A DNA stretch of 64,000 nucleotides from Bradyrhizobium sp. CB82 (lineage in GTDB: Bacteria > Pseudomonadota > Alphaproteobacteria > Rhizobiales > Xanthobacteraceae): positions 8,995,001 to 9,059,000 of the forward strand of contig NZ_CP121650.1 of the NCBI RefSeq assembly GCF_029714405.1. The letters are read 5' to 3'. Positions 1 through 64,000 of this stretch are shown here, in pieces. The notes below the pieces were generated by a model. It did not search any database. It had not been told where the DNA came from and saw nothing but the letters and a program-made list of their open reading frames with translations. The position numbers and the translations under genes were made by a program. The first letter of the stretch is position 1. Every line of letters begins with the position of its first letter.

Positions 1-435
1 GATGCCGAACTTCTTCCCCCGGCCGCGCCACTCGTCGTATTGACCGCTCAGCTTGTCCTCGCTCATGAAGAACGCTATGGCCGCCGCCAAACCATCGACG
101 ACCGAGTGGCTGCGATCCAAACCTAGAGTCAACGGCGGCAGGTGACGCAGCCGATTAGGGCGATCGCTCGGCGGGAACCGCACACGCCCCTGCGACTCGA
201 GCTTTTTCAGTTCGATCAACGTCGGCGCGCTCTCTTGAATCGTCGGCGAGGCATAGATCACGCAGTAGAGAGCCGCGGCGTCGTGCGGCGTCATCCGTGG
301 CGCGGTGATCCCGCGTCCCTTGTTGGGAATGACGAGTTCGGCCTCCCGGAGGCTCCTCATGTGTCCGACCACGCGCGACAAGGGATCGCCGGTCAGCTGC
401 GCCAAGCACTCTACGAGTTGGCGAGAATTAGCCAT
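1..435 (-). CDS. Partial hypothetical protein, N-terminal 145 residues (runs off the left edge)
   Basis: The ATG is the complement of 433-435 and the frame stays open to base 1, so the C-terminus lies outside the window. The N-terminus (MANSRQLVECLAQLTGDPLS..., then VVGHMRSLREAELV) has the helical pattern of a winged-helix DNA-binding domain. It is followed by an alpha-helical part with APRMTPHDAAALYCVI. Layout and several positions match the gene at 1884-2579 (ALLEAELIP, then a gap, then AADGATILMAI), so the two look like distant paralogues flanking the integrase. It is divergent from the integrase, which would suit a regulator of the element, but this is inference. No named family is recognised. 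Confidence 0.6.
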   Translation of the reverse strand, partial: MANSRQLVECLAQLTGDPLSRVVGHMRSLREAELVIPNKGRGITAPRMTPHDAAALYCVIYASPTIQESAPTLIELKKLESQGRVRFPPSDRPNRLRHLPPLTLGLDRSHSVVDGLAAAIAFFMSEDKLSGQYDEWRGRGKKFGI

Positions 436-705
436 GGCGCGTCACCGCCAAGAAGCGGAACGGCACCGTGTGCCTTCCCCGAAGGCTGACCTCAACGAAT
501 TCGATGCGCATCGCAATTCCTGGTGACCGAATAGACCGTCGGCACATTCGACCCGCCTTGCCCAGCGATCTGCTCGAGATTTGACAAGCTACCCTAAATG
601 TGTTTTCTACATCTGGCAAGCGCTATTTTCACACCTAAGAGATTTTCTAGCGCTGTCAGTTAGTTGTGTCAAATGTCCGCCTTGGGCGGCCTGAGCCGAG
701 TAACG
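436..705. promoter_or_regulatory. Divergent intergenic region upstream of the integrase
   Basis: This gap separates the leftward gene at 1-435 from the rightward integrase. It contains a TTGACA at 581-586 followed 17 nt later by a poor -10 (TTTCTA), which could be a plus-strand promoter. Two copies of AGCGCT lie about 30 bp apart (near 618 and 650) in an AT-richer stretch and could be operator half-sites. No copy of the tRNA-Arg 3' end was found here, so the left attachment site is not in this gap as far as can be seen by eye. Confidence 0.35.
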
Positions 706-1869
706 ATGGCGAGTATCAGAAAGCGTACGCTGAAGGCGACGAAGACGGGTCAAAAGCGAACCGTTTGGCAGGTCGACTACCGCGATAGCTCCCGCAAGCG
801 CAGGCACAAGCAGTTTCGAACCAGGAAGGAGGCGGACGACTGGCTCGTGGAAGCACGGGCGGAAGTCGCCGCAGGCACGCACGTACCAGCCAGCCAATCC
901 AAGACCTTCCGGGAAGTCGCGAAAGCCTGGATCCAGGACTGCAAGGCGGCGGGTCTCGAGCGCTCCACCACCGCCGTCTACGAACAGCGTTTCAGGGATT
1001 TCAGTGAGCCGCTCTGGGGGGACCGGAAGATCGGTCAACTCAGCACCGCAGACGCCACACAGCTCTACGAAGATGTCCTCGATAAGTCGCGGTCACACGA
1101 AATCGTTCGCCGCGTCCGCATCGAAGTGGGTGCCGTGCTTCGCTACGCCCAGACCAAGGGGTGGCTCGTCAAGAACGTCATCTCACTGACGCCCTACAAA
1201 CACAAAAAGAAGAAGAAGCGACCTCCCATGCCCTCCGTGGAGGAGGTGAAGGCGATAATCGAAAAGACGGCAGCAGAGTGGGCCGACTATCTGGCGATGC
1301 TGTACGTGCTCGTATTCTGCGGTCTGCGGGGATCCGAGCTTCGTGCCTTGTGCTGGACCGACGTCGACTTCAAGAAGGGGATGATCTCGATCACGAAGCG
1401 GGCGGACCGTTGGGGAATCGTCGCCCAGCCGAAGTCTGACGCCGGAACGCGCGACATCGTGATGAACGACACCACCGCGAAAGCCTTGAAGGAATGGAAG
1501 CTCCGGTGCCCCAAAAGCGATCTGGGCCTCGTGTTTCCGACTTCCCGAGGCACCGTACAGAACCACGCAAACCTGATGAATCGATTCCTAAGGCTGGCGC
1601 AGATCGAGGCCGGGGTCACGAGGCAGAAGCTCGTCACCAACAAGGGAAAGCAGAGCAGCAGGGCGGTCGCCAAATTCGGCATGCACGCCTTGAGGCATTT
1701 CTGCGCCGCGCTGTGGATCGAGGCCGATTTTTCGCCCAAGCGGATTCAAACGATGATGGGTCACGCCAGCATCATCCAGACCTTCGACATCTACGGCTAC
1801 CTCTTCGAAGCCCGGATGAACGTCGAGAAAGCCAGAGATCGCGCGGAAGCGATCGTGATGGCCGGCTGA
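706..1869 (+). CDS. Tyrosine recombinase/integrase
   Basis: Site-specific recombinase of the phage-integrase family, about 387 residues with the ATG at 706. The frame extends upstream to a TTG at 664 and an ATG at 673, but MASIRKRTLK is the usual kind of integrase N-terminus. An N-terminal arm/SAM-like core-binding region (about residues 50-150) precedes the catalytic domain. Visible catalytic motifs are GLRGSELRALCW (first Arg), HALRHFCAALW (HxxR) and MGHASIIQTFDIYGYL (His and the tyrosine nucleophile). It probably mobilises the defence island. The gene at 1884 starts 14 bp downstream and is probably co-transcribed. It lies about 32 kb from the tRNA-Arg gene at the other end of the island. 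Confidence 0.93.
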   Translation: MASIRKRTLKATKTGQKRTVWQVDYRDSSRKRRHKQFRTRKEADDWLVEARAEVAAGTHVPASQSKTFREVAKAWIQDCKAAGLERSTTAVYEQRFRDFSEPLWGDRKIGQLSTADATQLYEDVLDKSRSHEIVRRVRIEVGAVLRYAQTKGWLVKNVISLTPYKHKKKKKRPPMPSVEEVKAIIEKTAAEWADYLAMLYVLVFCGLRGSELRALCWTDVDFKKGMISITKRADRWGIVAQPKSDAGTRDIVMNDTTAKALKEWKLRCPKSDLGLVFPTSRGTVQNHANLMNRFLRLAQIEAGVTRQKLVTNKGKQSSRAVAKFGMHALRHFCAALWIEADFSPKRIQTMMGHASIIQTFDIYGYLFEARMNVEKARDRAEAIVMAG

Positions 1870-1883
1870 AGATCGGAACAAAT

Positions 1884-2579
1884 ATGACATCCAGCACTAG
1901 AGCCAAATTGCCGAAGAAGGCGTTCGACGCAAGGCACCGTCTATTCGAATCGAAGTGGTTTCGCGAGGAGATCGCGGAGCGGCTCTGTCTCGATCGTCTT
2001 TTGGTCGCCAAGTCGATCGACGCGCTGCTAGAGGCCGAGCTGATCCCCTGCGCGTTGTCCACTAACGCGAAATCTCTCGCCGCCGACGGCGCGACCATCT
2101 TGATGGCCATCGGCAGCCAACAGCCCAACACCACCGCGATAGCAAGAGTCACGACGAGATTCGGTTGCATGGACTTGCAGGCCGAAACAGGCGGACAAGA
2201 GCCTTCGCGCGGCGTCGCCGACATCTTCCCTAGCACGAAGTCGATCTCCTTCGGGACCGATTTGGCCGAACTGCTCCTCAATCTTTGGAAGGCCGCGCAT
2301 CAATCTTCGACATCCGGCTTCACCGGAGTCGGCGTCAGCATGCTGTGGAACGACGTGCAGGGCAGCGTTCTGTTCGGCGTCATCGAAGAGCCGGTGGGGC
2401 GGCGTAAGAGGGTGTACGCCACCGAAGCCTTCCGCATCCCGAGCGCCGTCAAGAACGAATGGGATTTCGTGCAACTACCGACGACCGGCGGCATCAAGTA
2501 CGCGCCGCGCTCGATCCTTCGCTTCGGAGCGCTCCTGGACTCGGCCGTATCGAGCACCGCTGCTCGTCTCGACCGGTAA
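1884..2579 (+). CDS. Hypothetical protein, putative winged-helix regulator of the mobile element
   Basis: 231-residue protein starting MTSSTRAKLPKK, 14 bp after the integrase stop. Residues about 12-50 (HRLFESKWFREEIAERLCLDRL...) look like a helix-turn-helix segment. The following part, including LAADGATILMAIGSQQPN and FGTDLAELLLNLWKAA, parallels the partial gene at 1-435. The C-terminus (WDFVQLPTTGGIKYAPRSILR) is beta-rich. No known family is recognised. Position next to the integrase suggests a role in controlling excision or gene expression, by inference only. Confidence 0.65.
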   Translation: MTSSTRAKLPKKAFDARHRLFESKWFREEIAERLCLDRLLVAKSIDALLEAELIPCALSTNAKSLAADGATILMAIGSQQPNTTAIARVTTRFGCMDLQAETGGQEPSRGVADIFPSTKSISFGTDLAELLLNLWKAAHQSSTSGFTGVGVSMLWNDVQGSVLFGVIEEPVGRRKRVYATEAFRIPSAVKNEWDFVQLPTTGGIKYAPRSILRFGALLDSAVSSTAARLDR

Positions 2580-2646
2580 CCCACTTCGGGCAATGGACGT
2601 TTCGTACAGTAGAGGAAATCCGATTCCCTAAACGAGAGGCACTTCG

Positions 2647-2895
2647 ATGAAGACCAGCGTCACGATCAAGATCGACACGGACGATTTGCGTTCGGTCACC
2701 GACACCTACCTGGCGAGCCTTTGGCATGTCGCTCAGGCTAATCCGGCGGATCCGTTCCAACACCGTGATGCGGGCAGGCTTGCCGAGCATATCGGTCGCG
2801 AAATCATATCCAGGTTCTTGCGCCGGACTCCTCCGGAACTCTGGAACCACAACGGCAGCACGTTCGACTTTCATGAGCTTGTCGTCGCGAAGTAA
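2647..2895 (+). CDS. Small hypothetical protein (82 aa)
   Basis: Begins MKTSVTIKIDTDDLRSV, with a purine-rich ribosome-binding site (GAGAGG) about 8 nt before the ATG. It is acidic to neutral and soluble, with no membrane segment. The N-terminus is a predicted beta strand followed by helices. It sits between the integrase-linked gene and another small gene in the same direction, so an operon of element cargo is likely. Function unknown. Confidence 0.6.
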   Translation: MKTSVTIKIDTDDLRSVTDTYLASLWHVAQANPADPFQHRDAGRLAEHIGREIISRFLRRTPPELWNHNGSTFDFHELVVAK

Positions 2896-2960
2896 CCCTA
2901 GACGCCGGAAGCGAGAGCCGCGCCCGGGGGGCGAACTCGACAACCGAAATGGAGAATCAG

Positions 2961-3299
2961 ATGGGCGAACGCGTGAACAAGGCCTGCGACCTGGTGATCG
3001 TGGAGACGACGGTCTTTCCGGAACACGTTCGACGAGCGGCGTCCCGGCTTAGGAATTTCTTCGAAGAGCGTCGGTTTGGCTCTATCGGACAAGATGATTT
3101 TGCCGCGTACACCCAGAAGTGCACCAGGCTCGATCTCGCGACCGAGGCCGCCGCCGTCGGCGGTCCCATGGAGCTCGCGTGCTTCGACCTTCGCATTCTC
3201 GGAACGATAGCGGGCTTCTCCGGCGAGATCGCTCTATGGAAATTGATCCAAATGTGGATCGAAGAATGGCAGCCCGCGAGCACGGGAGCGCGGCCATGA
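2961..3299 (+). CDS. Small hypothetical protein (112 aa)
   Basis: The frame opens at ATG 2949, but the GGAGA immediately after that ATG forms a well-spaced ribosome-binding site for the second ATG at 2961 (MGERVNKACD), which is preferred. The product is a soluble, probably alpha-helical protein ending in a Trp-rich segment (LWKLIQMWIEEWQ). No family is recognised. Its stop overlaps a 15-codon ORF (ATGA, 3296) that is in the same frame as the next, doubtful gene. Confidence 0.55.
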   Translation: MGERVNKACDLVIVETTVFPEHVRRAASRLRNFFEERRFGSIGQDDFAAYTQKCTRLDLATEAAAVGGPMELACFDLRILGTIAGFSGEIALWKLIQMWIEEWQPASTGARP

Positions 3300-3415
3300 T
3301 CGTATTTTGGGCGGCAACGTCGCGCGCGAGTGTGTTGCTCTGACGAGTTCAGCGGGAGGTCGGAAAGATCCTGCGGCACGACCGCCGCGACATCCACCCC
3401 TACGCCTCCACCATA

Positions 3416-3715
3416 ATGAAGGTGGGTCGCATCGCGGTCGACCACCCCGGACGCCTCGCCGGCGACAACTGTAGGAAGCGAGGCGGCGCGGTCCTCGCGG
3501 CCATCGCCAGCCGCCAGATCAAGGAGGCCTCGATCGAGCGGGTCACCGACCGCATTCTCACGATGATGCACGAGTGCGACGTATCCGAGGCGGGGAGGGC
3601 CGAGGCACCGGCGCCGGTCTCCCGTTCCCGCCCTGCGGGGACCCGGCGACCCGATATGGCAGCGGTGAGGCTCGCGTCAGAAGGCTGCCGGCGGCAAAAA
3701 AGGCCTAAACATTAA
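3416..3715 (+). CDS. Doubtful hypothetical protein (99 aa), possibly the 3' part of a broken gene
   Basis: The frame is open from 3344, with no ATG until 3416. In the same frame upstream, an ORF starting ATGA at 3296 encodes MIVFWAATSRASVLL and then hits TGA at 3341-3343. The peptide after that stop (RVQREVGKILRHDRRDIHPY, then KVGRIAVDHPGRLAGDN) looks protein-like. One reading is therefore a gene of about 140 codons with an internal stop. The C-terminal 30 residues are low-complexity Arg/Ala/Pro and look like read-through. Function unknown; it may not be translated. Confidence 0.35.
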   Translation: MKVGRIAVDHPGRLAGDNCRKRGGAVLAAIASRQIKEASIERVTDRILTMMHECDVSEAGRAEAPAPVSRSRPAGTRRPDMAAVRLASEGCRRQKRPKH

Positions 3716-3858
3716 CAATATCAAACTACTAGCAGATTTTTCGGCGAAGATCGCGCCCCTCAAGATTGCGCCGGCTCCCTCTTTCTCTCATTAGACGAAA
3801 TTGTTCTTGAAATGTTCGATCCGGACGGGTTCGATATTGCCCTCGGGGGCAGAATCCA
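3716..3858 (+). promoter_or_regulatory. AT-rich leader upstream of the Wadjet operon
   Basis: This segment is clearly richer in A/T than its surroundings (CATTAACAATATCAAAC at the left end) and immediately precedes jetA, so it is the likely promoter region of the jetABCD operon. No convincing -35/-10 pair with standard spacing could be fixed by eye. Confidence 0.35.
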
Positions 3859-5310
3859 ATGGTGCAGGAACGCTACTTTTCACGCGTAAAGCAAGACATC
3901 TTCAGACCTTTCACCGGCCGGCATCGCGGCATCGCCTTCGAGGTGACCGTCGATCTCTACGATCGCCTGCTTGGCTCCGCCGCGGACTACGATCTTGTCC
4001 TCAATCGACATCGCCTGGTCGACATCGTCAGCACGACCATCACGCAGAACCGCGACCTGATCGTTCGCGCCAATGACGGATCCGACGCCGAGAACGGCGA
4101 GGATGCGGAATTCGATCAATCATACGACGACGGTGAATACGCCCGGAGACTCGTCGCTCGCCTCACCAAATTCGGCATCATCGAGTCGTATACCGACGCG
4201 ACGCACTTGACCGTTCTCTGGCGGTTCACGTTGGAAGGCAAGCGCATCGCGAAAATGTTTTCCGAGACGAGGCGCCGCAGTGCGAACGGCCGTCAACGAA
4301 GTATCCGTGCCTGCCGAACGGCCCTCGAATCCTTTCTGCGTGACAACAATCATGAGTATCTCGTCGACGCATACGAATATTCGACTTCGATCTTCGAGGA
4401 TGTTTGCCAGGTTGCCGACATCTTTAACGAACACCAGAGACAGCTCCTGACGCGCAACTATGGTGCAGCGAAGGAAGCGATCGACGACTATTTTCTCGGC
4501 GTCGGCGAATTCCAACGGCGCGGCGAGCGATACCTCACGAGCGACAATATTCACAACCATGCGAGCGAGATCATCGACCTGACGCTACGCATCGATGCCC
4601 TTCATCCGGATACGCTTGTCCTCGTCAATCAGCAGATCGCGCTCGACAATCCAGGCCTCGACGAGGACGCGGAAGGCGCACCGCTTCATGCGTTTATCAC
4701 CGAACGCATCCGCGACATCGTCGGTTCGACACGAAGGACCAAGCATGAAGAGCTCGCTCAAGCCGTAGGTCAGTTCTCGAGCCGATTCACGAACCTGATC
4801 ATGCGGATAATACGTCTGCAGTCTTCGGGCAACAGCGCATTGCTCGACATCGCCACGCTCGTGCGCGATACCGACGAAGGCCAACGCCGGGAGCTCCTGC
4901 GGGAGGTACTTCGCGCAGTTTTTCCGCTTCGTACGGATCTCATCGACCCGGCAGGCATCGCCCTGGCGGCGCGTGCCCCCCGCCGCGAAACGCCCGTCGA
5001 GCTCTACACTGAGCCACCGAGCGCGGAAGAACAGTTGAAAGCTGCCATCCGGAGCGCACTCGAGGAAGCCTTCGCGATTTCATCGACCGAGGTCGTGGAC
5101 ACCATCGAAAGACTCGTTGCCGATCAGGGAGCCGTCGATCTTCTCGACCTGCCGGTGAATGACGCTCGAGCGCTCCTGTTGGCCCTGTCTGCGGTCGAAT
5201 CCGTACGCGGGATGGCAAATAACCGGAAACTCGATGTCCTAGCGCGCACCGAGCGCCGGGGGAACGGCGTGTTCGAAGCCGACAACTTCCGGTTCGTACG
5301 GAGAACCTGA
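3859..5310 (+). CDS. jetA: Wadjet anti-plasmid system protein JetA
   Basis: 483-residue first gene of a complete four-gene Wadjet locus. In this system JetABC form an SMC-like (MukBEF-related) DNA-extruding complex and JetD cleaves plasmid DNA. JetA is the kleisin-like (MukF-like) subunit. The N-terminus (RYFSRVKQDIFRPFTGRHRG, then EVTVDLYDRLLG) and the overall length match the DUF5716-type JetA that I associate with type II Wadjet; the subtype rests on memory. The middle is long alpha-helical, and the C-terminal part from about residue 380 is predicted winged-helix-like. jetB starts 1 nt after the stop, so the operon is tight. Cytoplasmic. Confidence 0.82.
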   Translation: MVQERYFSRVKQDIFRPFTGRHRGIAFEVTVDLYDRLLGSAADYDLVLNRHRLVDIVSTTITQNRDLIVRANDGSDAENGEDAEFDQSYDDGEYARRLVARLTKFGIIESYTDATHLTVLWRFTLEGKRIAKMFSETRRRSANGRQRSIRACRTALESFLRDNNHEYLVDAYEYSTSIFEDVCQVADIFNEHQRQLLTRNYGAAKEAIDDYFLGVGEFQRRGERYLTSDNIHNHASEIIDLTLRIDALHPDTLVLVNQQIALDNPGLDEDAEGAPLHAFITERIRDIVGSTRRTKHEELAQAVGQFSSRFTNLIMRIIRLQSSGNSALLDIATLVRDTDEGQRRELLREVLRAVFPLRTDLIDPAGIALAARAPRRETPVELYTEPPSAEEQLKAAIRSALEEAFAISSTEVVDTIERLVADQGAVDLLDLPVNDARALLLALSAVESVRGMANNRKLDVLARTERRGNGVFEADNFRFVRRT

Positions 5311-5311
5311 G

Positions 5312-6016
5312 ATGCAGGATATCGACGTCCGGTTACGAGCGAAGGGCATTCGGCAGGAAGACTTTCGCGCGATCTGCGCCATTCTTCTCTCCAGAGGGCT
5401 GCTTACGCGCGCCGATGGCGGCGACGCACTTCGACTGTACGATGTCGCGGCGAGATGCGAGGCAGAGATATCCGAATATCTTTCCTACGCCTTCCCCGTG
5501 GTGCTGACGAACGCGACGCGGCCTCCGCATTTTCGCCTAGTGCCTTCACGCCACGGAACCGTGGGGCTACCCGATCCGGAAGACGATCTCGAGGCGCGTC
5601 GTGAAATCAGACCTGCCGTATTCCAAGCGCTGGCGGTGGCTCTCCTCGGACTTCGCATGCTCTACGACGACCAACTTCTCGAAAAGCGCGTCGATTCAGC
5701 GGGCAGGATTACTGTCAAGCTCACCGATTTCGTACTGTTCCTGAACACGACATTCGGTTTCGGTCTTCCCGCCACGACAACGGACCGGCGCGCACTCTTC
5801 ATGAAGCTCAAGAAGCACGGCGCGATCGACATCCGCATCGACGAGCTCGGTGATGAGGACGCAGTCATCGTCATCAGGCCCGAAATCCTCACTCTGGTCC
5901 TCGACCAGAACATCCGCAACGCCCAAGCGACGTTCGAGCAGTCCCGCAAGCCAGCAGGACATGTCGAGCCGCAACCGATCGCGTCCGCTACGATTATTCC
6001 TCTCGAAAGATCTTAG
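5312..6016 (+). CDS. jetB: Wadjet system protein JetB
   Basis: 234-residue protein between jetA and jetC, in the position and size of JetB (DUF4194-like, MukE-like). This is the tandem winged-helix subunit that bridges the kleisin JetA and the SMC-like JetC. Visible segments include the N-terminal helix (QEDFRAICAILLSRGLLTRA) and a central FQALAVALLGLRMLYDDQLL, followed by a winged-helix-like RRALFMKLKKHGAIDIR. The ATG lies 1 nt after the jetA stop (translational coupling). The last 25 residues are a probable disordered tail. The call rests mainly on context and size. Confidence 0.8.
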   Translation: MQDIDVRLRAKGIRQEDFRAICAILLSRGLLTRADGGDALRLYDVAARCEAEISEYLSYAFPVVLTNATRPPHFRLVPSRHGTVGLPDPEDDLEARREIRPAVFQALAVALLGLRMLYDDQLLEKRVDSAGRITVKLTDFVLFLNTTFGFGLPATTTDRRALFMKLKKHGAIDIRIDELGDEDAVIVIRPEILTLVLDQNIRNAQATFEQSRKPAGHVEPQPIASATIIPLERS

Positions 6017-6063
6017 TCGTCACAACTATCGCGTTCCTCAATTTAGAGTTTCTGGGATCCTTA

Positions 6064-9000
6064 ATGCATATCGCTCAGGTCACAACGCTTAATTGGGGTG
6101 GTCTTCCCGATCGGGACTACCCGCTCGGAACGTATACGCTTCTGGCCGGCGAAAGCGGCTCGGGGAAAACGCATCTCATCGACGCCGTCGTGGCCGTTAT
6201 GGGTGGCGGCGGCAGCCTGAAATCCAAATTCAACACCGCTCAAGCCCAAGCGGGCCAATCGTCGAAAAAGACGCAGCGGACTCTTGCATCCTACGTCGTC
6301 GGAAGCGACGGCATGGGTCGCTTTCTCCGACCGGCGGGTGCGCACGGGTATGTTTGCGTTTCCTGGAACCGCGATGCAAACGACGGCTCCTACGGAGAAC
6401 CATTCACGGCAATCGTAGGTGTAGAGGCGGCCGTCGATCGTGACGCGGCTCCAGTGAACGACGTCACACGCGTTCTCATTCGGGGCCATGTCGCCGGCCT
6501 GGAGGATCTCACATCCGGCCCCGGCATGGTGTTGAGACCCTCTGAGCTCCTTGTGTCGCTTCGGCTCAAATACGGCCCGAGCGTACGAGATTTCAAGACA
6601 AACGGCGAATACCTGTCGATGCTTTATGCCCACTTAAAGGGCGATACGACGCCGGTTTCCCGTGAAGAAGCTGATGCCGCCGTAAAGGCCTTTGTGAGCG
6701 CGATCGCGTACCGCCAACCAAACGACATCGACGGTCTCATTCGGGAAGAGATTCTCGAAAATGTCAACAACGAGGGCCTTATTCAGCGGCTCATCGAAAC
6801 CATCCGAGAAGTGACCAAGCTGAAGATCGAAGCGGCTCGGATGGAGCGAAACATTCTTCGGCTCGAAGAGGCCGATAAGGAACTGCATGACGCCTTCGAA
6901 GCGTTCATGGACGAGCGGATGTTCAAGGCCCTGGTCGACATCCGCAAAGCGCTGGATGTCCAGGAGGCGCGCGGGCAAAAACTGGAGGAACGCAAAATCG
7001 AGGCCACGGCCTTGGCCTCCGTCAACGACGAAATAGGCAAGGGCGACGCACTTGAGGTCCTTAAGCGCGAACAACTTCGTGAAGTAATCGTGCGAATGCA
7101 CGATCACACCAATTATGCGAAGAAGATCGAGCTCGAAAACCTGATCAACGAGCAACAACGCTTGATGGACGCCGTCACGACACGATTCGCGGAAGCCGTC
7201 CGGGATTTCAGCAAATCGTCGAAGGACATCTCCATCATAGAGAACGCCGTCGACGCCATCCCCGAACTGGCGCAGCAAAAGGAAGCCGTCTCCGCCCTAC
7301 GCACGAAATTCAACGAGATATCCCTACCCGCCCTCGAGGCAGCCTTGAAGGCAATAGATCTCGATCTGGCCGAGAGCGCCCTTCCTGAAGTAACGCGGAT
7401 CACGACCGCGCTAATAACTTGCCTCACGACGGCCTGGCACGAAACCATCAACGCCGAAACTGGACTGAGGTCAGCCCTCAACCAGGCCTACCGAAACGTC
7501 GACCAACAGCTCAACGACTTAACCACCGAAGCCCGCGACATCCTGCGACGTGCCGAGCGGCTCAAGGTCGGTGAAGTCGAATATCCGCCAGCGGTCGATC
7601 TGTTTCTCACGCGATTGAGGACACAGCTACCTGAGGCGAACCCCCGCGTTCTTTGCGACGTAGTCGACGTCGCCAAGCCCGAATGGCAGGCCGCTCTCGA
7701 GGGCTATATCGGCTACGATCGCTTTACGGTGCTCTACGACAGAAATTTCGAAGCCGACGTCGTGAAGCACGCGAAAGCCTTCCGCCGCGAGAATTCGGGG
7801 CGTCGTGGCGACATTTCGGTACCCCAACTTTCCCTTGCGATCAGCGACAATCCAAGGGTTGAGACGGACTCAATCATTCATTTGCTAAGGATCGACAAGG
7901 ACGTCGAAGGTGCCGGCTATCTCAAGGCCCGCTATGGCCGCACCATCAGGGTTCATGACACCGATACGCTCAAGGGCACACGAAGCGGCGTCATGCAGGA
8001 CGGTTGGTCGACGCAAGGCTATCGCTACCAACAGCGCAGGTGCCCCGACGAAGAAATGGTTTTCGGCGCAGAGATCCGCCGCAAACAGCGGGAGATCCTC
8101 CTTCGTCGCGGAAGAGAACTCGAGATCCAAAAGAATCGGCTCGCTGCGCAACAGAAGAAGCTGGTAGATGCACTTGCGATTGCGAGCCCCGCCTCACTAG
8201 CACTCGGTACCAAGGATCCTTCCGACTTCTACGATGCCGCGGGCTTGAGGCAAATGGGGCGCGACGACCTTTCAAAGCTCGACCTCTCCGGTTTCGACCA
8301 ACTTGAGGCGCAGTCGAAAAGCCTCGACGCCGAAATCACCGAGCTCGCCCGTGCGGTCGGCAAACTACGGGAGAAGAAAGGCGGCCTGGAAATCACGATC
8401 AATTCCCTCGACGGCCAGATCGAAAAGGACACCCAGACACTCGAAGCCCTGCAGCCGGCCGCCGAACGGGCGCGTGACGGGCATCAAGAATTGATGAGGA
8501 CAGCATTCCTCTTGCCGGACGAATGGCCAAAGCGTTTCGAAGGAGAGATAACAGCGAAGCGACCCGTAACCTCCCACGAACGGCGGAGCAGCGAGCGCGC
8601 GAACGCCGTCACGAATGCGGTAAACAACGTCAACAACAAACTCGACGCCTACAATCGAGACGCGCTGGATTTTCAGAAGATCGACGTGCCCGTCTTCAGC
8701 TACATGCCACGCCACTCTGCCGAAATTGTTACGACATGGATGCATGACATCTGGCGACAGCTCCGCGATCAGATCCGAAGCCAAAAGGAAACCGGGCTGC
8801 CGGAACGGCGGGCGCAATGCGACATGGCCGAACGCAGCTTCAGCTCTTCCTTTACGACCGATTTCTGTTCGACGGTCCTGAGCAACGTCGAAGGTCGCCC
8901 CGATACCATCAACGTTCTGAACTCAAATCTCGAGCATATAAATTTCGGCGGCGACACCTTCGAGCTCGTTCACTCCCTTAGGTCCGAATTCGAGGACTAT

Positions 9001-9714
9001 ATCCGCCTGTTCCAGAAAATCCGAGGCCTGAGCGAGACCAGGAAGGTCAACCTTGATCTCTTTACCGCGCCGGAACTCGAACCCGCGGAACGCGATACGC
9101 TGATCCGAATTCGCGATCTGCTCCTCGATGAGCAGGATGGTGAGCGAGCGTTGACGGAATTGCGTCGCATCGCGGACTATCGGAACTACCGCACCTACGA
9201 TTTCCAACGTGCGCGCGGCGATGCAGCCGTCCTTCTTTCGAAATGGGGCTCCGGTTCCGGAGGCGAGTCGGAGACCCCGATCTATGTCATAAGAGCGGCT
9301 GTGATGGCGTCCGCATTTAAGCTGTTCTCACAGCAGAAAAAGGCGCACTTCCGTTCGATCTTTCTGGACGAGGTTTTCGCACAAATGGACGAGACGCGCA
9401 CACGCCGAGTGCTGCGTTTCCTAAAGGAGCTCGGATTGCAGATCGTCTGCGCGGCGCCGACGCGGTCCACGGCAGCGGTGCTCGATGAATTCGACGTGCG
9501 GATCAATTTCTCCAAGTACACGACACAAGCGGGTGAGCGATCGGATGTGAACGTCATCAATCTCGATCGCGCCCGAGTGGAGGCGCTCTACAACACGCAT
9601 CGAAAAGCGACCACCGACAAAGTCAGGGCGTCCTTCGAGAGCACCGATCCCCCAGAGCTTTCTGTCGTTAAGGACGACAGAAGCCGTATCGCGCAGTCGG
9701 GCGGCGGTTCATGA
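6064..9714 (+). CDS. jetC: Wadjet system SMC-like ATPase JetC
   Basis: 1216-residue SMC/MukB-like ATPase that powers loop extrusion on circular DNA. Walker A is GESGSGKT at residues 29-36; the ABC signature-like GSGSGGESE is near 1062-1070; Walker B is FLDEVFAQMDE with Asp1102 and Glu1103. Between them lie long coiled-coil arms (about 230-520 and 690-830) around a hinge-like part near 520-680 that contains a conserved-looking EGYIGYDRFTVLYDR. Length and architecture are typical for JetC. The last codons overlap the jetD start (ATGA), giving translational coupling. Cytoplasmic. Confidence 0.93.
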   Translation: MHIAQVTTLNWGGLPDRDYPLGTYTLLAGESGSGKTHLIDAVVAVMGGGGSLKSKFNTAQAQAGQSSKKTQRTLASYVVGSDGMGRFLRPAGAHGYVCVSWNRDANDGSYGEPFTAIVGVEAAVDRDAAPVNDVTRVLIRGHVAGLEDLTSGPGMVLRPSELLVSLRLKYGPSVRDFKTNGEYLSMLYAHLKGDTTPVSREEADAAVKAFVSAIAYRQPNDIDGLIREEILENVNNEGLIQRLIETIREVTKLKIEAARMERNILRLEEADKELHDAFEAFMDERMFKALVDIRKALDVQEARGQKLEERKIEATALASVNDEIGKGDALEVLKREQLREVIVRMHDHTNYAKKIELENLINEQQRLMDAVTTRFAEAVRDFSKSSKDISIIENAVDAIPELAQQKEAVSALRTKFNEISLPALEAALKAIDLDLAESALPEVTRITTALITCLTTAWHETINAETGLRSALNQAYRNVDQQLNDLTTEARDILRRAERLKVGEVEYPPAVDLFLTRLRTQLPEANPRVLCDVVDVAKPEWQAALEGYIGYDRFTVLYDRNFEADVVKHAKAFRRENSGRRGDISVPQLSLAISDNPRVETDSIIHLLRIDKDVEGAGYLKARYGRTIRVHDTDTLKGTRSGVMQDGWSTQGYRYQQRRCPDEEMVFGAEIRRKQREILLRRGRELEIQKNRLAAQQKKLVDALAIASPASLALGTKDPSDFYDAAGLRQMGRDDLSKLDLSGFDQLEAQSKSLDAEITELARAVGKLREKKGGLEITINSLDGQIEKDTQTLEALQPAAERARDGHQELMRTAFLLPDEWPKRFEGEITAKRPVTSHERRSSERANAVTNAVNNVNNKLDAYNRDALDFQKIDVPVFSYMPRHSAEIVTTWMHDIWRQLRDQIRSQKETGLPERRAQCDMAERSFSSSFTTDFCSTVLSNVEGRPDTINVLNSNLEHINFGGDTFELVHSLRSEFEDYIRLFQKIRGLSETRKVNLDLFTAPELEPAERDTLIRIRDLLLDEQDGERALTELRRIADYRNYRTYDFQRARGDAAVLLSKWGSGSGGESETPIYVIRAAVMASAFKLFSQQKKAHFRSIFLDEVFAQMDETRTRRVLRFLKELGLQIVCAAPTRSTAAVLDEFDVRINFSKYTTQAGERSDVNVINLDRARVEALYNTHRKATTDKVRASFESTDPPELSVVKDDRSRIAQSGGGS

Positions 9715-10865
9715 AATGCGCTTCCGTTGCCTCGGACGACACCACTCGTATACTTCGCGATCCCTTCGTTCACCGGATACTCGGCCGTGCGCTCGACCGC
9801 CTCGACAGTCGGCCCGCCGCCGAACGTACGCATGCGGTGCGCTTGAATATCGACGCCGAACTGGCTCCCGAGATCTATGATGCCGACAGCCTAAATACGC
9901 GGGAAGTGGCTTGGGCCCGCATCGACGGCCTCGCCACATCGGGAATACTCAGGATCGGCTATCGGCTTCACCGCAGACATGGTTCGCGTGAAGAGCGGCG
10001 CCCATACATCGACATCGACTGGAGCGATTCGACGGAGGATGCCGTCCGCGCGGCGCTGGCACGACCCCGAAAAGCACCTTCGTACTCCGCCCGTTGGCGC
10101 TCCCTGCTGGAGCTACATGATCCACCGCTACCGCCAGCGACAGTCGCGAAATTGTCGGCCTCTCCGATCGAACTGGGCCGACGGCCTATCGACGAGGTGT
10201 TCGCCAGGTTCCTTTCGATCCGCGATATGGTCGGAGAACCGCTGCTCTTGCGTGAGGTGTCATCTCGAGTCTTTTGGGGGTTATCGAAGATCCTTGATGG
10301 CCGCGGCGACGTCGTTGCCGCCCTTTTGGAACTTGACGAATGTCCGTTCCCGGAGCAGCCCATCATCCTGAACGTTCACTTGCGGCGTACCCCATCATCG
10401 TTCCTGTTTGTCGAGAACCATGTGAGCTTCGAACGCCTGCGGCGACGTACGGATTTGGTGGATACCGCACTCATTTATTCCAGCGGCTTCCGCGGAGCGG
10501 CGCAGCGACTTCGCAAGGAACAGGGCGTCAGCATCTATTATTCGCGCGATAGTTCACCCGGCGCCATGACGGATTTCGAAATCGCACTGTTCTCGATGCC
10601 CGATGTCACTACGTTCTTCTGGGGGGACCTCGACTACTCGGGCATGGCCATACTTTCCGCGCTCCGGTCCACCTTTCCTGGCGCCGAAGCATGGCGCCCC
10701 GGATATGGTCCGATGGTCGAGCGGCTTGCCAGGGGCGAAGGGCACTCCCCGTCCGAAAGCGGCAAAGAACGTCAGCGCCCAATCGACTCGACCGGGTGCA
10801 TCTATGCCGACAACGAGCTCATTCCGACGCTCAGAGCAACCCAGAGATTCCTGGACCAGGAATGA
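9711..10865 (+). CDS. jetD: Wadjet system nuclease JetD (Toprim/DUF2220-like)
   Basis: 384-residue effector nuclease, overlapping jetC by 4 nt. Its C-terminal Toprim-like domain, related to topoisomerase VI-A/Spo11, is marked by FFWGDLDYSGM, with metal-binding Asp306 and Asp308. The N-terminal half (HRILGRALDRLDSRP, then EIYDADSLNTREVAWARID) is the DUF3322-type arm. In characterised systems JetD nicks or cuts plasmid DNA once the JetABC motor stalls. All four genes look full length, so the system is probably functional. Confidence 0.9.
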   Translation: MKCASVASDDTTRILRDPFVHRILGRALDRLDSRPAAERTHAVRLNIDAELAPEIYDADSLNTREVAWARIDGLATSGILRIGYRLHRRHGSREERRPYIDIDWSDSTEDAVRAALARPRKAPSYSARWRSLLELHDPPLPPATVAKLSASPIELGRRPIDEVFARFLSIRDMVGEPLLLREVSSRVFWGLSKILDGRGDVVAALLELDECPFPEQPIILNVHLRRTPSSFLFVENHVSFERLRRRTDLVDTALIYSSGFRGAAQRLRKEQGVSIYYSRDSSPGAMTDFEIALFSMPDVTTFFWGDLDYSGMAILSALRSTFPGAEAWRPGYGPMVERLARGEGHSPSESGKERQRPIDSTGCIYADNELIPTLRATQRFLDQE

Positions 10866-10930
10866 TCTAGCCGGAGACCGGCTGACGAGGACACATCGGC
10901 ATCAACGACAAAGGATGCGAACGAAAGCAA

Positions 10931-13915
10931 ATGAATCCGGTCCCTGCGCCACCAAGCCGGCTGACGCCCGTCAAGCTCGCCAACGTTATCCGTTTTCATC
11001 TCGGTGAACTTTCTGCCCGCAACGGCCATCACGAATTCGAAAGCCTCTGCCGGCATCTGGCGCGGGCGCGGATCTATCGAAACATAATACCCGCGACAGG
11101 CCCGGTCGGCGCCGGCGGCGACCAAGGACGCGATTTCGAGACGTACAGCACCGGGGCCAAGATCGGTCTCTTCGACCGCAACGTGTCGGACGGCAAGGCC
11201 GTATTCTGCTGTTCATTGGAGAAGCGGATAGAAAAGAAGGTGAGGACCGACGTCGCTACTGCGACGAAAGGAGGCAAGGTCGAAGAAATATTCTGCTTCT
11301 TCGGACAAAACCTACCGATCGCCAAGCGTCATGCGCTGCAGAAATGGGCCACCGAGAACTACGGCGTGGCCCTGGAGATATTCGACGGGACGGCAATCGC
11401 CGAGCTGCTGGCGGACCGCGACGTCTTCTGGATCGCACAGGAATTCCTGCACATTCCTGCCGAGATCCTCCCCGCGGTGGCTGACGAAGACGGTTGGTAC
11501 GGGACACTGCTGCGACGTTGGATCTCCCGCACGCCACTGCCGCTCAGTGCCGCGGACTTCTCGGAGATCAAGTTCGGTCTACGTCGCGCCACGTTCCACG
11601 AGGAGGCGCGACCGAATCTCCTGCTCTGGATCGGATTGATGGAGAGGTTCCTCGAGCCACCCGCTCCCAGGCACCTGCAGCGCTCCGCCATCTACGAAAT
11701 CGCCGTCGCCCACTTACGCGGAAAAGGCGAAATGACGAGCCAGGCAGACAGGTTGAGGAATTATTTCACCGATCTGGGGGATTGGCTCGCCGTCGCGGAT
11801 CTAAAGGACGCGGCCGTCCTTCAGACCTATGCATTCGGTGGATTGCTTTTGAGACAGCTCGACATGGAGCCGGCCGATCTTTTCGCCTGGCGGACAAACT
11901 TGCTTTCCCTTCTCGATCGGGAGATCGCGACTGCGCCGGGGCCAGGACGACGGAGCGGTCTGCTCGACATTCGCGGCTATCTGAAGCTGCTTCCGGACGG
12001 CCCCGGGGCGGAACCTTCCGTCGATCAGACGTTCGACGATTGGGAGCGGATGCTGGAGGAAGCTGAAGAGACGCCGCTGTTTCCGATCGCCGAGTTCGCA
12101 AGTCATCTCGCTAAGATGACCGGTACACTGGGACACCACCCCCGATTCGAGAAGTTCGCCGAACGCGTCGACGAACTGCTCGCCAAGCGACAAGGACTAG
12201 TGCTCGCGACCGAAAGCACGTTCGAGCGCGCTCTGGCGTTCTACGAGGCCGACGACCTACTGCGCGCCGTGCGCGATCTGCATCGTATCCAAGTCCGGTG
12301 GTTCACCGGGGACTCGATGGTACGCTTTCAGCAGGCGAGCTTCATGCTCGCGACGTCGTACCTCGAACTCGGCGCGGCTTACGCGGCAAAGTATGTGGCT
12401 CTCGCGGCTGCCTACCTCGCCCGCTCGTCCGACGACCTCAAGGTCGCGTCCACGGCCCCGAAGTTGCTTTTTTGCGCGGCGGACGCCGAGGACGGAGCTG
12501 GGAATTCCGTGTCGTATCTGCATCTTCTCCTGTTCGCGATGCTCGCTCACTTCGAGCAGGATCCCGATCCACTCGAACAGCAGAAGCACTCGGATATCGA
12601 AAAGCAACTTGGCCAGGCAGCGGCACTCCGCGGCTTCGCCGCCCGGTCGGGACCATCCCAACTCGCGGCGGTCGATCGCGCGCTGTCTATCTGGCCCGCC
12701 CCGTTTCGAGAGTCGGTCGTTCGGGCGTCGCTCGATACCGAAGGATTTTGGACCAAAGGTACATGGGACGAAGTCTGGAGTACGATGGAGCAAAGTTTCC
12801 TAGATCGGCCATTCGGTGATCTAGGCGCTTCGCGCACCATCAGTTGGTCCGCTCTCGGAATCCGTTGGACCGCTGGCTTCATCAACGATATTGAGACCAT
12901 CGCTGTAGCCGAAGAGTTCGTCGCGAGCCTGCAGATAGCGCTGGTCTCATTAGCCGGCCGCGACCTCTGTCTGTTGTCGGCGCGCGTACATCTTAACATC
13001 TCGCTCTCCGAGAAGCGGCCTCACATCAAGATCGACGAGAGCAACACCGGCAACGGCACGGTAACTGTGGATCTTGGAATCCGCAGAGAGCTGTCCGGAA
13101 AGGACCTGCGCCGCTGGTCATCCGAAACCCTCGCGCCGATCGCCGGAGTGCTCAATCTACTCTCGGTCCTCCCGACCGATCGCCTGGAGACCGTCATTAA
13201 GGAAGCCTTCCTCGACGCTGCCGGCAAGATCCACGTCGCGCTTCCCTATCGCGAACTTCATCGAGAATGGGTGGACGACGCGAACTTCGACCGGGATGGA
13301 CGACAGGCAGCGCAGCCTCTGCTGGCGGACCGCAAGTTCGAGTGCCGCAGCCATCCGCAGCTCGATCCCAAAGGGGGGCCTGGACCCGGCTACTCGCAAG
13401 AGGAAGCGTTGAAACGGATCGAGATCAGGTACGAAAAATGCGTCACCTGTATCGGGTTCACGGCCCGGCGTCTCATGGCTCATCCCGAACGGCGTAAGCT
13501 CCTGACCGAATGGCGCACCGAAGGCCTGAAGGATTGGGAGATCCTGTCGATCATCGCGAATGCCGCCATCAACCTTCGACACCCTCTGACCGACGATATC
13601 GCGTCCGAGACGGATGCCATGGAAAGGCTCCGTCCGGCCTTGGAGTTCGTCGAACGGCCGGACTCCGCGATCGATCCCGATCTCATCACAGACGAGATGC
13701 TGCGCGGACACCGTCGTGCATTCCAGATCGCATATCTGAGGTGGTGGGATCTCGATGTCCACTTCTCAAGGGTGGATGAGAAGTCGCTCGAAACTTTTCT
13801 GATCACGCGATACGGCCTGAGGGGCGACGACGTCGACCATTCGGATGCATTCGGATGGGAGGCGACCGGAAGGGACAGGGGAAGGGGCGAGGAAGAAGGG
13901 GGTCGGCCAGGCTAG
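10931..13915 (+). CDS. Large protein with N-terminal Mrr-like nuclease domain and helical-repeat body
   Basis: 994 residues, starting 65 nt after jetD in the same direction. Residues about 35-130 have the layout of a restriction-endonuclease-like (Mrr-type PD-(D/E)xK) fold: FESLCRHLAR, then GAGGDQGRDFET with Asp64/Asp68 as candidate metal ligands, then KAVFCCSLEK with Glu97/Lys98. The ExK spacing is not perfect, so activity is uncertain. Residues about 200-650 are alpha-helical and resemble TPR/superhelical repeats. A beta-rich part (about 690-800) and a C-terminal helical domain (about 830-960) follow. It resembles defence sensors in which a nuclease is attached to a repeat scaffold. It may act with Wadjet or independently; the family is not recognised. 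Confidence 0.6.
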   Translation: MNPVPAPPSRLTPVKLANVIRFHLGELSARNGHHEFESLCRHLARARIYRNIIPATGPVGAGGDQGRDFETYSTGAKIGLFDRNVSDGKAVFCCSLEKRIEKKVRTDVATATKGGKVEEIFCFFGQNLPIAKRHALQKWATENYGVALEIFDGTAIAELLADRDVFWIAQEFLHIPAEILPAVADEDGWYGTLLRRWISRTPLPLSAADFSEIKFGLRRATFHEEARPNLLLWIGLMERFLEPPAPRHLQRSAIYEIAVAHLRGKGEMTSQADRLRNYFTDLGDWLAVADLKDAAVLQTYAFGGLLLRQLDMEPADLFAWRTNLLSLLDREIATAPGPGRRSGLLDIRGYLKLLPDGPGAEPSVDQTFDDWERMLEEAEETPLFPIAEFASHLAKMTGTLGHHPRFEKFAERVDELLAKRQGLVLATESTFERALAFYEADDLLRAVRDLHRIQVRWFTGDSMVRFQQASFMLATSYLELGAAYAAKYVALAAAYLARSSDDLKVASTAPKLLFCAADAEDGAGNSVSYLHLLLFAMLAHFEQDPDPLEQQKHSDIEKQLGQAAALRGFAARSGPSQLAAVDRALSIWPAPFRESVVRASLDTEGFWTKGTWDEVWSTMEQSFLDRPFGDLGASRTISWSALGIRWTAGFINDIETIAVAEEFVASLQIALVSLAGRDLCLLSARVHLNISLSEKRPHIKIDESNTGNGTVTVDLGIRRELSGKDLRRWSSETLAPIAGVLNLLSVLPTDRLETVIKEAFLDAAGKIHVALPYRELHREWVDDANFDRDGRQAAQPLLADRKFECRSHPQLDPKGGPGPGYSQEEALKRIEIRYEKCVTCIGFTARRLMAHPERRKLLTEWRTEGLKDWEILSIIANAAINLRHPLTDDIASETDAMERLRPALEFVERPDSAIDPDLITDEMLRGHRRAFQIAYLRWWDLDVHFSRVDEKSLETFLITRYGLRGDDVDHSDAFGWEATGRDRGRGEEEGGRPG

Positions 13916-14311
13916 GCCGTTCGCGAGCACGCTGCGCTCGGACGCAAACAGTTTCCCAGGATGTTTTTCGGGATAATGTCGTAGGCGGTAGTATCGCTGC
14001 CCCGCTGCGAGGCGCGGTAGACCCTCCTAAGGGGACGCCGCCCCTCCAGCCCGGCTCGCGTCCGCGCTAAACCACTCAGCTGCGTCACCCCGAAGGCAGG
14101 CGCATCTATCGAGGGCCCCTCGTCGGAGAAAACGCGCGCCCACGCGGCTCTGTGATAGATCCCGGTAATTGAGGCTCACCAGGCCGAAATCCTCGCCCAA
14201 CCCCGCCCGCGCCGACAACACACTCGACAGATGTGCAACGGTGGCTATTCTACTGCCAGTACGGCTTGGCGACCGGCCGCCTCGAGATATTCGAGGCGCC
14301 AGGGAGGTCGA
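13916..14311. other. Intergenic region between the nuclease-repeat gene and the EAD cassette
   Basis: About 400 bp with no convincing ORF in either direction. It is GC-rich on the left. A stretch near 14066-14086, read on the minus strand, resembles a tRNA D-arm, but no acceptor or T-arm can be paired around it. The right end supplies the leader of the next operon, with GGGAGG just before its ATG. Confidence 0.4.
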
Positions 14312-15520
14312 ATGTCGAATGGACTTCAGATCGGCGTGCAGTCGGCCAAAGTCGGAGAGGCTCTGGCCAATTACTCTCTCGCCGACACCCCCTTGGCCGA
14401 AGGGCAGATCGGCGAAGAAGAGGCCCGCGCGCCTGCGTACGGGTCTGGCTTCTACGATGATCAGGAGATCTGGCGCGATCTTCTAAGACTTCACTCGCAC
14501 ACGAGGTTGGACGAAGGGCGGCCCGGGCGGCGGACAAGTTCACCCGATCCGAACAGATGGGACACCGTAAGCACTCTTTATAAGGTCGCGGTGAGCGAGT
14601 GGGTCGCTCGCGTTCCCGGTCTCTACTGGCTACCGGGCTCGCAGCGCATGCGGACCGTGCACCCCTCTCAGATCGAATCGAAGAGCGACGGCTGGCTGAC
14701 CTACACTCCAAGAGGAAAATCGCAAACCGTTTCAGGTGGCGTCGGTACGTTGAAGCTGTCACCTTCGGAAAGCGGTTACCGGCTGGCGACCTTGACCGCC
14801 TCCTGTAACGCTTCGACCGGGGTTCCCGCACTCATCTCTCCCGATGTCTGGGACCACCATCGACTGCGGGAAGGCAGCGTCATCGTTTGTGGCGCGACGC
14901 GCTGGAGGGCGATGCCGCTGCAATGGGCGGCGCAGTTTCCGATCATGCAGCAATTGCCGCGTGGCTGCCTCGTCCTAGATAACGTGGAGAACGTGCTGGA
15001 CGTCGAGGATGGGGCGCCGATCCAAGCCCATCCGTTTTCGATCATGGAATACTGGGACGGCCCCGTCCGGCTGTTCGACTTCGTCTACGCCACCGCCGAT
15101 ACGAGAGACGAAGGGTTTAGAGCCGACCTTTCCCGCTTTTTCGAGGCCTATCGTCTGGCCAACGATCGTGAGGGAAATTATCTCACCGCAGCCGACATCG
15201 CCGAGCCTATGTGGGACGCCGAATTCACCAGTCCGGAGTCCCTGCGACGAGATCAGCGCGCCCAGCTCCGCCTGATCGAGCGTCGGGTCGAAGATACTAT
15301 CCGCGGCATCGACTTCACGGAGGTCCTCGTCAAGCGTCTTTCGCAAGCCGCGGGCTTGACGGACCTAAAACGGATTTCCGCAAATGCAGGAATCGAATGG
15401 CGACGATGGTCTCAGGGAGGAGCGATCGGAGATGAGGCCACACGTCTGGTCGAATATGCAATCTCCTCCGGGAAGCAACAAGCGTTGTTGTACTCGCTTC
15501 AGTATGAGGACGGCCTTTGA
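14312..15520 (+). CDS. Hypothetical protein of an EAD-type conflict cassette, C-terminal EAD-like domain
   Basis: 402 residues. ATG 14312 (MSNGLQIGVQSAKVGE) is chosen over the in-frame upstream start because GGGAGG lies about 7 nt before it. Residues 1-300 match no family I recognise; they are mostly beta-rich (LYWLPGSQRMRTVHP, then VIVCGATRWRAMPLQW). The last 70 residues (FTEVLVKRLSQAAGLTDLKR, then ISSGKQQALLYSLQ) have the size and helical pattern of an effector-associated (Death-like adaptor) domain. Its stop overlaps the next gene (TTGA). Its partners carry EAD1, so homotypic EAD contacts are likely to assemble the three products. The EAD assignment here is inference. Confidence 0.55.
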   Translation: MSNGLQIGVQSAKVGEALANYSLADTPLAEGQIGEEEARAPAYGSGFYDDQEIWRDLLRLHSHTRLDEGRPGRRTSSPDPNRWDTVSTLYKVAVSEWVARVPGLYWLPGSQRMRTVHPSQIESKSDGWLTYTPRGKSQTVSGGVGTLKLSPSESGYRLATLTASCNASTGVPALISPDVWDHHRLREGSVIVCGATRWRAMPLQWAAQFPIMQQLPRGCLVLDNVENVLDVEDGAPIQAHPFSIMEYWDGPVRLFDFVYATADTRDEGFRADLSRFFEAYRLANDREGNYLTAADIAEPMWDAEFTSPESLRRDQRAQLRLIERRVEDTIRGIDFTEVLVKRLSQAAGLTDLKRISANAGIEWRRWSQGGAIGDEATRLVEYAISSGKQQALLYSLQYEDGL

Positions 15521-16494
15521 GTAAGTGGGATTATCAGGCGCTCGCCCAACTCAATGAGATTCTCGCGAACCTCTATCCATTGGACAGCGATGCTCGCAGG
15601 ATAGCTACGAAGGTTGGCCTACGGACCGCGTTCATCACCTTTGAAAGCAAAGCGATCAGCACGTGGTTCAACATCCTTCAGTACGCCAAACCGCAAGACA
15701 AAACGGATGCCATCGTCGATGCGGCGCTCGAAGAGTTTCCGGGAGACGAATCGCTCAAGCGCGCAAAGGAAGGGCGCCCGCCGCCCACCATCAAAGGACC
15801 GGAGGCGACAAACTGGAATGGCCCACAGGCATCGGGCCTGGAGAAGATAATCGGCCAGAAGAGTACGCTCGTGCCTATCAACTACCTCCAGATCGGTCTT
15901 ACGCGATCAAAGTCGGTCGTTCGGGTAAAGCGGGAGGATGGCAGTTCCGGATCGGGATTCATTACGGAAGCAAACGTCCTCATCACCAACAACCACGTGC
16001 TACCCACGAAGGATTCGGCTCGTGGAGCAGTCGTTCAGTTCAATTATCAGCAGACGGTGGACGGGCTCGATGCAAAGATCGAGGAAGTGGGTCTGCTACC
16101 CGAGACGCTACGCACCTCAGTGGCCGACGATTGGACAGCCGTGACGCTTGAAGGCGATCCCGTATCCAGATGGGGCGCGCTGGCCTTGAAAAGAAAAGCA
16201 CTCGCCGTTGGCGATCACGTCAACATCGTTCAACATCCCGGCGGCGGGCCGAAGCAAATCTCGCTATTCTCCAATGTAGTCGTCTTTGCGGGCAACGGTC
16301 GCGTGCAGTATCTGACCGACACCCTGCCCGGCTCATCGGGATCGCCCGTCTTCGACTCGGCGTGGGACGTTGTGGCGCTCCATCACAGCGGCGGCTGGCT
16401 CACCGAGCCAAATAGCGCCTCAAAGTCCACCTACTACCGCAACGAGGGCATTTCGATCGACCGCATCCTCGATGGACTTTCAGGATCGCCCTAA
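15517..16494 (+). CDS. EAD1-trypsin-like serine protease
   Basis: 325 residues, read from a TTG that overlaps the previous stop (TTGA) and is preceded by GAGGA. Residues about 10-82 match effector-associated domain 1 (LANLYPLDSDARRIATKVGL, then NILQYAKPQDKTDAIV, then ALEEFPGDESL). Residues about 125-320 are a trypsin-like protease with His160 (ITNNHV), Asp204/205 (DDWTAV) and Ser276 (GSSGSPVFD), so the triad looks intact. There is no signal peptide, so it is cytoplasmic. EAD1-trypsin proteins are known components of predicted NTPase-regulated conflict systems, where EAD-EAD contacts recruit the protease. Substrate unknown. Confidence 0.85.
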   Translation: MSKWDYQALAQLNEILANLYPLDSDARRIATKVGLRTAFITFESKAISTWFNILQYAKPQDKTDAIVDAALEEFPGDESLKRAKEGRPPPTIKGPEATNWNGPQASGLEKIIGQKSTLVPINYLQIGLTRSKSVVRVKREDGSSGSGFITEANVLITNNHVLPTKDSARGAVVQFNYQQTVDGLDAKIEEVGLLPETLRTSVADDWTAVTLEGDPVSRWGALALKRKALAVGDHVNIVQHPGGGPKQISLFSNVVVFAGNGRVQYLTDTLPGSSGSPVFDSAWDVVALHHSGGWLTEPNSASKSTYYRNEGISIDRILDGLSGSP

Positions 16495-16518
16495 CGACGG
16501 TGAATCCGAGGAATGCCG

Positions 16519-18723
16519 ATGACGGCTTATTTCGAACTGACGGATCGCCTCGCCGACGCGTTTCCGAAAGACGACGATTGGCTGCGCGTTCCGACGCAAG
16601 CGGGCATGTCGACGGGCAGCATTGTGTTGCAAGGTCCCGCAATATCCGCATGGTCGAATATCCTGAAGTCGGCTCTCGATCAGAACCGACTCGAAGGATT
16701 GAGGGATCGTATTGCGTCCGAGCGACCAGACATACTGCCGATTTTCAATCGTTTCGCGGACGAAGCCTCCAAAGGGCCGTTGGAGGCGCTCGATCTCCCC
16801 TCGTTGGCAAACATCCTGATCCGTCCGGGAGACCTCGAAGCGAACAAGCTCTCTGCAACGCTTGATTTCGGCGACGCAATCCCCCCGATAATCTGGAATA
16901 TCGCGCTTTCCGGTGCCGCACCTTCGCGGTCTATGGTCGATCCGCTGCTTTCCCGAACGAACATGGGTCCCGCCGTGGCTCGACGCGATCAATTCCTGTC
17001 GGAGTGCGCCCGCGCTTTGGCTCCGCTGAAGCAGCGCCGGGGCGAGGTCGCGAACCGACTGAATGCTTTGCAGAGCCAGGTGTCGGCGATCGAGCGCATG
17101 ACGCGCCCGTACGAACCGTCTCCTCCGTCCCAACTCACTGATATTTCGGACGATCAGAGAAGGTACCGGTCAGATCGCTATTCGGAGCAAGTGAGCCAGT
17201 ATCGAAAGGACCTCTCGAGCTACGAAACCAGTCAAGGAACGTTGCCGAAACTTCGGCAGGATTGCGACGCCGCCTTGGGAGAATTGAGACAGGTCGAGGC
17301 CGCAATTGGCTCACGGGAGGCGCAGACAAACGCGGGCTTGCTGCCGTTTTCAGAGGACATCGAAAGAGCACGGGACGCCGACATACTCCTCCTGCTCGAC
17401 AGTCTCGCCAATTCCGGTTTGCGTGCCTTCGACGAGGGCGATCCGCTCAAGGGGTTCGCGGTCTTCTTGGCCAATGGTTGCGTCCTCGAGGCTTTGGTAA
17501 AAATCTTCGTCCAACCCGCGGCCGCCACCGAAGCTGGTCGCAGATTTGGCGGAGCCGCGGACGCCGCCGGCGATGCGATGCGACGGAGCATCGCTGAAAT
17601 CGTTCGCCCATGTGTCGGCAGCGGGACGCTGGTCAAAATCGAGTTGGAGAAAAACGAAGAAGAAGCCAAGGCACTTCTCGAGCGTCTCGGCAGCTTGCAG
17701 ACGGCGCAACTCGAAATGGGTCTTAGCCGCACAGCCAGCCTGCTGAATCAAGGCTCTCCTCCGCTACCGTCGCTGGGAGAAATCGAAAAGCCTCAGGAGT
17801 TGGAGCAGCTCCGTCAAGACTTGGCCGACATGCAGGCTTCGGCGAAGCTTAACCTTTCGCAAGTGCACGCCGAGCTCGATGGGGAAGCATCGACATTCGC
17901 CGCGACGTCCTCGGCCGCTGAAGATGCCAAAAGCACGCTCGCGGCCATCGCGGCCTCCGCTTCGGCCAACGCGGCATTGCTGGAAAAGACGTGGCGCCTT
18001 CACGGCCTCCTCGCTAAGGCCAGTGCCTGCACCAGCCTGCCCAAGTACGCCCGCACGCTTTGTCTCGCTATCCGGCAAGAATTCCCGAGGCGAACGGGAG
18101 TGTCGCTGGATGCGCTGATTACCAAAGCGCGATCAACGGAGCTCGGGTATGCGGACGCGCGGTCGGCCGTGGAGGGGCATATCTTGACCCGCTATCGCGA
18201 GTCCCGGCCCCAGCTCGAGGCACGAATGCGCGAGGACGCCTCGCGCCTAGAAGAGATCTCGAAGCTGTTGGCAAGTATAGACACACGGTACCATTCGACG
18301 GGAGAGAAGTATCGGCAACGTATCCATACCTACGTCGTCTCTTCCTACATTCCTGGAATCGACTTTCTCTTCGCGCTCGGGATGGCGCTCACCGCATCCA
18401 CACTTCTGGCACTGCTGGATAGCGACAAAGCTCCATACGCGAATCTACGAAGTTATGCGCTCAAGGCCTTTCCTTGGGCGATCGTAGGCAACGTCGCCTC
18501 GATCGCGGCCGTTGGAAGCCTGTTGGCCTTGCAATATGCAGGCATCCTTTCGGCCGAAGATTATACCCAACTACTGTACGGTTTCGCCCTCGCCAGTTGC
18601 GTCGCGCTCCTGATCTCTATTCGCAACATGCGACTCGTCAGTGGGCACAGGCTGCAGCCTGACCCCGGGACAGCGAACGGCGTACCACCTTCCCTTCCTC
18701 AAGATACGGCGCCGCCCAGGTAG
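16519..18723 (+). CDS. EAD1-coiled-coil protein with C-terminal membrane segments
   Basis: About 734 residues. ATG 16519 fits the GAGG ribosome-binding site better than the in-frame ATG at 16513. The N-terminus (LTDRLADAFPKDDDWLRVPT, then ISAWSNILKSALDQNRL) is an EAD1 domain like that of the protease 24 bp upstream. The body is long alpha-helical and coiled-coil (about 160-260 and 400-600, rich in Glu, Gln, Ala). Three hydrophobic segments lie near the C-terminus: FLFALGMALTASTLLALL, then a stretch ending VGSLLALQYAGIL, then LLYGFALASCVALLIS. It is probably a membrane-anchored coiled-coil effector or scaffold that recruits the EAD1-trypsin and the upstream gene product. Function inferred. Confidence 0.72.
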   Translation: MTAYFELTDRLADAFPKDDDWLRVPTQAGMSTGSIVLQGPAISAWSNILKSALDQNRLEGLRDRIASERPDILPIFNRFADEASKGPLEALDLPSLANILIRPGDLEANKLSATLDFGDAIPPIIWNIALSGAAPSRSMVDPLLSRTNMGPAVARRDQFLSECARALAPLKQRRGEVANRLNALQSQVSAIERMTRPYEPSPPSQLTDISDDQRRYRSDRYSEQVSQYRKDLSSYETSQGTLPKLRQDCDAALGELRQVEAAIGSREAQTNAGLLPFSEDIERARDADILLLLDSLANSGLRAFDEGDPLKGFAVFLANGCVLEALVKIFVQPAAATEAGRRFGGAADAAGDAMRRSIAEIVRPCVGSGTLVKIELEKNEEEAKALLERLGSLQTAQLEMGLSRTASLLNQGSPPLPSLGEIEKPQELEQLRQDLADMQASAKLNLSQVHAELDGEASTFAATSSAAEDAKSTLAAIAASASANAALLEKTWRLHGLLAKASACTSLPKYARTLCLAIRQEFPRRTGVSLDALITKARSTELGYADARSAVEGHILTRYRESRPQLEARMREDASRLEEISKLLASIDTRYHSTGEKYRQRIHTYVVSSYIPGIDFLFALGMALTASTLLALLDSDKAPYANLRSYALKAFPWAIVGNVASIAAVGSLLALQYAGILSAEDYTQLLYGFALASCVALLISIRNMRLVSGHRLQPDPGTANGVPPSLPQDTAPPR

Positions 18724-19039
18724 TGTGGCTTCCGGCGGCAAACGCCGGACGCCGATCGCGCAGCGTCCCGTCAAAAGTTCACTGCTAAGGCGGAAGTCCC
18801 TGAGAATACCGAGCTGGGTCGATATCTGATTCACGCTTGGTAGAAGGCGAACGTATCCCGATTAGGCCGACTTGTCGTGGAGGAGCCGGTGCCGTCGGCC
18901 TACTGATCAGGTCACGTTCACCTTTGGCGGCGGTCAACGGGGATGCCGAGCGCTCTCGATGATGAGTGAACTTTGATCGCATGCGAACGGCGCAATCGTC
19001 CCGTTCCACGCCCCTGCTTGTCCGGTCTTACCGAGCGTG
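18724..19039. other. Intergenic region between convergent genes
   Basis: About 316 bp between the stops of the EAD-coiled-coil gene (plus strand) and the next minus-strand gene. No ORF with a plausible start, no strong hairpin with a T-tract and no repeat were seen. Confidence 0.4.
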
Positions 19040-20011
19040 TCAGGCAAGATCAATCGGCAGATCATAACGGCGCTTGTGCTCGTCCAGCACGGTTATGTGC
19101 GCCTGCCCTTTTTTGATGTGAGTATTGAAGTGCAGCCTTTGCGTGCTGCTACGTTGCCCCGAGGGAACGACGAGCGTCGATCGGCTCGATGCGCCGGGTG
19201 GTTCGATCTCGAACCTAGCGGTACTGCGCCTTTCCTTCGGAATCCAATCGGCCGGCGGAACGTGACCAGCCTCAACCTCGACATCGACGTCCAAGCCATC
19301 GCCGCGCTTCTGAACACTGCTGTTCCGAACGCAGACGAAATACGCACTCGGTATCACCGTGTGACACATGTCCGAAAGGTTGGATGGCGCCGCCAATTCC
19401 GCATTAGGCGCCGCCGCCCGCGTCGTGCATTTGATCGCAAATAACTTCCTCACGTAGCGATCAATCGGACGCGCGTGACCACGGAATCGCCACTCGTCGA
19501 AGTCGCATGTCCCCCATTGCCCCACGGATACCGAAGTCGCGACACCCTGCGCCAGAAGTGCGGCGTAGAAGGTTCTTAGCAATTTGTTCTCGCGTAGAGA
19601 AACGAGCGCTTGTCCGATCGCACTCATAAGCCAAGCCGGCGCACTTTTACGATCGATAGCGAGCAACTCCATCAACTCGGCGACATACCTTCCATCAGGA
19701 GATTCGGCCGTCGCGCCGCCCGCGGGCCGCCAACCAGCTCTTGGCCCGGTCAAAGCATGTCCACCTTCGAAAGGAGCTCCACGGCCGGACTTCGGGGAAA
19801 TGGATCGGCGAGGACCGGTCAATAGCACTTCGCCGGCCAGCGCGACTTCCAGCCCGTCGAAGGCACGTAGGAAAATCGTGCTCGGAGAGAATTGAAGCGA
19901 AGCCTGTTCAGGCGCGTCGCCGACACCCGCCAAAATCCAGATATGCCGACCGTCGTGCTGCCGAGGCTGCCGCGAACCGATCCGACCAGATCTCGTTGGT
20001 CCAAAACTCAT
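19040..20011 (-). CDS. Hypothetical protein (about 323 aa)
   Basis: The frame opens at a TTG (20047), but the first ATG is at 20011 (MSFGPTRSGRIGSRQ) and is preferred. The N-terminal part is short beta strands and Gly/Pro-rich loops (RHIWILAGVG, then FEGGHALTGPRAG). The middle is helical (ALVSLRENKLLRTFYAALLA). The C-terminal 90 residues are beta-rich and end in VLDEHKRRYDLPIDLA, suggesting a small sandwich domain. No family is recognised. It lies downstream of the RHH-like gene on the same strand, so the two may be co-transcribed. Confidence 0.5.
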   Translation of the reverse strand: MSFGPTRSGRIGSRQPRQHDGRHIWILAGVGDAPEQASLQFSPSTIFLRAFDGLEVALAGEVLLTGPRRSISPKSGRGAPFEGGHALTGPRAGWRPAGGATAESPDGRYVAELMELLAIDRKSAPAWLMSAIGQALVSLRENKLLRTFYAALLAQGVATSVSVGQWGTCDFDEWRFRGHARPIDRYVRKLFAIKCTTRAAAPNAELAAPSNLSDMCHTVIPSAYFVCVRNSSVQKRGDGLDVDVEVEAGHVPPADWIPKERRSTARFEIEPPGASSRSTLVVPSGQRSSTQRLHFNTHIKKGQAHITVLDEHKRRYDLPIDLA

Positions 20012-20135
20012 GCCGCACGAAACCCGAAAAATGATGCACAAAAACAACTAGGCTGAGCCGAGACGGTTCTTACGGCGGAAAGCTCCAATACTGGCATTTT
20101 TCGCGGGCGGATGGGGAATAACCTGAAGCTTAGGG

Positions 20136-20456
20136 TTACCCCTTCAGCAAGAAGTGTTCCAACGTGCGCTGCTCGATTTCCGCCAAAATCTCGAGAGCCG
20201 CGATATGCGGTGCAGTCCCGCCGTAGCCGGCGGCGTAGACCTCCACGGCGGTTAATAACGGCACCGGCAGGCTGACTACGATCTTGCCCCTGTTCGGGGG
20301 CGATTTCGGAAGAATCAGAGGACCTTGCGAGGGCCTGGCCAACCGGCGAACGAGCAGAATCCTCGTCAAACTCGAGGCCGAAAGCCCGCATTTCACAGCA
20401 TATTTCTTGAAACGGTCGGCGTCGATCACGTCCAGGTATGGATATATCTTCGGCAT
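20136..20456 (-). CDS. Small ribbon-helix-helix-like protein
   Basis: 106 residues. The N-terminus (MPKIYPYLDVIDADRFKKYA) followed by KCGLSASSLTRILLVRRL looks like a ribbon-helix-helix/MobC-like DNA-binding unit. The second half (RGKIVVSLPVPLLTAVEVYA) could be a second strand-helix unit followed by a helical tail. Such proteins are usually small repressors or mobilisation accessory factors. It is divergent from the CHAT/L22 operon across a 343-bp gap that contains an inverted repeat (20515-20529), so control of that operon is possible but unproven. Confidence 0.55.
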   Translation of the reverse strand: MPKIYPYLDVIDADRFKKYAVKCGLSASSLTRILLVRRLARPSQGPLILPKSPPNRGKIVVSLPVPLLTAVEVYAAGYGGTAPHIAALEILAEIEQRTLEHFLLKG

Positions 20457-20799
20457 ATCCCGGATCGCGCAACGTCATATGGGGTGCCCCGCCCAGCCGA
20501 TCGCACACAGTGTAGACTCTTTTGGAGTCAAGCGCAACTGCGGTTCCGGTGGACAACTCAAGACTGGGTGCCTGCGGCCGCGCCATCCCCGACCATTCTA
20601 TCGCCACGCCGTCCTCGCTTTTTCCGCAGGCCGGCCCGTCTTGGCTAACCGACGTCGGCGCGGTTGCGGCGACCGCTGGCAAACGTGCGCCAGCAGCGTC
20701 GGCAGCGCGTTCGTCAGGAATAGCGGTTGATATGAAACGACGTTTAGGTAATGCTTACCGAAGATTGTACCTTCGCTTTTTGCCAGCAGACGCGTTTTC
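20457..20799. promoter_or_regulatory. Divergent promoter region of the RHH-like gene and the CHAT/L22 operon
   Basis: 343-bp gap between divergent genes, so at least two promoters are expected here. It contains the perfect inverted repeat GACTC-N5-GAGTC at 20515-20529, a candidate operator for the RHH-like protein encoded 59 bp away. No clear sigma-70 pair was found by eye. Confidence 0.35.
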
Positions 20800-21921
20800 A
20801 TGCCTCTCCCGCTCGTCACGATTTCTCTGCAACACCCCGCCATCGGACACATCACTGGAAGGGTCACGCACGAGGACACCAAGCGTACGCTCACGTTCGA
20901 GAGCCGTGACGTCATCACTACTCTCCACTCGTATGCGGATGCCATCCGACTCAAGGTCGAAAGATACATGGCACGGATCGGCAACCAGAACGACGAGCTA
21001 AGGGGGGCGGCCAATTTGGGCTGGCTCTTCCTTGACTCCCTGCTGGGAAAGGTATGGGACGCGGCCGGCGGACAGCCAGATCCGGCGTTCAAAGCCGAAG
21101 CGCTCGCATGGCTTTCCGCCAAGGGCGGAATGGTCGTAATCGACTCCGAATACCTTCATGCCCCGTGGAATTTCCTGCACCTCATCAAACCCGGGGCTTC
21201 CGCCAACGTCTCCGATTTCCTTGGAGCCCGACAACTTGTTCTTCAACGCGTCAATTTGAGCGGTGGACTTCCACCAGTGTGGCCGGTCCGCAGAATGTTC
21301 GCCATTCACGGTAACGACAAGCCTATGATTGCCGAAATGGATGGCATCGAAAGCCGCGCAAGCGGCAACGCAGTCGCTCTGCAGCGATTTCCAAAAGATA
21401 TGAACACGGTCATCGCGCACTGCCCGACCGAGTTCGACGCATTATGGATGACGATGGATCCGAGCGTCATACACGTGGCGAGCCATCTAATTCCGCCGCT
21501 ATCCGTCCACGGTCGACCGGGGCCAGATTGGAGCGCGGCGATCCAAGTGGCAAACGACGTCTGCTCCGAGAAACTGGAGGTGGGCGACGTTCTAGCGAAC
21601 GTTCAGTCGAGCCGAGCGGCGATGGAGCTTGGCTTCTTCAATCTGTGCTCGTTAGGTAAAGGTACGATGCTCTTGCATGCTGGCGTGGCCGCGGCCTTCG
21701 CCGTGCGCGTCGGATGCAGCATCTTCGTGGATATGTTACTGCACAGCGATTTGGCGGAGAAATTCGCAAGCGCGTTCTACGCGGCCTATTTGACGGGCGA
21801 AGATCCGATCAAGGCCTATGGCAAGGCCAAACAGGCCGTCAGCGTCTCCGACGAAGAAACGGTGCGGGCGCTGTGCTACCGCTTCACGTTCGGCGACCAC
21901 ATCATGGACATGGCGGCCTGA
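20800..21921 (+). CDS. CHAT-domain cysteine protease
   Basis: 373 residues, with the caspase-like CHAT fold spanning about 110-370. The catalytic dyad appears to be His229 in VIHVASH and Cys283 in GFFNLCSLG. The latter replaces the usual SAC-x-SG, so it is a divergent [16 protein letters not shown] is the family's recurrent segment upstream of the catalytic core. There is no signal peptide. The stop overlaps the ATG of the L22-fusion gene (TGATG), so the two proteins are probably made together and may act as enzyme and substrate, or enzyme and sensor. CHAT proteases in bacterial conflict systems cleave partner or host proteins once activated. Confidence 0.78.
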
Positions 21922-23087
21922 TGGACGCACGAGTCGAAGAACGCCATCGGCACAAGCACGCTTTTCAAGCAGCGGAATCGCATCACGTTCGTCGCAAAAT
22001 CGCGAAAGAGAAACGCAAGTCGGTCGCTACGGTCGAAGCCAGGGCGACGGCTAGGATGCTCCGCGTGTCGCCTCAGAAGCTAAATCTAGTTGCGGCTTTG
22101 ATCCGCGGCAAGTCCGCGGTGAGCGCGCTGTCGGACCTGCAGTTTGCGCGTAAACGTGTCGCAGTAGACGTCAAAAAATGTCTTCAATCGGCCATAGCGA
22201 ACGCCGAGAACAATCACGATCTTGATGTAGACCGCTTGGTGGTCAGCGAGGCTCACGTCGGCCAGGGCCTCAAGATGAAGCGTTCCGCGGTGCACGGCAG
22301 AGGCCGCTCCGGCCGCGTGGATAAGCCATTCTCGCAGTTGACCGTTGTCGTACGAGAATCCGAGCCGGTCGTCGCAAAGAGGCGCCCGAGGGAGGTTTCG
22401 CGCGTGTCTATTGAACCGCCCCAGAAAAGGAAGATGTCGGTCCTCGAGGCAATTCGAGGCCTGCAGGCCTGTCTACAATCGCGCCCCGATTACGACCGGA
22501 CACGCATGGAACTGGCACGCCTTGCCGATCACGCCTCTCGACCGACGAAAGATGGCAACTCGAACAGATTTGCATTGGCCGCCGCTAGGGCAGCCGTCCC
22601 GGTGCTGATCGCCGGTCCGGAACAGGAACGACGGGCATCGTTCACGTTGTTGTCGGTCGCGCTGAAGGAGTTCGCGCCGACACAGACCATCGCCGGATTT
22701 CTGCAAAGCGAACGCGTCCCGTGCGTGACGGAGATCGTGACAGATCATCCTGAATTATCGACGATCGGGCAGCGCAAACCTTTGAGGATCGTCGCCGCTC
22801 TGAGCCGGACCATACGAGTGATCGACTTAAAGCTCGAGAGGCCGACGGTGCTCGACACGTTGAATCCTTGGCCAGCCGCTCTCAAGTTTTCGATACGTGT
22901 CGGGGCTCCACGAGCCCGCATCGAGCCGCCTACGGAAAACGTAGTCGAGTTTGCGGCAGGAAAAGATCAGGCGGCAGCTTCTTTCGTCGTCATTCCGACC
23001 GAAGCCGGAGCACTTCCCGTGACCATCGATTTTCTATTGATGGGAAGCCGCTTCGCCCGCCGGACTCTCCAGTTCGTGGCAAAATGA
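21921..23087 (+). CDS. Ribosomal protein L22 (uL22)-like domain fused to an unknown C-terminal region
   Basis: 388 residues. The ATG overlaps the CHAT stop. Residues 1-37 are a basic, His-rich extension. Residues about 38-146 are an almost canonical uL22: [69 protein letters not shown]. From memory this is closest to rhizobial L22, and the loop that lines the exit tunnel is full length, with changes near its tip (SAVH in place of a Phe/Pro/Arg-type segment). Residues about 172-388 are unrelated: a helical part ([15 protein letters not shown]), then a beta-rich C-terminus ([20 protein letters not shown]). No other ribosomal gene is near, so this is not the S10 operon. It probably links the CHAT protease to ribosomes. 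Confidence 0.8.
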
Positions 23088-23217
23088 GGCTAAATGTGCC
23101 AGCGCCTACGCGACGATCTCATTATGCCTGGACATGAGCAGTCGGCCTGGTCACACATCGAGCTCTCCCGCACTCATATCGGACGACGGGGCGGTCAAGA
23201 CCCACGCTGTCGTCTCA

Positions 23218-25959
23218 TCAAACTGGGCCGGAAAATACCCACCCGCCCCAGTTTGATTTGTCAGGCCATTTGCGGCGCGTGCGGACTTGCGCCTGTCTAA
23301 GCGCCTCGACCACTGTTTCACCAGCCTCAATAGCCGCGTACATCTGCCCAACGAGGTAGGCCGTCGCCTTGTCCGGCAGCTTCCACAGCGTCGTGACGAC
23401 GGCCTCTGCCCCCGCCGCGTGAAAGGCTGCTTGAAGACCCAACACGCCTTCGCTCGCGTCGGCCGAGGCCACCCCGGAATCGCACGCCGATATGACCACG
23501 AGCTTCACACCGGTAAGATCGAGGCGCGCGATATCACGCGCCGAGAGCAATGACGGAGGCGCGCCGATAGCTCCTTCTCCAAGAACAAGTGACGTGCCGG
23601 CCAAAGGATCGCTATCGGCGGCTCGAACAGCCCTTCCGCGCGTCCCACCATGTGGGCTGCCCGGTCCCGCAACCATTCCGTGGGTTGCGATATGAACGAT
23701 GCGCGGACGCCGCGCGAGCTGCCGCAGAACGGCGGCGTACTCCGCCTTCTCTTCCATGAGCACGACGGGAGACCGTCGCCCCATCAATCTCTCGACGACC
23801 GATATTTCCTCTCCGACCCAAGGCAGCGGCTCAAGATCTCGTTCCGGTCCAAACCTTGTGACTCCGATGAGCAGGGGCGAACTCGATGCCACCACCTCCT
23901 TTGGTTCGCGGTTGAGAGCATACGCGTCGCGCGGTTGCGCGATGCAGAATGCATCTGTGAGCATTCGGTCATCCCCGAGAGGTAGAGCGCCGATCGGATA
24001 TCTGGACAAGCCATGATCCGGTAGCCAGATTAGCGACGCAGCGCCCTCGGAATGCCGAGTCAGGTTTCGAGCGAATTGGCCGAGTTCGTTCGAAACGCCC
24101 GTTTTGGTCTTATCGTCAACCGCCCAGCTGGAGAACGACTGTTCGAGACAGGTCGAATCTCCCAACTCGATCAATATCGTCCGTTGGCGAAATCGAACGA
24201 AGAAGAGTCTAAGACGGCGTCCTGCGAATTCGTAAGTCTCTGTCAGCGCCAATGAAACAGAGTCGGAAACCGGCCCTTGATTGCTCTCGGGTTTGCTCCG
24301 CGAACTTGCGCCAGATCGAATGGACTTCCAGATCGCCGTGGCCAGTCCACGGAATGCGAGGATAGTATCCAATAGCCGATCAAGCGCTTTTGCGGATCTA
24401 CGACCGCTCTGAAGAACGAGTATGATGTACAGTTCGATGTGATGGCGCGTCGTTCTGATTTGCCCGAGTTCGAGTAGGCCATTTCGTCGGTCGACCAGCC
24501 GCGCGATCAGCGCTGCCTCTTTCCGAATGCAGGATTCAAGGACCTTCAGAGCCCGAGAGCGATCGCCGCACTGTGCTAGAGCTTCGGCTAACTCACCTTC
24601 CAACAACAGTCTCTTGGGATGGTCGCGCGGCACCTGATCGCCCATCAGCCGTATGGCTTCCTGCCGAATCGCCAAGCATCGCGGCATTTCTCCCAAGTCC
24701 CATGCTATCCGGCCGCGCACCTTGAGCGTGTCTACATTGCCGAACCAGCCTTCCCCGTAGCGCTCGGCGATAATCTGAGCTTCATCAAGCAACTGCTCGG
24801 CCACCGCGAAATTGCTGAATTGCCTCTCGACATCGGACAACAGCAGCCGGACTTCGATCCGCTCGTCTGCATCGTCATCCTTTCTCGTTTCGAGAAGATC
24901 GTAAGCACAGCGCAAGCTCTTGCGTGCAGCTCTCAATTTACCGGCCCTGCGCTGACATTCGCCCTCCATCGAATGAGCCTCAGCCTCCAACCGCGCCGAG
25001 AATTTCGCGGCAATCTTTTGCGCGCGTCGGCAATTACGTAGCGCCCGCGCTATGCGTCCGGCATCGCTGCTTTGGTCGGCGAGATGGATGAGCGCCCGCA
25101 CGTAGATGGCGCTCTCCATTACTCGGGCTTTTCGGCCGAACGTGATCGCCTCGTTAAGAAGAGCCTGGGACGAAGCGGGATTTCCTCGCGTACGCTCGCT
25201 ATGAGCGGCGTTTATCAGTACGGTAATCAAGTCGGAAGGCGGCGCCTCGTCGCTCTTTCGCGTGAATTCGATCGCATCGAACAGCAGCCTAGACGCTTCT
25301 TCGAAACGCCCCTCGGACAGTCGCATTACGCCGAAGTCCGAGAAAATCATACTGAGTTGAAACCAGTGCTTTGGATCAGATCGCGGACAGGCCATTTCTG
25401 CCTCGCGATAGATTCGGGCTGCCAGATCGAACTGGTGAAGATCCTGAAACGCGGTCGCCAGCGCACAAAGGGTGGAGCCGGGGGCGATCGAATTGGGTCG
25501 CACGACGAACGGCAGCGACGTCGCCACCCGCAGAAGCAGAGGAATGGCGACATTCGGCCTGTTACGTTCGATGCATTCCTTGCTGCCGGTGTTCAATGCA
25601 TCGACGGATGCAGCCGCGCGCTTGAAGGCCGCCGCGCCCTCTGCCTCCATCTTGTAGTGTGCTGCCACGATCATCGCGGCGACATGGGCCTCGAGATTAT
25701 GAAGTTCAGTCGACGTCGCCGTCGCGAGCGCGAGCTCCGCCGTTCCCGCATCTACTTCCGCCTTGACGCGCTCGAGCAACGTCCTCGTCTCGTCCGGCGT
25801 CCAATAAAAGCTCGATCGATGAATGAGGTCATCGAGCGTCGGACGCCTGGAGACCGTGCGCGCCGAACGAGCGATCCGAACGATGGCAGCTCGCGTCGGT
25901 AATCGGAGGGGCCGAAGATCAATTTCAACGGCCACGATAATAGCTCTTCTCGGATTCAA
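23218..25959 (-). CDS. TPR-CHAT protease
   Basis: 913 residues when read from the TTG at 25959, which has GAGGA about 4 nt upstream; a GTG at 25935 (VAVEIDLRPL) is an alternative. Residues about 60-560 are tetratricopeptide-like helical repeats (LDLHQFDLAARIYREAE-type units, e.g. FDLAARIYREAE and FAVAEQLLDEAQIIAE). The C-terminal CHAT domain (about 600-913) has His760 (IVHIATHG) and Cys826 (VVISACDSG), the canonical dyad, and ends WGGWVFSGPV. There is no signal peptide. It is the third gene of a minus-strand operon behind the subtilase (17-bp gap). TPR-CHAT proteins include the Csx29 protease of Craspase, but no CRISPR locus is present here. Confidence 0.9.
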   Translation of the reverse strand: MNPRRAIIVAVEIDLRPLRLPTRAAIVRIARSARTVSRRPTLDDLIHRSSFYWTPDETRTLLERVKAEVDAGTAELALATATSTELHNLEAHVAAMIVAAHYKMEAEGAAAFKRAAASVDALNTGSKECIERNRPNVAIPLLLRVATSLPFVVRPNSIAPGSTLCALATAFQDLHQFDLAARIYREAEMACPRSDPKHWFQLSMIFSDFGVMRLSEGRFEEASRLLFDAIEFTRKSDEAPPSDLITVLINAAHSERTRGNPASSQALLNEAITFGRKARVMESAIYVRALIHLADQSSDAGRIARALRNCRRAQKIAAKFSARLEAEAHSMEGECQRRAGKLRAARKSLRCAYDLLETRKDDDADERIEVRLLLSDVERQFSNFAVAEQLLDEAQIIAERYGEGWFGNVDTLKVRGRIAWDLGEMPRCLAIRQEAIRLMGDQVPRDHPKRLLLEGELAEALAQCGDRSRALKVLESCIRKEAALIARLVDRRNGLLELGQIRTTRHHIELYIILVLQSGRRSAKALDRLLDTILAFRGLATAIWKSIRSGASSRSKPESNQGPVSDSVSLALTETYEFAGRRLRLFFVRFRQRTILIELGDSTCLEQSFSSWAVDDKTKTGVSNELGQFARNLTRHSEGAASLIWLPDHGLSRYPIGALPLGDDRMLTDAFCIAQPRDAYALNREPKEVVASSSPLLIGVTRFGPERDLEPLPWVGEEISVVERLMGRRSPVVLMEEKAEYAAVLRQLARRPRIVHIATHGMVAGPGSPHGGTRGRAVRAADSDPLAGTSLVLGEGAIGAPPSLLSARDIARLDLTGVKLVVISACDSGVASADASEGVLGLQAAFHAAGAEAVVTTLWKLPDKATAYLVGQMYAAIEAGETVVEALRQAQVRTRRKWPDKSNWGGWVFSGPV

Positions 25960-25976
25960 TCATCCTCGAAGCGGCC

Positions 25977-27152
25977 TCATTCCGGAGCCAACGCGAAGCC
26001 TCTCTCGGAGTCGTCGGGATCGAAGTCCGCCACGGAAGTGGGATCGGCGGACGTCAGAAGCTTTTCTCCGACAGATTCGGCATTTGGTCGGACTTTTGAC
26101 AAAGCGATCTTCTGCCACCAGAGCGCGGCCAGACCGGCGACATGGGGGCACGCCATGCTCGTTCCGCTCATGACCGCGAATCCATTTTTCTTTCCTGCCG
26201 ACAGAACATCCTGGCCAGGTGCGCAGATCTTAGCGCGGCCATTGGAGAAGTCAGCGATCTCGAATTTGCCTCCAGCGTCACGTACGGCAGCGACCGAGAT
26301 AACTCTCGACGCTGCCGAAGGCAGTGACGCCGATATTCGAAACCGAGGGTCCTTCTGCCTTTGACTTTCGTTGCCAGCCGCAGCGATCACCATAGGACCC
26401 CGCCCGAATGATTTCCCCGCGTCAATCATCCCCATCATGGAGTCGAACATCCTTAGGTTATCTTTGAAGTGCTCGAGCCCGATCGAGACGGCAAGTTCCT
26501 TCGGGTAGCCTTGTTGTTCGAGGCGGTCCACCATGCCGGGAAAATCGAAACCGAGTGACATCGAGACAATGTTGACGCCTTTGTCCGCCGCCCAGTTGAG
26601 CGCCCTAAAGATAGATAGGGAGTCGCCGCTCCCGTCGTTCTTGAAGACTTTCGCTATGAAAGCCTTGCTGATGTTTCGAGCAATCCCGATGCGAGTACCT
26701 CCGGAGTCTTTGCCGAATATGGTGCCCGCACAATGCGTCCCATGTCCATCATCGTCGCCGTTCCCGGATCCGCCGAAATCCTCCTCTTCGATATCCACGC
26801 CAAAGAACGAAGGATGATTCCTATCGATTCCGGTGTCGAGGATCGCGACGGTGACACCGGCCCCGTCGAGCTTCGAGCGGTCGGCGCGGACAGCCGAGAT
26901 TCCCCAAGCGGTCGGCAAAACGTCGTTCACACTCAACTGCCGCTTCTCGATCGGGCTTATCAGAGCCGTCGGCATGATGAGACCACAATCCTCGACGTTC
27001 GGGTCATTTTCGATGTCCGATACGTTCTTCTTGGAAAGATCGGCTTCATAGATCCGGATGCTGGCACCATCCGTTCGTGGACCCGCGCTCGGCGACGCTC
27101 CGCCGGAACGCAGCCGCTTCGGGGCTTCGAGGATCGCATATCTTCGCAGCAT
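25977..27152 (-). CDS. Subtilisin-like serine protease (S8), cytoplasmic
   Basis: 391 residues with an intact S8 triad: Asp106 (AILDTGID), His137 (DGHGTHCAG) and Ser332 (SGTSMACPHVAG), with oxyanion Asn261 (AAAGNES). Residues about 30-65 resemble a short I9-like propeptide (IRIYEADLSKKNVSDIEND). No signal peptide is visible, unlike most secreted subtilases, so it probably acts inside the cell. It lies 38 bp downstream of the propeller-CHAT gene and 17 bp upstream of TPR-CHAT, which points to one operon and possibly a proteolytic relay. Confidence 0.9.
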   Translation of the reverse strand: MLRRYAILEAPKRLRSGGASPSAGPRTDGASIRIYEADLSKKNVSDIENDPNVEDCGLIMPTALISPIEKRQLSVNDVLPTAWGISAVRADRSKLDGAGVTVAILDTGIDRNHPSFFGVDIEEEDFGGSGNGDDDGHGTHCAGTIFGKDSGGTRIGIARNISKAFIAKVFKNDGSGDSLSIFRALNWAADKGVNIVSMSLGFDFPGMVDRLEQQGYPKELAVSIGLEHFKDNLRMFDSMMGMIDAGKSFGRGPMVIAAAGNESQRQKDPRFRISASLPSAASRVISVAAVRDAGGKFEIADFSNGRAKICAPGQDVLSAGKKNGFAVMSGTSMACPHVAGLAALWWQKIALSKVRPNAESVGEKLLTSADPTSVADFDPDDSERGFALAPE

Positions 27153-27190
27153 GTTCAGAACCCTATGATTTCGGTTTTTCTAGCCATTTT

Positions 27191-28084
27191 CTATTCTAGG
27201 ACGAGGCGCCTGGTCGGATCCCCGTAGAACACGTAGGATGACCACGTTTGCGTAGCGCGTGGACCCATTTCCTTCAGGTGAAGTCTCGCCAAACGGAGCG
27301 CTTCCGCGAACGGAACGCCTTCGAGACGATTTCGGCGCACGATCCGCCACCAGAGATCGTAGGAAGGAGGAAAAAGGCGCGCATAGAATGCCGATGCGAA
27401 GCCGGCAGCGAAGTCGTCCCCGATCGGCCACTGCGCTCCAATGAAATAGGTCGCGTTAGTGACGAAGGCGGAAGCGAAGCCATAGACCTGCGCGCCGCGC
27501 TCCCATGTGGCCTCTCGCGAGGTGCCGCACCCGTTGATGAAAGCTAGAACCAGGTTGTGCGGCTTCGCTTTGAGGGCTGCCGCGACTTCCTCGGCAGTGA
27601 TCCGGTCATCCAGGATGGGCAGGTAGCTCGCTTCGGCCGCGTCCGGCAGAAACTCGGCATGCCCCGCATAGTGAAAGAAATGTGAGCAGCAAATCGCTTC
27701 GAGCACCTCTTCTTTCGTCGCCTCCGGACGAACTAACACGACCTCCGCCCCCCAAGATCGCGCCGCATCGGCGACCGCCTTCGCTTCGACCGACGCGTTC
27801 GGGAGATCGGTTTCGATCTGTTCTCCAACCATCTCGCGGAGGCGAGGTGCGAAAACTGCGACTCTAAGTCTGGACGATCGAGGTGGCTTTGCCTGAACAA
27901 GAACGTCCGCCGAGACCGTTCTTCCTATCGCGTACTTGAGCTGCATAAGGCTGCCTGCACCGTCGTCGGCCAACTCCAAAGGGAACCAAAGTAACGTTTT
28001 CGATAGATCCACACTCATCGCTCCGTTTCCGGGTTGGCTCGTGACGAAGCGGAGATTTTGAGGAAGCGCCTCGTCGCCTAGCAT
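27191..28084 (-). pseudogene. C-terminal CHAT-domain fragment of an IS-split membrane propeller-CHAT gene
   Basis: 297-codon fragment carrying a CHAT domain with His in HYAGHAEF and Cys in LAFINGCGTS, ending WSSYVFYGDPTRR. The apparent ATG (complement of 28082-28084) lies in the terminal repeat of the IS701 element, and the next codon comes from the CTAG target site. The fragment is therefore the 3' part of the gene that resumes at 29506. Removing the IS and one CTAG gives ...ATT CTA GGC GAC... with no frame change (...VAPIL-GDEALPQNL...). It may still be translated from the IS-borne ATG, but it would lack the sensor half. Confidence 0.8.
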
Positions 28085-28106
28085 TACAGTTGCTATTTTC
28101 GGTGAG
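28082..28106 (+). repeat. IS701 left terminal inverted repeat
   Basis: Begins CATTACAGTTGC immediately inside the CTAG target copy. It pairs imperfectly with the right end and also supplies the ATG that starts the CHAT fragment on the minus strand. Confidence 0.85.
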
Positions 28107-28126
28107 TTCTGAATCCATGGGTGACC

Positions 28127-29347
28127 ATGATTCGGGATCTGATGATTGGTGGTGCGTCGGTTGAAGATACGCTGACGCTATGGGCTTCCTCGGTGCGAGA
28201 TGCCAAGCAACGCATCCGTCCGCTGTTTACGCAGGAGCGGGTCGCGGCCTCGGCGTGGCAGTTTCTCGACGGACTGTTGGGCAACGAACCGCGCAAGACG
28301 GGTTGGATGCGGGCGGAGGCGGCTGGCGATCCAGGCCCGTGGCGCCAGCAGGCGATTCTGGGCCGAGGGCATTGGGACGCCGACGCGCTGCGCGACATTG
28401 TGCGCGAGTACGCGCTGGAATCGCTTGGCGATGAGGACGCGGTCCTGGTCATCGATGAGACCGGCTTTTTGAAACAGGGCAAGGCCTCGTGCGGGGTCGC
28501 GCGCCAGTACACTGGCTCGGCGGGCAAGATCACCAATTGCCAGATCGGAGTGTTCGCCTCCTATGTGTCGCGGCATGGCCATGCCTTCGTCGACCGGGCG
28601 CTCTACCTGCCAAAGGAATGGACGGACGACCCCGCTCGCCTGAAGGCAGCGCATGTCCCGAGCGGTGTGGGCTTTGCGACGAAGCCCAAGATCGCGCGTC
28701 GAATGATCGCTCGCGCGACCGCCGCAAAGGTGCCGTTCTCGTTCGTGGCGGCGGATTGCGTGTATGGCACGGGCGAGATCGAAACCCTGCTGCGCAAGGC
28801 GGGCAAAGGCTATGTTCTGGGTGTTGCGTCCAATCATGTGTTCCGTTCCTGGGGCAAGCAGCAGCCTGTCGCCGGCACCGCCGCCGCGATCGCGCAGAGT
28901 CTTCCCAAGAAGGCCTGGCACCACCTGTCGTCCGGCGAAGGGACCAAAGGTCCGCGCTGGCACGACTGGGCCTATCTCGAGTTGGCCGATCTCGAAGCCA
29001 GTGAATACAACGACGACCTTGCCGGGGAATGGACGCGGGGTCTTCTGATCCGCCGCAACATTGCCGACGGCAGCTTGGCCTTCTTCTCCACATGGTGCCC
29101 CAAGGGCACCTCCATCCAGAAGCTGGTGTCGGTGGAAGGCCATCGCTGGGCCATCGAGGACAGCTTCGAAACTGCCAAGAACGAGTTCGGTCTTGATCAC
29201 AACGAAACTCGCTCCTGGCATGGCTGGCATCGCCATGTCTCACTCGTCATGCTTGCCTTTGCCATGATGGCCGTCATCCGTCATCGGGCCAACGCTGAGC
29301 CAGCACTCAAAAAAACACGACGCCGGCGCACCAAACATCGTTCCTGA
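28127..29347 (+). CDS. IS701-family transposase (main frame)
   Basis: 406 codons from ATG 28127 (MIRDLMIGGASVEDTL); a GTG at 28121 is also in frame. It is a DDE transposase of the IS701 group with VLVIDETGFLKQGKASCGVA, a central FVAADCVYGTGEIE and WAIEDSFETAKNEFGLDH carrying the catalytic Asp, Asp and Glu. The zero frame ends early in KKTRRRRTKHRS. The usual family C-terminus (LIRWSIQEIRRIAIKLAQRR) is present just downstream in the -1 frame, and a run of seven A (around 29308-29315) lies between. Either -1 frameshifting or an indel is implied. Confidence 0.9.
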   Translation: MIRDLMIGGASVEDTLTLWASSVRDAKQRIRPLFTQERVAASAWQFLDGLLGNEPRKTGWMRAEAAGDPGPWRQQAILGRGHWDADALRDIVREYALESLGDEDAVLVIDETGFLKQGKASCGVARQYTGSAGKITNCQIGVFASYVSRHGHAFVDRALYLPKEWTDDPARLKAAHVPSGVGFATKPKIARRMIARATAAKVPFSFVAADCVYGTGEIETLLRKAGKGYVLGVASNHVFRSWGKQQPVAGTAAAIAQSLPKKAWHHLSSGEGTKGPRWHDWAYLELADLEASEYNDDLAGEWTRGLLIRRNIADGSLAFFSTWCPKGTSIQKLVSVEGHRWAIEDSFETAKNEFGLDHNETRSWHGWHRHVSLVMLAFAMMAVIRHRANAEPALKKTRRRRTKHRS

Positions 29348-29505
29348 TCCGCTGGTCGATCCAGGAAATCCGTCGCATCGCTATCAAGCTCGCTCAACGG
29401 CGCATCTCGATCGACCGTGTTCTCGCATGGTCGCTTTGGCGGCGAGCTCACCAGGCCGACGCTCGCCGCGCTCACCTCAGACGAAAAATGCAACTGTCAT
29501 GCTAG
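29348..29505 (+). other. C-terminal part of the IS701 transposase in the -1 frame
   Basis: From about 29310 the -1 frame reads KKNTTPAHQTSFLIRWSIQE, then AWSLWRRAHQADARRAH, ending MQLSC and TAG. This is the C-terminus that full-length IS701 transposases normally carry. The TAG (29503-29505) is contributed by the CTAG target duplication, so the length of the C-terminus depends on the insertion site. Confidence 0.7.
29477..29501 (-). repeat. IS701 right terminal inverted repeat
   Basis: Reads CATGACAGTTGC inward from the CTAG target copy. On the minus strand it contributes the last codon and the TGA stop of the propeller fragment. Confidence 0.85.
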
Positions 29506-32106
29506 AATGGGGGCGACGCGATCGATGACTGAGCAGAATTCTTCGCGGGAAGCCCGAAGCTTTCCCTCCGCCATGCTTACCAAGTGCGGAAGCACCTCTT
29601 TCGGTGTTCCGTCGAGTTGCGACGACGGCAAGTCGGCCTTGAATTGGACAGGTGTTATTTCAGATGGAGCTTTCAATGCGAAGCGGACCAGATCATCGCC
29701 GATGTCAGCAATCTCAACGGCGTACCGAATATCCGATCTGTCCGTCGACCACTTGAGACCGCCGACCCTTCGCAGTACAAAACCGGTCGGACCTCGCCGC
29801 GTCAGCAACAAACCAGCCAGCCCGATTGCCAGAAGTATCGTAGCGCCGAGCTCAATTGGGTTTCGGAAGAACGGCAACCGCACATCGAAATCGGACGTTG
29901 CCGGAGATCCGATATTGAGAAAGCCGTCCGTGACGATCGTGGTGACGCGATAGTGCGTCCAGTCGAAGAGATTAGACAAGTCCAATCGATTCTCCGGACC
30001 CTGGAGGTGGTCGGGCGCGTTCGCGATCGGCGGATCGTAGGCGAGGTTCGTCGTATTGGTCGAGGGATTCCCGACAAGTCCTGGGACCGCAATTCTATAA
30101 GTCACTGCGTTCGTCTTAATAATCGTGGCGGCGGGCGTTCGATCGAGTGTAGTTGTTGGCGACGCCGTGGGCAGATCGATCAAGGACACTCGCGAGTCCG
30201 ACGCCTCCCAGAAGGACCGGCCAGTCGACGGAACTATGCCGTCGATTGGAAGGGCAAGCCTTGGATCGATCTCCCTGAGGTTTCGCCAACCACCTTCCGT
30301 GGACGTGCCCTCCCAACGAAAGAGCCCAGAATCGCTTGCCGCGAGAACGCCGAGCGTAGGATGAACGGCAAACTGACGGATGATGTACGGCTCTTCTTGC
30401 AGATTCGAGGCGCCGCGCCGGACAACTGAATAACCTTTTCCATCTCTCTTCAGAAGCACGGTTCCGCCCCAGCCACCGGAAGCCAAGGCATCCACACCCT
30501 TGATTGCGGAGGTGAAAGCAACGGCTCCGAACAGGTGCTTCTTTGCGAATGGGGCGAAATCGAACGGCCCGATTTCCTTCGGGCCATCAGCTACGACGAC
30601 GATGCTTTGCATGCCTACGGCCAACAACGAACCAGCATCGTCGAAGGCCACCGCACTTATAGCCGCACCTCCGTCCTGTTCGATCGCTTCGGCCGATTTC
30701 TTCCAAGTGCCATCGGTCAGACAGAGCGCGACCGGCGCCCAAGATAGGCCGACGCAGGCTTTACCGCCGGCAGCAATCGTCAGAGATGAAGGAACTACTT
30801 GGCCCTTGAACGGTACGGGATAGTCCGCGACCCGATCAAATTTCTCTCCAGAGGCGGCGAACAAGCCAGCGGCGGTGAGCACCCAAAGTCTACCCTCCGG
30901 AGAAGTCGCCAAGAGCGCTCCATGATAGTAGCTCGAACTGGGCGCTTCCTTTGAGACAGGGACCTCGAGCTTTGTCGCCCCGAACGCCCGATTTAGCCGC
31001 CACACCTCATCGTTCTGAAGGCCAACGATCAGTCCGCCGTTCGCATCCGGCAGCATCGACGATACTTGGCTGCCGAAATCCCGGTCGCGCGAAACGTCGA
31101 AGTAACGCCAAAGTCCCAAAGCGGAGCCGATCCAGACGTTGGAATGATCGTCGTCGACGACGGAAGTCGCGGTAAGCGGACCGCTCCGCTCCGGTGTCCA
31201 GCGCTTCCAGTCACTACGGTCATGTCGGTACACGCTGTCGGTGGACAGCCAAACGGTGCCGTCCCGTTGCATGTACGTGGCGCTGCAATTGCCGTCCGCG
31301 AGCGGTGTCGTCGACGGCCTGTCGTCGAGCCGCACCGCGACGCAATTCGCGTCAGTCCCGATGAAGATCGCTCCGGCGGAATACGAAACATTGCGCACGA
31401 AGTTGCTGCCCGATGGCAACTTGATCGGCGGCAACGGCGTCGCTTTGCCCGAGAGCGTATCGATCATCGATATCGAGCCCGATTCTGACGTCGCGATAAG
31501 TCTCTCTCCCGCAAAGCCCAGAAAAGAGGCGGTCGTTTGCACAACAACGAGATGGTCGGGGATGGCCTGCTTGAGTTTGGCGAGCGCTTCCGTCTGTTGG
31601 AGGCCAAACCTATTGGATGCGACATAGATCGAACCTTGGTTACCCCTTGCGAACGCCCAGTCGCCCGTTGGACAGGCCGATCCAGGGCAGGCTCCGAATA
31701 TGTTTGCAATCGTTTCGTCCTTCCACAGCCAGACGCTATCGTTGGACGATCCGACCAGAACCGAGCCGTCCTGCGTCTCGACCATGGAATTTACCCGAAT
31801 GGACTGCTGCGCTTCGACTCTCTCGAATTTCGGAGTTCTTGCGGCGATCCCGTCGTAGGAAGCCACGCCCCCGTTCGTCCCGACCCAGATTCGATTCTGG
31901 GCCTTGGACACCAGGATGTGCCTTACGTCGCGATCGGGCAGAGGGACCGGAATGAATTGCCAATTTCCGGTGAGCTCGGAGAAAGGGACGTTCTTCGGTA
32001 GCGGGTCTGGAAGCGTCTGGCTTGCCGCGGGAGCTACTCCAAAGCCCAACACCAATGCCAGACCGACCGCGATCGACAACGATATCAAAACGAGGCGTTC
32101 GCACAT
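29497..32106 (-). pseudogene. N-terminal fragment of an IS-split membrane propeller-CHAT gene
   Basis: About 869 codons from ATG 32106; in-frame starts also exist at 32133 and 32139. The N-terminus (MCERLVLISLSIAVGLALVL) is a signal peptide or signal anchor. Residues about 50-640 are beta-propeller repeats of the two-component-regulator-propeller type (NRIWVGTNGGVASYD, NVWIGSALGLWRYF, GRLWVLTAAGLFAA), probably periplasmic. A Y_Y_Y-like beta domain and a membrane helix (IELGATILLAIGLAGLLL) follow, then a cytoplasmic segment ending VIDRVAPILA, where the IS adds Ala and TGA. The intact gene would encode a protein of about 1,160 residues linking an outside sensor to the cytoplasmic CHAT protease at 27191-28084. 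Confidence 0.8.
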
Positions 32107-32897
32107 GTCGCAGTCTCGACAACTCCAACGCATCTGCAATCACTGTTAGAAATCACCGGCAAAAATGCAAGATAGCTGAGTGACGAAGAACGTCGAGATA
32201 GAAATGAAGCTCGGTCGAACCGGCAGACGTGAAATCGTGAATGCCTTCCATGCGAGCATGTTGTGCACGAGCGAAATCAAACCTCATCAGTGTTTCGGGG
32301 AGAAAACGGCGGATCGCATTGTCTATCGGTTTGGCTTGCCCGAAAAAGCCAACGGCGCCCGCAAGGGGCGCCGGTTGAATGCTTTAGCCTACTGAGAGTT
32401 GGAAGCAGAAACTCCAACGTTCCGGACTCTTCTCGACAGCGAGCATCACTTTCACTCGTTGCAATAAATACAACATAGATAAGTACTCCAAATGAACAGC
32501 GGGGCGTCCGCTTCCGCTAGGGTAGCCTATCGTCCCTAGTCACACAGTCGGATGTGCTGCTGCTTTCGCTGCCATTCGGACGTTCCACTTTTGCGAGCAT
32601 TTTGTCGATCTTATGTCCAAAGATGGCGGCCTCAAGCGCCTACGTCGCCTACTCGCTTCGGCTACTCCTAGCGGCCCCTTTTGAACGATTCAGCCCTGTA
32701 CGAAGGCTGAACAACCACCGATCTTCGTGTTGCATCCGTGTTGCATGGAGCCGATGCGACCCTGCGTAACCCCTTGTAACTCCACGTACTGTACGGAGCA
32801 TACGGAGTCGGCCCCAAGAGGCCGAAATCGATGGCGGAACGAAGCGCGCACATCGAGGAAGTACCGGTGTTTATTGGGTTTCTTGCATCGGAAGGAC
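32107..32897. other. Gene-poor right end of the island, next to tRNA-Arg
   Basis: About 790 bp with no convincing gene; a 71-codon ORF at 32180-32395 has a GTG start and no ribosome-binding site. Two hairpins are visible: AACGGCGCC...GGCGCCGGTT at 32351-32376 and TTCAGCC...GGCTGAA at 32689-32711. The segment is less GC-rich than the surroundings and ends at the 3' end of the tRNA. This is what the attR side of an integrated element looks like, and the hairpins could be recombinase or excisionase sites. No copy of the tRNA end was found elsewhere in the window. Confidence 0.45.
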
Positions 32898-32974
<77 letters not shown>

Positions 32975-33075
32975 GCGGAACCTGCAAGGGGTGCAGGCAC
33001 CTATGGTCTCCATAGCAGAGCGGGTCGCAAATCGCCAGCGTTGCGATGCGCCGGAAGGGCGGCAATCCGGTGGTC

Positions 33076-33270
33076 TCAGTCATGCTCCTCGAGCTGGGCC
33101 GCCGTGCCGTGAACCGGGCAATTCGCGTCGGGCGCGACCAGCATCCCGGATGGCTCCAGCTCGTCCGTCTTGGAGTCATGGGAGATCACGGCGCAGGTGC
33201 AGCCGAGCTCGATCGCCTCCGTCGTTCCGGGTTTTGGCAGCGCGCCATCCGGCGTTGCAGGTATTCGCAT
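33076..33270 (-). CDS. Small conserved-looking hypothetical protein (64 aa)
   Basis: Starts at ATG 33270 (MRIPATPDGALPKPGTTEA), with GGAGG about 6 nt upstream; the longer frame from 33318 is not needed. Two Cys/His clusters, GCTCAVISHD and NCPVHGT, could form a small metal site or a redox pair. It is the first gene on the chromosomal side of the tRNA. Function unknown. Confidence 0.6.
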   Translation of the reverse strand: MRIPATPDGALPKPGTTEAIELGCTCAVISHDSKTDELEPSGMLVAPDANCPVHGTAAQLEEHD

Positions 33271-33384
33271 CAGGACCTCCCGCCTGTTGGATGTCCGCAT
33301 CTCCACGCAGAGAAACATTGGCCATCGTCAATCGTTTCATCTGCGCTCTAATATCGCTCGGTCCAGTCCACGGGGGAGCGCACC

Positions 33385-33741
33385 TTGATCGAGAGCATCA
33401 GCGCCATCACACTCGCCACCCACGACATGGCACGTGCCGTCGGGTTTTACCGTTCGCTGGGTTTTGAGGTTCTGCACGGCGGCGAGGCGGAAACGTTCAC
33501 GAGCCTCCGCGCCGGTCCCGGCTATCTCAACCTGATTGCCCAGCCGGCGGACAAGCACTGGTCCTGGTGGGGCCGCGTCATCTTCTACGTCGCCGACGTC
33601 GATGCCATTCATCAGCGGGCGCTCGCGGCCGGATGGCAGCCCTCGACCACGCCACGCGATGCCGAATGGGGCGAGCGCTACTTCCATCTCACCGACCCCG
33701 ACGGCCACGAACTCAGCTTTGCGCGGCCGTTGCAGCGTTAA
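33385..33741 (+). CDS. VOC superfamily (glyoxalase/bleomycin-resistance) protein
   Basis: 118 residues from a TTG at 33385 preceded by GGGGGAG. A single vicinal-oxygen-chelate module with the typical start (ISAITLATHDMARAVGFYR), a central WGRVIFYVADVDAIH and the end YFHLTDPDGHELSFARPL, where the terminal Glu and a His are usual metal ligands. Such proteins range from glyoxalases to drug-binding proteins; the substrate cannot be read from sequence. Cytoplasmic, apparently single-gene. Confidence 0.85.
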   Translation: MIESISAITLATHDMARAVGFYRSLGFEVLHGGEAETFTSLRAGPGYLNLIAQPADKHWSWWGRVIFYVADVDAIHQRALAAGWQPSTTPRDAEWGERYFHLTDPDGHELSFARPLQR

Positions 33742-34031
33742 TCATATCGCTGAAGTGTTGAGGAGACTACCGACGAAGCGGAGCAAATGCCATTTCGATG
33801 TCGGTAGAATGCAGGCGCGAGCGTGTCGAAGCGCCCTTACCCAGGCACATCCGGGCCATCGCAGCAACAAAATTGCAGAAGCGAAATCGATACAATCTAA
33901 CAATGTACTGCCGGAAGATCGCGACCGCCCCCTTTTCTGCGATCGCCGCGACGCACGGGACAACCTCGGGCGGGGCTTGACTGCAAATCCAAGATTATGG
34001 ACGATCAACCTAAGCTAGTAGGGGGAAGGCA

Positions 34032-34727
34032 ATGTGTACTAGTTGCACACGGCGCGCGCTTGTCGCCGGGCTTGGAGCTTCATTCGTCGTCGGACGATCA
34101 TATGCCCAGGACGCACCGACGATCTGCTCGTTGGCGCCCGCGGCGTTGCAGAATTTCACGACGCATGCGACCTCGGGCAATACGCAGATCGACCACGCGA
34201 TGATTGCCGAGCTCCGGAAGATCCTGAACGTCCTTCCGATCAGCCCTGGCTTCAAGTTCATCGACGATCCGAGCCCGAACGCCTATGCAGTGCCGGACAG
34301 CGTCGTTCCAGACACGCAGGGGACCGTCTACATCGGATTGAACCTCATCAACCGCGAGTTCAGTAACTCCGATTGGGGCGGCGTCGCGGTGGCTGGCATC
34401 TGCGCTCACGAATGCGGCCACATCTACCAATTCTTCAACGGCTACACGCAGTTGCTTTCGGGAGCGACCGCGCAGCTCGTCGAGCTTCATGCCGACTATA
34501 TCGCCGGCTTCTATCTCGGCCGCGACCATTCGCATTCGCGGGAGCACGTCCAGACCTTTGCTCAGAGCCTATTCTCGAAGGGAGATTACAATTTCAACAA
34601 TCCCCAGCATCACGGCACGCCTCAACAGCGGGTCCAGGCCATGACGGCCGGATATGACGCCGGCACTTCGGCAACGGATATTCCCACAGCGATCCGCCAG
34701 GGCGCCGACCACGTGAGGCGGCTATGA
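34032..34727 (+). CDS. Putative secreted zinc metallopeptidase (M48-like HExxH) with Tat-type leader
   Basis: 231 residues. The N-terminus has a twin Arg followed by a hydrophobic stretch (CTRRALVAGLGASFVVG) and AQDA, suggesting Tat export. HECGH at 126-130 is the zinc motif, and Glu151 in QLVELHADYIAG is the likely third ligand, a layout seen in M48-like peptidases. AAGG lies just upstream of the ATG. It overlaps the next small secreted protein by 4 nt (ATGA), so the two are co-expressed. The substrate is probably periplasmic, but this is unknown. Confidence 0.72.
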   Translation: MCTSCTRRALVAGLGASFVVGRSYAQDAPTICSLAPAALQNFTTHATSGNTQIDHAMIAELRKILNVLPISPGFKFIDDPSPNAYAVPDSVVPDTQGTVYIGLNLINREFSNSDWGGVAVAGICAHECGHIYQFFNGYTQLLSGATAQLVELHADYIAGFYLGRDHSHSREHVQTFAQSLFSKGDYNFNNPQHHGTPQQRVQAMTAGYDAGTSATDIPTAIRQGADHVRRL

Positions 34728-35047
34728 AGAGACTGTATCTGGCGGCCATCGCAATCGCGCTCGCGCAGCAGGCCGGAGCCCAGCCGGTCCAGATGGTGTG
34801 TCAGACGCCGCAATTCTGGTGCGGCTTCATCGCCCCCTATGTCGCTCCCAACGGCTACCCCTGCTACTGCAACACGCCAGCGGGTCAGGTATCAGGGTTC
34901 TCGGTCAATCCGAACGGGCAGGCGCCACAGCAGGTCCCTTTCCCACAAACCCCGGTCCCGCAACCGCCGCAGAACACCGGCCGCACCCCAACCAACGACG
35001 AGTGCTTCCGCGGCCTCGGCAATTGCCCCGGCGCGTTCAGCAACTGA
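34724..35047 (+). CDS. Small secreted Pro/Gln-rich protein
   Basis: 107 residues with a signal peptide (MKRLYLAAIAIALAQQAGAQ). The mature part has six Cys (CQTPQFWC, YPCYCNTP, ECFRGLGNC) and a Pro/Gln linker (PQQVPFPQTPVPQPPQN). The Cys pairs suggest disulfides in the periplasm. It is translationally coupled to the metallopeptidase. Function unknown. Confidence 0.7.
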   Translation: MKRLYLAAIAIALAQQAGAQPVQMVCQTPQFWCGFIAPYVAPNGYPCYCNTPAGQVSGFSVNPNGQAPQQVPFPQTPVPQPPQNTGRTPTNDECFRGLGNCPGAFSN

Positions 35048-35260
35048 CCTGGAACGATCGGTCCTCCTTCACCACGCCGCGCGCTCGTCGCGCAACATGG
35101 TGCGACGGACCTCGCCAGAATCGTCGCGCGGCGGCGCGCTGACGAACTCAAAGCTCTCGGGATGCTCGTAGCGGTGAGCCTGTCCTTCAAGAAATTCGTC
35201 ATCGTGGGCTCACGGGACGACGTGTAACAGCCAGAGCCGAGCCTTCAAAGCATCTGCAGC

Positions 35261-36289
35261 TCACCGGTCCGCGGTGCAGCCCGGCAGATCGAAGAGCGCT
35301 GCGAGCCCGCATTTCGAGGTCAGCATCTTGTCGCCGTCGTGGCCGACGCCGGCGACGTCGAAGAGCTTGTGATTGGGCGTGCCGTGGTCGCGCTTGGCCA
35401 TCGCGTCCGCATAGGCGTGGCCGCGGGCGTAGCGATAGGGTCCTTGCGCGCGCGCCATGCAGCTCTTGTCCAGCGCCGGATGCTCGGGATTGGTGTCGAG
35501 CGTGCCGAGCAGATAAATCACCTCGCGCTCGGCATAGCGCTGTTCGAGTGCTGCGGGCGTCGGGTCCGCCAGGTAAGGCGGGCGTCCCTCCATGCCGTAT
35601 TTCCAGTTGTTGTAGTCGGGGCAGGAGGCGACGATCGACGGCTCGGGCCGCTCGCTGCTGAAATACGCATAGGATGACGGGTTAGCGACGACATAGCGCA
35701 CCTCGATGTGCTGCCGCGCCAGACTAGCCTCGCCCCTGCCCGCGATGGCATAACGCTGCGCGACCTGGCCGCCGCCGGAATGGCCGGCGACCACGACGTG
35801 CTTGAGATTCGGAAAGATGCGCCGGTCGCCAAGCTTGGCGAGGATCGCATCGAGTGCCTCGAACGAGGAGGCCGGGTTCGGCGCGAGCGCGGCCTCGCCG
35901 CCCTCCCATCCCTCCAGCGACCAGCGCAACGTCTCGTCGGGCAGCTTGTATGCGTCGACGTCGATCTGCGCCAGAAACTGCGGAACGATCATGATGGTGG
36001 CCCGGCCCTCTTCGCCGGCTGCCGCCTGTGCCGTCCGCGCCGACTTGTAGTAGACATCCGCATTGCGCAAGCGCCCGTGCAGCACGATGACGGCCCGGGT
36101 GATCGACGGCAGCGGCAGCGCCCAATCGCTCGAGAGATAAAGTGGCAGGAGACCCTGATCGCCGACCGCAATGCGGGCATCGGCGACCGCCTTCACCGGC
36201 GCGCGGTTGGGTGCGTCCTCATCGGCGGCATTCGCGTGGCACGACAGCAGCGCCAACGCGATCGTTGCGACATATGTCTGCCATCTCAT
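35261..36289 (-). CDS. Secreted alpha/beta-hydrolase
   Basis: 342 residues from ATG 36289 (MRWQTYVATIALALLSCHANA, a signal peptide); GAGGA lies 9 nt upstream. The alpha/beta-hydrolase nucleophile elbow is AGHSGGGQVAQ near residue 170. VIVLHGRLRNADVY provides the HG oxyanion motif, and VGHDGDKM near the C-terminus carries the likely catalytic His. The length fits esterase or lipase-like periplasmic hydrolases. Substrate unknown. Divergent from the gene at 36491. Confidence 0.8.
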   Translation of the reverse strand: MRWQTYVATIALALLSCHANAADEDAPNRAPVKAVADARIAVGDQGLLPLYLSSDWALPLPSITRAVIVLHGRLRNADVYYKSARTAQAAAGEEGRATIMIVPQFLAQIDVDAYKLPDETLRWSLEGWEGGEAALAPNPASSFEALDAILAKLGDRRIFPNLKHVVVAGHSGGGQVAQRYAIAGRGEASLARQHIEVRYVVANPSSYAYFSSERPEPSIVASCPDYNNWKYGMEGRPPYLADPTPAALEQRYAEREVIYLLGTLDTNPEHPALDKSCMARAQGPYRYARGHAYADAMAKRDHGTPNHKLFDVAGVGHDGDKMLTSKCGLAALFDLPGCTADR

Positions 36290-36490
36290 GGCCAAGAATC
36301 CTCTTCATGCGAAAACTTTGCAAACTCTATGCGCATCGCGTGCTCTGCCGCTGTGACCTGCCGGCCACGTCAAGCAAAAAATGTCAGCAATCCTGCCATG
36401 AAAATGCCAGGTTCCACGGGTGACAAGTGGCTGGAAACAGGCGAAAATTCGGCTGATTCAGCTGAGTTCCACAAAGATTGCATCTGTTGA

Positions 36491-37099
36491 ATGTCGTTCG
36501 TGATCGCATCGCGTAGCGCGAGATTGTTGCTTGGCTTGACTGCAGGGCTCACCCTGCTGATGCCCGCGCATGCTCATGCGCAATGGTGGAAGCGCGCACC
36601 GGCTGATTTCGAGGAATGCGCCGATCGGGCCGAGAAATACGCAACCAAGCAGGAGAAGACGGCCGCGCTCGCCGAGTGCAACGCCAAATTCGCCGGCCGT
36701 CGCAAGATGGGTGGCGGGTACACCTATTACGACATTCTCCAGGATCGAAGCTTCGACATCGCCGGTCCCAATCCGACGCCGGAGGAACAGAAGAAAATCG
36801 ACCAATCCTACGCCGCCTATCTTGCCGATCAGCGCCGCGCCAACCTTGCTGCCGAAGCCGCCGCCAAACAGCAGCAACAGCAGGAGCAAGTCCAGCAGGT
36901 CGCACTGCGCACCGAGACCGCGCGCGTGCCGGTTCCGGTCGAGCGGCCGAAGCAGCAGACCGCGACTGGCGATGCCAAAGCGCGTGCGAAGGGGTGCACC
37001 AAGGGCTCGTTCTCCTGCGAATGGCCGCGGCTATCGGAGAGCTTGAACGAATTGAAGAAGCTGTTCAGCCCGCCGCCGAGCAAGGCGAAGAAGGGCTGA
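36491..37099 (+). CDS. Secreted protein with Gln-rich coiled segment
   Basis: 202 residues with a signal peptide (MSFVIASRSARLLLGLTAGL, then AHAHAQ cleavage region). The mature part begins WWKRAPADFEECADRAEKYA; Cys occurs in EECADR and ALAECNAK. A helical Ala/Gln stretch (AAAKQQQQQEQVQQVA) follows, then a basic tail with two further Cys (KGCTKGSFSCEW). It resembles conserved hypothetical envelope proteins of Bradyrhizobium, from memory. Function unknown. Confidence 0.72.
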   Translation: MSFVIASRSARLLLGLTAGLTLLMPAHAHAQWWKRAPADFEECADRAEKYATKQEKTAALAECNAKFAGRRKMGGGYTYYDILQDRSFDIAGPNPTPEEQKKIDQSYAAYLADQRRANLAAEAAAKQQQQQEQVQQVALRTETARVPVPVERPKQQTATGDAKARAKGCTKGSFSCEWPRLSESLNELKKLFSPPPSKAKKG

Positions 37100-37125
37100 C
37101 GGCAGCCTCTCCCGCGAATGCCACA

Positions 37126-37164
37126 GGTTGGGCGAAGGCGCGCCCTTCGCGCGCCGTGCCCACC
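37126..37164. repeat. Palindromic intergenic repeat (GGTGGGCACGGCGC family), copy 1
   Basis: On the minus strand it reads GGTGGGCACGGCGC, then an inverted GC-rich segment, then CGCCCAACC. The same pattern occurs at 52028-52066. It lies between convergent genes and could also act as a bidirectional terminator. Confidence 0.6.
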
Positions 37165-37279
37165 ATCTCTCCACGATCGCAATTGATGCAACCGACGTGG
37201 CGGGCACGCTCCGCCCTTGCTCTGCGAGCGACGGTATCGCTTTGCTCACGCTACGATGATGCGCGCAGGTCGATGCGCA

Positions 37280-37495
37280 TCAGTTCGCATGCTTCTTCCG
37301 TGAATGCCTGTGCGTGGTCGCCGGCGGACCAGCCGGAGCAACCGTCGTCGTCGTGCCGCTCGGCGCCGCGCGGCTTTCTTGCAACCGCCTGTCATAGCCG
37401 GGCGACGGTGTGACGGTGGGCGGACGCGCCTGCGCGAGCGTGGATGCACCGCAGAGCATCGCAACTGCGATTGCCATCATCGGAACGGACTTCAT
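37280..37495 (-). CDS. Small secreted hypothetical protein (71 aa)
   Basis: Starts at ATG 37495 with GGAGGAG about 6 nt upstream. A signal peptide (MKSVPMMAIAVAMLCGASTL) is followed by a Thr/Pro/Arg-rich mature part ending HRHSRKKHAN. It lies 26 bp after the PanE-like gene on the same strand, so they may share a transcript. Function unknown. Confidence 0.6.
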   Translation of the reverse strand: MKSVPMMAIAVAMLCGASTLAQARPPTVTPSPGYDRRLQESRAAPSGTTTTVAPAGPPATTHRHSRKKHAN

Positions 37496-37521
37496 CGGCA
37501 CTCCTCCGATCGGACCAGTGC

Positions 37522-38550
37522 TCACGCACCACCGCGGATCTGCGGCGGCGTCAGGCGCGGCGGGCCGTTGCCCGCGCTTTCAGCCTCCCTGATCAGCGCA
37601 GCAATGCGGCGGCACAGCGGCACGTCCACCCCATGCTGGTCCGCCAGCGCGATGATCGCCCCTTGCAGATAGTCGATCTCGGTCTTGCGTCCCTGCTTCA
37701 GATCCTGCCACATCGAGGAGCGCGCCTCGGGATCGATCTTCATCGTCCGCCCCAGGATCATGTTGAAGATCGTATCGGGCAGTCGCAGCAGCGTTGGCGT
37801 CCAGCGCGGCGGAATCGGCGTCGCCGACACTGGGTTGATGCCCGCCGCCGTCATTGCCGCGAGCCCCTCGGCCATCTGGTCCGCAAACAATCTTCGCCAG
37901 TCCCGGCTCGCAAGCTGCGCGGCAAGCGGCACGTCGGACAGGGCGCTCAGCGCATTGTTCAGGTTGATGATGAGCTTGCCCCATTGCACACCGGTGATGT
38001 CCGGGCTCGCGCGCATGCTAAGGCCCGGCACGGCCAGTGTCGCAGCCGTATCGGCCTCATCCTTCTCGACATGAATGTCGCCGGAGGTCGACCGGTGGAA
38101 GCGCCCCTCGCCCATCCCGATCACGTTGAACGGCACCATTCCGGCGAGCACGCGCCGCCCCGGCAGCTTGTCGCGCAACGTTCCCACATTGCCGACACCG
38201 TTCTGCAAGGAGACGATGACGGCATCCTCCGGCGCGTGCCGGGCGATCAGCTCGGCGATCTCAGCCGTGTCGGCGCTCTTCACCGTCACCAGAACGACGC
38301 CAACACCGTGAAAAATTGAGGCATCTTCCGAAAGCGCGAGCTGGCCTGCGGAGAGCCGCCGCTCAGCTCCGTCGAAATCGGTCAACCGCAAACCAAACCG
38401 TTCGATCTCGGTCTTCACCCGCGGCCGCACCAGCAGCGCCACGCGGCGGCCGGCGGCAGCGAGCATGCCGCCGACGAAGCAGCCGATGGCGCCCGCCCCC
38501 GCCACCGCGACCGGTCGATCCGTCACCACCTTCTCTGCTCCTCGAAACAT
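37522..38550 (-). CDS. panE: Ketopantoate reductase family protein (PanE/ApbA-like)
   Basis: About 342 residues from ATG 38550; a GTG at 38526 (VTDRPVAVAGAGAIG), with AGGAG nearby, is a good alternative. The N-terminal Rossmann motif GAGAIGCFVGGML binds NADPH. The ketopantoate reductase signatures are VKSADTAEI, SLQNGVGN and a C-terminal helical domain with GKLIINLNNALSAL and KTEIDYLQGAIIALA. The classic reaction is 2-dehydropantoate to pantoate (CoA synthesis), but the family also includes other 2-ketoacid reductases. Cytoplasmic. Confidence 0.85.
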   Translation of the reverse strand: MFRGAEKVVTDRPVAVAGAGAIGCFVGGMLAAAGRRVALLVRPRVKTEIERFGLRLTDFDGAERRLSAGQLALSEDASIFHGVGVVLVTVKSADTAEIAELIARHAPEDAVIVSLQNGVGNVGTLRDKLPGRRVLAGMVPFNVIGMGEGRFHRSTSGDIHVEKDEADTAATLAVPGLSMRASPDITGVQWGKLIINLNNALSALSDVPLAAQLASRDWRRLFADQMAEGLAAMTAAGINPVSATPIPPRWTPTLLRLPDTIFNMILGRTMKIDPEARSSMWQDLKQGRKTEIDYLQGAIIALADQHGVDVPLCRRIAALIREAESAGNGPPRLTPPQIRGGA

Positions 38551-38720
38551 CTTGCCGCTTTTCGACAGCGACGTTGACCGGACCTGGCTTGACCGAACCT
38601 TCGATAGCAAAGGCCGCGCCGCTTGCCCATCGAACCCTGCGGTTGCGGCGCGACTGCCTTGTAACCGTCATGAGAGCCCCATATGTTTTTGCCCCGGGGC
38701 ATGTTCAGCGGGAGAGCACC

Positions 38721-39314
38721 ATGGGTCTACTCGACGTCCTCAACGGCATGCAGAACGGACCGCGCGGCCCCGGCACGCCGAGTTCACAACAATCCTCCGG
38801 TGGCATGTCGCCGATGACCATGGCGATCCTTGGTCTGCTGGCGTGGAAAGCGTTCAAACATTTGACCGCTGGCCAGCCCGGCGCGGCGCCGCAATCCTCA
38901 CCCTTGCCGCCGCCCACGCCGGCCAATGCAGGTGGCGGAGCGCTTCCGGGCAGCGTACCCGGCGGCGGGGGGCTCAGCGACGTGCTCAAGGGCGGCCTCG
39001 GCGGCCTGATCGCGGGCGGTGCTGCCGGCAGCGTGCTTAGCGGCGGCCTCGGCGATCTCCTCAAACAGCTCCAGCAGGGCGGCCATGGCGAGACCGCGAA
39101 TTCCTGGGTTGGCAAGGGTGAGAACAAGCCGATCGCACCAGGCGATCTCGCCAACGCGCTCGGCGCCGATCAGATCCAGAGCCTGTCTGCCGAGAGCGGC
39201 CTGTCGCGCGACGAGCTCCTGTCCGGTCTCAGCCAGTACCTGCCGCAGGTGGTCGATCACCTGACGCCGGATGGACGGCTGCCGACCGAGAACGAGCTTT
39301 CGGACAGGATCTGA
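38721..39314 (+). CDS. YidB family (DUF937-like) protein
   Basis: 197 residues from ATG 38721 (MGLLDVLNGMQNGPRG), with GGGAGAG 8 nt upstream; the open frame extends back to 38316 but that part is antisense to panE. Gly/Pro-rich low-complexity segments flank glycine-zipper-like repeats (GGLGGLIAGGAAGSVLSGG). The C-terminus (SLSAESGLSRDELLSGLSQY, then LPQVVDHLTPDGRLP) is the recognisable YidB/DUF937 core. Function unclear in the family. Confidence 0.82.
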   Translation: MGLLDVLNGMQNGPRGPGTPSSQQSSGGMSPMTMAILGLLAWKAFKHLTAGQPGAAPQSSPLPPPTPANAGGGALPGSVPGGGGLSDVLKGGLGGLIAGGAAGSVLSGGLGDLLKQLQQGGHGETANSWVGKGENKPIAPGDLANALGADQIQSLSAESGLSRDELLSGLSQYLPQVVDHLTPDGRLPTENELSDRI

Positions 39315-39343
39315 TTTCACGCGTCGAGAAGGGGAGCACGGAC

Positions 39344-39616
39344 ATGAGCATCGGCGGCCTGTTATGGATCATCATCGTCGGCTTCGTCGCCGGCCTCATC
39401 GCGCGCTGGCTTGCGCCGGGGCCGAACAACCCGAGCGGCTTCGTCCTCACCACCATCCTCGGCATTGCCGGCGCATTTCTCGCGACCTTCATTGGCCAGG
39501 CGATCGGCCACTACAGTGCGGACCAGGGCGCGGGGTTCATCACCGCCACCATTGGCGCGGTGGTAGTGCTGTTCATCTGGCACCGGCTGGTCGCGAGCGG
39601 GGTGATAAAGAGTTGA
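39344..39616 (+). CDS. GlsB/YeaQ/YmgE family membrane protein
   Basis: 90 residues with three hydrophobic helices: LLWIIIVGFVAGLIARWL, the segment LTTILGIAGAFLATFIG, and ITATIGAVVVLFIW. Gly-rich packing and the G-x-x-A-R-W-L-x-P-G motif are typical of this transglycosylase-associated or stress-response family of the inner membrane. It is preceded by a GGAG-type site and lies 29 bp after the YidB gene. Confidence 0.88.
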   Translation: MSIGGLLWIIIVGFVAGLIARWLAPGPNNPSGFVLTTILGIAGAFLATFIGQAIGHYSADQGAGFITATIGAVVVLFIWHRLVASGVIKS

Positions 39617-39639
39617 CGGCGTAAGCCGTCTCCGCCGTG

Positions 39640-39749
39640 ATTGCGAGGAGCTCGCGACAAAATTGCGGAGCAATTTTGCGCTGAAGCGACGAAGCAATCC
39701 AGACTGTTGCCGCGGATGCTTTCTGGATTGCTTCGGTTCGCTCGCAATT
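39640..39749. repeat. GAAGCAATCCAG palindromic repeat, copy 1
   Basis: Contains GAAGCAATCCAG and its inverted partner CTGGATTGCTTC, bounded by TTGCGAG and CTCGCAA. It is longer than the other copies because of an inserted AAATTGCGGAGCAATTTTGC hairpin. Lies in a convergent gap. Confidence 0.8.
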
Positions 39750-39775
39750 ATTGAACATCGACAGCAATGACGAGT

Positions 39776-40561
39776 TTAGGTCACCAAATGCAGCCCTGCG
39801 TCCATGCGCACGATCTCGCCTGTCATGTTGGTGGAGGCCGGCGTCGCGAGGAAGCAGACGAGTTGCGCGATGTCGTCGGCGCTTGAGGCGACCTTAAGCG
39901 GCACTTTCGCGACCACGCTGTCGCGCACCTGCTTGGCGCCTTCCTCGCCGCGGCCCTTGGTGAACCAGGGCGTGTCGATATAGCCGGGGCAAACCGTATT
40001 GACGCGGATGAGCGGCGCTAGCGCGCGCGCCAACGACAGCGTGATGGTGTTCAGCGCGCCCTTGCTGGCGGCATAGGCGATCGAGGAGCCGACGCCGCTG
40101 ATACCGGCAACGGAGGACACGTTCACCACCGCTGACGCCCGCCCCGAGGCGCTCGCTCCCGCTTCGAGCAGCTGACGCGCCGCACGCACCATCTGAAACG
40201 GGCCGATGGTGTTGACGCCGTAGAGCCGCTGAAAGTCTTCCGCCGACAGACCATCGAGATTGGCGTGAGCGACGTGCTTGGTCGTGCCGGCATTGTTGAT
40301 GAGCGCGTCGAGCCGGCCCCAGGCCTGCGCCGCCGCGACGATCCTGCGGCAATCCTCGTCGCGCGAGACATCGCCCTGTGCGATCACGACCTCGGCCGCG
40401 CCGGCCTTGCGGCAAGCCTCCGCCGTAACCTCTGCTTCCTTCCGGCTCGACGAATAGTTGATGACGAGCCGCGCGCCGCCGCGCGCAAGAATTTGCGCGG
40501 TCGCCGCGCCGAGACCTGATGCGGACCCCGTCACGATTGCGCACAAGCCGTCCCTTGCCAT
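39776..40561 (-). CDS. SDR family oxidoreductase (FabG-like)
   Basis: 261 residues, classical short-chain dehydrogenase. NAD(P)-binding TGSASGLG is at the N-terminus, NNAGTT near residue 90, Ser in VVNVSSVAG, and YAASKG with catalytic Tyr and Lys. RVNTVCPGYIDTPW and MTGEIVRMDAG close the fold. The gene is divergent from the acyl-CoA dehydrogenase cluster, so a 3-hydroxyacyl-CoA or alcohol oxidation role in the same pathway is plausible but unproven. Confidence 0.88.
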   Translation of the reverse strand: MARDGLCAIVTGSASGLGAATAQILARGGARLVINYSSSRKEAEVTAEACRKAGAAEVVIAQGDVSRDEDCRRIVAAAQAWGRLDALINNAGTTKHVAHANLDGLSAEDFQRLYGVNTIGPFQMVRAARQLLEAGASASGRASAVVNVSSVAGISGVGSSIAYAASKGALNTITLSLARALAPLIRVNTVCPGYIDTPWFTKGRGEEGAKQVRDSVVAKVPLKVASSADDIAQLVCFLATPASTNMTGEIVRMDAGLHLVT

Positions 40562-40799
40562 CCCGTTATCCTCGCTCGTTCTGAATGCCAGCGGTTCTGT
40601 TTAACGAGTTTGCGGACGGCTGCAAATCGATCAAACTCCGCTAAGCGGAATTAGCCCTTTTGCGCATGCCCGCGCCGCAGGCGGACCTGCGATCAACGCT
40701 TGTCAGGACCGTGGCTTTTTCCGATCATCGGGCGCAAGAAGAGACCTGCGCACCCGTTCGAAAAGACGGATGCGCCAATGGCAAAACACGGGGAACGCT

Positions 40800-41864
40800 G
40801 TGGCGGAGAGTGACAACATCGTGGTCGAGACCGCGGAGAAAATCTTCGCCGATCTCGCCGATCCGCAAACCATCAACAACGACAGGAAGGAGGCGTGGAA
40901 AGTGCCGCTGTGGCAGGCGCTGAGCGAGGCCGGACTGCCCTTGGCGTGGGTGCCGGACGATCTTGGCGGCTCCGGCGCGAGCCTCGCCGACGGCTTTGCC
41001 CTGCTCAACGCGGCGGGACGTTTTGCGATCGCAGTTCCCCTGGCAGAAACCATGCTCGCCGGCTGGTTGCTTGCGCAGGCGAAGATCGGCTCCCCCGAGG
41101 GCGAGATGACGGTGCTGCCGGCGAACCCGAAGGACCGCATCACCCTCAATCCCGATGGCTCGCTCTCCGGCCGCGTTCGCGGCGTGCCCTTTGCGAAAGC
41201 TGCAAAGCATTTTGCGGTGCTGGCGCACGGCGCGGGCGGTGTATCCATCGCGCTGGTCGATGCCGGCAAGACGAAGATCGAGGCCGGCCTCAATGTCGGC
41301 TACGACGACAGCGATGTCGTGACGCTCGACAAGGTCGCGCCCATCACCGTCAAGCCCGCGCCAAAGCACCTTGACCAGACCACGATGATGCTGATCGGTG
41401 GCGTCGCGCGCAGTCTGCAGATCGCGGGCGCGCTGGAATCGATGCTCAACATTTCCGTGCGCTACTCCAACGAGCGCGTTGCATTCGAAAAGAAGATCTC
41501 GAAATTCCAGGCGGTGCAGCACAACCTCGCAAAGCTCGCCGGCGAGTCCGCTGCGGCGCTGGCCGCGGCGACCTCCGCCGCCGATGCCATCGCGAACGCG
41601 ACCGCCTTCAACGACGAGGTCTATCTCGAGGCTGCCTCCGCAAAAATCCGCTGCGCGGAAGCAGCCGAGAAGGGCGGCGCCATCGCGCATCAGGTTCACG
41701 GTGCGATCGGCTTCACCCTCGAGCACATATTGCATCGCTATTCGCTGCGGGCGCTGGCCTGGCGCGACGATTTCGGCTCGGAGAGCTATTGGGCCGTCGA
41801 GCTCGGCAAGCTCGTTGCAAATCGCGGCGCCGATGAATTGTGGCCGCTGGTCGCCTCACGCTGA
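40800..41864 (+). CDS. Acyl-CoA dehydrogenase family protein (small subunit-like)
   Basis: About 354 residues from GTG 40800, favoured by GGGGAA 5-6 nt upstream over ATG 40770. The N-terminal helical domain, the middle beta-domain and a C-terminal helical FAD domain are recognisable (ETAEKIFADLADP, LPLAWVPDDLGGSG, FEKKISKFQAVQHNLAKLA, QVHGAIGFTLEHILHR). The catalytic Glu position is not obvious, as in divergent members that form heteromers with a second ACAD. The next gene, 18 bp downstream, is a second acyl-CoA dehydrogenase, so an alpha/beta pair is likely. Confidence 0.86.
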   Translation: MAESDNIVVETAEKIFADLADPQTINNDRKEAWKVPLWQALSEAGLPLAWVPDDLGGSGASLADGFALLNAAGRFAIAVPLAETMLAGWLLAQAKIGSPEGEMTVLPANPKDRITLNPDGSLSGRVRGVPFAKAAKHFAVLAHGAGGVSIALVDAGKTKIEAGLNVGYDDSDVVTLDKVAPITVKPAPKHLDQTTMMLIGGVARSLQIAGALESMLNISVRYSNERVAFEKKISKFQAVQHNLAKLAGESAAALAAATSAADAIANATAFNDEVYLEAASAKIRCAEAAEKGGAIAHQVHGAIGFTLEHILHRYSLRALAWRDDFGSESYWAVELGKLVANRGADELWPLVASR

Positions 41865-41882
41865 GTTCAGGGAACGAGACAC

Positions 41883-43043
41883 ATGACCGCTGCCCTCCGT
41901 TTCGATCCGATCCGCCTGCCGCCCAAATGCGAGGAGCTGCGCAAGGAGGTGCGCGCCTTCCTCGCCGAAGAAATGGCCCGCGGCACCTTCAACCCGTTCA
42001 AGCCGAATCGCGAAGACACCGACGTGCCGGAATTCTCCCGCCGCGTCGGCGAGCGTGGCTGGATCGGCATTACCTGGCCAAAGAAATATGGCGGCCATGA
42101 GCGCTCCTTCCTGGAGCGCTATGTGGTGACGGAAGAGATGCGCGTCGCCAACGCACCGACACGCCGCTTCTTCGTCGCCGACCGGCAGAGCGGACCGATC
42201 CTGCTCAAATACGCACCGGAGCACATCAAAATGGACATCCTGCCGCGCATCTGCCGCGGCGAATTGTGCTTCGCCATTGGCATGAGCGAGCCGAACTCCG
42301 GCTCCGATCTGTTCGCGGCCAAGACGCGGGCAACCAAGACCGACGGCGGCTATCTCATTAACGGCACCAAGATCTGGACCTCGTCGGCGCATATCGCCGA
42401 CTACATGATCGCGATCTTCCGGACATCGCAGCCGACCAAGGAAAACCGTCGCCACGGCCTGACGCAATTCTTGGTCAAGATGAAGCAGCCGGGCATCAAG
42501 GTGAACCCGATCGGCCAGATCACGGGCCAGCACGAGTTCAACGAGGTCGTCTTCACTGACCATTTCATCCCGGATGATCACGTGCTCGGTGAGGTCGATG
42601 GCGCCTGGAAGCAGGCGACGTCCGAGCTCGCTTACGAGCGCAGCGGCCCGGAACGTTTCCTCGAAACTTATTACGTGCTGACCGAGCTGGTGCGCGCAGT
42701 CGGCAACGATCCGGATACCCGCAGCGCCGAAGGCATCGGCCGCCTCGTCGCGCAGCTCCACACCATGCGGCGCATGTCGGTCTCGGTTGCGGGCATGCTG
42801 CAAGCCGGCAAGGAGCCGGTGGTGGAGGCCTCCATCGTCAAGGACATCGGCACGGTGTGGGAGCAGCAGCTTCCGCATCGCGTGCGCGATCTCGCCGCGT
42901 TCGTCGAAGAGACTGCCGGCAATCGCGAGACACTGGAGCGGCAGCTCGATTTCGCCATCAAGACCGCGCCGAAACTGACCATCCAGGGCGGCACCACCGA
43001 AGTGCTCCGCGGCATCATCGCCCGCGGACTTGGTTTGCGCTAA
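41883..43043 (+). CDS. Acyl-CoA dehydrogenase family protein
   Basis: 386 residues, classic ACAD fold. FAIGMSEPNSGSD is the signature for the flavin/substrate-binding strand, and KIWTSSAHIADY follows. The C-terminal helical domain ends TIQGGTTEVLRGIIARGLGLR, the FAD-binding signature. YERSGPERFLETY resembles the region that holds the catalytic carboxylate in some ACADs. It oxidises an acyl-CoA to an enoyl-CoA, passing electrons to ETF; the substrate class is unknown. Part of the 40800-43873 operon. Confidence 0.92.
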   Translation: MTAALRFDPIRLPPKCEELRKEVRAFLAEEMARGTFNPFKPNREDTDVPEFSRRVGERGWIGITWPKKYGGHERSFLERYVVTEEMRVANAPTRRFFVADRQSGPILLKYAPEHIKMDILPRICRGELCFAIGMSEPNSGSDLFAAKTRATKTDGGYLINGTKIWTSSAHIADYMIAIFRTSQPTKENRRHGLTQFLVKMKQPGIKVNPIGQITGQHEFNEVVFTDHFIPDDHVLGEVDGAWKQATSELAYERSGPERFLETYYVLTELVRAVGNDPDTRSAEGIGRLVAQLHTMRRMSVSVAGMLQAGKEPVVEASIVKDIGTVWEQQLPHRVRDLAAFVEETAGNRETLERQLDFAIKTAPKLTIQGGTTEVLRGIIARGLGLR

Positions 43044-43054
43044 CGAGGATCATC

Positions 43055-43873
43055 ATGAGCAGCTACAAGGATATCGGCGTCGAGAAGGTCGGGCATGTCG
43101 GCACTATCGAGATCCGAAGGCCGCCGCTCAACTTCTTCGACATCTCCCTGATCAACCAGATCGCTGACGCGCTCGACGAGTTCGATCGCGACATCGAGAT
43201 CCGCGCCTCTGTGCTCTCGGCGCAGGGCAAGGCGTTCTGCGCCGGCGCCAATTTCAACGACCCAGCGCGGCAGGAGCAGGAGGCGCGCGCGGCCGAGGCA
43301 GCAGCGAAGGGCGATCCCGCCGACAGCCTTGGGCCGATCAACCATCTCTACATCCAGGCCGTGCGCATATTTCGCGCCAAGAAGCCGATCGTCGCCGCCG
43401 TGCATGGCGCGGCCATCGGCGGCGGGCTTGGGCTTGCGGTCTCCGCCGACTTCCGCGTCACCTGTCCGGAGGCGCGCTTCTCGGCCAACTTCACAAAACT
43501 CGGCTTCCACCCCGGCTTCGGCCTCACCGTGACGCTGCCCGAGTTGATCGGCAAGAACAACGCCGAGCTGATGTTCTATACCAGCCGCCGCGTCACCGGC
43601 GAAGAGGCCTACAAATGGGGCCTCGCCAACGAGCTGGTGCCGCAGGACCAGGTGAAGCCAGCCGCTTTGAGGCTCGCCGGCGAAATCGCCGAATGCTCGC
43701 CGCTCGGCCTGATCTCCACGCGCGCGACGATGCGCAACGGACTCGCCGATCGCGTCATGGCCGCCACGAACCATGAGCTCGCCGAACAGACGCGGCTGCG
43801 CGCGACGGAGGACTTTAAGGAAGGCGTGAAAGCCACGGAAGAGCGGCGCGCGGCGAATTTCAGGGGGCGGTGA
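43055..43873 (+). CDS. Enoyl-CoA hydratase/isomerase family protein
   Basis: 272 residues of the crotonase superfamily. The oxyanion-hole segments are KAFCAGANFND and AAIGGGLGLAVSADFRV. The acidic pair region is FTKLGFHPGFGLTVTLPELIG, where one of the usual catalytic Glu is not obvious, so the reaction may differ from simple hydration. It starts 11 bp after the ACAD stop. It hydrates or isomerises the enoyl-CoA made upstream. Confidence 0.9.
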   Translation: MSSYKDIGVEKVGHVGTIEIRRPPLNFFDISLINQIADALDEFDRDIEIRASVLSAQGKAFCAGANFNDPARQEQEARAAEAAAKGDPADSLGPINHLYIQAVRIFRAKKPIVAAVHGAAIGGGLGLAVSADFRVTCPEARFSANFTKLGFHPGFGLTVTLPELIGKNNAELMFYTSRRVTGEEAYKWGLANELVPQDQVKPAALRLAGEIAECSPLGLISTRATMRNGLADRVMAATNHELAEQTRLRATEDFKEGVKATEERRAANFRGR

Positions 43874-43889
43874 TTGCTTTTGTTCCTTC

Positions 43890-44078
43890 CTCCCTTGTGG
43901 GAGAAGGTGGCATAGGCCGCCTCTGGCGGCCGTCCTTAGAGAACGCCGAAGCAAAGCTTCGGCTATGGCGCCGGATGAGGGGTTCTCGCCGCATACTCTT
44001 TGCAAGCGATTCATTCGCGGAGAGAGACCCTCACCCCGCTGCGCTTCGCGCAGCACCCTCTCTCACAAGGGAAGAGGG
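43890..44078. repeat. Long palindromic intergenic repeat (CCCTTGTGGGAGAAGG...CTCACAAGGG)
   Basis: The left arm TCCCTTGTGGGAGAAGGTGG pairs with the right arm CTCTCTCACAAGGG. Inner palindromes such as GCCGCCTCTGGCGGC and CCGAAGCAAAGCTTCGG lie between. It fills the gap between convergent genes. Confidence 0.75.
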
Positions 44079-44079
44079 T

Positions 44080-46194
44080 TTACCTCCGCCGCACCACCAG
44101 CGCGTCGACGATCGTGACGCCCTGCCCCTCCGGATGCACCAGCACCGGGTTGAGCTCGATCTCCGCAATTTCCTTCGCATGCCTTGCTGCGAGTACGGAG
44201 ATGTCGGCGATCAACTGCGATAGTGCCGCGACATCCGCCTTGGCCGCCCCGCGAAACCCATTCAGCAGCGGCGCCGCCTTCAATCCGGCCAGCATCGCGC
44301 CGGCCTCGTCCGGGCTCACCGGCGCCGGGCGGTAGATCACGTCGCGAAACAACTCGGTTGTAATACCGCCAAGCCCCACCATCACCATCGGGCCGAACGT
44401 CTGATCCGTCATCGTGCCGACGATGATCTCGATGCCCTTCTTTGCCATCGGCCCAACCAGCACGCCCTGAAGCGGCGCATCCGGCCGATGCTTGCGCGCA
44501 TTGTTCAGGAGCTGCTCGAACGCCAGAAATACCTCGCCCTTGGTCGTGATGTTCACCCGCACGCCGCCGACCTCGCTCTTGTGCGGAATATCGGGCGACT
44601 GGATCTTCATCACCAGGGGAAACCCGACGCGCGCAATCGCCTCGTCGAGGCCGCTCTTCTCCGCAACCAGCACCTCGTCCGGCAGCGCGATGCCGGCCGC
44701 ACGAAGCAGGGCCTTGCTGTCGGCCTTGGACAGGACCGGCGACTTCAAACATGCCGAGAGATCGCGTGCCGGAAGCCGCATCTCGTCCACCGGCCTGGGC
44801 AGGTCAAACGTCGCGAAGTCCACGAGCTGGCGGAGCGCGACGCCGACATGGGTGAGGCCCGACAGCACGACGACGCCGGATTTTGCCAGCTCCCGCCGCG
44901 CGAAGTCCGACGGCAAGGTATAGGAATAAAACACCACGGGCTTTCTCTGCGCCGCCAGCACCGGCTTCAGCTCCGCCTCCTTGAAGGGCATCCGCACCTC
45001 GCTCGACAGCGACAGCATGACCAGGATCGCGTCGACCTCGTCGGAGACGGCGAGCAGATCGACGCTTCGTTGCAGACCGCCCGAGATCACGCCCTGGGCG
45101 GTGACGTCGATCGGGTTGCGCGCCGTGCCGTAGGAGGGCATCAATTTTGCGATCTCCGCCTGGATGGGCTCGGAGAGCTCAGGGACCTGCAAGCTTCTAA
45201 GCGCCACCGCATCCGTGCCCCAGATGCCTGCGCCCCCGGAGACGGTGACGACCGCGACACGATCGCCCTTCGGCAGCGGATTGCTGGCGAGCACCGCGGC
45301 GATCGTCAGCGCCTCGTCGAGATCGTCAGAGACGATGAAGCCGTATTTGGCGAACACCGCGTCATAGGCGGCGGACCAGCCGGCCATGCTCGCGGTGTGC
45401 GACGCTGCCGCATGCTCGCCCGCACTGCTGCGGCCGACCTTGGTCACGATGACGGGCTTCTTGATCTCGGCGGCACGCCGCGCGGCCGTGAAAAATTTCT
45501 TGACGTCGCGAATGCCTTCGATGAACAGCAGGATCACGTCGGTCGAGGCGTCCTGCACCATATAGTCCAGGAACTCGCCGGCGCCGAGATCGGATTCGTT
45601 GCCGGTGGAGACGACGTAGCTCACGGCAACGCCGAGCGCTTTCGCACGATTGTAATAGGCAAAGCCGATGCCGCCGCTCTGGGCGACGATGCCGATCCGA
45701 CGCGTGGTCGCGACCAGCGGCGCCACGCCCGGCTTGACGTCGACCGCCGGGCTGAACGTCGCCGCCACGCGCTGCGCCTGGCTGAAAAGACCTTCGGCGT
45801 TCGGGCCGGAGATACGCATGCCCGTGCGCCGTGCCAGCGCCGCGATTGCCTCCTGCATCGCGGCGCTGTCGCCGCCCTCCTCCGCAAAGCCGGAGGAGAT
45901 GATGACGGCGTTCTTCACGCCGGCGGCTGCGCATTCTTCGAGCGCCGCCAGCACCGCGCGCGCCGGGATGATGATGACGGCAAGATCGATCGGCGCGCCG
46001 ATGTCCGCGATCGACTTGTAGCAAGTGCGCCCGTCGATCGCCGCGTAGTTCGGATTCACCGGATAGATCTTGCCGGGATACTCGTTCCTGCACAGCATCG
46101 ACAGCAGCCGCCCCGGGATCTTCTCATGATCGCGGGAGGCGCCGATCAGCGCGATGCTTGCCGGCGCGAAGAAAGAGTCGAGCGGATGCGGCAT
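44080..46194 (-). CDS. Acyl-CoA synthetase, NDP-forming (CoA-binding plus ATP-grasp)
   Basis: 704 residues. N-terminal CoA-binding domain (SIALIGASRDHEKIPGRL, KIYPVNPNYAAIDG), then succinyl-CoA ligase-like domains with a probable phosphohistidine in HAAASHTASMAG. The C-terminal ATP-grasp domain (about 500-704) carries VLVAEKSGLDEAIARVGFPL, VMKIQSPDIPHKSEVGGV and ELNPVLVHPEGQG. It links a carboxylic acid to CoA using ATP, giving ADP. In this setting it would activate substrates for the beta-oxidation-type enzymes nearby. Confidence 0.9.
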   Translation of the reverse strand: MPHPLDSFFAPASIALIGASRDHEKIPGRLLSMLCRNEYPGKIYPVNPNYAAIDGRTCYKSIADIGAPIDLAVIIIPARAVLAALEECAAAGVKNAVIISSGFAEEGGDSAAMQEAIAALARRTGMRISGPNAEGLFSQAQRVAATFSPAVDVKPGVAPLVATTRRIGIVAQSGGIGFAYYNRAKALGVAVSYVVSTGNESDLGAGEFLDYMVQDASTDVILLFIEGIRDVKKFFTAARRAAEIKKPVIVTKVGRSSAGEHAAASHTASMAGWSAAYDAVFAKYGFIVSDDLDEALTIAAVLASNPLPKGDRVAVVTVSGGAGIWGTDAVALRSLQVPELSEPIQAEIAKLMPSYGTARNPIDVTAQGVISGGLQRSVDLLAVSDEVDAILVMLSLSSEVRMPFKEAELKPVLAAQRKPVVFYSYTLPSDFARRELAKSGVVVLSGLTHVGVALRQLVDFATFDLPRPVDEMRLPARDLSACLKSPVLSKADSKALLRAAGIALPDEVLVAEKSGLDEAIARVGFPLVMKIQSPDIPHKSEVGGVRVNITTKGEVFLAFEQLLNNARKHRPDAPLQGVLVGPMAKKGIEIIVGTMTDQTFGPMVMVGLGGITTELFRDVIYRPAPVSPDEAGAMLAGLKAAPLLNGFRGAAKADVAALSQLIADISVLAARHAKEIAEIELNPVLVHPEGQGVTIVDALVVRRR

Positions 46195-46221
46195 GGGGCG
46201 GGTCCCTTGTCCTGTTCAATC

Positions 46222-46330
46222 CGTCATCCTGAGGTGGCCGCGAAGCGGCCCTCGAAGGATGAACGGCCCGGCTGGTGGCCGTCGCCCTTCGAGACGGCCG
46301 CGCGGCCGCAGCCTCCTCACGGTGACGGAC
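46222..46330. repeat. TCATCCTGAGG palindromic repeat, copy 1
   Basis: Begins CGTCATCCTGAGGTGGCCGC and ends in the inverted CCTCCTCACGGTGACG, with CTCGAAGGATG in between. The second copy, at 60621-60722, shares TCATCCTGAGG, TCTCGAAGGATG and a closing CCTCACCATGAGG. Confidence 0.75.
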
Positions 46331-46343
46331 AACCATCAAGCAA

Positions 46344-47105
46344 TCAACTCACGCGGAAAGTTACCCCACCCAGCAGAAACTCATTCCCCGCCACTGCGAG
46401 CCCCCTCTCCCGCGCGGCGTGAAGAACACCGGCCACATCCGCGACACGGAACTCCAGCGCGCTCATGATCTCACCTCCGCCCTTCACGAAGCGGACGCTG
46501 GCATTGGGCAGCCTCAGCTCGGTCTCGCCGCTCTCCGCCTTGCCCGGCGCGGCGCCGATCAGCTTGCCCCAATGCCCGGCCAAGCCTTGCGGATCCGGGC
46601 TCTGCATCTCGACCGCCGTCAGCGCCTGCGTCACGTTCTTGCGGATGAACTTTTGCCAGTCCGGCCCCGCCGGCGGATAGGGGCCCAAAATATCGTCGCT
46701 GCCTTTGGTGTGATTGAACTCGATGAAGGCGGCGCGGCAGTCGCGCGGGTGGAGCTGCACGCCGTGATAGGGCGGATGATCAATCACGTTCGCGGTACGC
46801 ACGCCCATGGCATTCGCACTGCGGCCGCGCTCGTCCGGATCGTCGCAGCAGAAGATCGCCATATAGCCGCCGCGGCCGCCGGTCTTGGCAATGAAGCGGC
46901 CGGCTGCGGTGCCGTCCCTAGACGGCGCCACCACCTCAAGCAGGATCGTGTCGACAGGCAGCAATGCGTTCTCAAGGCCATACTTCGCGACATTGACGTC
47001 GCGATAACAGACGGCAAGGCCCATGATCCCTGCGATATCGGAGATCACGGGTTCGAGCTGCGGCGCGACCAGGCAGATCTGGCGCAAGCGCATATAGCCG
47101 GCCAT
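46344..47105 (-). CDS. VOC family protein
   Basis: 253 residues with a two-module vicinal-oxygen-chelate layout: RLRQICLVAPQLEPVISDIA at the start and FRVADVAGVLHAARERGLAV near the end. CYRDVNVAKYGLENALLPV and AAFIEFNHTKGSDD carry candidate metal ligands. It lies 11 bp downstream of the enoyl-CoA hydratase on the same strand, so it is probably part of one catabolic operon. The reaction is not determined (dioxygenase, glyoxalase or epimerase-like). Confidence 0.8.
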   Translation of the reverse strand: MAGYMRLRQICLVAPQLEPVISDIAGIMGLAVCYRDVNVAKYGLENALLPVDTILLEVVAPSRDGTAAGRFIAKTGGRGGYMAIFCCDDPDERGRSANAMGVRTANVIDHPPYHGVQLHPRDCRAAFIEFNHTKGSDDILGPYPPAGPDWQKFIRKNVTQALTAVEMQSPDPQGLAGHWGKLIGAAPGKAESGETELRLPNASVRFVKGGGEIMSALEFRVADVAGVLHAARERGLAVAGNEFLLGGVTFRVS

Positions 47106-47116
47106 GGTCAGGCGCC

Positions 47117-47899
47117 CTAGAAGGCGGGTTTCCGCTTCTCGACAAAAGCCTTTGCGGCTTCCTTGTGGTCCTCGGTGTCACCGCAGCGGGTGTGATGAAT
47201 GGCTTCGCCGTCGAAGCAATCCTCGAGCGGCAGGTGCTCGGCATTGTTGATGTTGCGTTTGATGTAGCCGAGCGCGATCGACGGGCCCTGCGCCAGCGAC
47301 AATGCGAGCTCGTGCGCGGCGGCATCGATCTCGGCATCGGGCACCACTTTCGTCACCATTCCGATCGCCTGCGCCTCCTTCGCGCTCAGTACCGGCGACA
47401 TCAGATAAAGCTCTCGCGCCCGCGCGGAGCCGATCAGTTGGGTCAGGAAATAGGTGCCGCCATAATCGCCGGAGAAGCCGACCTTGGCAAACGCCGTCGT
47501 GATCTTGCAGGATTCGCTGGCGATCCGCAGATCGCAGGACAGCGCCATCGAGAGACCCGCGCCAGCCGCCGCACCGTCGAGCTGCGCCACCACAGGCTTG
47601 GGCATCTGGTGCAGGATGCGCGACACCTCCATGCCGCGGCGCAGGTTCGCGAGCTTAATCTCGAACGGCAGCGGCGCGCGGCCCTCGGCCATCGACTTGA
47701 CGTCGCCGCCGACGCAGAAGCTGCCACCGGCACCCTTGAACAGCACCGCGCGCACCTCGGGATCATCGGCCGCGCGCCGCGCCGCCTCGATCAGCCCGCG
47801 CACCATGTCGGGGTTGAGCGCATTCTTGCGCTCGGGACGATTCATGGTGATGGTGAGCAGCCCGCCTTCGAGCTTTTGCAGGACCATGTCGTTGCTCAT
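47117..47899 (-). CDS. Enoyl-CoA hydratase family protein
   Basis: 260 residues, crotonase superfamily. LTITMNRPERKNALNPDMVR starts the fold. GGSFCVGGDVKSMA and LDGAAAGAGLSMALSCDLRI form the oxyanion hole, and FAKVGFSGDYGGTYFL is the catalytic-loop region; the Asp in SGDYGG sits where some members have catalytic acid. It is the first gene of the minus-strand pair with the VOC gene. The reaction is presumed to be enoyl-CoA hydration or isomerisation. Confidence 0.9.
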   Translation of the reverse strand: MSNDMVLQKLEGGLLTITMNRPERKNALNPDMVRGLIEAARRAADDPEVRAVLFKGAGGSFCVGGDVKSMAEGRAPLPFEIKLANLRRGMEVSRILHQMPKPVVAQLDGAAAGAGLSMALSCDLRIASESCKITTAFAKVGFSGDYGGTYFLTQLIGSARARELYLMSPVLSAKEAQAIGMVTKVVPDAEIDAAAHELALSLAQGPSIALGYIKRNINNAEHLPLEDCFDGEAIHHTRCGDTEDHKEAAKAFVEKRKPAF

Positions 47900-47942
47900 G
47901 GGATGTTGTCCTTGTTGTTGTTTGACCGGGCCATCACCACAC

Positions 47943-48030
47943 CGTCATTGCGAGCGCAGCGAAGCAATCCAGAAATGCACCCGCGGAAATATCCTGGATT
48001 GCTTCGTCGCTTCGGTCCTCGCAATGACGG
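47943..48030. repeat. GAAGCAATCCAG palindromic repeat, copy 2
   Basis: CGTCATTGCGAGCGCAGCG, then GAAGCAATCCAG, and an inverted CTGGATTGCTTC closing with TCGCAATGACGG. Same family as 39640-39749 and 49430-49552. Confidence 0.85.
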
Positions 48031-48040
48031 CGGTAAAGTT

Positions 48041-49252
48041 CTATTTCTTCACCAGCGGGCAGCGCGACTGCTCGAGCGACTGGAACGCCTCGTTGCCCGG
48101 CACGGTGGCGAGCAGCTTGTAGTCGTCCCAGCGGCCCTTGGACTCCGACGGCTTCTTGACCTCGAACAGATACATGTCGTGCACCATGCGGCCATCGTCG
48201 CGGATCTTGCCGCCGTTGGCAAAGAAGTCGTTGATCGGCGTCTCCTTCATCACCTTCATGACCGCGGCGGCATCGGTGGTGCCGACCGCCTTCACGGCTT
48301 TCAGGTAGTGCGTGACCGAGGAATACACACCGGCCTGCGCCGAGGTCGGCGGCCGCTTCACGCGCTCCTGAAAGCGTTTTGAGAAGGCGCGCGTCTCATC
48401 ATTCAGGTCCCAATAAAAGGCTTCCGCCAGCAGCAACCCCTGCGCGGTCTCGAGCCCGATCGAATCGATGTCGGTGACGAAGGCGAGCAGCGGCGAAATC
48501 TTCTGGCCGCCCTTCATGATGCCGAACTCGGCCGACTGCTTGATGGCGTTGACGGTGTCGCCGCCGGCGTTGGCAAGGCCAATAACCTTGGCTTTGGAGG
48601 CCTGCGCCTGGAGCAGGAAGGACGAGAAATCCGAGGTGTTGAGCGGATGGCGGACGTTGCCCAGCACCTTTCCGCCGGTCTTCACCACCACGTTGCTGGT
48701 GTCCTTCTCCAGATCCTGACCGAAGGCGTAATCGGCGGTCAGGAAGAACCAGGTGTCGAGCCCGGACCTCACGGCGGCAAGTCCGGTCGTGTTGGCCTGC
48801 GCAAAGGTGTCGAAGACGTAGTGCACGGTATAAGGGCCGCAGGCCTCGTTAGAGAGGCGGATCGAACCCGGGCCGTTGAAGATGACGATCTTGTTGCGCG
48901 CCTTCGCGATCTCGCCGGCGGCGAGCGCGGTCGCAGACGCCGCGACGTCGTAGATCATCTCGACGCCCTGATTGTCGATCATGTCGCGTGCGATGTTGGC
49001 GGCAAGGTCCGCCTTGTTGAGATGATCGGCTGCGAGGATCTCGATCTTGCGGCCCAGCACCTCGCCGCCGAAATCCTCCGCCGCCATTTTGGCCGCCATC
49101 TCGCTGCCGGGACCGGTGATGTCGGCGTAGAGGCTCGACATGTCGAGAATGCCGCCGAGCTTGAGTGGCGACTTGTCTTGGGCTTTGTCCTGGGCCTGCG
49201 CTGCGCTCGCGACCAACGCCGCGGCAAAAATGCCGGACAAAATCCTCCTCAT
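48041..49252 (-). CDS. ABC transporter substrate-binding protein (branched-chain amino-acid type)
   Basis: 403 residues with a signal peptide (MRRILSGIFAAALVASAAQA). Periplasmic leucine-binding-like fold: LKLGGILDMSSLYADITGPG, GAEMAAKMAAEDFGG-type helices, VEMIYDVAASATALAAGEIA and FFLTADYAFGQDLEKDT. No permease or ATPase genes are nearby, so it would use a transporter encoded elsewhere. It may feed an aromatic or aliphatic acid to the neighbouring acyl-CoA enzymes, by inference. Confidence 0.9.
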   Translation of the reverse strand: MRRILSGIFAAALVASAAQAQDKAQDKSPLKLGGILDMSSLYADITGPGSEMAAKMAAEDFGGEVLGRKIEILAADHLNKADLAANIARDMIDNQGVEMIYDVAASATALAAGEIAKARNKIVIFNGPGSIRLSNEACGPYTVHYVFDTFAQANTTGLAAVRSGLDTWFFLTADYAFGQDLEKDTSNVVVKTGGKVLGNVRHPLNTSDFSSFLLQAQASKAKVIGLANAGGDTVNAIKQSAEFGIMKGGQKISPLLAFVTDIDSIGLETAQGLLLAEAFYWDLNDETRAFSKRFQERVKRPPTSAQAGVYSSVTHYLKAVKAVGTTDAAAVMKVMKETPINDFFANGGKIRDDGRMVHDMYLFEVKKPSESKGRWDDYKLLATVPGNEAFQSLEQSRCPLVKK

Positions 49253-49636
49253 CGAGAACCTCCCTTATCGTGCCGTACTCTGGTGGCGGCTTGGTTATTG
49301 CTCTTGGTTTGGTATTGCCGCGATCATGCCGCATGCGAAAGAGGGCAGCAAGCGCGCGGCTGTCGTGCATTATCGCGCGCTTGTTTTCCGCAAAGCGGAA
49401 TGGCGCTTGGGCCCCGCCTGCCTCCACGCCGTCATTGCGAGCCACCGGGTCCGCGCGAAGCGCGGCCCGATGACAGGCTCCGCGAAGCAATCCAGAGTCT
49501 TTCCGCGGACGGATTCTGGATTGCTTCGTCGCTTCGCTCCTCGCAATGACGGATATGCGGGACGGACGAGCCAACACATAGTTCCAGCGCTGATCAATCA
49601 GTGGCCTCTTCGTAACGCGCCACGTTTGAGGTAAGT
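49253..49636. other. Intergenic region between divergent genes, holding repeat copy 3
   Basis: 384 bp separating the binding protein gene from the SNase-like gene. Most of it is repeat copy 3 (49430-49552). The rest should contain the two divergent promoters, but no clear -35/-10 pair was identified. Confidence 0.5.
49430..49552. repeat. GAAGCAATCCAG palindromic repeat, copy 3
   Basis: CGTCATTGCGAG, a variable middle, GCGAAGCAATCCAGAG, then CTGGATTGCTTCGTCGC and TCGCAATGACGG. The left arm is extended relative to copy 2. Confidence 0.85.
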
Positions 49637-50419
49637 ATGGAACGCACCACAACCTCCCCGGACGATGTGAACCGACCACTCACCTTCCTTGCCGCCGCGC
49701 TTCTCGTCGCGTCATATGCCTCCGCGTTTGGGGCCGCCTGCCAATTCGAATCCCAGGGCGAAGGCCACGTCGCCGCCATCGTCGATGCGCGCAGCTTGCG
49801 CCTCGACGATGGGCGCGAGGTGCGCCTCTCCGGCATCGAGCCGACTGCGACGACGAAGCAGGCGCTGGCCGCGATGCTTGCCGGCCGCGACGTGCGCCTG
49901 CGGGGTACCGATGACACGCCGGACCGCTATGGTCGCCAGGGCGCGCTGGTCTTCGTCGGCGAGAGCGATGGCTCCGTGCAGGCCCTATTGTTGTCCCAAG
50001 GTGATGCAATCGTCTCGGCCGAGATCGCGGACAAGGACTGCGCGGCCGCCCTGATGTCGGCGGAGGCCGAGGCGCGGCGCGGAAAAAAGGGCAGCTGGGC
50101 TGACCCGTTGGCCATAAAAAACGCGGAAAGTCCGGACGATATTTTGGCCGGGATCGGGCGCTTCGTTGTGGTCGAGGGCAAAGTCCTCTCCGTCCGGCAA
50201 GCTGGGGCAACGACTTACCTCAACTTTGGCCGGAACTGGACACGCGGCTTTGCTGTGACTATTTCACGGCGCATGGTTCCGGCCTTCGAGAGCGCCGGGA
50301 TCGTTCTCAAGTCCCTGGAGAATCGGAAGATTCGGGTCCGGGGCTGGGTCGAGGGGAATGTGGGCCCGCGGATTGACGCGCTCCGGGTGGAACAGGTCGA
50401 GTTGCTGGGCGCGGACTAG
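49637..50419 (+). CDS. Secreted SNase-like (thermonuclease fold) protein
   Basis: 260 residues with an N-terminal hydrophobic leader (PLTFLAAALLVASYASAF). Residues about 50-130 have the SNase OB-fold pattern VDARSLRLDDGREVRLSGIE and TPDRYGRQGALVFV. The catalytic Arg/Glu set is only partly visible, so nuclease activity is uncertain. The C-terminal half (GKVLSVRQAGATTYLNFGRN) may be another OB-like part. It lies 69 bp upstream of the M48 lipoprotein. It probably acts in the periplasm. Confidence 0.7.
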   Translation: MERTTTSPDDVNRPLTFLAAALLVASYASAFGAACQFESQGEGHVAAIVDARSLRLDDGREVRLSGIEPTATTKQALAAMLAGRDVRLRGTDDTPDRYGRQGALVFVGESDGSVQALLLSQGDAIVSAEIADKDCAAALMSAEAEARRGKKGSWADPLAIKNAESPDDILAGIGRFVVVEGKVLSVRQAGATTYLNFGRNWTRGFAVTISRRMVPAFESAGIVLKSLENRKIRVRGWVEGNVGPRIDALRVEQVELLGAD

Positions 50420-50488
50420 CCGGGGTAAGGCCTTAAAGGCCAGCACGGGTTAAGCGACGTGGATGGGGTTTTGGGACGCGGAACAGAG

Positions 50489-51967
50489 GTGAGCCGCCGC
50501 CTTCGGGCTGCGCAGGCCGCGCTTTGGCTCGGCCTATCCTGTGGCCTGGGCGCGCTGCTCTCGGGCTGCGGCGACATGGGCCGGTTCCAGACCGCGACCG
50601 CGCCGGCCGTCACCCTGCCCAAGCCGACGAAGCCCGCAGTCGCGCAGACGCCGGCCACGGAGAAGGAGCACGAGCGCATCCTTGCCAGCTATGGCGGCGT
50701 CTATGACGATCCACGGCTCGAGCAACTCGTCACCAAGACAGTCGAGCGGTTGGTCGCGGCCTCCGATCGACCCGACCAGGGCTACAAGGTCACGATCCTG
50801 AATTCCGGCGCGGTGAACGCCTTCGCGCTGCCGAACGGCCAGCTCTATGTCACGCGCGGCCTGCTCGCGCTCGCGAGCGATACGTCCGAATTGTCGTCCG
50901 TGCTCAGCCACGAAATGGCGCACGTGTTGTCCAAGCACGCCGCGATGCGCGAGGACCAGGCGCGCCAGGCCGCGATCGTCACCCGCGTCGTCACCGACAT
51001 GAGCAACGACCCCGAGCTCACCGCGCTCGCGCTCGCCAAGACCAAGCTCACCATGGCGAGCTTTTCGCGCAACCAGGAGTTCGAGGCCGACGGCATCGGC
51101 GTCGGCATCTCCGCGCGCGCGCATTTCGATCCCTATGGCGCGGCTCGTTTCCTCTCGGCGATGGAGCGCAATGCCGAGCTGAAGGCCGGCAAGAGCGCGC
51201 TCGATCCGCGCGCGCAGGATTTCACATCCTCCCATCCGGCAACGCCCGAGCGCGTGCAGAACGCGCAGACGATCGCGCGGCAATATGCAGCGCCTGAGGG
51301 CGCCGAGCGCGACCGCGAGACCTATCTCGGCGCGATCGACAACATCGTCTACGGCGAGGACCCGAGCGAAGGCTTCGTCCGCGGCCGCCGCTTCCTGCAC
51401 CCCAAGCTTGGCTTCACCTTCCAGGCGCCCGACAACTTCACGCTCGACAACACCGCGCAGGCGGTGATCGGCGTGCGCGAGGGCGGCACGCAGGCGATGC
51501 GCTTCGACGTCGTGCGGGTGCCGGCCGAGCAGACGCTCGGCGACTATCTCAATTCCGGCTGGATGGAAGGCGTCGACAAGACTTCGACCGAGGACATCAC
51601 CATCAACGGCTTCCCGGCGGCCTCCGTGACCGCCAAGGGCGACCAGTGGCAGTTCAAGGTCTACGCGCTGCGCTTCGGCAGCGACGTCTACCGCTTCATC
51701 TTCGCGGCCCGGCAGAAGACCACCGAGAGCGAGCGCAACGCCCGCGAGACGGTGAACTCATTCCGCCGCCTGACGCTCGAGGAGATCCAGGCCGCACGTC
51801 CCTTGCGCATCAAGGTGATCACCGTGCAGCCCGGCGACACCGTGGAATCGCTCGCCCACCGCATGGCCGGCGTCGATCACCCGACCGAGCGCTTCCGCGT
51901 ACTCAACGGCCTCGACGCCCATGCGCAGGTCAAAGTGCGCGACCGCGTGAAGATCGTGGTGGATTGA
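50489..51967 (+). CDS. M48 family metalloprotease lipoprotein (BepA-like)
   Basis: About 492 residues from GTG 50489; a GTG at 50459 is in frame. The N-terminus has a lipobox (LSCGLGALLSGC). M48 catalytic motif HEMAH is near residue 140 and the third ligand Glu in EFEADGIGVG follows. The C-terminal part contains a beta-rich domain and an end that resembles a LysM/FecR-like wall-binding segment (ITVQPGDTVESLAHRMAG). It probably works in outer-membrane protein quality control, as BepA/LoiP proteins do. Anchored to a membrane on the periplasmic side. Confidence 0.88.
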   Translation: MSRRLRAAQAALWLGLSCGLGALLSGCGDMGRFQTATAPAVTLPKPTKPAVAQTPATEKEHERILASYGGVYDDPRLEQLVTKTVERLVAASDRPDQGYKVTILNSGAVNAFALPNGQLYVTRGLLALASDTSELSSVLSHEMAHVLSKHAAMREDQARQAAIVTRVVTDMSNDPELTALALAKTKLTMASFSRNQEFEADGIGVGISARAHFDPYGAARFLSAMERNAELKAGKSALDPRAQDFTSSHPATPERVQNAQTIARQYAAPEGAERDRETYLGAIDNIVYGEDPSEGFVRGRRFLHPKLGFTFQAPDNFTLDNTAQAVIGVREGGTQAMRFDVVRVPAEQTLGDYLNSGWMEGVDKTSTEDITINGFPAASVTAKGDQWQFKVYALRFGSDVYRFIFAARQKTTESERNARETVNSFRRLTLEEIQAARPLRIKVITVQPGDTVESLAHRMAGVDHPTERFRVLNGLDAHAQVKVRDRVKIVVD

Positions 51968-52027
51968 GTTTTTGTAAGGGTGGACGAAGCGAAGCGTGCC
52001 CACCTCTTCTCGCAGTCGTGGAAGGAC

Positions 52028-52066
52028 GGTGGGCACGGCGCAAATGCGCCTTTGCCTACCCTACGA
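52028..52066. repeat. Palindromic intergenic repeat (GGTGGGCACGGCGC family), copy 2
   Basis: GGTGGGCACGGCGCAAATGC followed by GCCTTTGCCTACCCTACG. It lies just beyond the M48 gene, between convergent genes. A related GGGTGGACGAAGCGAAGCG segment precedes it. Confidence 0.65.
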
Positions 52067-52076
52067 AGCTTGAGCC

Positions 52077-53405
52077 CTAACCACCCGCATCCATCTCGCC
52101 GCGTTCGCGCTGGCCGCTCAGCCAGAGCGCCATCAGCGTCCACAATGCGCCGGAGAGCAGATAGGCGCCCGAGGCGATGACGCCCAGATTCGTCGCGAGC
52201 AGGAGCGCGGCGAGCGGGGCAAAGCCGGCGCCGAACAGCCAGGCCATGTCGGAGGTCAGCGCGGAGGCCGTGTAGCGATACATCTGCTTGAAGTTGGACG
52301 CGATCGCGCCGGAGGACTGGCCGAAGGACAGACCGAGCAGGATGAAGCCGAGCACCATGTAGATGGTCTCGCCGAATGCACCGGCATCGAGCAGCTGCGG
52401 GGCAAAGCCGCTATAGACCGCGATCGCGATCGCCGAGCCCATCAGCAGCGACTTGCGGCCGACGCGGTCGGCGATGAGGCCGGAGGCCACGATCGCCGCG
52501 ACACCGAAGGCGGCGCCGACGATCTCGATCATCAGGAAGCGCACCGGGCTTTCACGCGTGAACAAAAACACCCAGGACAGCGGAAACACCGTGACCATGT
52601 GGAACAGCGCGAAGCTCGCCAGCGGCGCGAAGGCCCCGAGCATGATGTTGTGGCCTTCGCGCGCGACGGTGTCGGAGATACGCGAGGGCTGCAGGTCGCG
52701 GGTCTCGAACAGCGAGGCATATTCCTCCGTCGCGACCATGCGCAGGCGGGCGAACAGCGCCACGACGTTGATGGCGAAGGCGACGAAGAACGGATAGCGC
52801 CAGCCCCAATCGAAGAAATCGTCGGCCGAGAGATTGCCGGCGAAATACGCAAACAGCGCGCTGGCCACGATCAGCCCGAGCGGAGCGCCGAGTTGCGGCA
52901 CCATCGCGTACCAGCCGCGCTTGTTCTGCGGCGCGTTGAGCGCGAGTAGCGAGGCAAGCCCGTCCCACGCGCCACCCCAGGCGAGACCTTGCGCTGCTCT
53001 CGCCAGCGCCAGGAGCCAGATCGCGGCCGCGCCGATCTCGCTGTAGCCGGGCAGGAACGCGATCGCCACGGTCGCGGTGCCCAGGAGGAACAGCGCGGCG
53101 ACCAGCTTGGCGGTCTTGCCGTATTCGCGGTCGATCGTCATGAAGATGACGGTGCCGAGCGGCCGCGCCATGAAAGCGAGCGCGAAGATGGCGAAGGAAT
53201 AGAGCGTGCCGGTCAGTTCGGTAGCGAACGGAAAGACCAGGCGCGGAAACACGATCACCGAGGCGATCGCATAGACGAAGAAGTCGAAGAACTCCGACGT
53301 GCGCCCGATGATGACGCCGATGGCGATCTCGCCGGGATTGGCCTGGTCGTGACCATGCTCGCCCGGATTTGCGCCTGCCATTGCGGGGGTCTGTGCCATC
53401 GCCAT
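52077..53405 (-). CDS. MFS transporter (MHS/metabolite:H+ symporter-like)
   Basis: 442 residues with about 12 hydrophobic helices. The N-terminal loop has GVIIGRTSEFFDFFVYAIAS, the typical MHS-family first helix, and the inter-helix motif FMARPLGTVIFMTIDREYGK. A central DRVGRKSLLMG loop is the standard MFS motif. The N-terminal 25 residues (His/Pro/Gly-rich) are non-conserved. Likely substrates in this family are carboxylates or osmolytes; the actual one is unknown. Inner membrane. Confidence 0.88.
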   Translation of the reverse strand: MAMAQTPAMAGANPGEHGHDQANPGEIAIGVIIGRTSEFFDFFVYAIASVIVFPRLVFPFATELTGTLYSFAIFALAFMARPLGTVIFMTIDREYGKTAKLVAALFLLGTATVAIAFLPGYSEIGAAAIWLLALARAAQGLAWGGAWDGLASLLALNAPQNKRGWYAMVPQLGAPLGLIVASALFAYFAGNLSADDFFDWGWRYPFFVAFAINVVALFARLRMVATEEYASLFETRDLQPSRISDTVAREGHNIMLGAFAPLASFALFHMVTVFPLSWVFLFTRESPVRFLMIEIVGAAFGVAAIVASGLIADRVGRKSLLMGSAIAIAVYSGFAPQLLDAGAFGETIYMVLGFILLGLSFGQSSGAIASNFKQMYRYTASALTSDMAWLFGAGFAPLAALLLATNLGVIASGAYLLSGALWTLMALWLSGQRERGEMDAGG

Positions 53406-53582
53406 CGTGTGCTCTTAACGTCCTGAAAACCAAAGCCGACCACCCGGCGGTCGCCGGGCATTCCGCCCTCTCTGGCCCACCATTCCGCACTGCAACATTG
53501 GACAAATTGTCCAATGTCCCAATTGGTGCGCCGCAGCTACGCATTGGCTGGACTACGAAATTTCCAACCAAAAGGCCTACCC

Positions 53583-54743
53583 GTGTCCCGTTTACGGCTC
53601 CTGGCGCTACTACCTTTAGCTGCCGCTCTCGGCGGCTGCGACTTCATCGTGCTTGCGCCGGCCGGTGATATCGCAGCGCAACAGCGCGACCTCGTCATCA
53701 TCTCCACCGTGCTCATGCTGCTGATCGTCGTGCCCGTGATGGCGCTGACGGTGCTGTTCGCCTGGCGCTACCGCGAGGCCAACAAAGCCGCGCGCTACGA
53801 GCCCGAATGGGACCACTCGACCAAGCTCGAACTGGTGATCTGGTCGGCGCCGCTGCTGATCATCATCTGCCTGGGCGCGCTGACCTGGATGGGCACGCAT
53901 CTGCTCGACCCCTATCGTTCGCTCGACCGCATCGCCGCCAATCAGCGGGTCGATGAGGCGACCGTGCCGCTCGAGGTCGATGTCGTCGCGCTCGACTGGA
54001 AGTGGCTCTTCATCTATCGCGACTACGGCATCGCCACCGTCAACGAGCTCGCGGCTCCCGTCGATCGCCCGATCGACTTCCGTATCACCGCCTCGACGGT
54101 GATGAACTCGTTCTACATCCCCGCGCTCGCCGGCCAGATCTATGCGATGCCGGGCATGGAAACCAAGCTCCACGCCGTGGTCAACCACGCCGGCACTTAT
54201 AAGGGCTTTTCGGCGAACTACTCCGGCGCCGGCTTCTCCGGCATGCACTTTGCCTTCCACGGCCTCGACGACAAGGGCTTTGGCGAGTGGATCGCGAAGG
54301 CAAAAGCCGCCGGCGGCACGCTCGGCCGCAGCGAATATCTCCAGCTCGAGAAGCCGACCCAGAACGAGCCGGTGCGCCGCTTCGCCAGCATCGATGCCGA
54401 TCTCTACCGCCTCATCCTCAACATGTGCGTCGAGCCCGGCAAGATGTGCATGAGCGAGATGATGGCGATCGACGCCAAGGGTGGCGCCGGCCATGAAGGG
54501 CTGAACAACACCCTGCCGCTCACCTATGACAAATACGCCCGCCGCGGCACCGCGCTCGGACCCGAGCCGATCTTCGTGGCCGGCACCTGCACGCCGGATG
54601 CTCCGCAGGGACAGACCACCGCCGCGACCAAGGCCCCCACCGACACCTCGCCGCTGCTCGGCGCCGGGTTGAAGCGGCCGACCTTCACGCCGCTCAAGTC
54701 GACGTCCTTCTTCCTCGGCCAGCGTCCGAAATCAGACTCCTGA
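53583..54743 (+). CDS. cyoA: Cytochrome bo-type ubiquinol oxidase subunit II
   Basis: 386 residues from GTG 53583 ([19 protein letters not shown]), a lipoprotein signal with lipobox LGGC. Two membrane helices follow ([39 protein letters not shown]). The periplasmic cupredoxin domain has [19 protein letters not shown]. Instead of the CuA-ligating Cys motif, it has [15 protein letters not shown], so it is a quinol oxidase rather than cytochrome c oxidase. It is the first of a tight operon with cyoB 10 bp downstream. Confidence 0.94.
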
Positions 54744-54753
54744 GAGAGCACGC

Positions 54754-56760
54754 ATGTCTACCAATCCTGATCTCATCAAGCTCGTCTTCGGACGGCTCAG
54801 TCTCGAATCGCTGCCGCTGCACGAGCCGATCGTCGTCGGCACCTTTGGGGTGGTTGCGCTCGGCGGCCTCACGCTGCTCGCCGGCCTGACCTATTTCCGC
54901 CTGTGGGGCTATCTGTGGCGCGAGTGGTTCACCACCGTCGACCACAAGCGCATCGGCATCATGTACATGATCCTCGGCATCGTCATGCTGCTGCGCGGCT
55001 TTGCCGACGCCCTTATGATGCGCCTCCAGCAGGCGATCGCCTTCGGCGGCTCGGACGGCTATCTCAACGCCCATCACTACGACCAGGTCTTCACCGCCCA
55101 CGGCGTGATCATGATCTTCTTCGTGGCGATGCCGTTCGTCACAGGCCTGATGAACTACGTCGTGCCGCTCCAGATCGGCGCGCGCGACGTGTCGTTCCCG
55201 TTCCTGAACAATTTCAGCTTCTGGATGACGGTCGGCGGCGCGGTGCTGGTGATGATGTCGCTGTTCATCGGCGAATTCGCCCGCACGGGCTGGCTCGCTT
55301 ACCCGCCGCTGTCGAACATCGGCTACAGTCCCGACGTCGGCGTCGACTATTACATATGGGCACTGCAAGTCGCAGGCGTCGGCACGACCTTATCCGGCAT
55401 CAACCTGATCTGCACCATCGTCAAGCTGCGCGCGCCGGGCATGAGCATGATGAAGATGCCCGTCTTCACCTGGACCTCGCTCTGCACCAACGTGCTGATC
55501 GTCGCCTCCTTCCCGGTGCTGACCGTCGTGCTCGCGCTGCTCTCGCTCGACCGCTATATCGGCACCAACTTCTTCACCAGCGACTTCGGCGGCAGCCCGA
55601 TGATGTATGTGAACCTGATCTGGATCTGGGGCCATCCCGAAGTCTACATCCTGGTCCTGCCCGCGTTCGGCATCTTCTCCGAGGTGACCTCGACCTTCTC
55701 GGGCAAGCGGCTGTTCGGCTACACCTCGATGGTCTACGCCACCGTGGTCATCACCATCCTGTCGTACCTGGTCTGGCTGCACCACTTCTTCACGATGGGA
55801 TCGGGCGCCAGCGTCAACTCCTTCTTCGGCATCACCACGATGATCATCTCGATCCCGACGGGCGCGAAGATGTTCAACTGGCTGTTCACGATGTATCGCG
55901 GCCGCATCCGCTTCGAATTGCCGATGATGTGGACGGTCGCGTTCATGCTGACCTTCGTGATCGGCGGCATGACAGGCGTGCTGCTCGCTGTTCCCCCGGC
56001 CGACTTCGTGCTGCACAACAGCCTGTTCCTGATCGCGCACTTCCACAACGTCATCATCGGCGGCGTGGTGTTCGGCGTGTTCGCCGGCATCGGCTACTGG
56101 TTCCCGAAGGCGTTCGGCTTCAGGCTCGATCCGTTCTGGGGCAAGCTGTCGTTCTGGTTCTGGGTCACCGGCTTCTATCTCGCCTTCATGCCGCTCTATG
56201 TGCTCGGGCTGATGGGCGTGACCCGCCGCCTGCGCGTGTTCGACGATCCGTCCCTCCAGATCTGGGTCGTCATCGCCGCGATCGGTGCCGGCCTCGTCTT
56301 CCTCGGCATCCTCTGCATGCTCATGCAGTTCGCCGTCAGCATCCTCCGGCGCGAAGCGCTCAAGGATGTCACCGGCGATCCCTGGGATGCGCGCACGCTG
56401 GAATGGGCGACCTCCTCGCCGCCGCCGGACTACAACTTCGCCTTCACCCCCGTCGTTCACGACAACGACGCGTGGTGGGACATGAAGCGCCGCGGCTACA
56501 AGCGTCCGCTCGCCGGCTTCAAGCCGATCCACATGCCCAGCAACACCGGCACGGGCATCATCCTCGCCGGTCTCTCGACCGCGATGGCGTTCGGCCTGAT
56601 CTGGTACATCTGGTGGCTCGCCGCGCTAAGCTTCGTTGCGCTGCTCGCGGTCGCGATCGGCCACACCTTCAACTATCACCGCGACTACGACATCCCGGCC
56701 GACCACGTCGTCCGGACCGAGGAAGCGCGGACCAAGCTGCTCGCCGGAGCCCAAGCATGA
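54754..56760 (+). CDS. cyoB: Cytochrome bo-type ubiquinol oxidase subunit I
   Basis: 668 residues, heme-copper oxidase catalytic subunit. Recognisable motifs are the low-spin heme region [17 protein letters not shown], the HPEVY motif in [14 protein letters not shown] with the His-Tyr cross-link, [13 protein letters not shown] with two CuB His, and [12 protein letters not shown] near helix X with the axial His. It reduces O2 to water while pumping protons, taking electrons from ubiquinol. The stop overlaps the cyoC start (ATGA). Confidence 0.96.
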
Positions 56761-57386
56761 CGATTGCAGTCAAACCCGACCAGGCCGCCGAGCCGGTCTT
56801 CTATCTCGTCGACGAACATCCGCACCCGGAAGGCTGGAGCACGCCGCTCGGCTTCTGGATCTATCTGATGAGCGACTGCCTCATCTTTGCGATCCTGTTT
56901 GCGACCTTCGGCGTGCTCGGCGGCAACTACGCCGCCGGTCCCGCGCCGAAAGATCTGTTCGACCTGTCGCTGGTCGCGGTCAACACTTCGATGCTGCTGC
57001 TGTCGTCGATCACCTACGGTTTTGCGATGCTGACGATGCAGCAGAACCGGGTCGCCGCGACGCAGGCCTGGCTCGCGATCACCGGCCTGTTCGGCCTCGC
57101 CTTCATCGGCATCGAGCTCTCCGAGTTCGCCCACATGATCCATGAGGGCGCTACCCCACAGCGCAGCGCTTTCCTGTCGTCGTTCTTCACGCTGGTCGGC
57201 ACCCACGGCCTGCACGTCAGCTGCGGTCTGATCTGGCTGATGACGCTGATGACGCAGGTCGCCCGCTTCGGCCTCATCGAGGCGAACCGCCGCCGGCTGA
57301 TGTGCCTGTCGATGTTCTGGCACTTCCTCGACGTGGTTTGGATCGGCGTCTTTACCTTTGTCTATCTGATGGGAATGCTGCGATGA
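56757..57386 (+). CDS. cyoC: Cytochrome bo-type ubiquinol oxidase subunit III
   Basis: 209 residues with five hydrophobic helices ([40 protein letters not shown], ending [15 protein letters not shown]). [39 protein letters not shown] and [10 protein letters not shown] are subunit III motifs. Overlaps both cyoB and cyoD by 4 nt, so the complex is translationally coupled. Inner membrane. Confidence 0.95.
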
Positions 57387-57760
57387 AAACCGAAGCTCAC
57401 GCCGCCCACGCGGCCGATCATCATCACGAGGCGCATGCACACGGCTCGCTCTCGACCTATCTCCTGGGCTTCGTGCTCTCGGTCGTGCTCACCGCGATTC
57501 CGTTCTGGCTGGTCATGGGCGGCGCGCTTCCCAACAAGCACGTCACCGCGCTCGCGATCATGGCCTTCGCGGTGGTCCAGATCGTCGTGCACATGATCTA
57601 CTTCCTGCACATGAACACCAAGGCCGAGGACGGCTGGAGCATGATGGCGATGATCTTCACCATCGTCATGGTCGTGATCGCGCTGTCCGGCTCGCTGTGG
57701 GTGATGAATCACCTCAACGGCAACATGATGCCGGTCCACCAGATGAGCGGAATGAAGTGA
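57383..57760 (+). CDS. cyoD: Cytochrome bo-type ubiquinol oxidase subunit IV
   Basis: 125 residues. A His-rich N-terminus (HAAHAADHHHEAHAHG) precedes three helices (SLSTYLLGFVLSVVLTAIPF, ALAIMAFAVVQIVVHMIYFL, MMAMIFTIVMVVIALSGSLW). YFLHMNTKAEDGW is characteristic of CyoD. The His run is longer than usual and could bind metal. Confidence 0.94.
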   Translation: MKTEAHAAHAADHHHEAHAHGSLSTYLLGFVLSVVLTAIPFWLVMGGALPNKHVTALAIMAFAVVQIVVHMIYFLHMNTKAEDGWSMMAMIFTIVMVVIALSGSLWVMNHLNGNMMPVHQMSGMK

Positions 57761-58599
57761 GTGCGGCCGTGAGACACGAGGGATGGAATACGCGCAGGCT
57801 CACCAGGGCAGCGCGCCCGTCCCCGTGGCTCACGACGCTCTCTCTCATCGCCATTGCTATCCTGATCGGTCTCGGCGTCTGGCAGATCGAGCGGCGCGCC
57901 TGGAAGCTGGCGCTGATCGACCGCGTCGAGCAGCGCGTCCATGCCGCTCCGACCTCCCTGCCCTCTCCCACGGTCTGGCCCGCTGTCACGGCCGCGAGCG
58001 ACGAATACCGTCACGTCAGCGTCACCGGCCGCCTGCTGAACGACCAGGAGACGCTGGTCAAGGCCGTGACCGAGGAAGGCCCCGGCTTCTGGGTGCTGAC
58101 GCCGCTTCAGCGCGACAGCGGCGCGCTGGTCCTGATCAATCGCGGCTTCGTGCCGGCTGACAAGCGCGATCCCGCGACGCGGCCGGAAGCCAATGCGCCC
58201 CATGCGATCGAAATCACCGGTCTCCTGCGCATGACGGAGCCGAGGGGCGGCTTCCTGCGCGACAACGATCCCGTGCATCACCGCTGGTTCTCGCGCGACG
58301 TCGCGGCGATTGCCGCGGCGCGCCGCCTTGGTGCGGTCGCGCCCTTCTTCATCGATGCCGACGCCGCGCCCAACGCCAGCGTCTATCCGATCGGCGGATT
58401 GACCGTGATCCGCTTTCCCAATAACCACCTGATTTACGCGCTGACATGGTTTGCGCTGGCCTTTATGCTGGCTGGTAGACTTTTCGTCACATTCGGCGGC
58501 GGGCTGTTTCGTCGCAGGCGCTTTGTCCACGAAGGGGCCGGCGAGACCGCCGCCCGCGGGACGGGATCAGATGCTGGAACGATCGTCGAGCCGACCTGA
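57757..58599 (+). CDS. SURF1 family oxidase biogenesis protein
   Basis: 280 residues from GTG 57757 (GTGA overlap with cyoD). Two membrane helices flank a large periplasmic domain: LTTLSLIAIAILIGLGVWQ at the N-terminus and YALTWFALAFMLAGRLFV at the C-terminus. GLGVWQIERRAWKLALI and LINRGFVPADKRDP are SURF1 signatures. It helps insert heme into oxidase subunit I. Overlaps the sensor kinase start by 29 nt. Confidence 0.92.
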   Translation: MSAAVRHEGWNTRRLTRAARPSPWLTTLSLIAIAILIGLGVWQIERRAWKLALIDRVEQRVHAAPTSLPSPTVWPAVTAASDEYRHVSVTGRLLNDQETLVKAVTEEGPGFWVLTPLQRDSGALVLINRGFVPADKRDPATRPEANAPHAIEITGLLRMTEPRGGFLRDNDPVHHRWFSRDVAAIAAARRLGAVAPFFIDADAAPNASVYPIGGLTVIRFPNNHLIYALTWFALAFMLAGRLFVTFGGGLFRRRRFVHEGAGETAARGTGSDAGTIVEPT

Positions 58600-59968
58600 G
58601 AAGGAAGAGCTCTCTCTCGGACATGACGCGGCTGCGCTTCCCGCGCAGGCCGACGGCCGCACCGACCTGACCGCAACGTCCCTGCCCTCACCGACCGACG
58701 ACGAGACCAACCGCAAGAACATGGCGCTGCTGATCCAGCTGCGCTGGACCGCGGTCGTCGGCCAGATCGTCACGATCGGCGCAGCGCATTTCGGGCTCGG
58801 CATCGAGCTGCCGCTCACGCGGATGGGTGCGGTGATCTCGGCGCTGGTGCTGCTCAACATTTCGAGCCTGGTCTGGGTGCGCCACCGCGCCGCGATCACC
58901 AACAACGAGCTGCTGGTCGCGCTGATGCTCGACGTCGCAGCGCTCACGGCCCAGCTTTACCTCAGCGGCGGCGCCACCAATCCCTTCACCTCGCTGTTCC
59001 TGTTGCAGGTGACGCTGGGCGCGGTGCTGCTCGATGCCCGCTCGACCTGGTCGCTGGTGGCACTGACCTGCGCCGCCTTCGTCTGGCTGACGCTCGCCTA
59101 CCGGCCGCTGGACCTGCCGCAGAACCCCCTGAGCGACACCTACAGCCTGACCGTCGTCGGCATGCTCGTTGGCTTTGCGCTCAACGCCGTGCTGCTGGTG
59201 GTGTTCGTGACCCGCATCAACCGGAACCTTCGCGATCGTGACGCGCATCTGGCGGCGCTGCGCCAGCATGCAGCCGAGCAGGACCACATCGTCCGCATGG
59301 GCCTGCTCGCCTCGGGCGCGGCGCATGAACTCGGCACCCCGCTCGCCTCGCTCTCGGTCATCCTCAACGACTGGCGCCGGATGCCGGAGCTCGCCGGCCG
59401 CGAGGAGCTCGCCGAGGACCTCGCCGAAATGGAGACCTCGCTGCAGCGCTGCAAGTCGATCGTGACCGGGATCCTGGTCTCCACCGGCGAAGCCCGCGGA
59501 GAGGGATCGGCGCCGACGACGGTGGCCGCGTTCCTGACCGCGCTGGTGGAGGAATGGCGCAACGCGCGCTCGGCGCGCACGCTCTACTTCACCAACACCT
59601 TCGGCGAGGACATCGCGATCGTCTCCGACATTGCGCTGAAGCAGGTGATCTTCAACGTGCTCGACAACGCCTACGAGGTCTCGCGCGAGTGGGTCGAGCT
59701 CCTGGCGGAGCGCGAGGACGACAAGCTCGTGCTGTCGATCAGCGACCGCGGCCCGGGCTTCGTGCCCGAAATGCTGGCGCAGCTCGGAAAACCCTACCAG
59801 TCGAGCAAGGGACGCGCCGGCGGCGGGCTTGGCCTGTTCCTGGTGGTGAACGTCGTGCGCAAGCTCGGGGGCACGGTGACGGCCGAGAACCACAGGAAGC
59901 GCGGCGCCACGGTGCGGCTCGTGCTGCCGCTCTCCACGCTTGCCATCGGAGGCGGTTTTGACGCCTGA
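58571..59968 (+). CDS. regB: Redox sensor histidine kinase RegB/PrrB-type
   Basis: 465 residues. Six hydrophobic helices (about 50-225) include GGATNPFTSLFLLQV, the quinone-binding GGxxNPF box of RegB. His252 in SGAAHELGTPLASL is the autophosphorylation site, and QRCKSIV carries the conserved redox-active Cys. The C-terminal ATPase domain has NVLDNAYEVS (N-box), DRGPGFVPEM (G1) and GGGLGLFLVVNVV (G2). It should sense the quinone pool or oxygen and phosphorylate RegA. Encoded directly behind the quinol oxidase it is likely to regulate. Confidence 0.93.
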   Translation: MLERSSSRPEKEELSLGHDAAALPAQADGRTDLTATSLPSPTDDETNRKNMALLIQLRWTAVVGQIVTIGAAHFGLGIELPLTRMGAVISALVLLNISSLVWVRHRAAITNNELLVALMLDVAALTAQLYLSGGATNPFTSLFLLQVTLGAVLLDARSTWSLVALTCAAFVWLTLAYRPLDLPQNPLSDTYSLTVVGMLVGFALNAVLLVVFVTRINRNLRDRDAHLAALRQHAAEQDHIVRMGLLASGAAHELGTPLASLSVILNDWRRMPELAGREELAEDLAEMETSLQRCKSIVTGILVSTGEARGEGSAPTTVAAFLTALVEEWRNARSARTLYFTNTFGEDIAIVSDIALKQVIFNVLDNAYEVSREWVELLAEREDDKLVLSISDRGPGFVPEMLAQLGKPYQSSKGRAGGGLGLFLVVNVVRKLGGTVTAENHRKRGATVRLVLPLSTLAIGGGFDA

Positions 59969-60491
59969 GCAGTCCCTGATCATCGTCGAGGACGATTCCG
60001 GTTTTGCGCGTACGCTGAAGCGCTCATTCGAGCGCCGCGGCTATTCTGTCGTGGTCGCGGCCTCGATCGAAGAGGTCCGGAAGGAGCTCGAGGACAAGTC
60101 ATTCGGCCGCGCCGTCGTCGATCTCAAGCTCGGGGGGGCCTCGGGACTTGCCTGCGTCGAGCTGCTGCACAGCCATGATCCCGACATGCTGATCGTGGTG
60201 CTCACGGGCTTTGCCAGCATCGCCACCGCGGTGGAGGCGATCAAGCTCGGGGCCTGCCACTATCTCGCAAAGCCCTCCAACACCGACGACATCGAAGCCG
60301 CGTTCCAGAGAGCTGAAGGCAACGCCGATGTCGCCCTGGACGCGCGCCCCACCTCGATCAAGACGCTGGAATGGGAGCGTATCCACCAGACGCTGATCGA
60401 GACGGATTTCAACATCTCGGAAGCCGCACGGCGGCTCGGCATGCACCGCCGCACACTGGCGAGAAAGCTCGAGAAGCGGCCGGTGAAGTGA
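59958..60491 (+). CDS. regA: Redox response regulator RegA/PrrA-type
   Basis: About 177 residues from TTG 59958, chosen over ATG 59940 because GGAGG lies 5-6 nt upstream of the TTG. The receiver domain starts LIIVEDDSGFARTLKRSFER; the phosphoacceptor Asp is in AVVDLKLGGASGL. The C-terminal Fis-type helix-turn-helix is FNISEAARRLGMHRRTLARK, ending KRPVK. Together with regB it forms a global redox two-component system. In this family it activates respiration and other redox pathways when quinones are reduced. Confidence 0.92.
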   Translation: MTPEQSLIIVEDDSGFARTLKRSFERRGYSVVVAASIEEVRKELEDKSFGRAVVDLKLGGASGLACVELLHSHDPDMLIVVLTGFASIATAVEAIKLGACHYLAKPSNTDDIEAAFQRAEGNADVALDARPTSIKTLEWERIHQTLIETDFNISEAARRLGMHRRTLARKLEKRPVK

Positions 60492-60514
60492 GGGCGTCTC
60501 CATCGCCGTGATTT

Positions 60515-60547
60515 GTGTGGTGGGTTAGCCGAACGCGTAACCCACCA
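60515..60547. repeat. Perfect inverted repeat TGGTGGGTTA...TAACCCACCA
   Basis: Ten-base perfect stem (60518-60527 with 60538-60547) around the loop GCCGAACGCG. A degenerate partner GGCGGGTTGCGC...CTAACC follows at about 60575-60595. It resembles the GGTGGGTTAG repeat common in Bradyrhizobium intergenic DNA. Confidence 0.7.
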
Positions 60548-60620
60548 CTGCTTCCAGGATTGCGGGGCGAAGTTGGCGGGTTGCGCTTCGCTAACCTTGC
60601 TGCGTCATAAACGCTCTAAC

Positions 60621-60722
60621 TCCTCATCCTGAGGAGCTTGCGAAGCAAGCGTCTCGAAGGATGGGGGCCACAGGCGGGGGCCTCATGGTTCGAGACGCGC
60701 TTCGCGCTCCTCACCATGAGGG
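60621..60722. repeat. TCATCCTGAGG palindromic repeat, copy 2
   Basis: TCCTCATCCTGAGGAGCTTG, then GTCTCGAAGGATGG, then the closing arm TCGAGACGCG...CTCACCATGAGGG. Same family as 46222-46330. Confidence 0.8.
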
Positions 60723-60849
60723 TTAGGGACACAGTAAGGCTAATCTACCCTACACGGCTGATGACCTCCAACGGAAGTATAACTAGACTTATCATTCATT
60801 GCGGCTGCCGACGTCTGCGCTGCAAAGGCCCACGCGAGGAGACCGCCCC

Positions 60850-62265
60850 GTGACCACGCTTGTCGAGCGCCTTGACCTCTCCGCCGTATTGCCGCGTCCG
60901 CGCCGCCGGCGCGATACCGAAACCGTCGAGTTCGCCCAGGCCGCGCTGGCGGCAGCCAAGCAGGAAGGCCTGCGACTGGCCGTGCAGACGCGTTATGTCG
61001 CGCTCGCGGTGATCGCCTGCCTGCTGCTGATCATCAATCCGGCATGGGAGCAATTCTACTATGTGGTGCTGCTTGGCCTGTTTGCGCTGATCGGCTGGGC
61101 CCAGGTCAGGATTGGACGGGTCGGCGTGTCCCGGGCGGAGCTTGCGCTGCTGTTCTGCGACCTCGCGCTGCTGACGTTCATCCTCGTCGTGCCGAATCCC
61201 TTCAGCTCCGCGCACTGGCCGGTGGCGATGCAATTCCATTTCGGCAACTTCATCTATTTCTTCGTGATGCTGTCCGGAGCGACGCTGGCCTATTCCTGGC
61301 GCACGGTCATCGCGGTGGGAACGTGGACTGCGGCGCTCTGGATGATCGGCGTCGCCTGGGTGTGGTGGCAGCCGGATCGCGCTCCCGAGCTGACGGCCCG
61401 CATCGCCGCCGCGGTCGGCAGCGACCACAATCTGTTTCGGCTGATCTCGCCGAGCTCGATCAGCCTCGGCGGACGTATCCAGGAGATCGTCGTGTTCATG
61501 ATCGTCGCGGTGACGCTCGCGATCGCGGTGCGCCGCAGCAATGATCTGCTGATCCGCCATGCCGCGGTGGAGCGCGAGCGCGGCAATCTTGCGCGCTATT
61601 TTTCGCCGAACGTGGTCGAGGAGTTGTCGAAGCATGACGAGCCGCTGAAGCAGGTGCGCACGCAGAACGTCGCGGTGTTGTTCGTCGACATCGTCGGCTT
61701 CACGGCCTTTGCCGACGCGCGCACGCCGGAAGACGTCGTGCGCACCTTGCGCGAATTCCACGCGCTGATGGAGCAGGAGGTATTCGGTCACAGCGGCACG
61801 CTGGACAAATATCTCGGCGACGGCCTGATGGCGACGTTCGGCACGCCCTTCGTCGGCAAGGCCGACGCCATCAACGCGCTACGCTGCGCCCAGGCGATGA
61901 TGGCGGCCGCCGATCGCTGGAACGAGCAACGCGGAGCGGCCGGCGAGCCTCCGATCCGCGTCAGCTTCGGCCTGCACTACGGCCCGGTCGTGCTCGGCGA
62001 TATCGGGGTGACCTGTCTCGAATTTGCAGTGATCGGCTCGACCGTAAACGCGGCAAGCCGGCTCGAAGCCTTGACCCGCACGCTCGGCTGCGCGCTGGTG
62101 GCGAGCGACGATCTCGTCAGGCGCGCCAGGATCGAGCTCGGCGAGACGGATGCGGCGTTTCGTCCGCTGAGAGCCCAGGCCCCGCAGATCGTCCGCGGCC
62201 TCGAGCAGCCGATCGCAATCTGGACGCAGGCGCGCGTGGCTTCAGGCACAGACATCGTCGCGTAG
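60850..62265 (+). CDS. Membrane adenylate/guanylate cyclase (class III)
   Basis: 471 residues from GTG 60850 (VTTLVERLDLSAVLPRP). Six hydrophobic helices (about 55-240) with a non-conserved N-terminal tail precede a class III nucleotide cyclase domain: NVAVLFVDIVGFTAFADART carries the first metal Asp, and DKYLGDGLMATFGTPFVG the second. CLEFAVIGSTVNAASRLE has the Asn/Arg pattern of the transition-state residues. It makes cAMP (or possibly cGMP) in response to a membrane-sensed signal. Cytoplasmic catalytic part. Confidence 0.92.
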   Translation: MTTLVERLDLSAVLPRPRRRRDTETVEFAQAALAAAKQEGLRLAVQTRYVALAVIACLLLIINPAWEQFYYVVLLGLFALIGWAQVRIGRVGVSRAELALLFCDLALLTFILVVPNPFSSAHWPVAMQFHFGNFIYFFVMLSGATLAYSWRTVIAVGTWTAALWMIGVAWVWWQPDRAPELTARIAAAVGSDHNLFRLISPSSISLGGRIQEIVVFMIVAVTLAIAVRRSNDLLIRHAAVERERGNLARYFSPNVVEELSKHDEPLKQVRTQNVAVLFVDIVGFTAFADARTPEDVVRTLREFHALMEQEVFGHSGTLDKYLGDGLMATFGTPFVGKADAINALRCAQAMMAAADRWNEQRGAAGEPPIRVSFGLHYGPVVLGDIGVTCLEFAVIGSTVNAASRLEALTRTLGCALVASDDLVRRARIELGETDAAFRPLRAQAPQIVRGLEQPIAIWTQARVASGTDIVA

Positions 62266-62300
62266 CGTACCGGCCGCAGCGCTACAGTCCGCCGGCGACG

Positions 62301-63299
62301 TCAACCCGATTTTCTGGCCTGGGCCCGTATGCCGGTCGGCGACTCGCCAAAACGCGCGTGAAACGATCGATTGAAATAGGAGATATCGGAAAATCCGGCC
62401 TCCAATGCGATGTCGGAAATCAATCGCGGGCTCGCAACCGGATCCGTGAGAAGCGCGAACGCTCGTTGCAGGCGCAACTCATTCACCTGAGCGGTAAACG
62501 ACGATCCCGAGGATTCGAGCAGCCGCTGCAGATAGCGCGGAGAGACGCCCTGGCTATGCGCAACTGTTTCCAGATTAAGTTCCGGATCGTCGAAATGGGC
62601 AGCGATGTAGTCCAATACGGCAGCCAGCCGCGTTGCCACAACCGCGCTGGCGTTGCTCTCGCCCGACAGGCGATCGCGGCTCAGCATCATTGCCGAAAGA
62701 TCATGAACATGCGTCGCCACCAGGCAACGCAAGTCGGCTGTGGCCAAACGAAGTTCGTCCCATAGCGGACGCATATAGCTCTTAATGAGACGCAAGGTGG
62801 TCTGCTCGCGCGGAATGAGCCGCATCGTCGGCTCGTCGATATCACTCAGGCGCGACGCAAGCTCGGCACGAGGGATTGCCAGAGCGAAGTAGCTTCCTTC
62901 CGCAAAGCTCACGCTGCCTTTGCTTCTGTGATGCACCGCGACGGCGTCGCCCGCGCGCAGGGCCACCTCCCGGCCGCGCTGAGCTACGACGCAGTCCTTC
63001 GTCATGTTTATGATGATGGCAATGGATCCATCAGCGTCGGCCGCATCGCATGTGCGGCTAAACTGAAGCGGCGATGAGGTGGCAGAAAACGTATTCAGCC
63101 CCGGCAGGACGCGCAACGTCGATCTGGCGTGAAATGGAACATCCGACAACGGCTCGATATCGACGCGAATGATCTTTTCGCCGAATTCCTCGCGCCACAT
63201 GGACAGGCGCCGTTGCTCGGGAAACTTGTCAGTCGAAAGTCGAAATGTTGCGAGTTCAGGCAAGCATTCCGACGTCTGGCGCTTTCCTGTTTCACTCAT
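62301..63299 (-). CDS. AraC family transcriptional regulator
   Basis: 332 residues from ATG 63299 (MSETGKRQTSECLPE), with GAGG about 10 nt upstream. The N-terminal AraC-binding-like domain spans about 20-190 (FPEQRRLSMWREEFGEKIIR, AVAVHHRSKGSVSFAEG). The C-terminal double helix-turn-helix is ETVAHSQGVSPRYLQRLLES and SDIALEAGFSDISYFNRSF, the classic second motif. Likely a positive regulator of an unlinked or nearby gene; the effector is unknown. Convergent with the cyclase gene. Confidence 0.93.
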   Translation of the reverse strand: MSETGKRQTSECLPELATFRLSTDKFPEQRRLSMWREEFGEKIIRVDIEPLSDVPFHARSTLRVLPGLNTFSATSSPLQFSRTCDAADADGSIAIIINMTKDCVVAQRGREVALRAGDAVAVHHRSKGSVSFAEGSYFALAIPRAELASRLSDIDEPTMRLIPREQTTLRLIKSYMRPLWDELRLATADLRCLVATHVHDLSAMMLSRDRLSGESNASAVVATRLAAVLDYIAAHFDDPELNLETVAHSQGVSPRYLQRLLESSGSSFTAQVNELRLQRAFALLTDPVASPRLISDIALEAGFSDISYFNRSFHARFGESPTGIRAQARKSG

Positions 63300-63692
63300 G
63301 GGCTTCGACCTCAAACGGGCCTCAACACCTCGCGAAGCAAGAGCGGAGTCGAGGCGAGAGATGCTGGAAAAATCCCTGCAGGCACCGAGTATGACGCGGC
63401 TCCAGGAGAGCGCCGAGGCATTTGCTGATTGAGTCGATTCCCAGAGCCACGTGAGGCGCTCCTTCGATCAGAACCCAGCGCCGGCAACCTGTTCAGCCGA
63501 ACGACAATCCGAGCGTGTTGACAATTCGCGCACCCGGTTTCAGTTCCGCCGTTCGCAATTGACCAAGAAGATCTGCCGTTCGTTTGCTAGTGTGACGAGT
63601 TACGGTGCGCAGGAAAAATAGCATAATTCAATTTGTCGTGGCGGGATGTGAGCTGGTTCACTCTTCGCGATAGCCGACGGAAGGAGATTGCC
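63300..63692. other. Intergenic region between divergent AraC regulator and small secreted protein
   Basis: About 390 bp without a convincing gene (an 87-codon ORF on the plus strand has no good start). It should carry the divergent promoters. The segment before 63693 has GGAAGGAGATTGCC, a strong ribosome-binding site for the small secreted protein. Confidence 0.45.
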
Positions 63693-63980
63693 ATGAAGAA
63701 GATGTTCTTGATGGTCGCGATTGGGCCGGCGATGGTGGTCGGCTTCTCTGCGAGGGCAGCAGAACTTCCGAGCTTTGAGCTCACTGGCTTTCCGATCACG
63801 TGGCACCAGGTTGCGGTGATGGGCGCATCCGGGGTTCAAGAGCAGTCTCCCGCTCCGAGGCTGGAGTCTGCTGGTATGCCGGCTTCTCCCCATCAGATCG
63901 CCGTGCTGACTCCGCGCCAGAGCATGATCGCGCAGAAGAAGGCTCCGAAACTGACTACAGTCGGGTTCTCTCCGCGATAG
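63693..63980 (+). CDS. Small secreted protein with internal repeats
   Basis: 95 residues starting MKKMFLMVAIGPAMVVG, a signal peptide ending around SARAAELP. The mature part has imperfect repeats of about 30 residues: FELTGFPITWHQVAVMG, then LESAGMPASPHQIAVLT, then a shortened KLTTVGFSPR. The repeated core is G-[FM]-P-x-[TS]-x-HQ-[VI]-AV. AAGGAGA sits 6-7 nt before the ATG. No named family is recognised. Confidence 0.7.
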   Translation: MKKMFLMVAIGPAMVVGFSARAAELPSFELTGFPITWHQVAVMGASGVQEQSPAPRLESAGMPASPHQIAVLTPRQSMIAQKKAPKLTTVGFSPR

Positions 63981-64000
63981 TCAAGCTGTCCCTGCGGATG

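What the first reader, a model, noticed from the sequence alone, without database searches (positions are those of the whole stretch)
21921..23087. Ribosomal protein L22 domain fused to an unknown region, in an operon with a CHAT protease
Residues about 38-146 read as near-complete, canonical bacterial uL22, including the loop that lines the nascent-peptide exit tunnel, with substitutions near the loop tip. The domain has a basic His-rich N-terminal extension and a C-terminal region of about 215 residues that is not ribosomal. The ATG overlaps the CHAT stop (TGATG), so the products are co-translated. None of the S10-operon genes that normally surround rplV are present, so this is an accessory paralogue. 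Possible roles: (1) it assembles into ribosomes or pre-ribosomes in place of L22, and the C-terminal region brings the CHAT protease to the translation apparatus; (2) it is a decoy for phage factors that target L22 or the tunnel; (3) it is the substrate whose cleavage releases a toxic or signalling fragment. I know of no described defence system built on an L22 mimic.
Basis: partly seen in the sequence, partly recalled or inferred. Interest (0 to 1): 0.93.

Follow-up and report, generated by a model that had tools for sequence, protein, structure and literature searches.

The report
CHAT-like protease paired with ribosomal L22
A mobile two-gene module in a Bradyrhizobium-like soil bacterium pairs a caspase-like protease with a protein made of a near-normal ribosomal protein L22 joined to a protease-associated domain, which may point the protease at the ribosome.

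Summary
ORF 21921-23087 (388 aa) has a full uL22 domain (42-145), a basic N-terminal extension and a non-ribosomal C-terminal half. Its ATG overlaps the stop of a divergent CHAT-like protease gene. A housekeeping rplV stands elsewhere in the genome (S10 operon), so this is an accessory paralogue. It is not a one-off: four of 116 database hits share L22 plus this C-terminal half. The fused L22 domains form one clade (UFBoot 99) among housekeeping L22s of the same family and keep 52 of 56 conserved columns. New: the C-terminal half is helices plus an Ig-like sandwich, probably related to DUF7363, which in relatives precedes CHAT in one chain behind a hydrolase-like DUF7379. So L22 stands in an effector or targeting position of a split X-Ig-CHAT module. 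The setting is a low-GC, defence-rich region beside a tRNA, with a Wadjet system. Best reading (unproven): a conflict system that directs a CHAT protease to ribosomes or 23S rRNA through L22. Rivals: CHAT-cleaved pro-effector, decoy, resistance copy. No function was tested.

The parts
20800..21921 (+). Divergent CHAT-like protease gene, 373 aa; predicted catalytic His229 (21484-21486) and Cys283 (21646-21648)
   Evidence: ORF; H229 and C283 invariant in 4 of 4 aligned sequences; hhalign to genus CHAT proteins, prob 95.9, E 6.3e-9, 266 columns; no Pfam hit alone
21919..21923 (+). TGATG stop/start overlap (translational coupling inferred)
   Evidence: same overlap in L005
21921..23087 (+). L22-fusion gene, 388 aa
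21921..22031 (+). Basic His-rich N-terminal extension (residues 1-37); P0002, P0003 and P0004 also have a basic extension, P0006 as called starts inside the L22 domain
   Evidence: alignment
22044..22355 (+). uL22 domain, residues 42-145
   Evidence: PF00237 E 6.4e-33, 52 of 56 conserved columns kept
22275..22325 (+). Tunnel-loop segment, residues 119-135 (MKR and GRGRSG kept; tip S122, H125)
   Evidence: its identity as the tunnel loop is recalled knowledge of L22
22359..22421 (+). Variable linker, residues 147-167
   Evidence: varies in sequence and length; pLDDT below 50
22422..22709 (+). Helical domain, residues 168-263
   Evidence: five helices, blocks 171-260 with pLDDT 69-89
22716..23084 (+). 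Ig-like beta-sandwich, residues 266-388, DUF7363-like
20136..20456 (-). 106-aa gene conserved beside the pair on plasmid pBsp27S5a; role unknown
   Evidence: dN/dS 0.136
19040..20011 (-). 323-aa gene conserved beside the pair on plasmid pBsp27S5a; role unknown
   Evidence: 81.7% identity; dN/dS 0.091; found only in the own genome of 233 genus genomes
10931..13915 (+). 994-aa gene, also near the pair on the plasmid, where it is annotated as two genes; linkage to the module uncertain

Best explanation
The two genes encode one split conflict module of the X-Ig-CHAT kind, in which X is a captured uL22. Shown by sequence: L22 joined to helices and an Ig-like domain, an overlapping CHAT-like gene, conservation, a plasmid copy, a defence-rich setting. 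Likely: the Ig domain is related to DUF7363. Inferred: the C-terminal half binds the CHAT protein (in relatives DUF7363 and CHAT are one chain), and the L22 domain still binds 23S rRNA, so that a dormant caspase-like protease is posted on, or tests the state of, 50S or pre-50S particles. A disturbance of translation or ribosome assembly, for example by a phage, would activate CHAT, which would cut ribosome-associated proteins or its own partner and stop growth. Ribosome docking, trigger and target are all untested.
For: L22 keeps 52 of 56 conserved columns and the MKR and GRGRSG loop motifs; dN/dS 0.168 for the domain and 0.118 for CHAT against the plasmid copy: L22 function seems to be selected for, as expected for rRNA binding. 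One clade, UFBoot 99, among the family's housekeeping L22s: one capture, then retention down to 44% whole-protein identity. C-terminal Ig domain against DUF7363: E 1.1e-5, controls 0.19-0.5, 0 of 100 column shuffles reach the score. DUF7363 precedes CHAT in one chain, behind DUF7379, in L046 and L048, both above Pfam cut-offs. CHAT assignment. Plasmid carriage; low-GC region with integrase, tRNA and Wadjet. Extended L22 is built in the M. pneumoniae ribosome model (PMC9534751, passages). A conflict system docking on RNA polymerase through GreA/B-C has been predicted (PMC8195603, passages).
Against: No evidence that the fusion enters ribosomes, is expressed, or binds the CHAT protein; no complex was modelled, and the CHAT model was poor (pLDDT 51.7). 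The plasmid copy has lost the C-terminal half yet keeps CHAT, so the tether is not always kept. The DUF7363 relation is weak with the broad alignment (P 0.048). Neighbours of such proteases can be substrates (Csx30, PMC10028731, passages; pro-nucleases, PMC12799240, abstract), which fits a rival as well. The family is rare.
Confidence: 0.4

Rival explanations
1. Pro-effector: the L22 fusion is the substrate of CHAT. Cleavage in the basic linker separates the L22 domain from the Ig half; the freed L22 (or the Ig half) acts, for example by competing with housekeeping L22 in 50S assembly.
For: Variable linker with low predicted confidence between two conserved blocks. L22 stands where hydrolase-like DUF7379 stands in relatives. 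Precedents: Csx29 cuts its neighbour Csx30 (passages); proteases activate adjacent pro-nucleases, and caspase-nuclease loci defend against viruses (abstract); Kaur 2020 proposes release of effectors by proteolysis in several conflict systems (passages).
Against: I see no conserved cleavage motif in the linker of the five aligned proteins. I know of no toxic activity of a free L22 (recalled). The plasmid copy, which encodes a near-free L22, persists.
Confidence: 0.27
2. Decoy or guarded bait: the L22 domain imitates the ribosomal target of an invader factor; its binding or modification activates CHAT.
For: High similarity to the family's housekeeping L22 including the loop; defence-rich setting and plasmid carriage.
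Against: No invader factor acting on L22 is known to me, and none was searched for; conservation of residues buried in rRNA (recalled structure) is more than a surface decoy needs.
Confidence: 0.15
3. Accessory resistance or specialised-ribosome copy: the mobile L22 gives altered ribosomes, e.g. tolerance to a tunnel-binding drug, and CHAT is only a neighbour or quality-control partner.
For: Tip changes S122/H125 in the window copy; mobile accessory copies of a translation enzyme that lower drug susceptibility are known for peptide deformylase (PMC12690207, abstract).
Against: These tip changes are absent in P0003 and L005 and the MKR motif is intact; it does not explain the C-terminal half, the overlap with CHAT, or the DUF7363-CHAT relation.
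Confidence: 0.08
4. Chance recombination product without function.
For: Rare; reduced versions exist: the truncated plasmid copy and C-terminal-only P0007.
Against: L22 plus C-terminal half is conserved in P0002, P0003, P0004 and P0006 down to 44% identity; dN/dS 0.12-0.17 against the plasmid copy; single origin.
Confidence: 0.03

Closest known systems
DUF7379 - (TCAD7) - DUF7363 - CHAT proteins (L046 in the same genus, L048 in the same order; L007 and L009 related)
   Same: DUF7363 N-terminal to CHAT in one chain; window CHAT aligns over 266 columns to their relatives; the L22 protein's Ig domain resembles DUF7363
   Different: One chain there, two genes here; DUF7379 (hydrolase-like by my reading) there, L22 plus a helical domain here
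Caspase-superfamily/EAD conflict systems of Kaur et al. 2020 (PMC7159879) and 2021 (PMC8195603), passages read
   Same: Caspase-like peptidase with variable partner domains and an alpha/beta-hydrolase neighbour; a GreA/B-C version predicted to act on RNA polymerase; an L12/ClpS domain inserted in vWA proteins of beta-propeller systems; TCAD7 (named by Pfam as ternary complex associated) occurs in relative L048
   Different: No EAD, vWA, MoxR or EACC1 domain found in this pair; all places that print 'ribosomal protein' in the two papers were seen and none concerns L22
Craspase: Cas7-11 with TPR-CHAT Csx29 and substrate Csx30 (PMC10028731, passages)
   Same: CHAT protease whose neighbour gene encodes a multidomain partner
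   Different: No TPR found in this CHAT; no Cas7-11 match among the pair and eight neighbours scanned with PADLOC
Caspase-nuclease (canu) and protease-gated nucleases (PMC12799240, abstract and outline)
   Same: Two-gene protease plus partner logic
   Different: Partner there is a nuclease, here a ribosomal protein fusion
Extended L22, e.g. M. pneumoniae (PMC9534751, passages), NCBIfam PRK12279 'L22/unknown domain fusion', and tailed L22s among the hits
   Same: L22 with an addition
   Different: The PRK12279 match here covers only the L22 part, far below its cut-off; among 42 hits without another S10-operon protein none shares the C-terminal half, most tails being Lys/Ala-rich, acidic or on short contigs (tails read by eye)

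Membership tests
Ribosomal protein uL22 | Complete PF00237 domain above cut-off | tested here: met
   113.5 bits against 28
Ribosomal protein uL22 | Gene in the S10 operon, single copy | tested here: not met
   rplV proper lies elsewhere. It is an L22-domain paralogue, not the housekeeping rplV
Ribosomal protein uL22 | Assembles into 50S | not testable with these tools
   needs fractionation or structure
CHAT peptidases (PF12770) | Passes the Pfam cut-off as a single sequence (a detection criterion) | tested here: not met
   no family at E 0.1; nor do P0119, P0120, P0121 match CHAT. Hence 'CHAT-like', a divergent relative
CHAT peptidases (PF12770) | Profile-level homology across the domain | tested here: met
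   prob 95.9, E 6.3e-9, to A5 (5 rows; the two scanned are PF12770 above cut-off). Weaker: single CHATs of the window P 5.5e-4 and 0.019; PDB CHAT 8tl0 E 0.26
CHAT peptidases (PF12770) | His-Cys dyad in the usual two motifs | tested here: met
   H229 and C283 invariant in 4 sequences, aligned with HFACHG and FINACQTG
CHAT peptidases (PF12770) | Proteolytic activity | not testable with these tools
   no assay
DUF7363 (PF24063) | Passes the Pfam cut-off | tested here: not met
   no match; so 'DUF7363-like', not filed as a member
DUF7363 (PF24063) | Profile-level homology | tested here: inconclusive
   E 7.6e-6 and 1.1e-5 with clean controls; but P 0.048 with the broad alignment, 6e-5 to 2.4e-4 on dropping one row, 0.002 for the first sequence alone. 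Likely, not proven
Type III-E Craspase | TPR-CHAT next to Cas7-11 | tested here: not met
   no TPR match; no Cas7-11 match; whether that PADLOC copy holds such a model was not checked; no ORF above 1000 aa picked between 9715 and 32139
EAD/EACC1 caspase systems | EAD or EACC1 domain on the pair | tested here: not met
   none in the pair at E 0.1; EAD1 is on the neighbouring trypsin gene 15517-16494
Anti-phage defence system | Protection against phage | not testable with these tools
   only the location is suggestive

The most novel reading that the evidence does not exclude
A ribosome-mounted immune caspase: a mobile L22 replaces housekeeping L22 in a fraction of 50S particles and places a CHAT protease near the tunnel exit, where it watches translation or assembly and kills the cell, or cuts nascent invader proteins, when these are disturbed.
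Probability: 0.25. Interest if true: 0.93.

Novelty: new variant of a known kind. Interest (0 to 1): 0.77.

Why it matters
Protease-partner pairs are a growing theme in bacterial immunity, but none I found uses a near-intact core ribosomal protein as the partner's sensor, tether or effector. If the L22 domain enters ribosomes, it gives a direct handle on how bacteria could sense damage to translation, and a natural precedent for posting enzymes at the exit tunnel. It also warns that records named 'ribosomal protein L22' or 'rplV' outside the S10 operon, as on plasmid pBsp27S5a, may be conflict genes.

Tried and rejected
Scans of genome contigs with the CHAT alignment and with the C-terminal alignment found no relative; scans of viral contigs with the CHAT alignment and with the 323-aa neighbour found none; no phage record matched the CHAT at E 0.01. 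In plasmids, 63 records match the L22 fusion (15 listed), none over 80% of it, and 1 matches the CHAT. The marginal C-terminal hit G049 (E 8.1e-4, 35%) was dropped as chance: I saw no L22 or CHAT-like ORF in its locus. Two single rplV with long open frames (G054, G837) proved ordinary S10-operon genes without a C-terminal addition. G627's second L22 was not examined. No repeat of the tRNA 3' end was found in the 60 kb upstream or elsewhere in the window, so the island borders are open. The CHAT model was too poor to use. AlphaFold left most of the L22 part below pLDDT 50, with only five rows given; no fold is claimed from it. The first comparison of the C-terminal half with whole CHAT proteins was not significant (P 0.048); the 323-aa neighbour showed no relation to it; the C-terminal profile has no PDB relative by sequence (best E 0.93). 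A promoter scan gave only chance-level matches. No paper held prints DUF7363. One search compared against a single residue by mistake and means nothing; one search holds a useless row. In one search the tree was built but the script ended in an error; it was read. In one search the dN/dS of the 323-aa gene was wrong (frame) and was redone. One search read 3 of the 5 alignment rows (duplicate names); one search repeated it with all 5.

Full report
What is there. The window lies at G000:C1:8995001-9059000 of a 10.1-Mb two-contig genome, Bradyrhizobium-like by its nearest protein (P0002, Bradyrhizobium sp. USDA 4472, 93%). ORF 21921-23087 encodes 388 aa. Residues 42-145 match all 104 positions of Ribosomal_L22. 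The upstream gene 20800-21921 ends in a TGA that overlaps the ATG. The housekeeping rplV, 128 aa, stands between rpsS and rpsC homologues (gene names by my reading) at G000:C1:5654064-5654375. The two L22 domains are 77% identical in protein; over 127 codons the genes are 63.5% identical in DNA with saturated synonymous change, so this is not a recent duplication.

How common. In the protein search 116 proteins matched at E <= 0.001 (7999 candidates were scored). Of these, 5 share the C-terminal half (P0002, P0003, P0004, P0006 with L22; P0007 without), 69 have another S10-operon protein in the same chain (frame or annotation fusions, I take it), and 42 have neither. P0006 as called begins inside the L22 domain. 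A search limited to residues 170-388 found 3 proteins, all among the five. For the CHAT, 4 proteins matched including the window's own. P0119 has a longest contig of 22,001 bases, as has P0003; P0120 one of 39,601, as has P0004, so adjacency there is inferred, not seen. On plasmid pBsp27S5a (conjugative, MOBQ) the pair is seen directly, but its L22 protein leaves the family's sequence at about residue 165 and stops soon after. Surveys: the C-terminal part in the own genome plus one chance hit of 391 genomes of the family; full-length CHAT in 1 of 265 of the genus, six more being partial hits to larger proteins; two L22 matches in 2 of 385 genomes of the class (G000, G627) and in 2 of 119 of the family, one of these (G058) being fragments on two contigs.

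Selection and origin. Between window and plasmid, dN/dS is 0.118 for CHAT, 0.168 for the L22 domain, 0.136 and 0.091 for the two neighbouring genes; dS is 0.6-1.2, so these are rough. Of 56 columns conserved in at least 85% of 31 housekeeping L22s, the window keeps 52. In a tree of 76 distinct L22 domains (82 locus copies and four fusion proteins, before duplicates were dropped) the fusions form one clade (UFBoot 99) inside a clade (100) with 13 housekeeping L22s drawn from the same family, including the own rplV. An earlier tree of 118 sequences printed 78 and 97 after re-rooting. So a housekeeping L22 of this lineage was probably captured once.

The protease. The CHAT profile matches proteins of other genomes of the genus (prob 95.9, E 6.3e-9, 266 columns). 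Of the five aligned, the two scanned (L007, L009) carry PF12770; L009 also carries DUF7363 above cut-off, L007 below it. Against single CHAT proteins of the window it is weaker (P 5.5e-4; 0.019), and the best CHAT in the PDB gives E 0.26. L046 reads DUF7379 (95-287), DUF7363 (489-596), CHAT (791-969, profile from position 101); L048 has the same order with TCAD7 between. DUF7379 is hydrolase-like by my reading of its sequence. In L043 a separate LCAT-type hydrolase gene stands upstream of a CHAT gene. DUF7363 is rare: 3 of 297 order genomes and 1 of 299 phylum genomes, one genome being in both.

Setting. GC is 57-61% left of a tRNA-Arg (32898-32974) and mostly 63-67% right of it, falling to 60% at the far end; an integrase lies at 664-1869. 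The left part holds a Wadjet type I set with all four Jet proteins (3859-10865), an EAD1-trypsin gene, a CHAT/subtilase/TPR-CHAT group (23218-28084) and a transposase. Against the plasmid, three long blocks are shared at 78-82% DNA identity (10895-13867, 19040-20580, 20724-22408), plus one of 91 bases; the EAD1 block 14231-18723 lies outside them.

Interpretation. The pair has the parts of an X-Ig-CHAT conflict protein split into two genes, X being L22. Because L22's conserved columns, including most of the loop, are kept, rRNA binding is the simplest retained function; and because the Ig domain resembles a domain that shares a chain with CHAT in relatives, it is the likely CHAT contact. This makes a ribosome-directed CHAT protease my leading model (0.4), with a CHAT-cleaved pro-effector next (0.27). 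Extensions of L22 are built in the M. pneumoniae ribosome model (passages), so an addition need not forbid assembly. That the L22 termini face the solvent near the tunnel exit is recalled, not tested.

Literature. Ten searches of the open PMC library, with listings of at most 20, showed no paper that by title and start of abstract describes a fusion of L22 or another ribosomal protein tied to a CHAT protease. Six papers were opened: passages of PMC8195603, PMC7159879, PMC9534751 and PMC10028731; abstract and outline of PMC12690207 and PMC12799240. Subscription papers are not covered.

Noticed in passing
window 3859-10865: Wadjet type I system with JetA, JetB, JetC and JetD, upstream of the module.
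   Followed up: partly
window 14231-18723: EAD1-trypsin gene flanked by a 429-aa and a 736-aa gene, outside the blocks shared with plasmid pBsp27S5a; the 736-aa protein also looks EAD1-like at its N-terminus by eye, though Pfam does not report it.
   Followed up: partly
window 23218-28084 (-): Second protease group: TPR-CHAT (913 aa), subtilase (391 aa) and CHAT (297 aa) genes on the minus strand, just downstream of the L22 module.
   Followed up: no
L005 16125-16652: Plasmid pBsp27S5a carries a C-terminally truncated L22 fusion annotated simply as rplV, from an internal start.
   Followed up: partly
L043 4845-10205: Two CHAT genes around an LCAT-type hydrolase gene in another genome of the genus.
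   Followed up: no
window 10931-13915: 994-aa gene, single ORF here, annotated as two genes on the plasmid; no family match, N-terminus restriction-enzyme-like by eye only.
   Followed up: no
G627: One further class genome shows two L22 matches; not examined, 5% contamination reported.
   Followed up: no
proteins P0084, P0086-P0088, P0090, P0092-P0096, P0099, P0101, P0102: L22 proteins with a recurrent acidic C-terminal tail of about 120-150 residues, mostly named L22 by JGI; a different extension, context unknown.
   Followed up: no
window 29497-32139 (-): 880-aa protein with two-component-regulator propeller repeats between a transposase and the tRNA-Arg.
   Followed up: no
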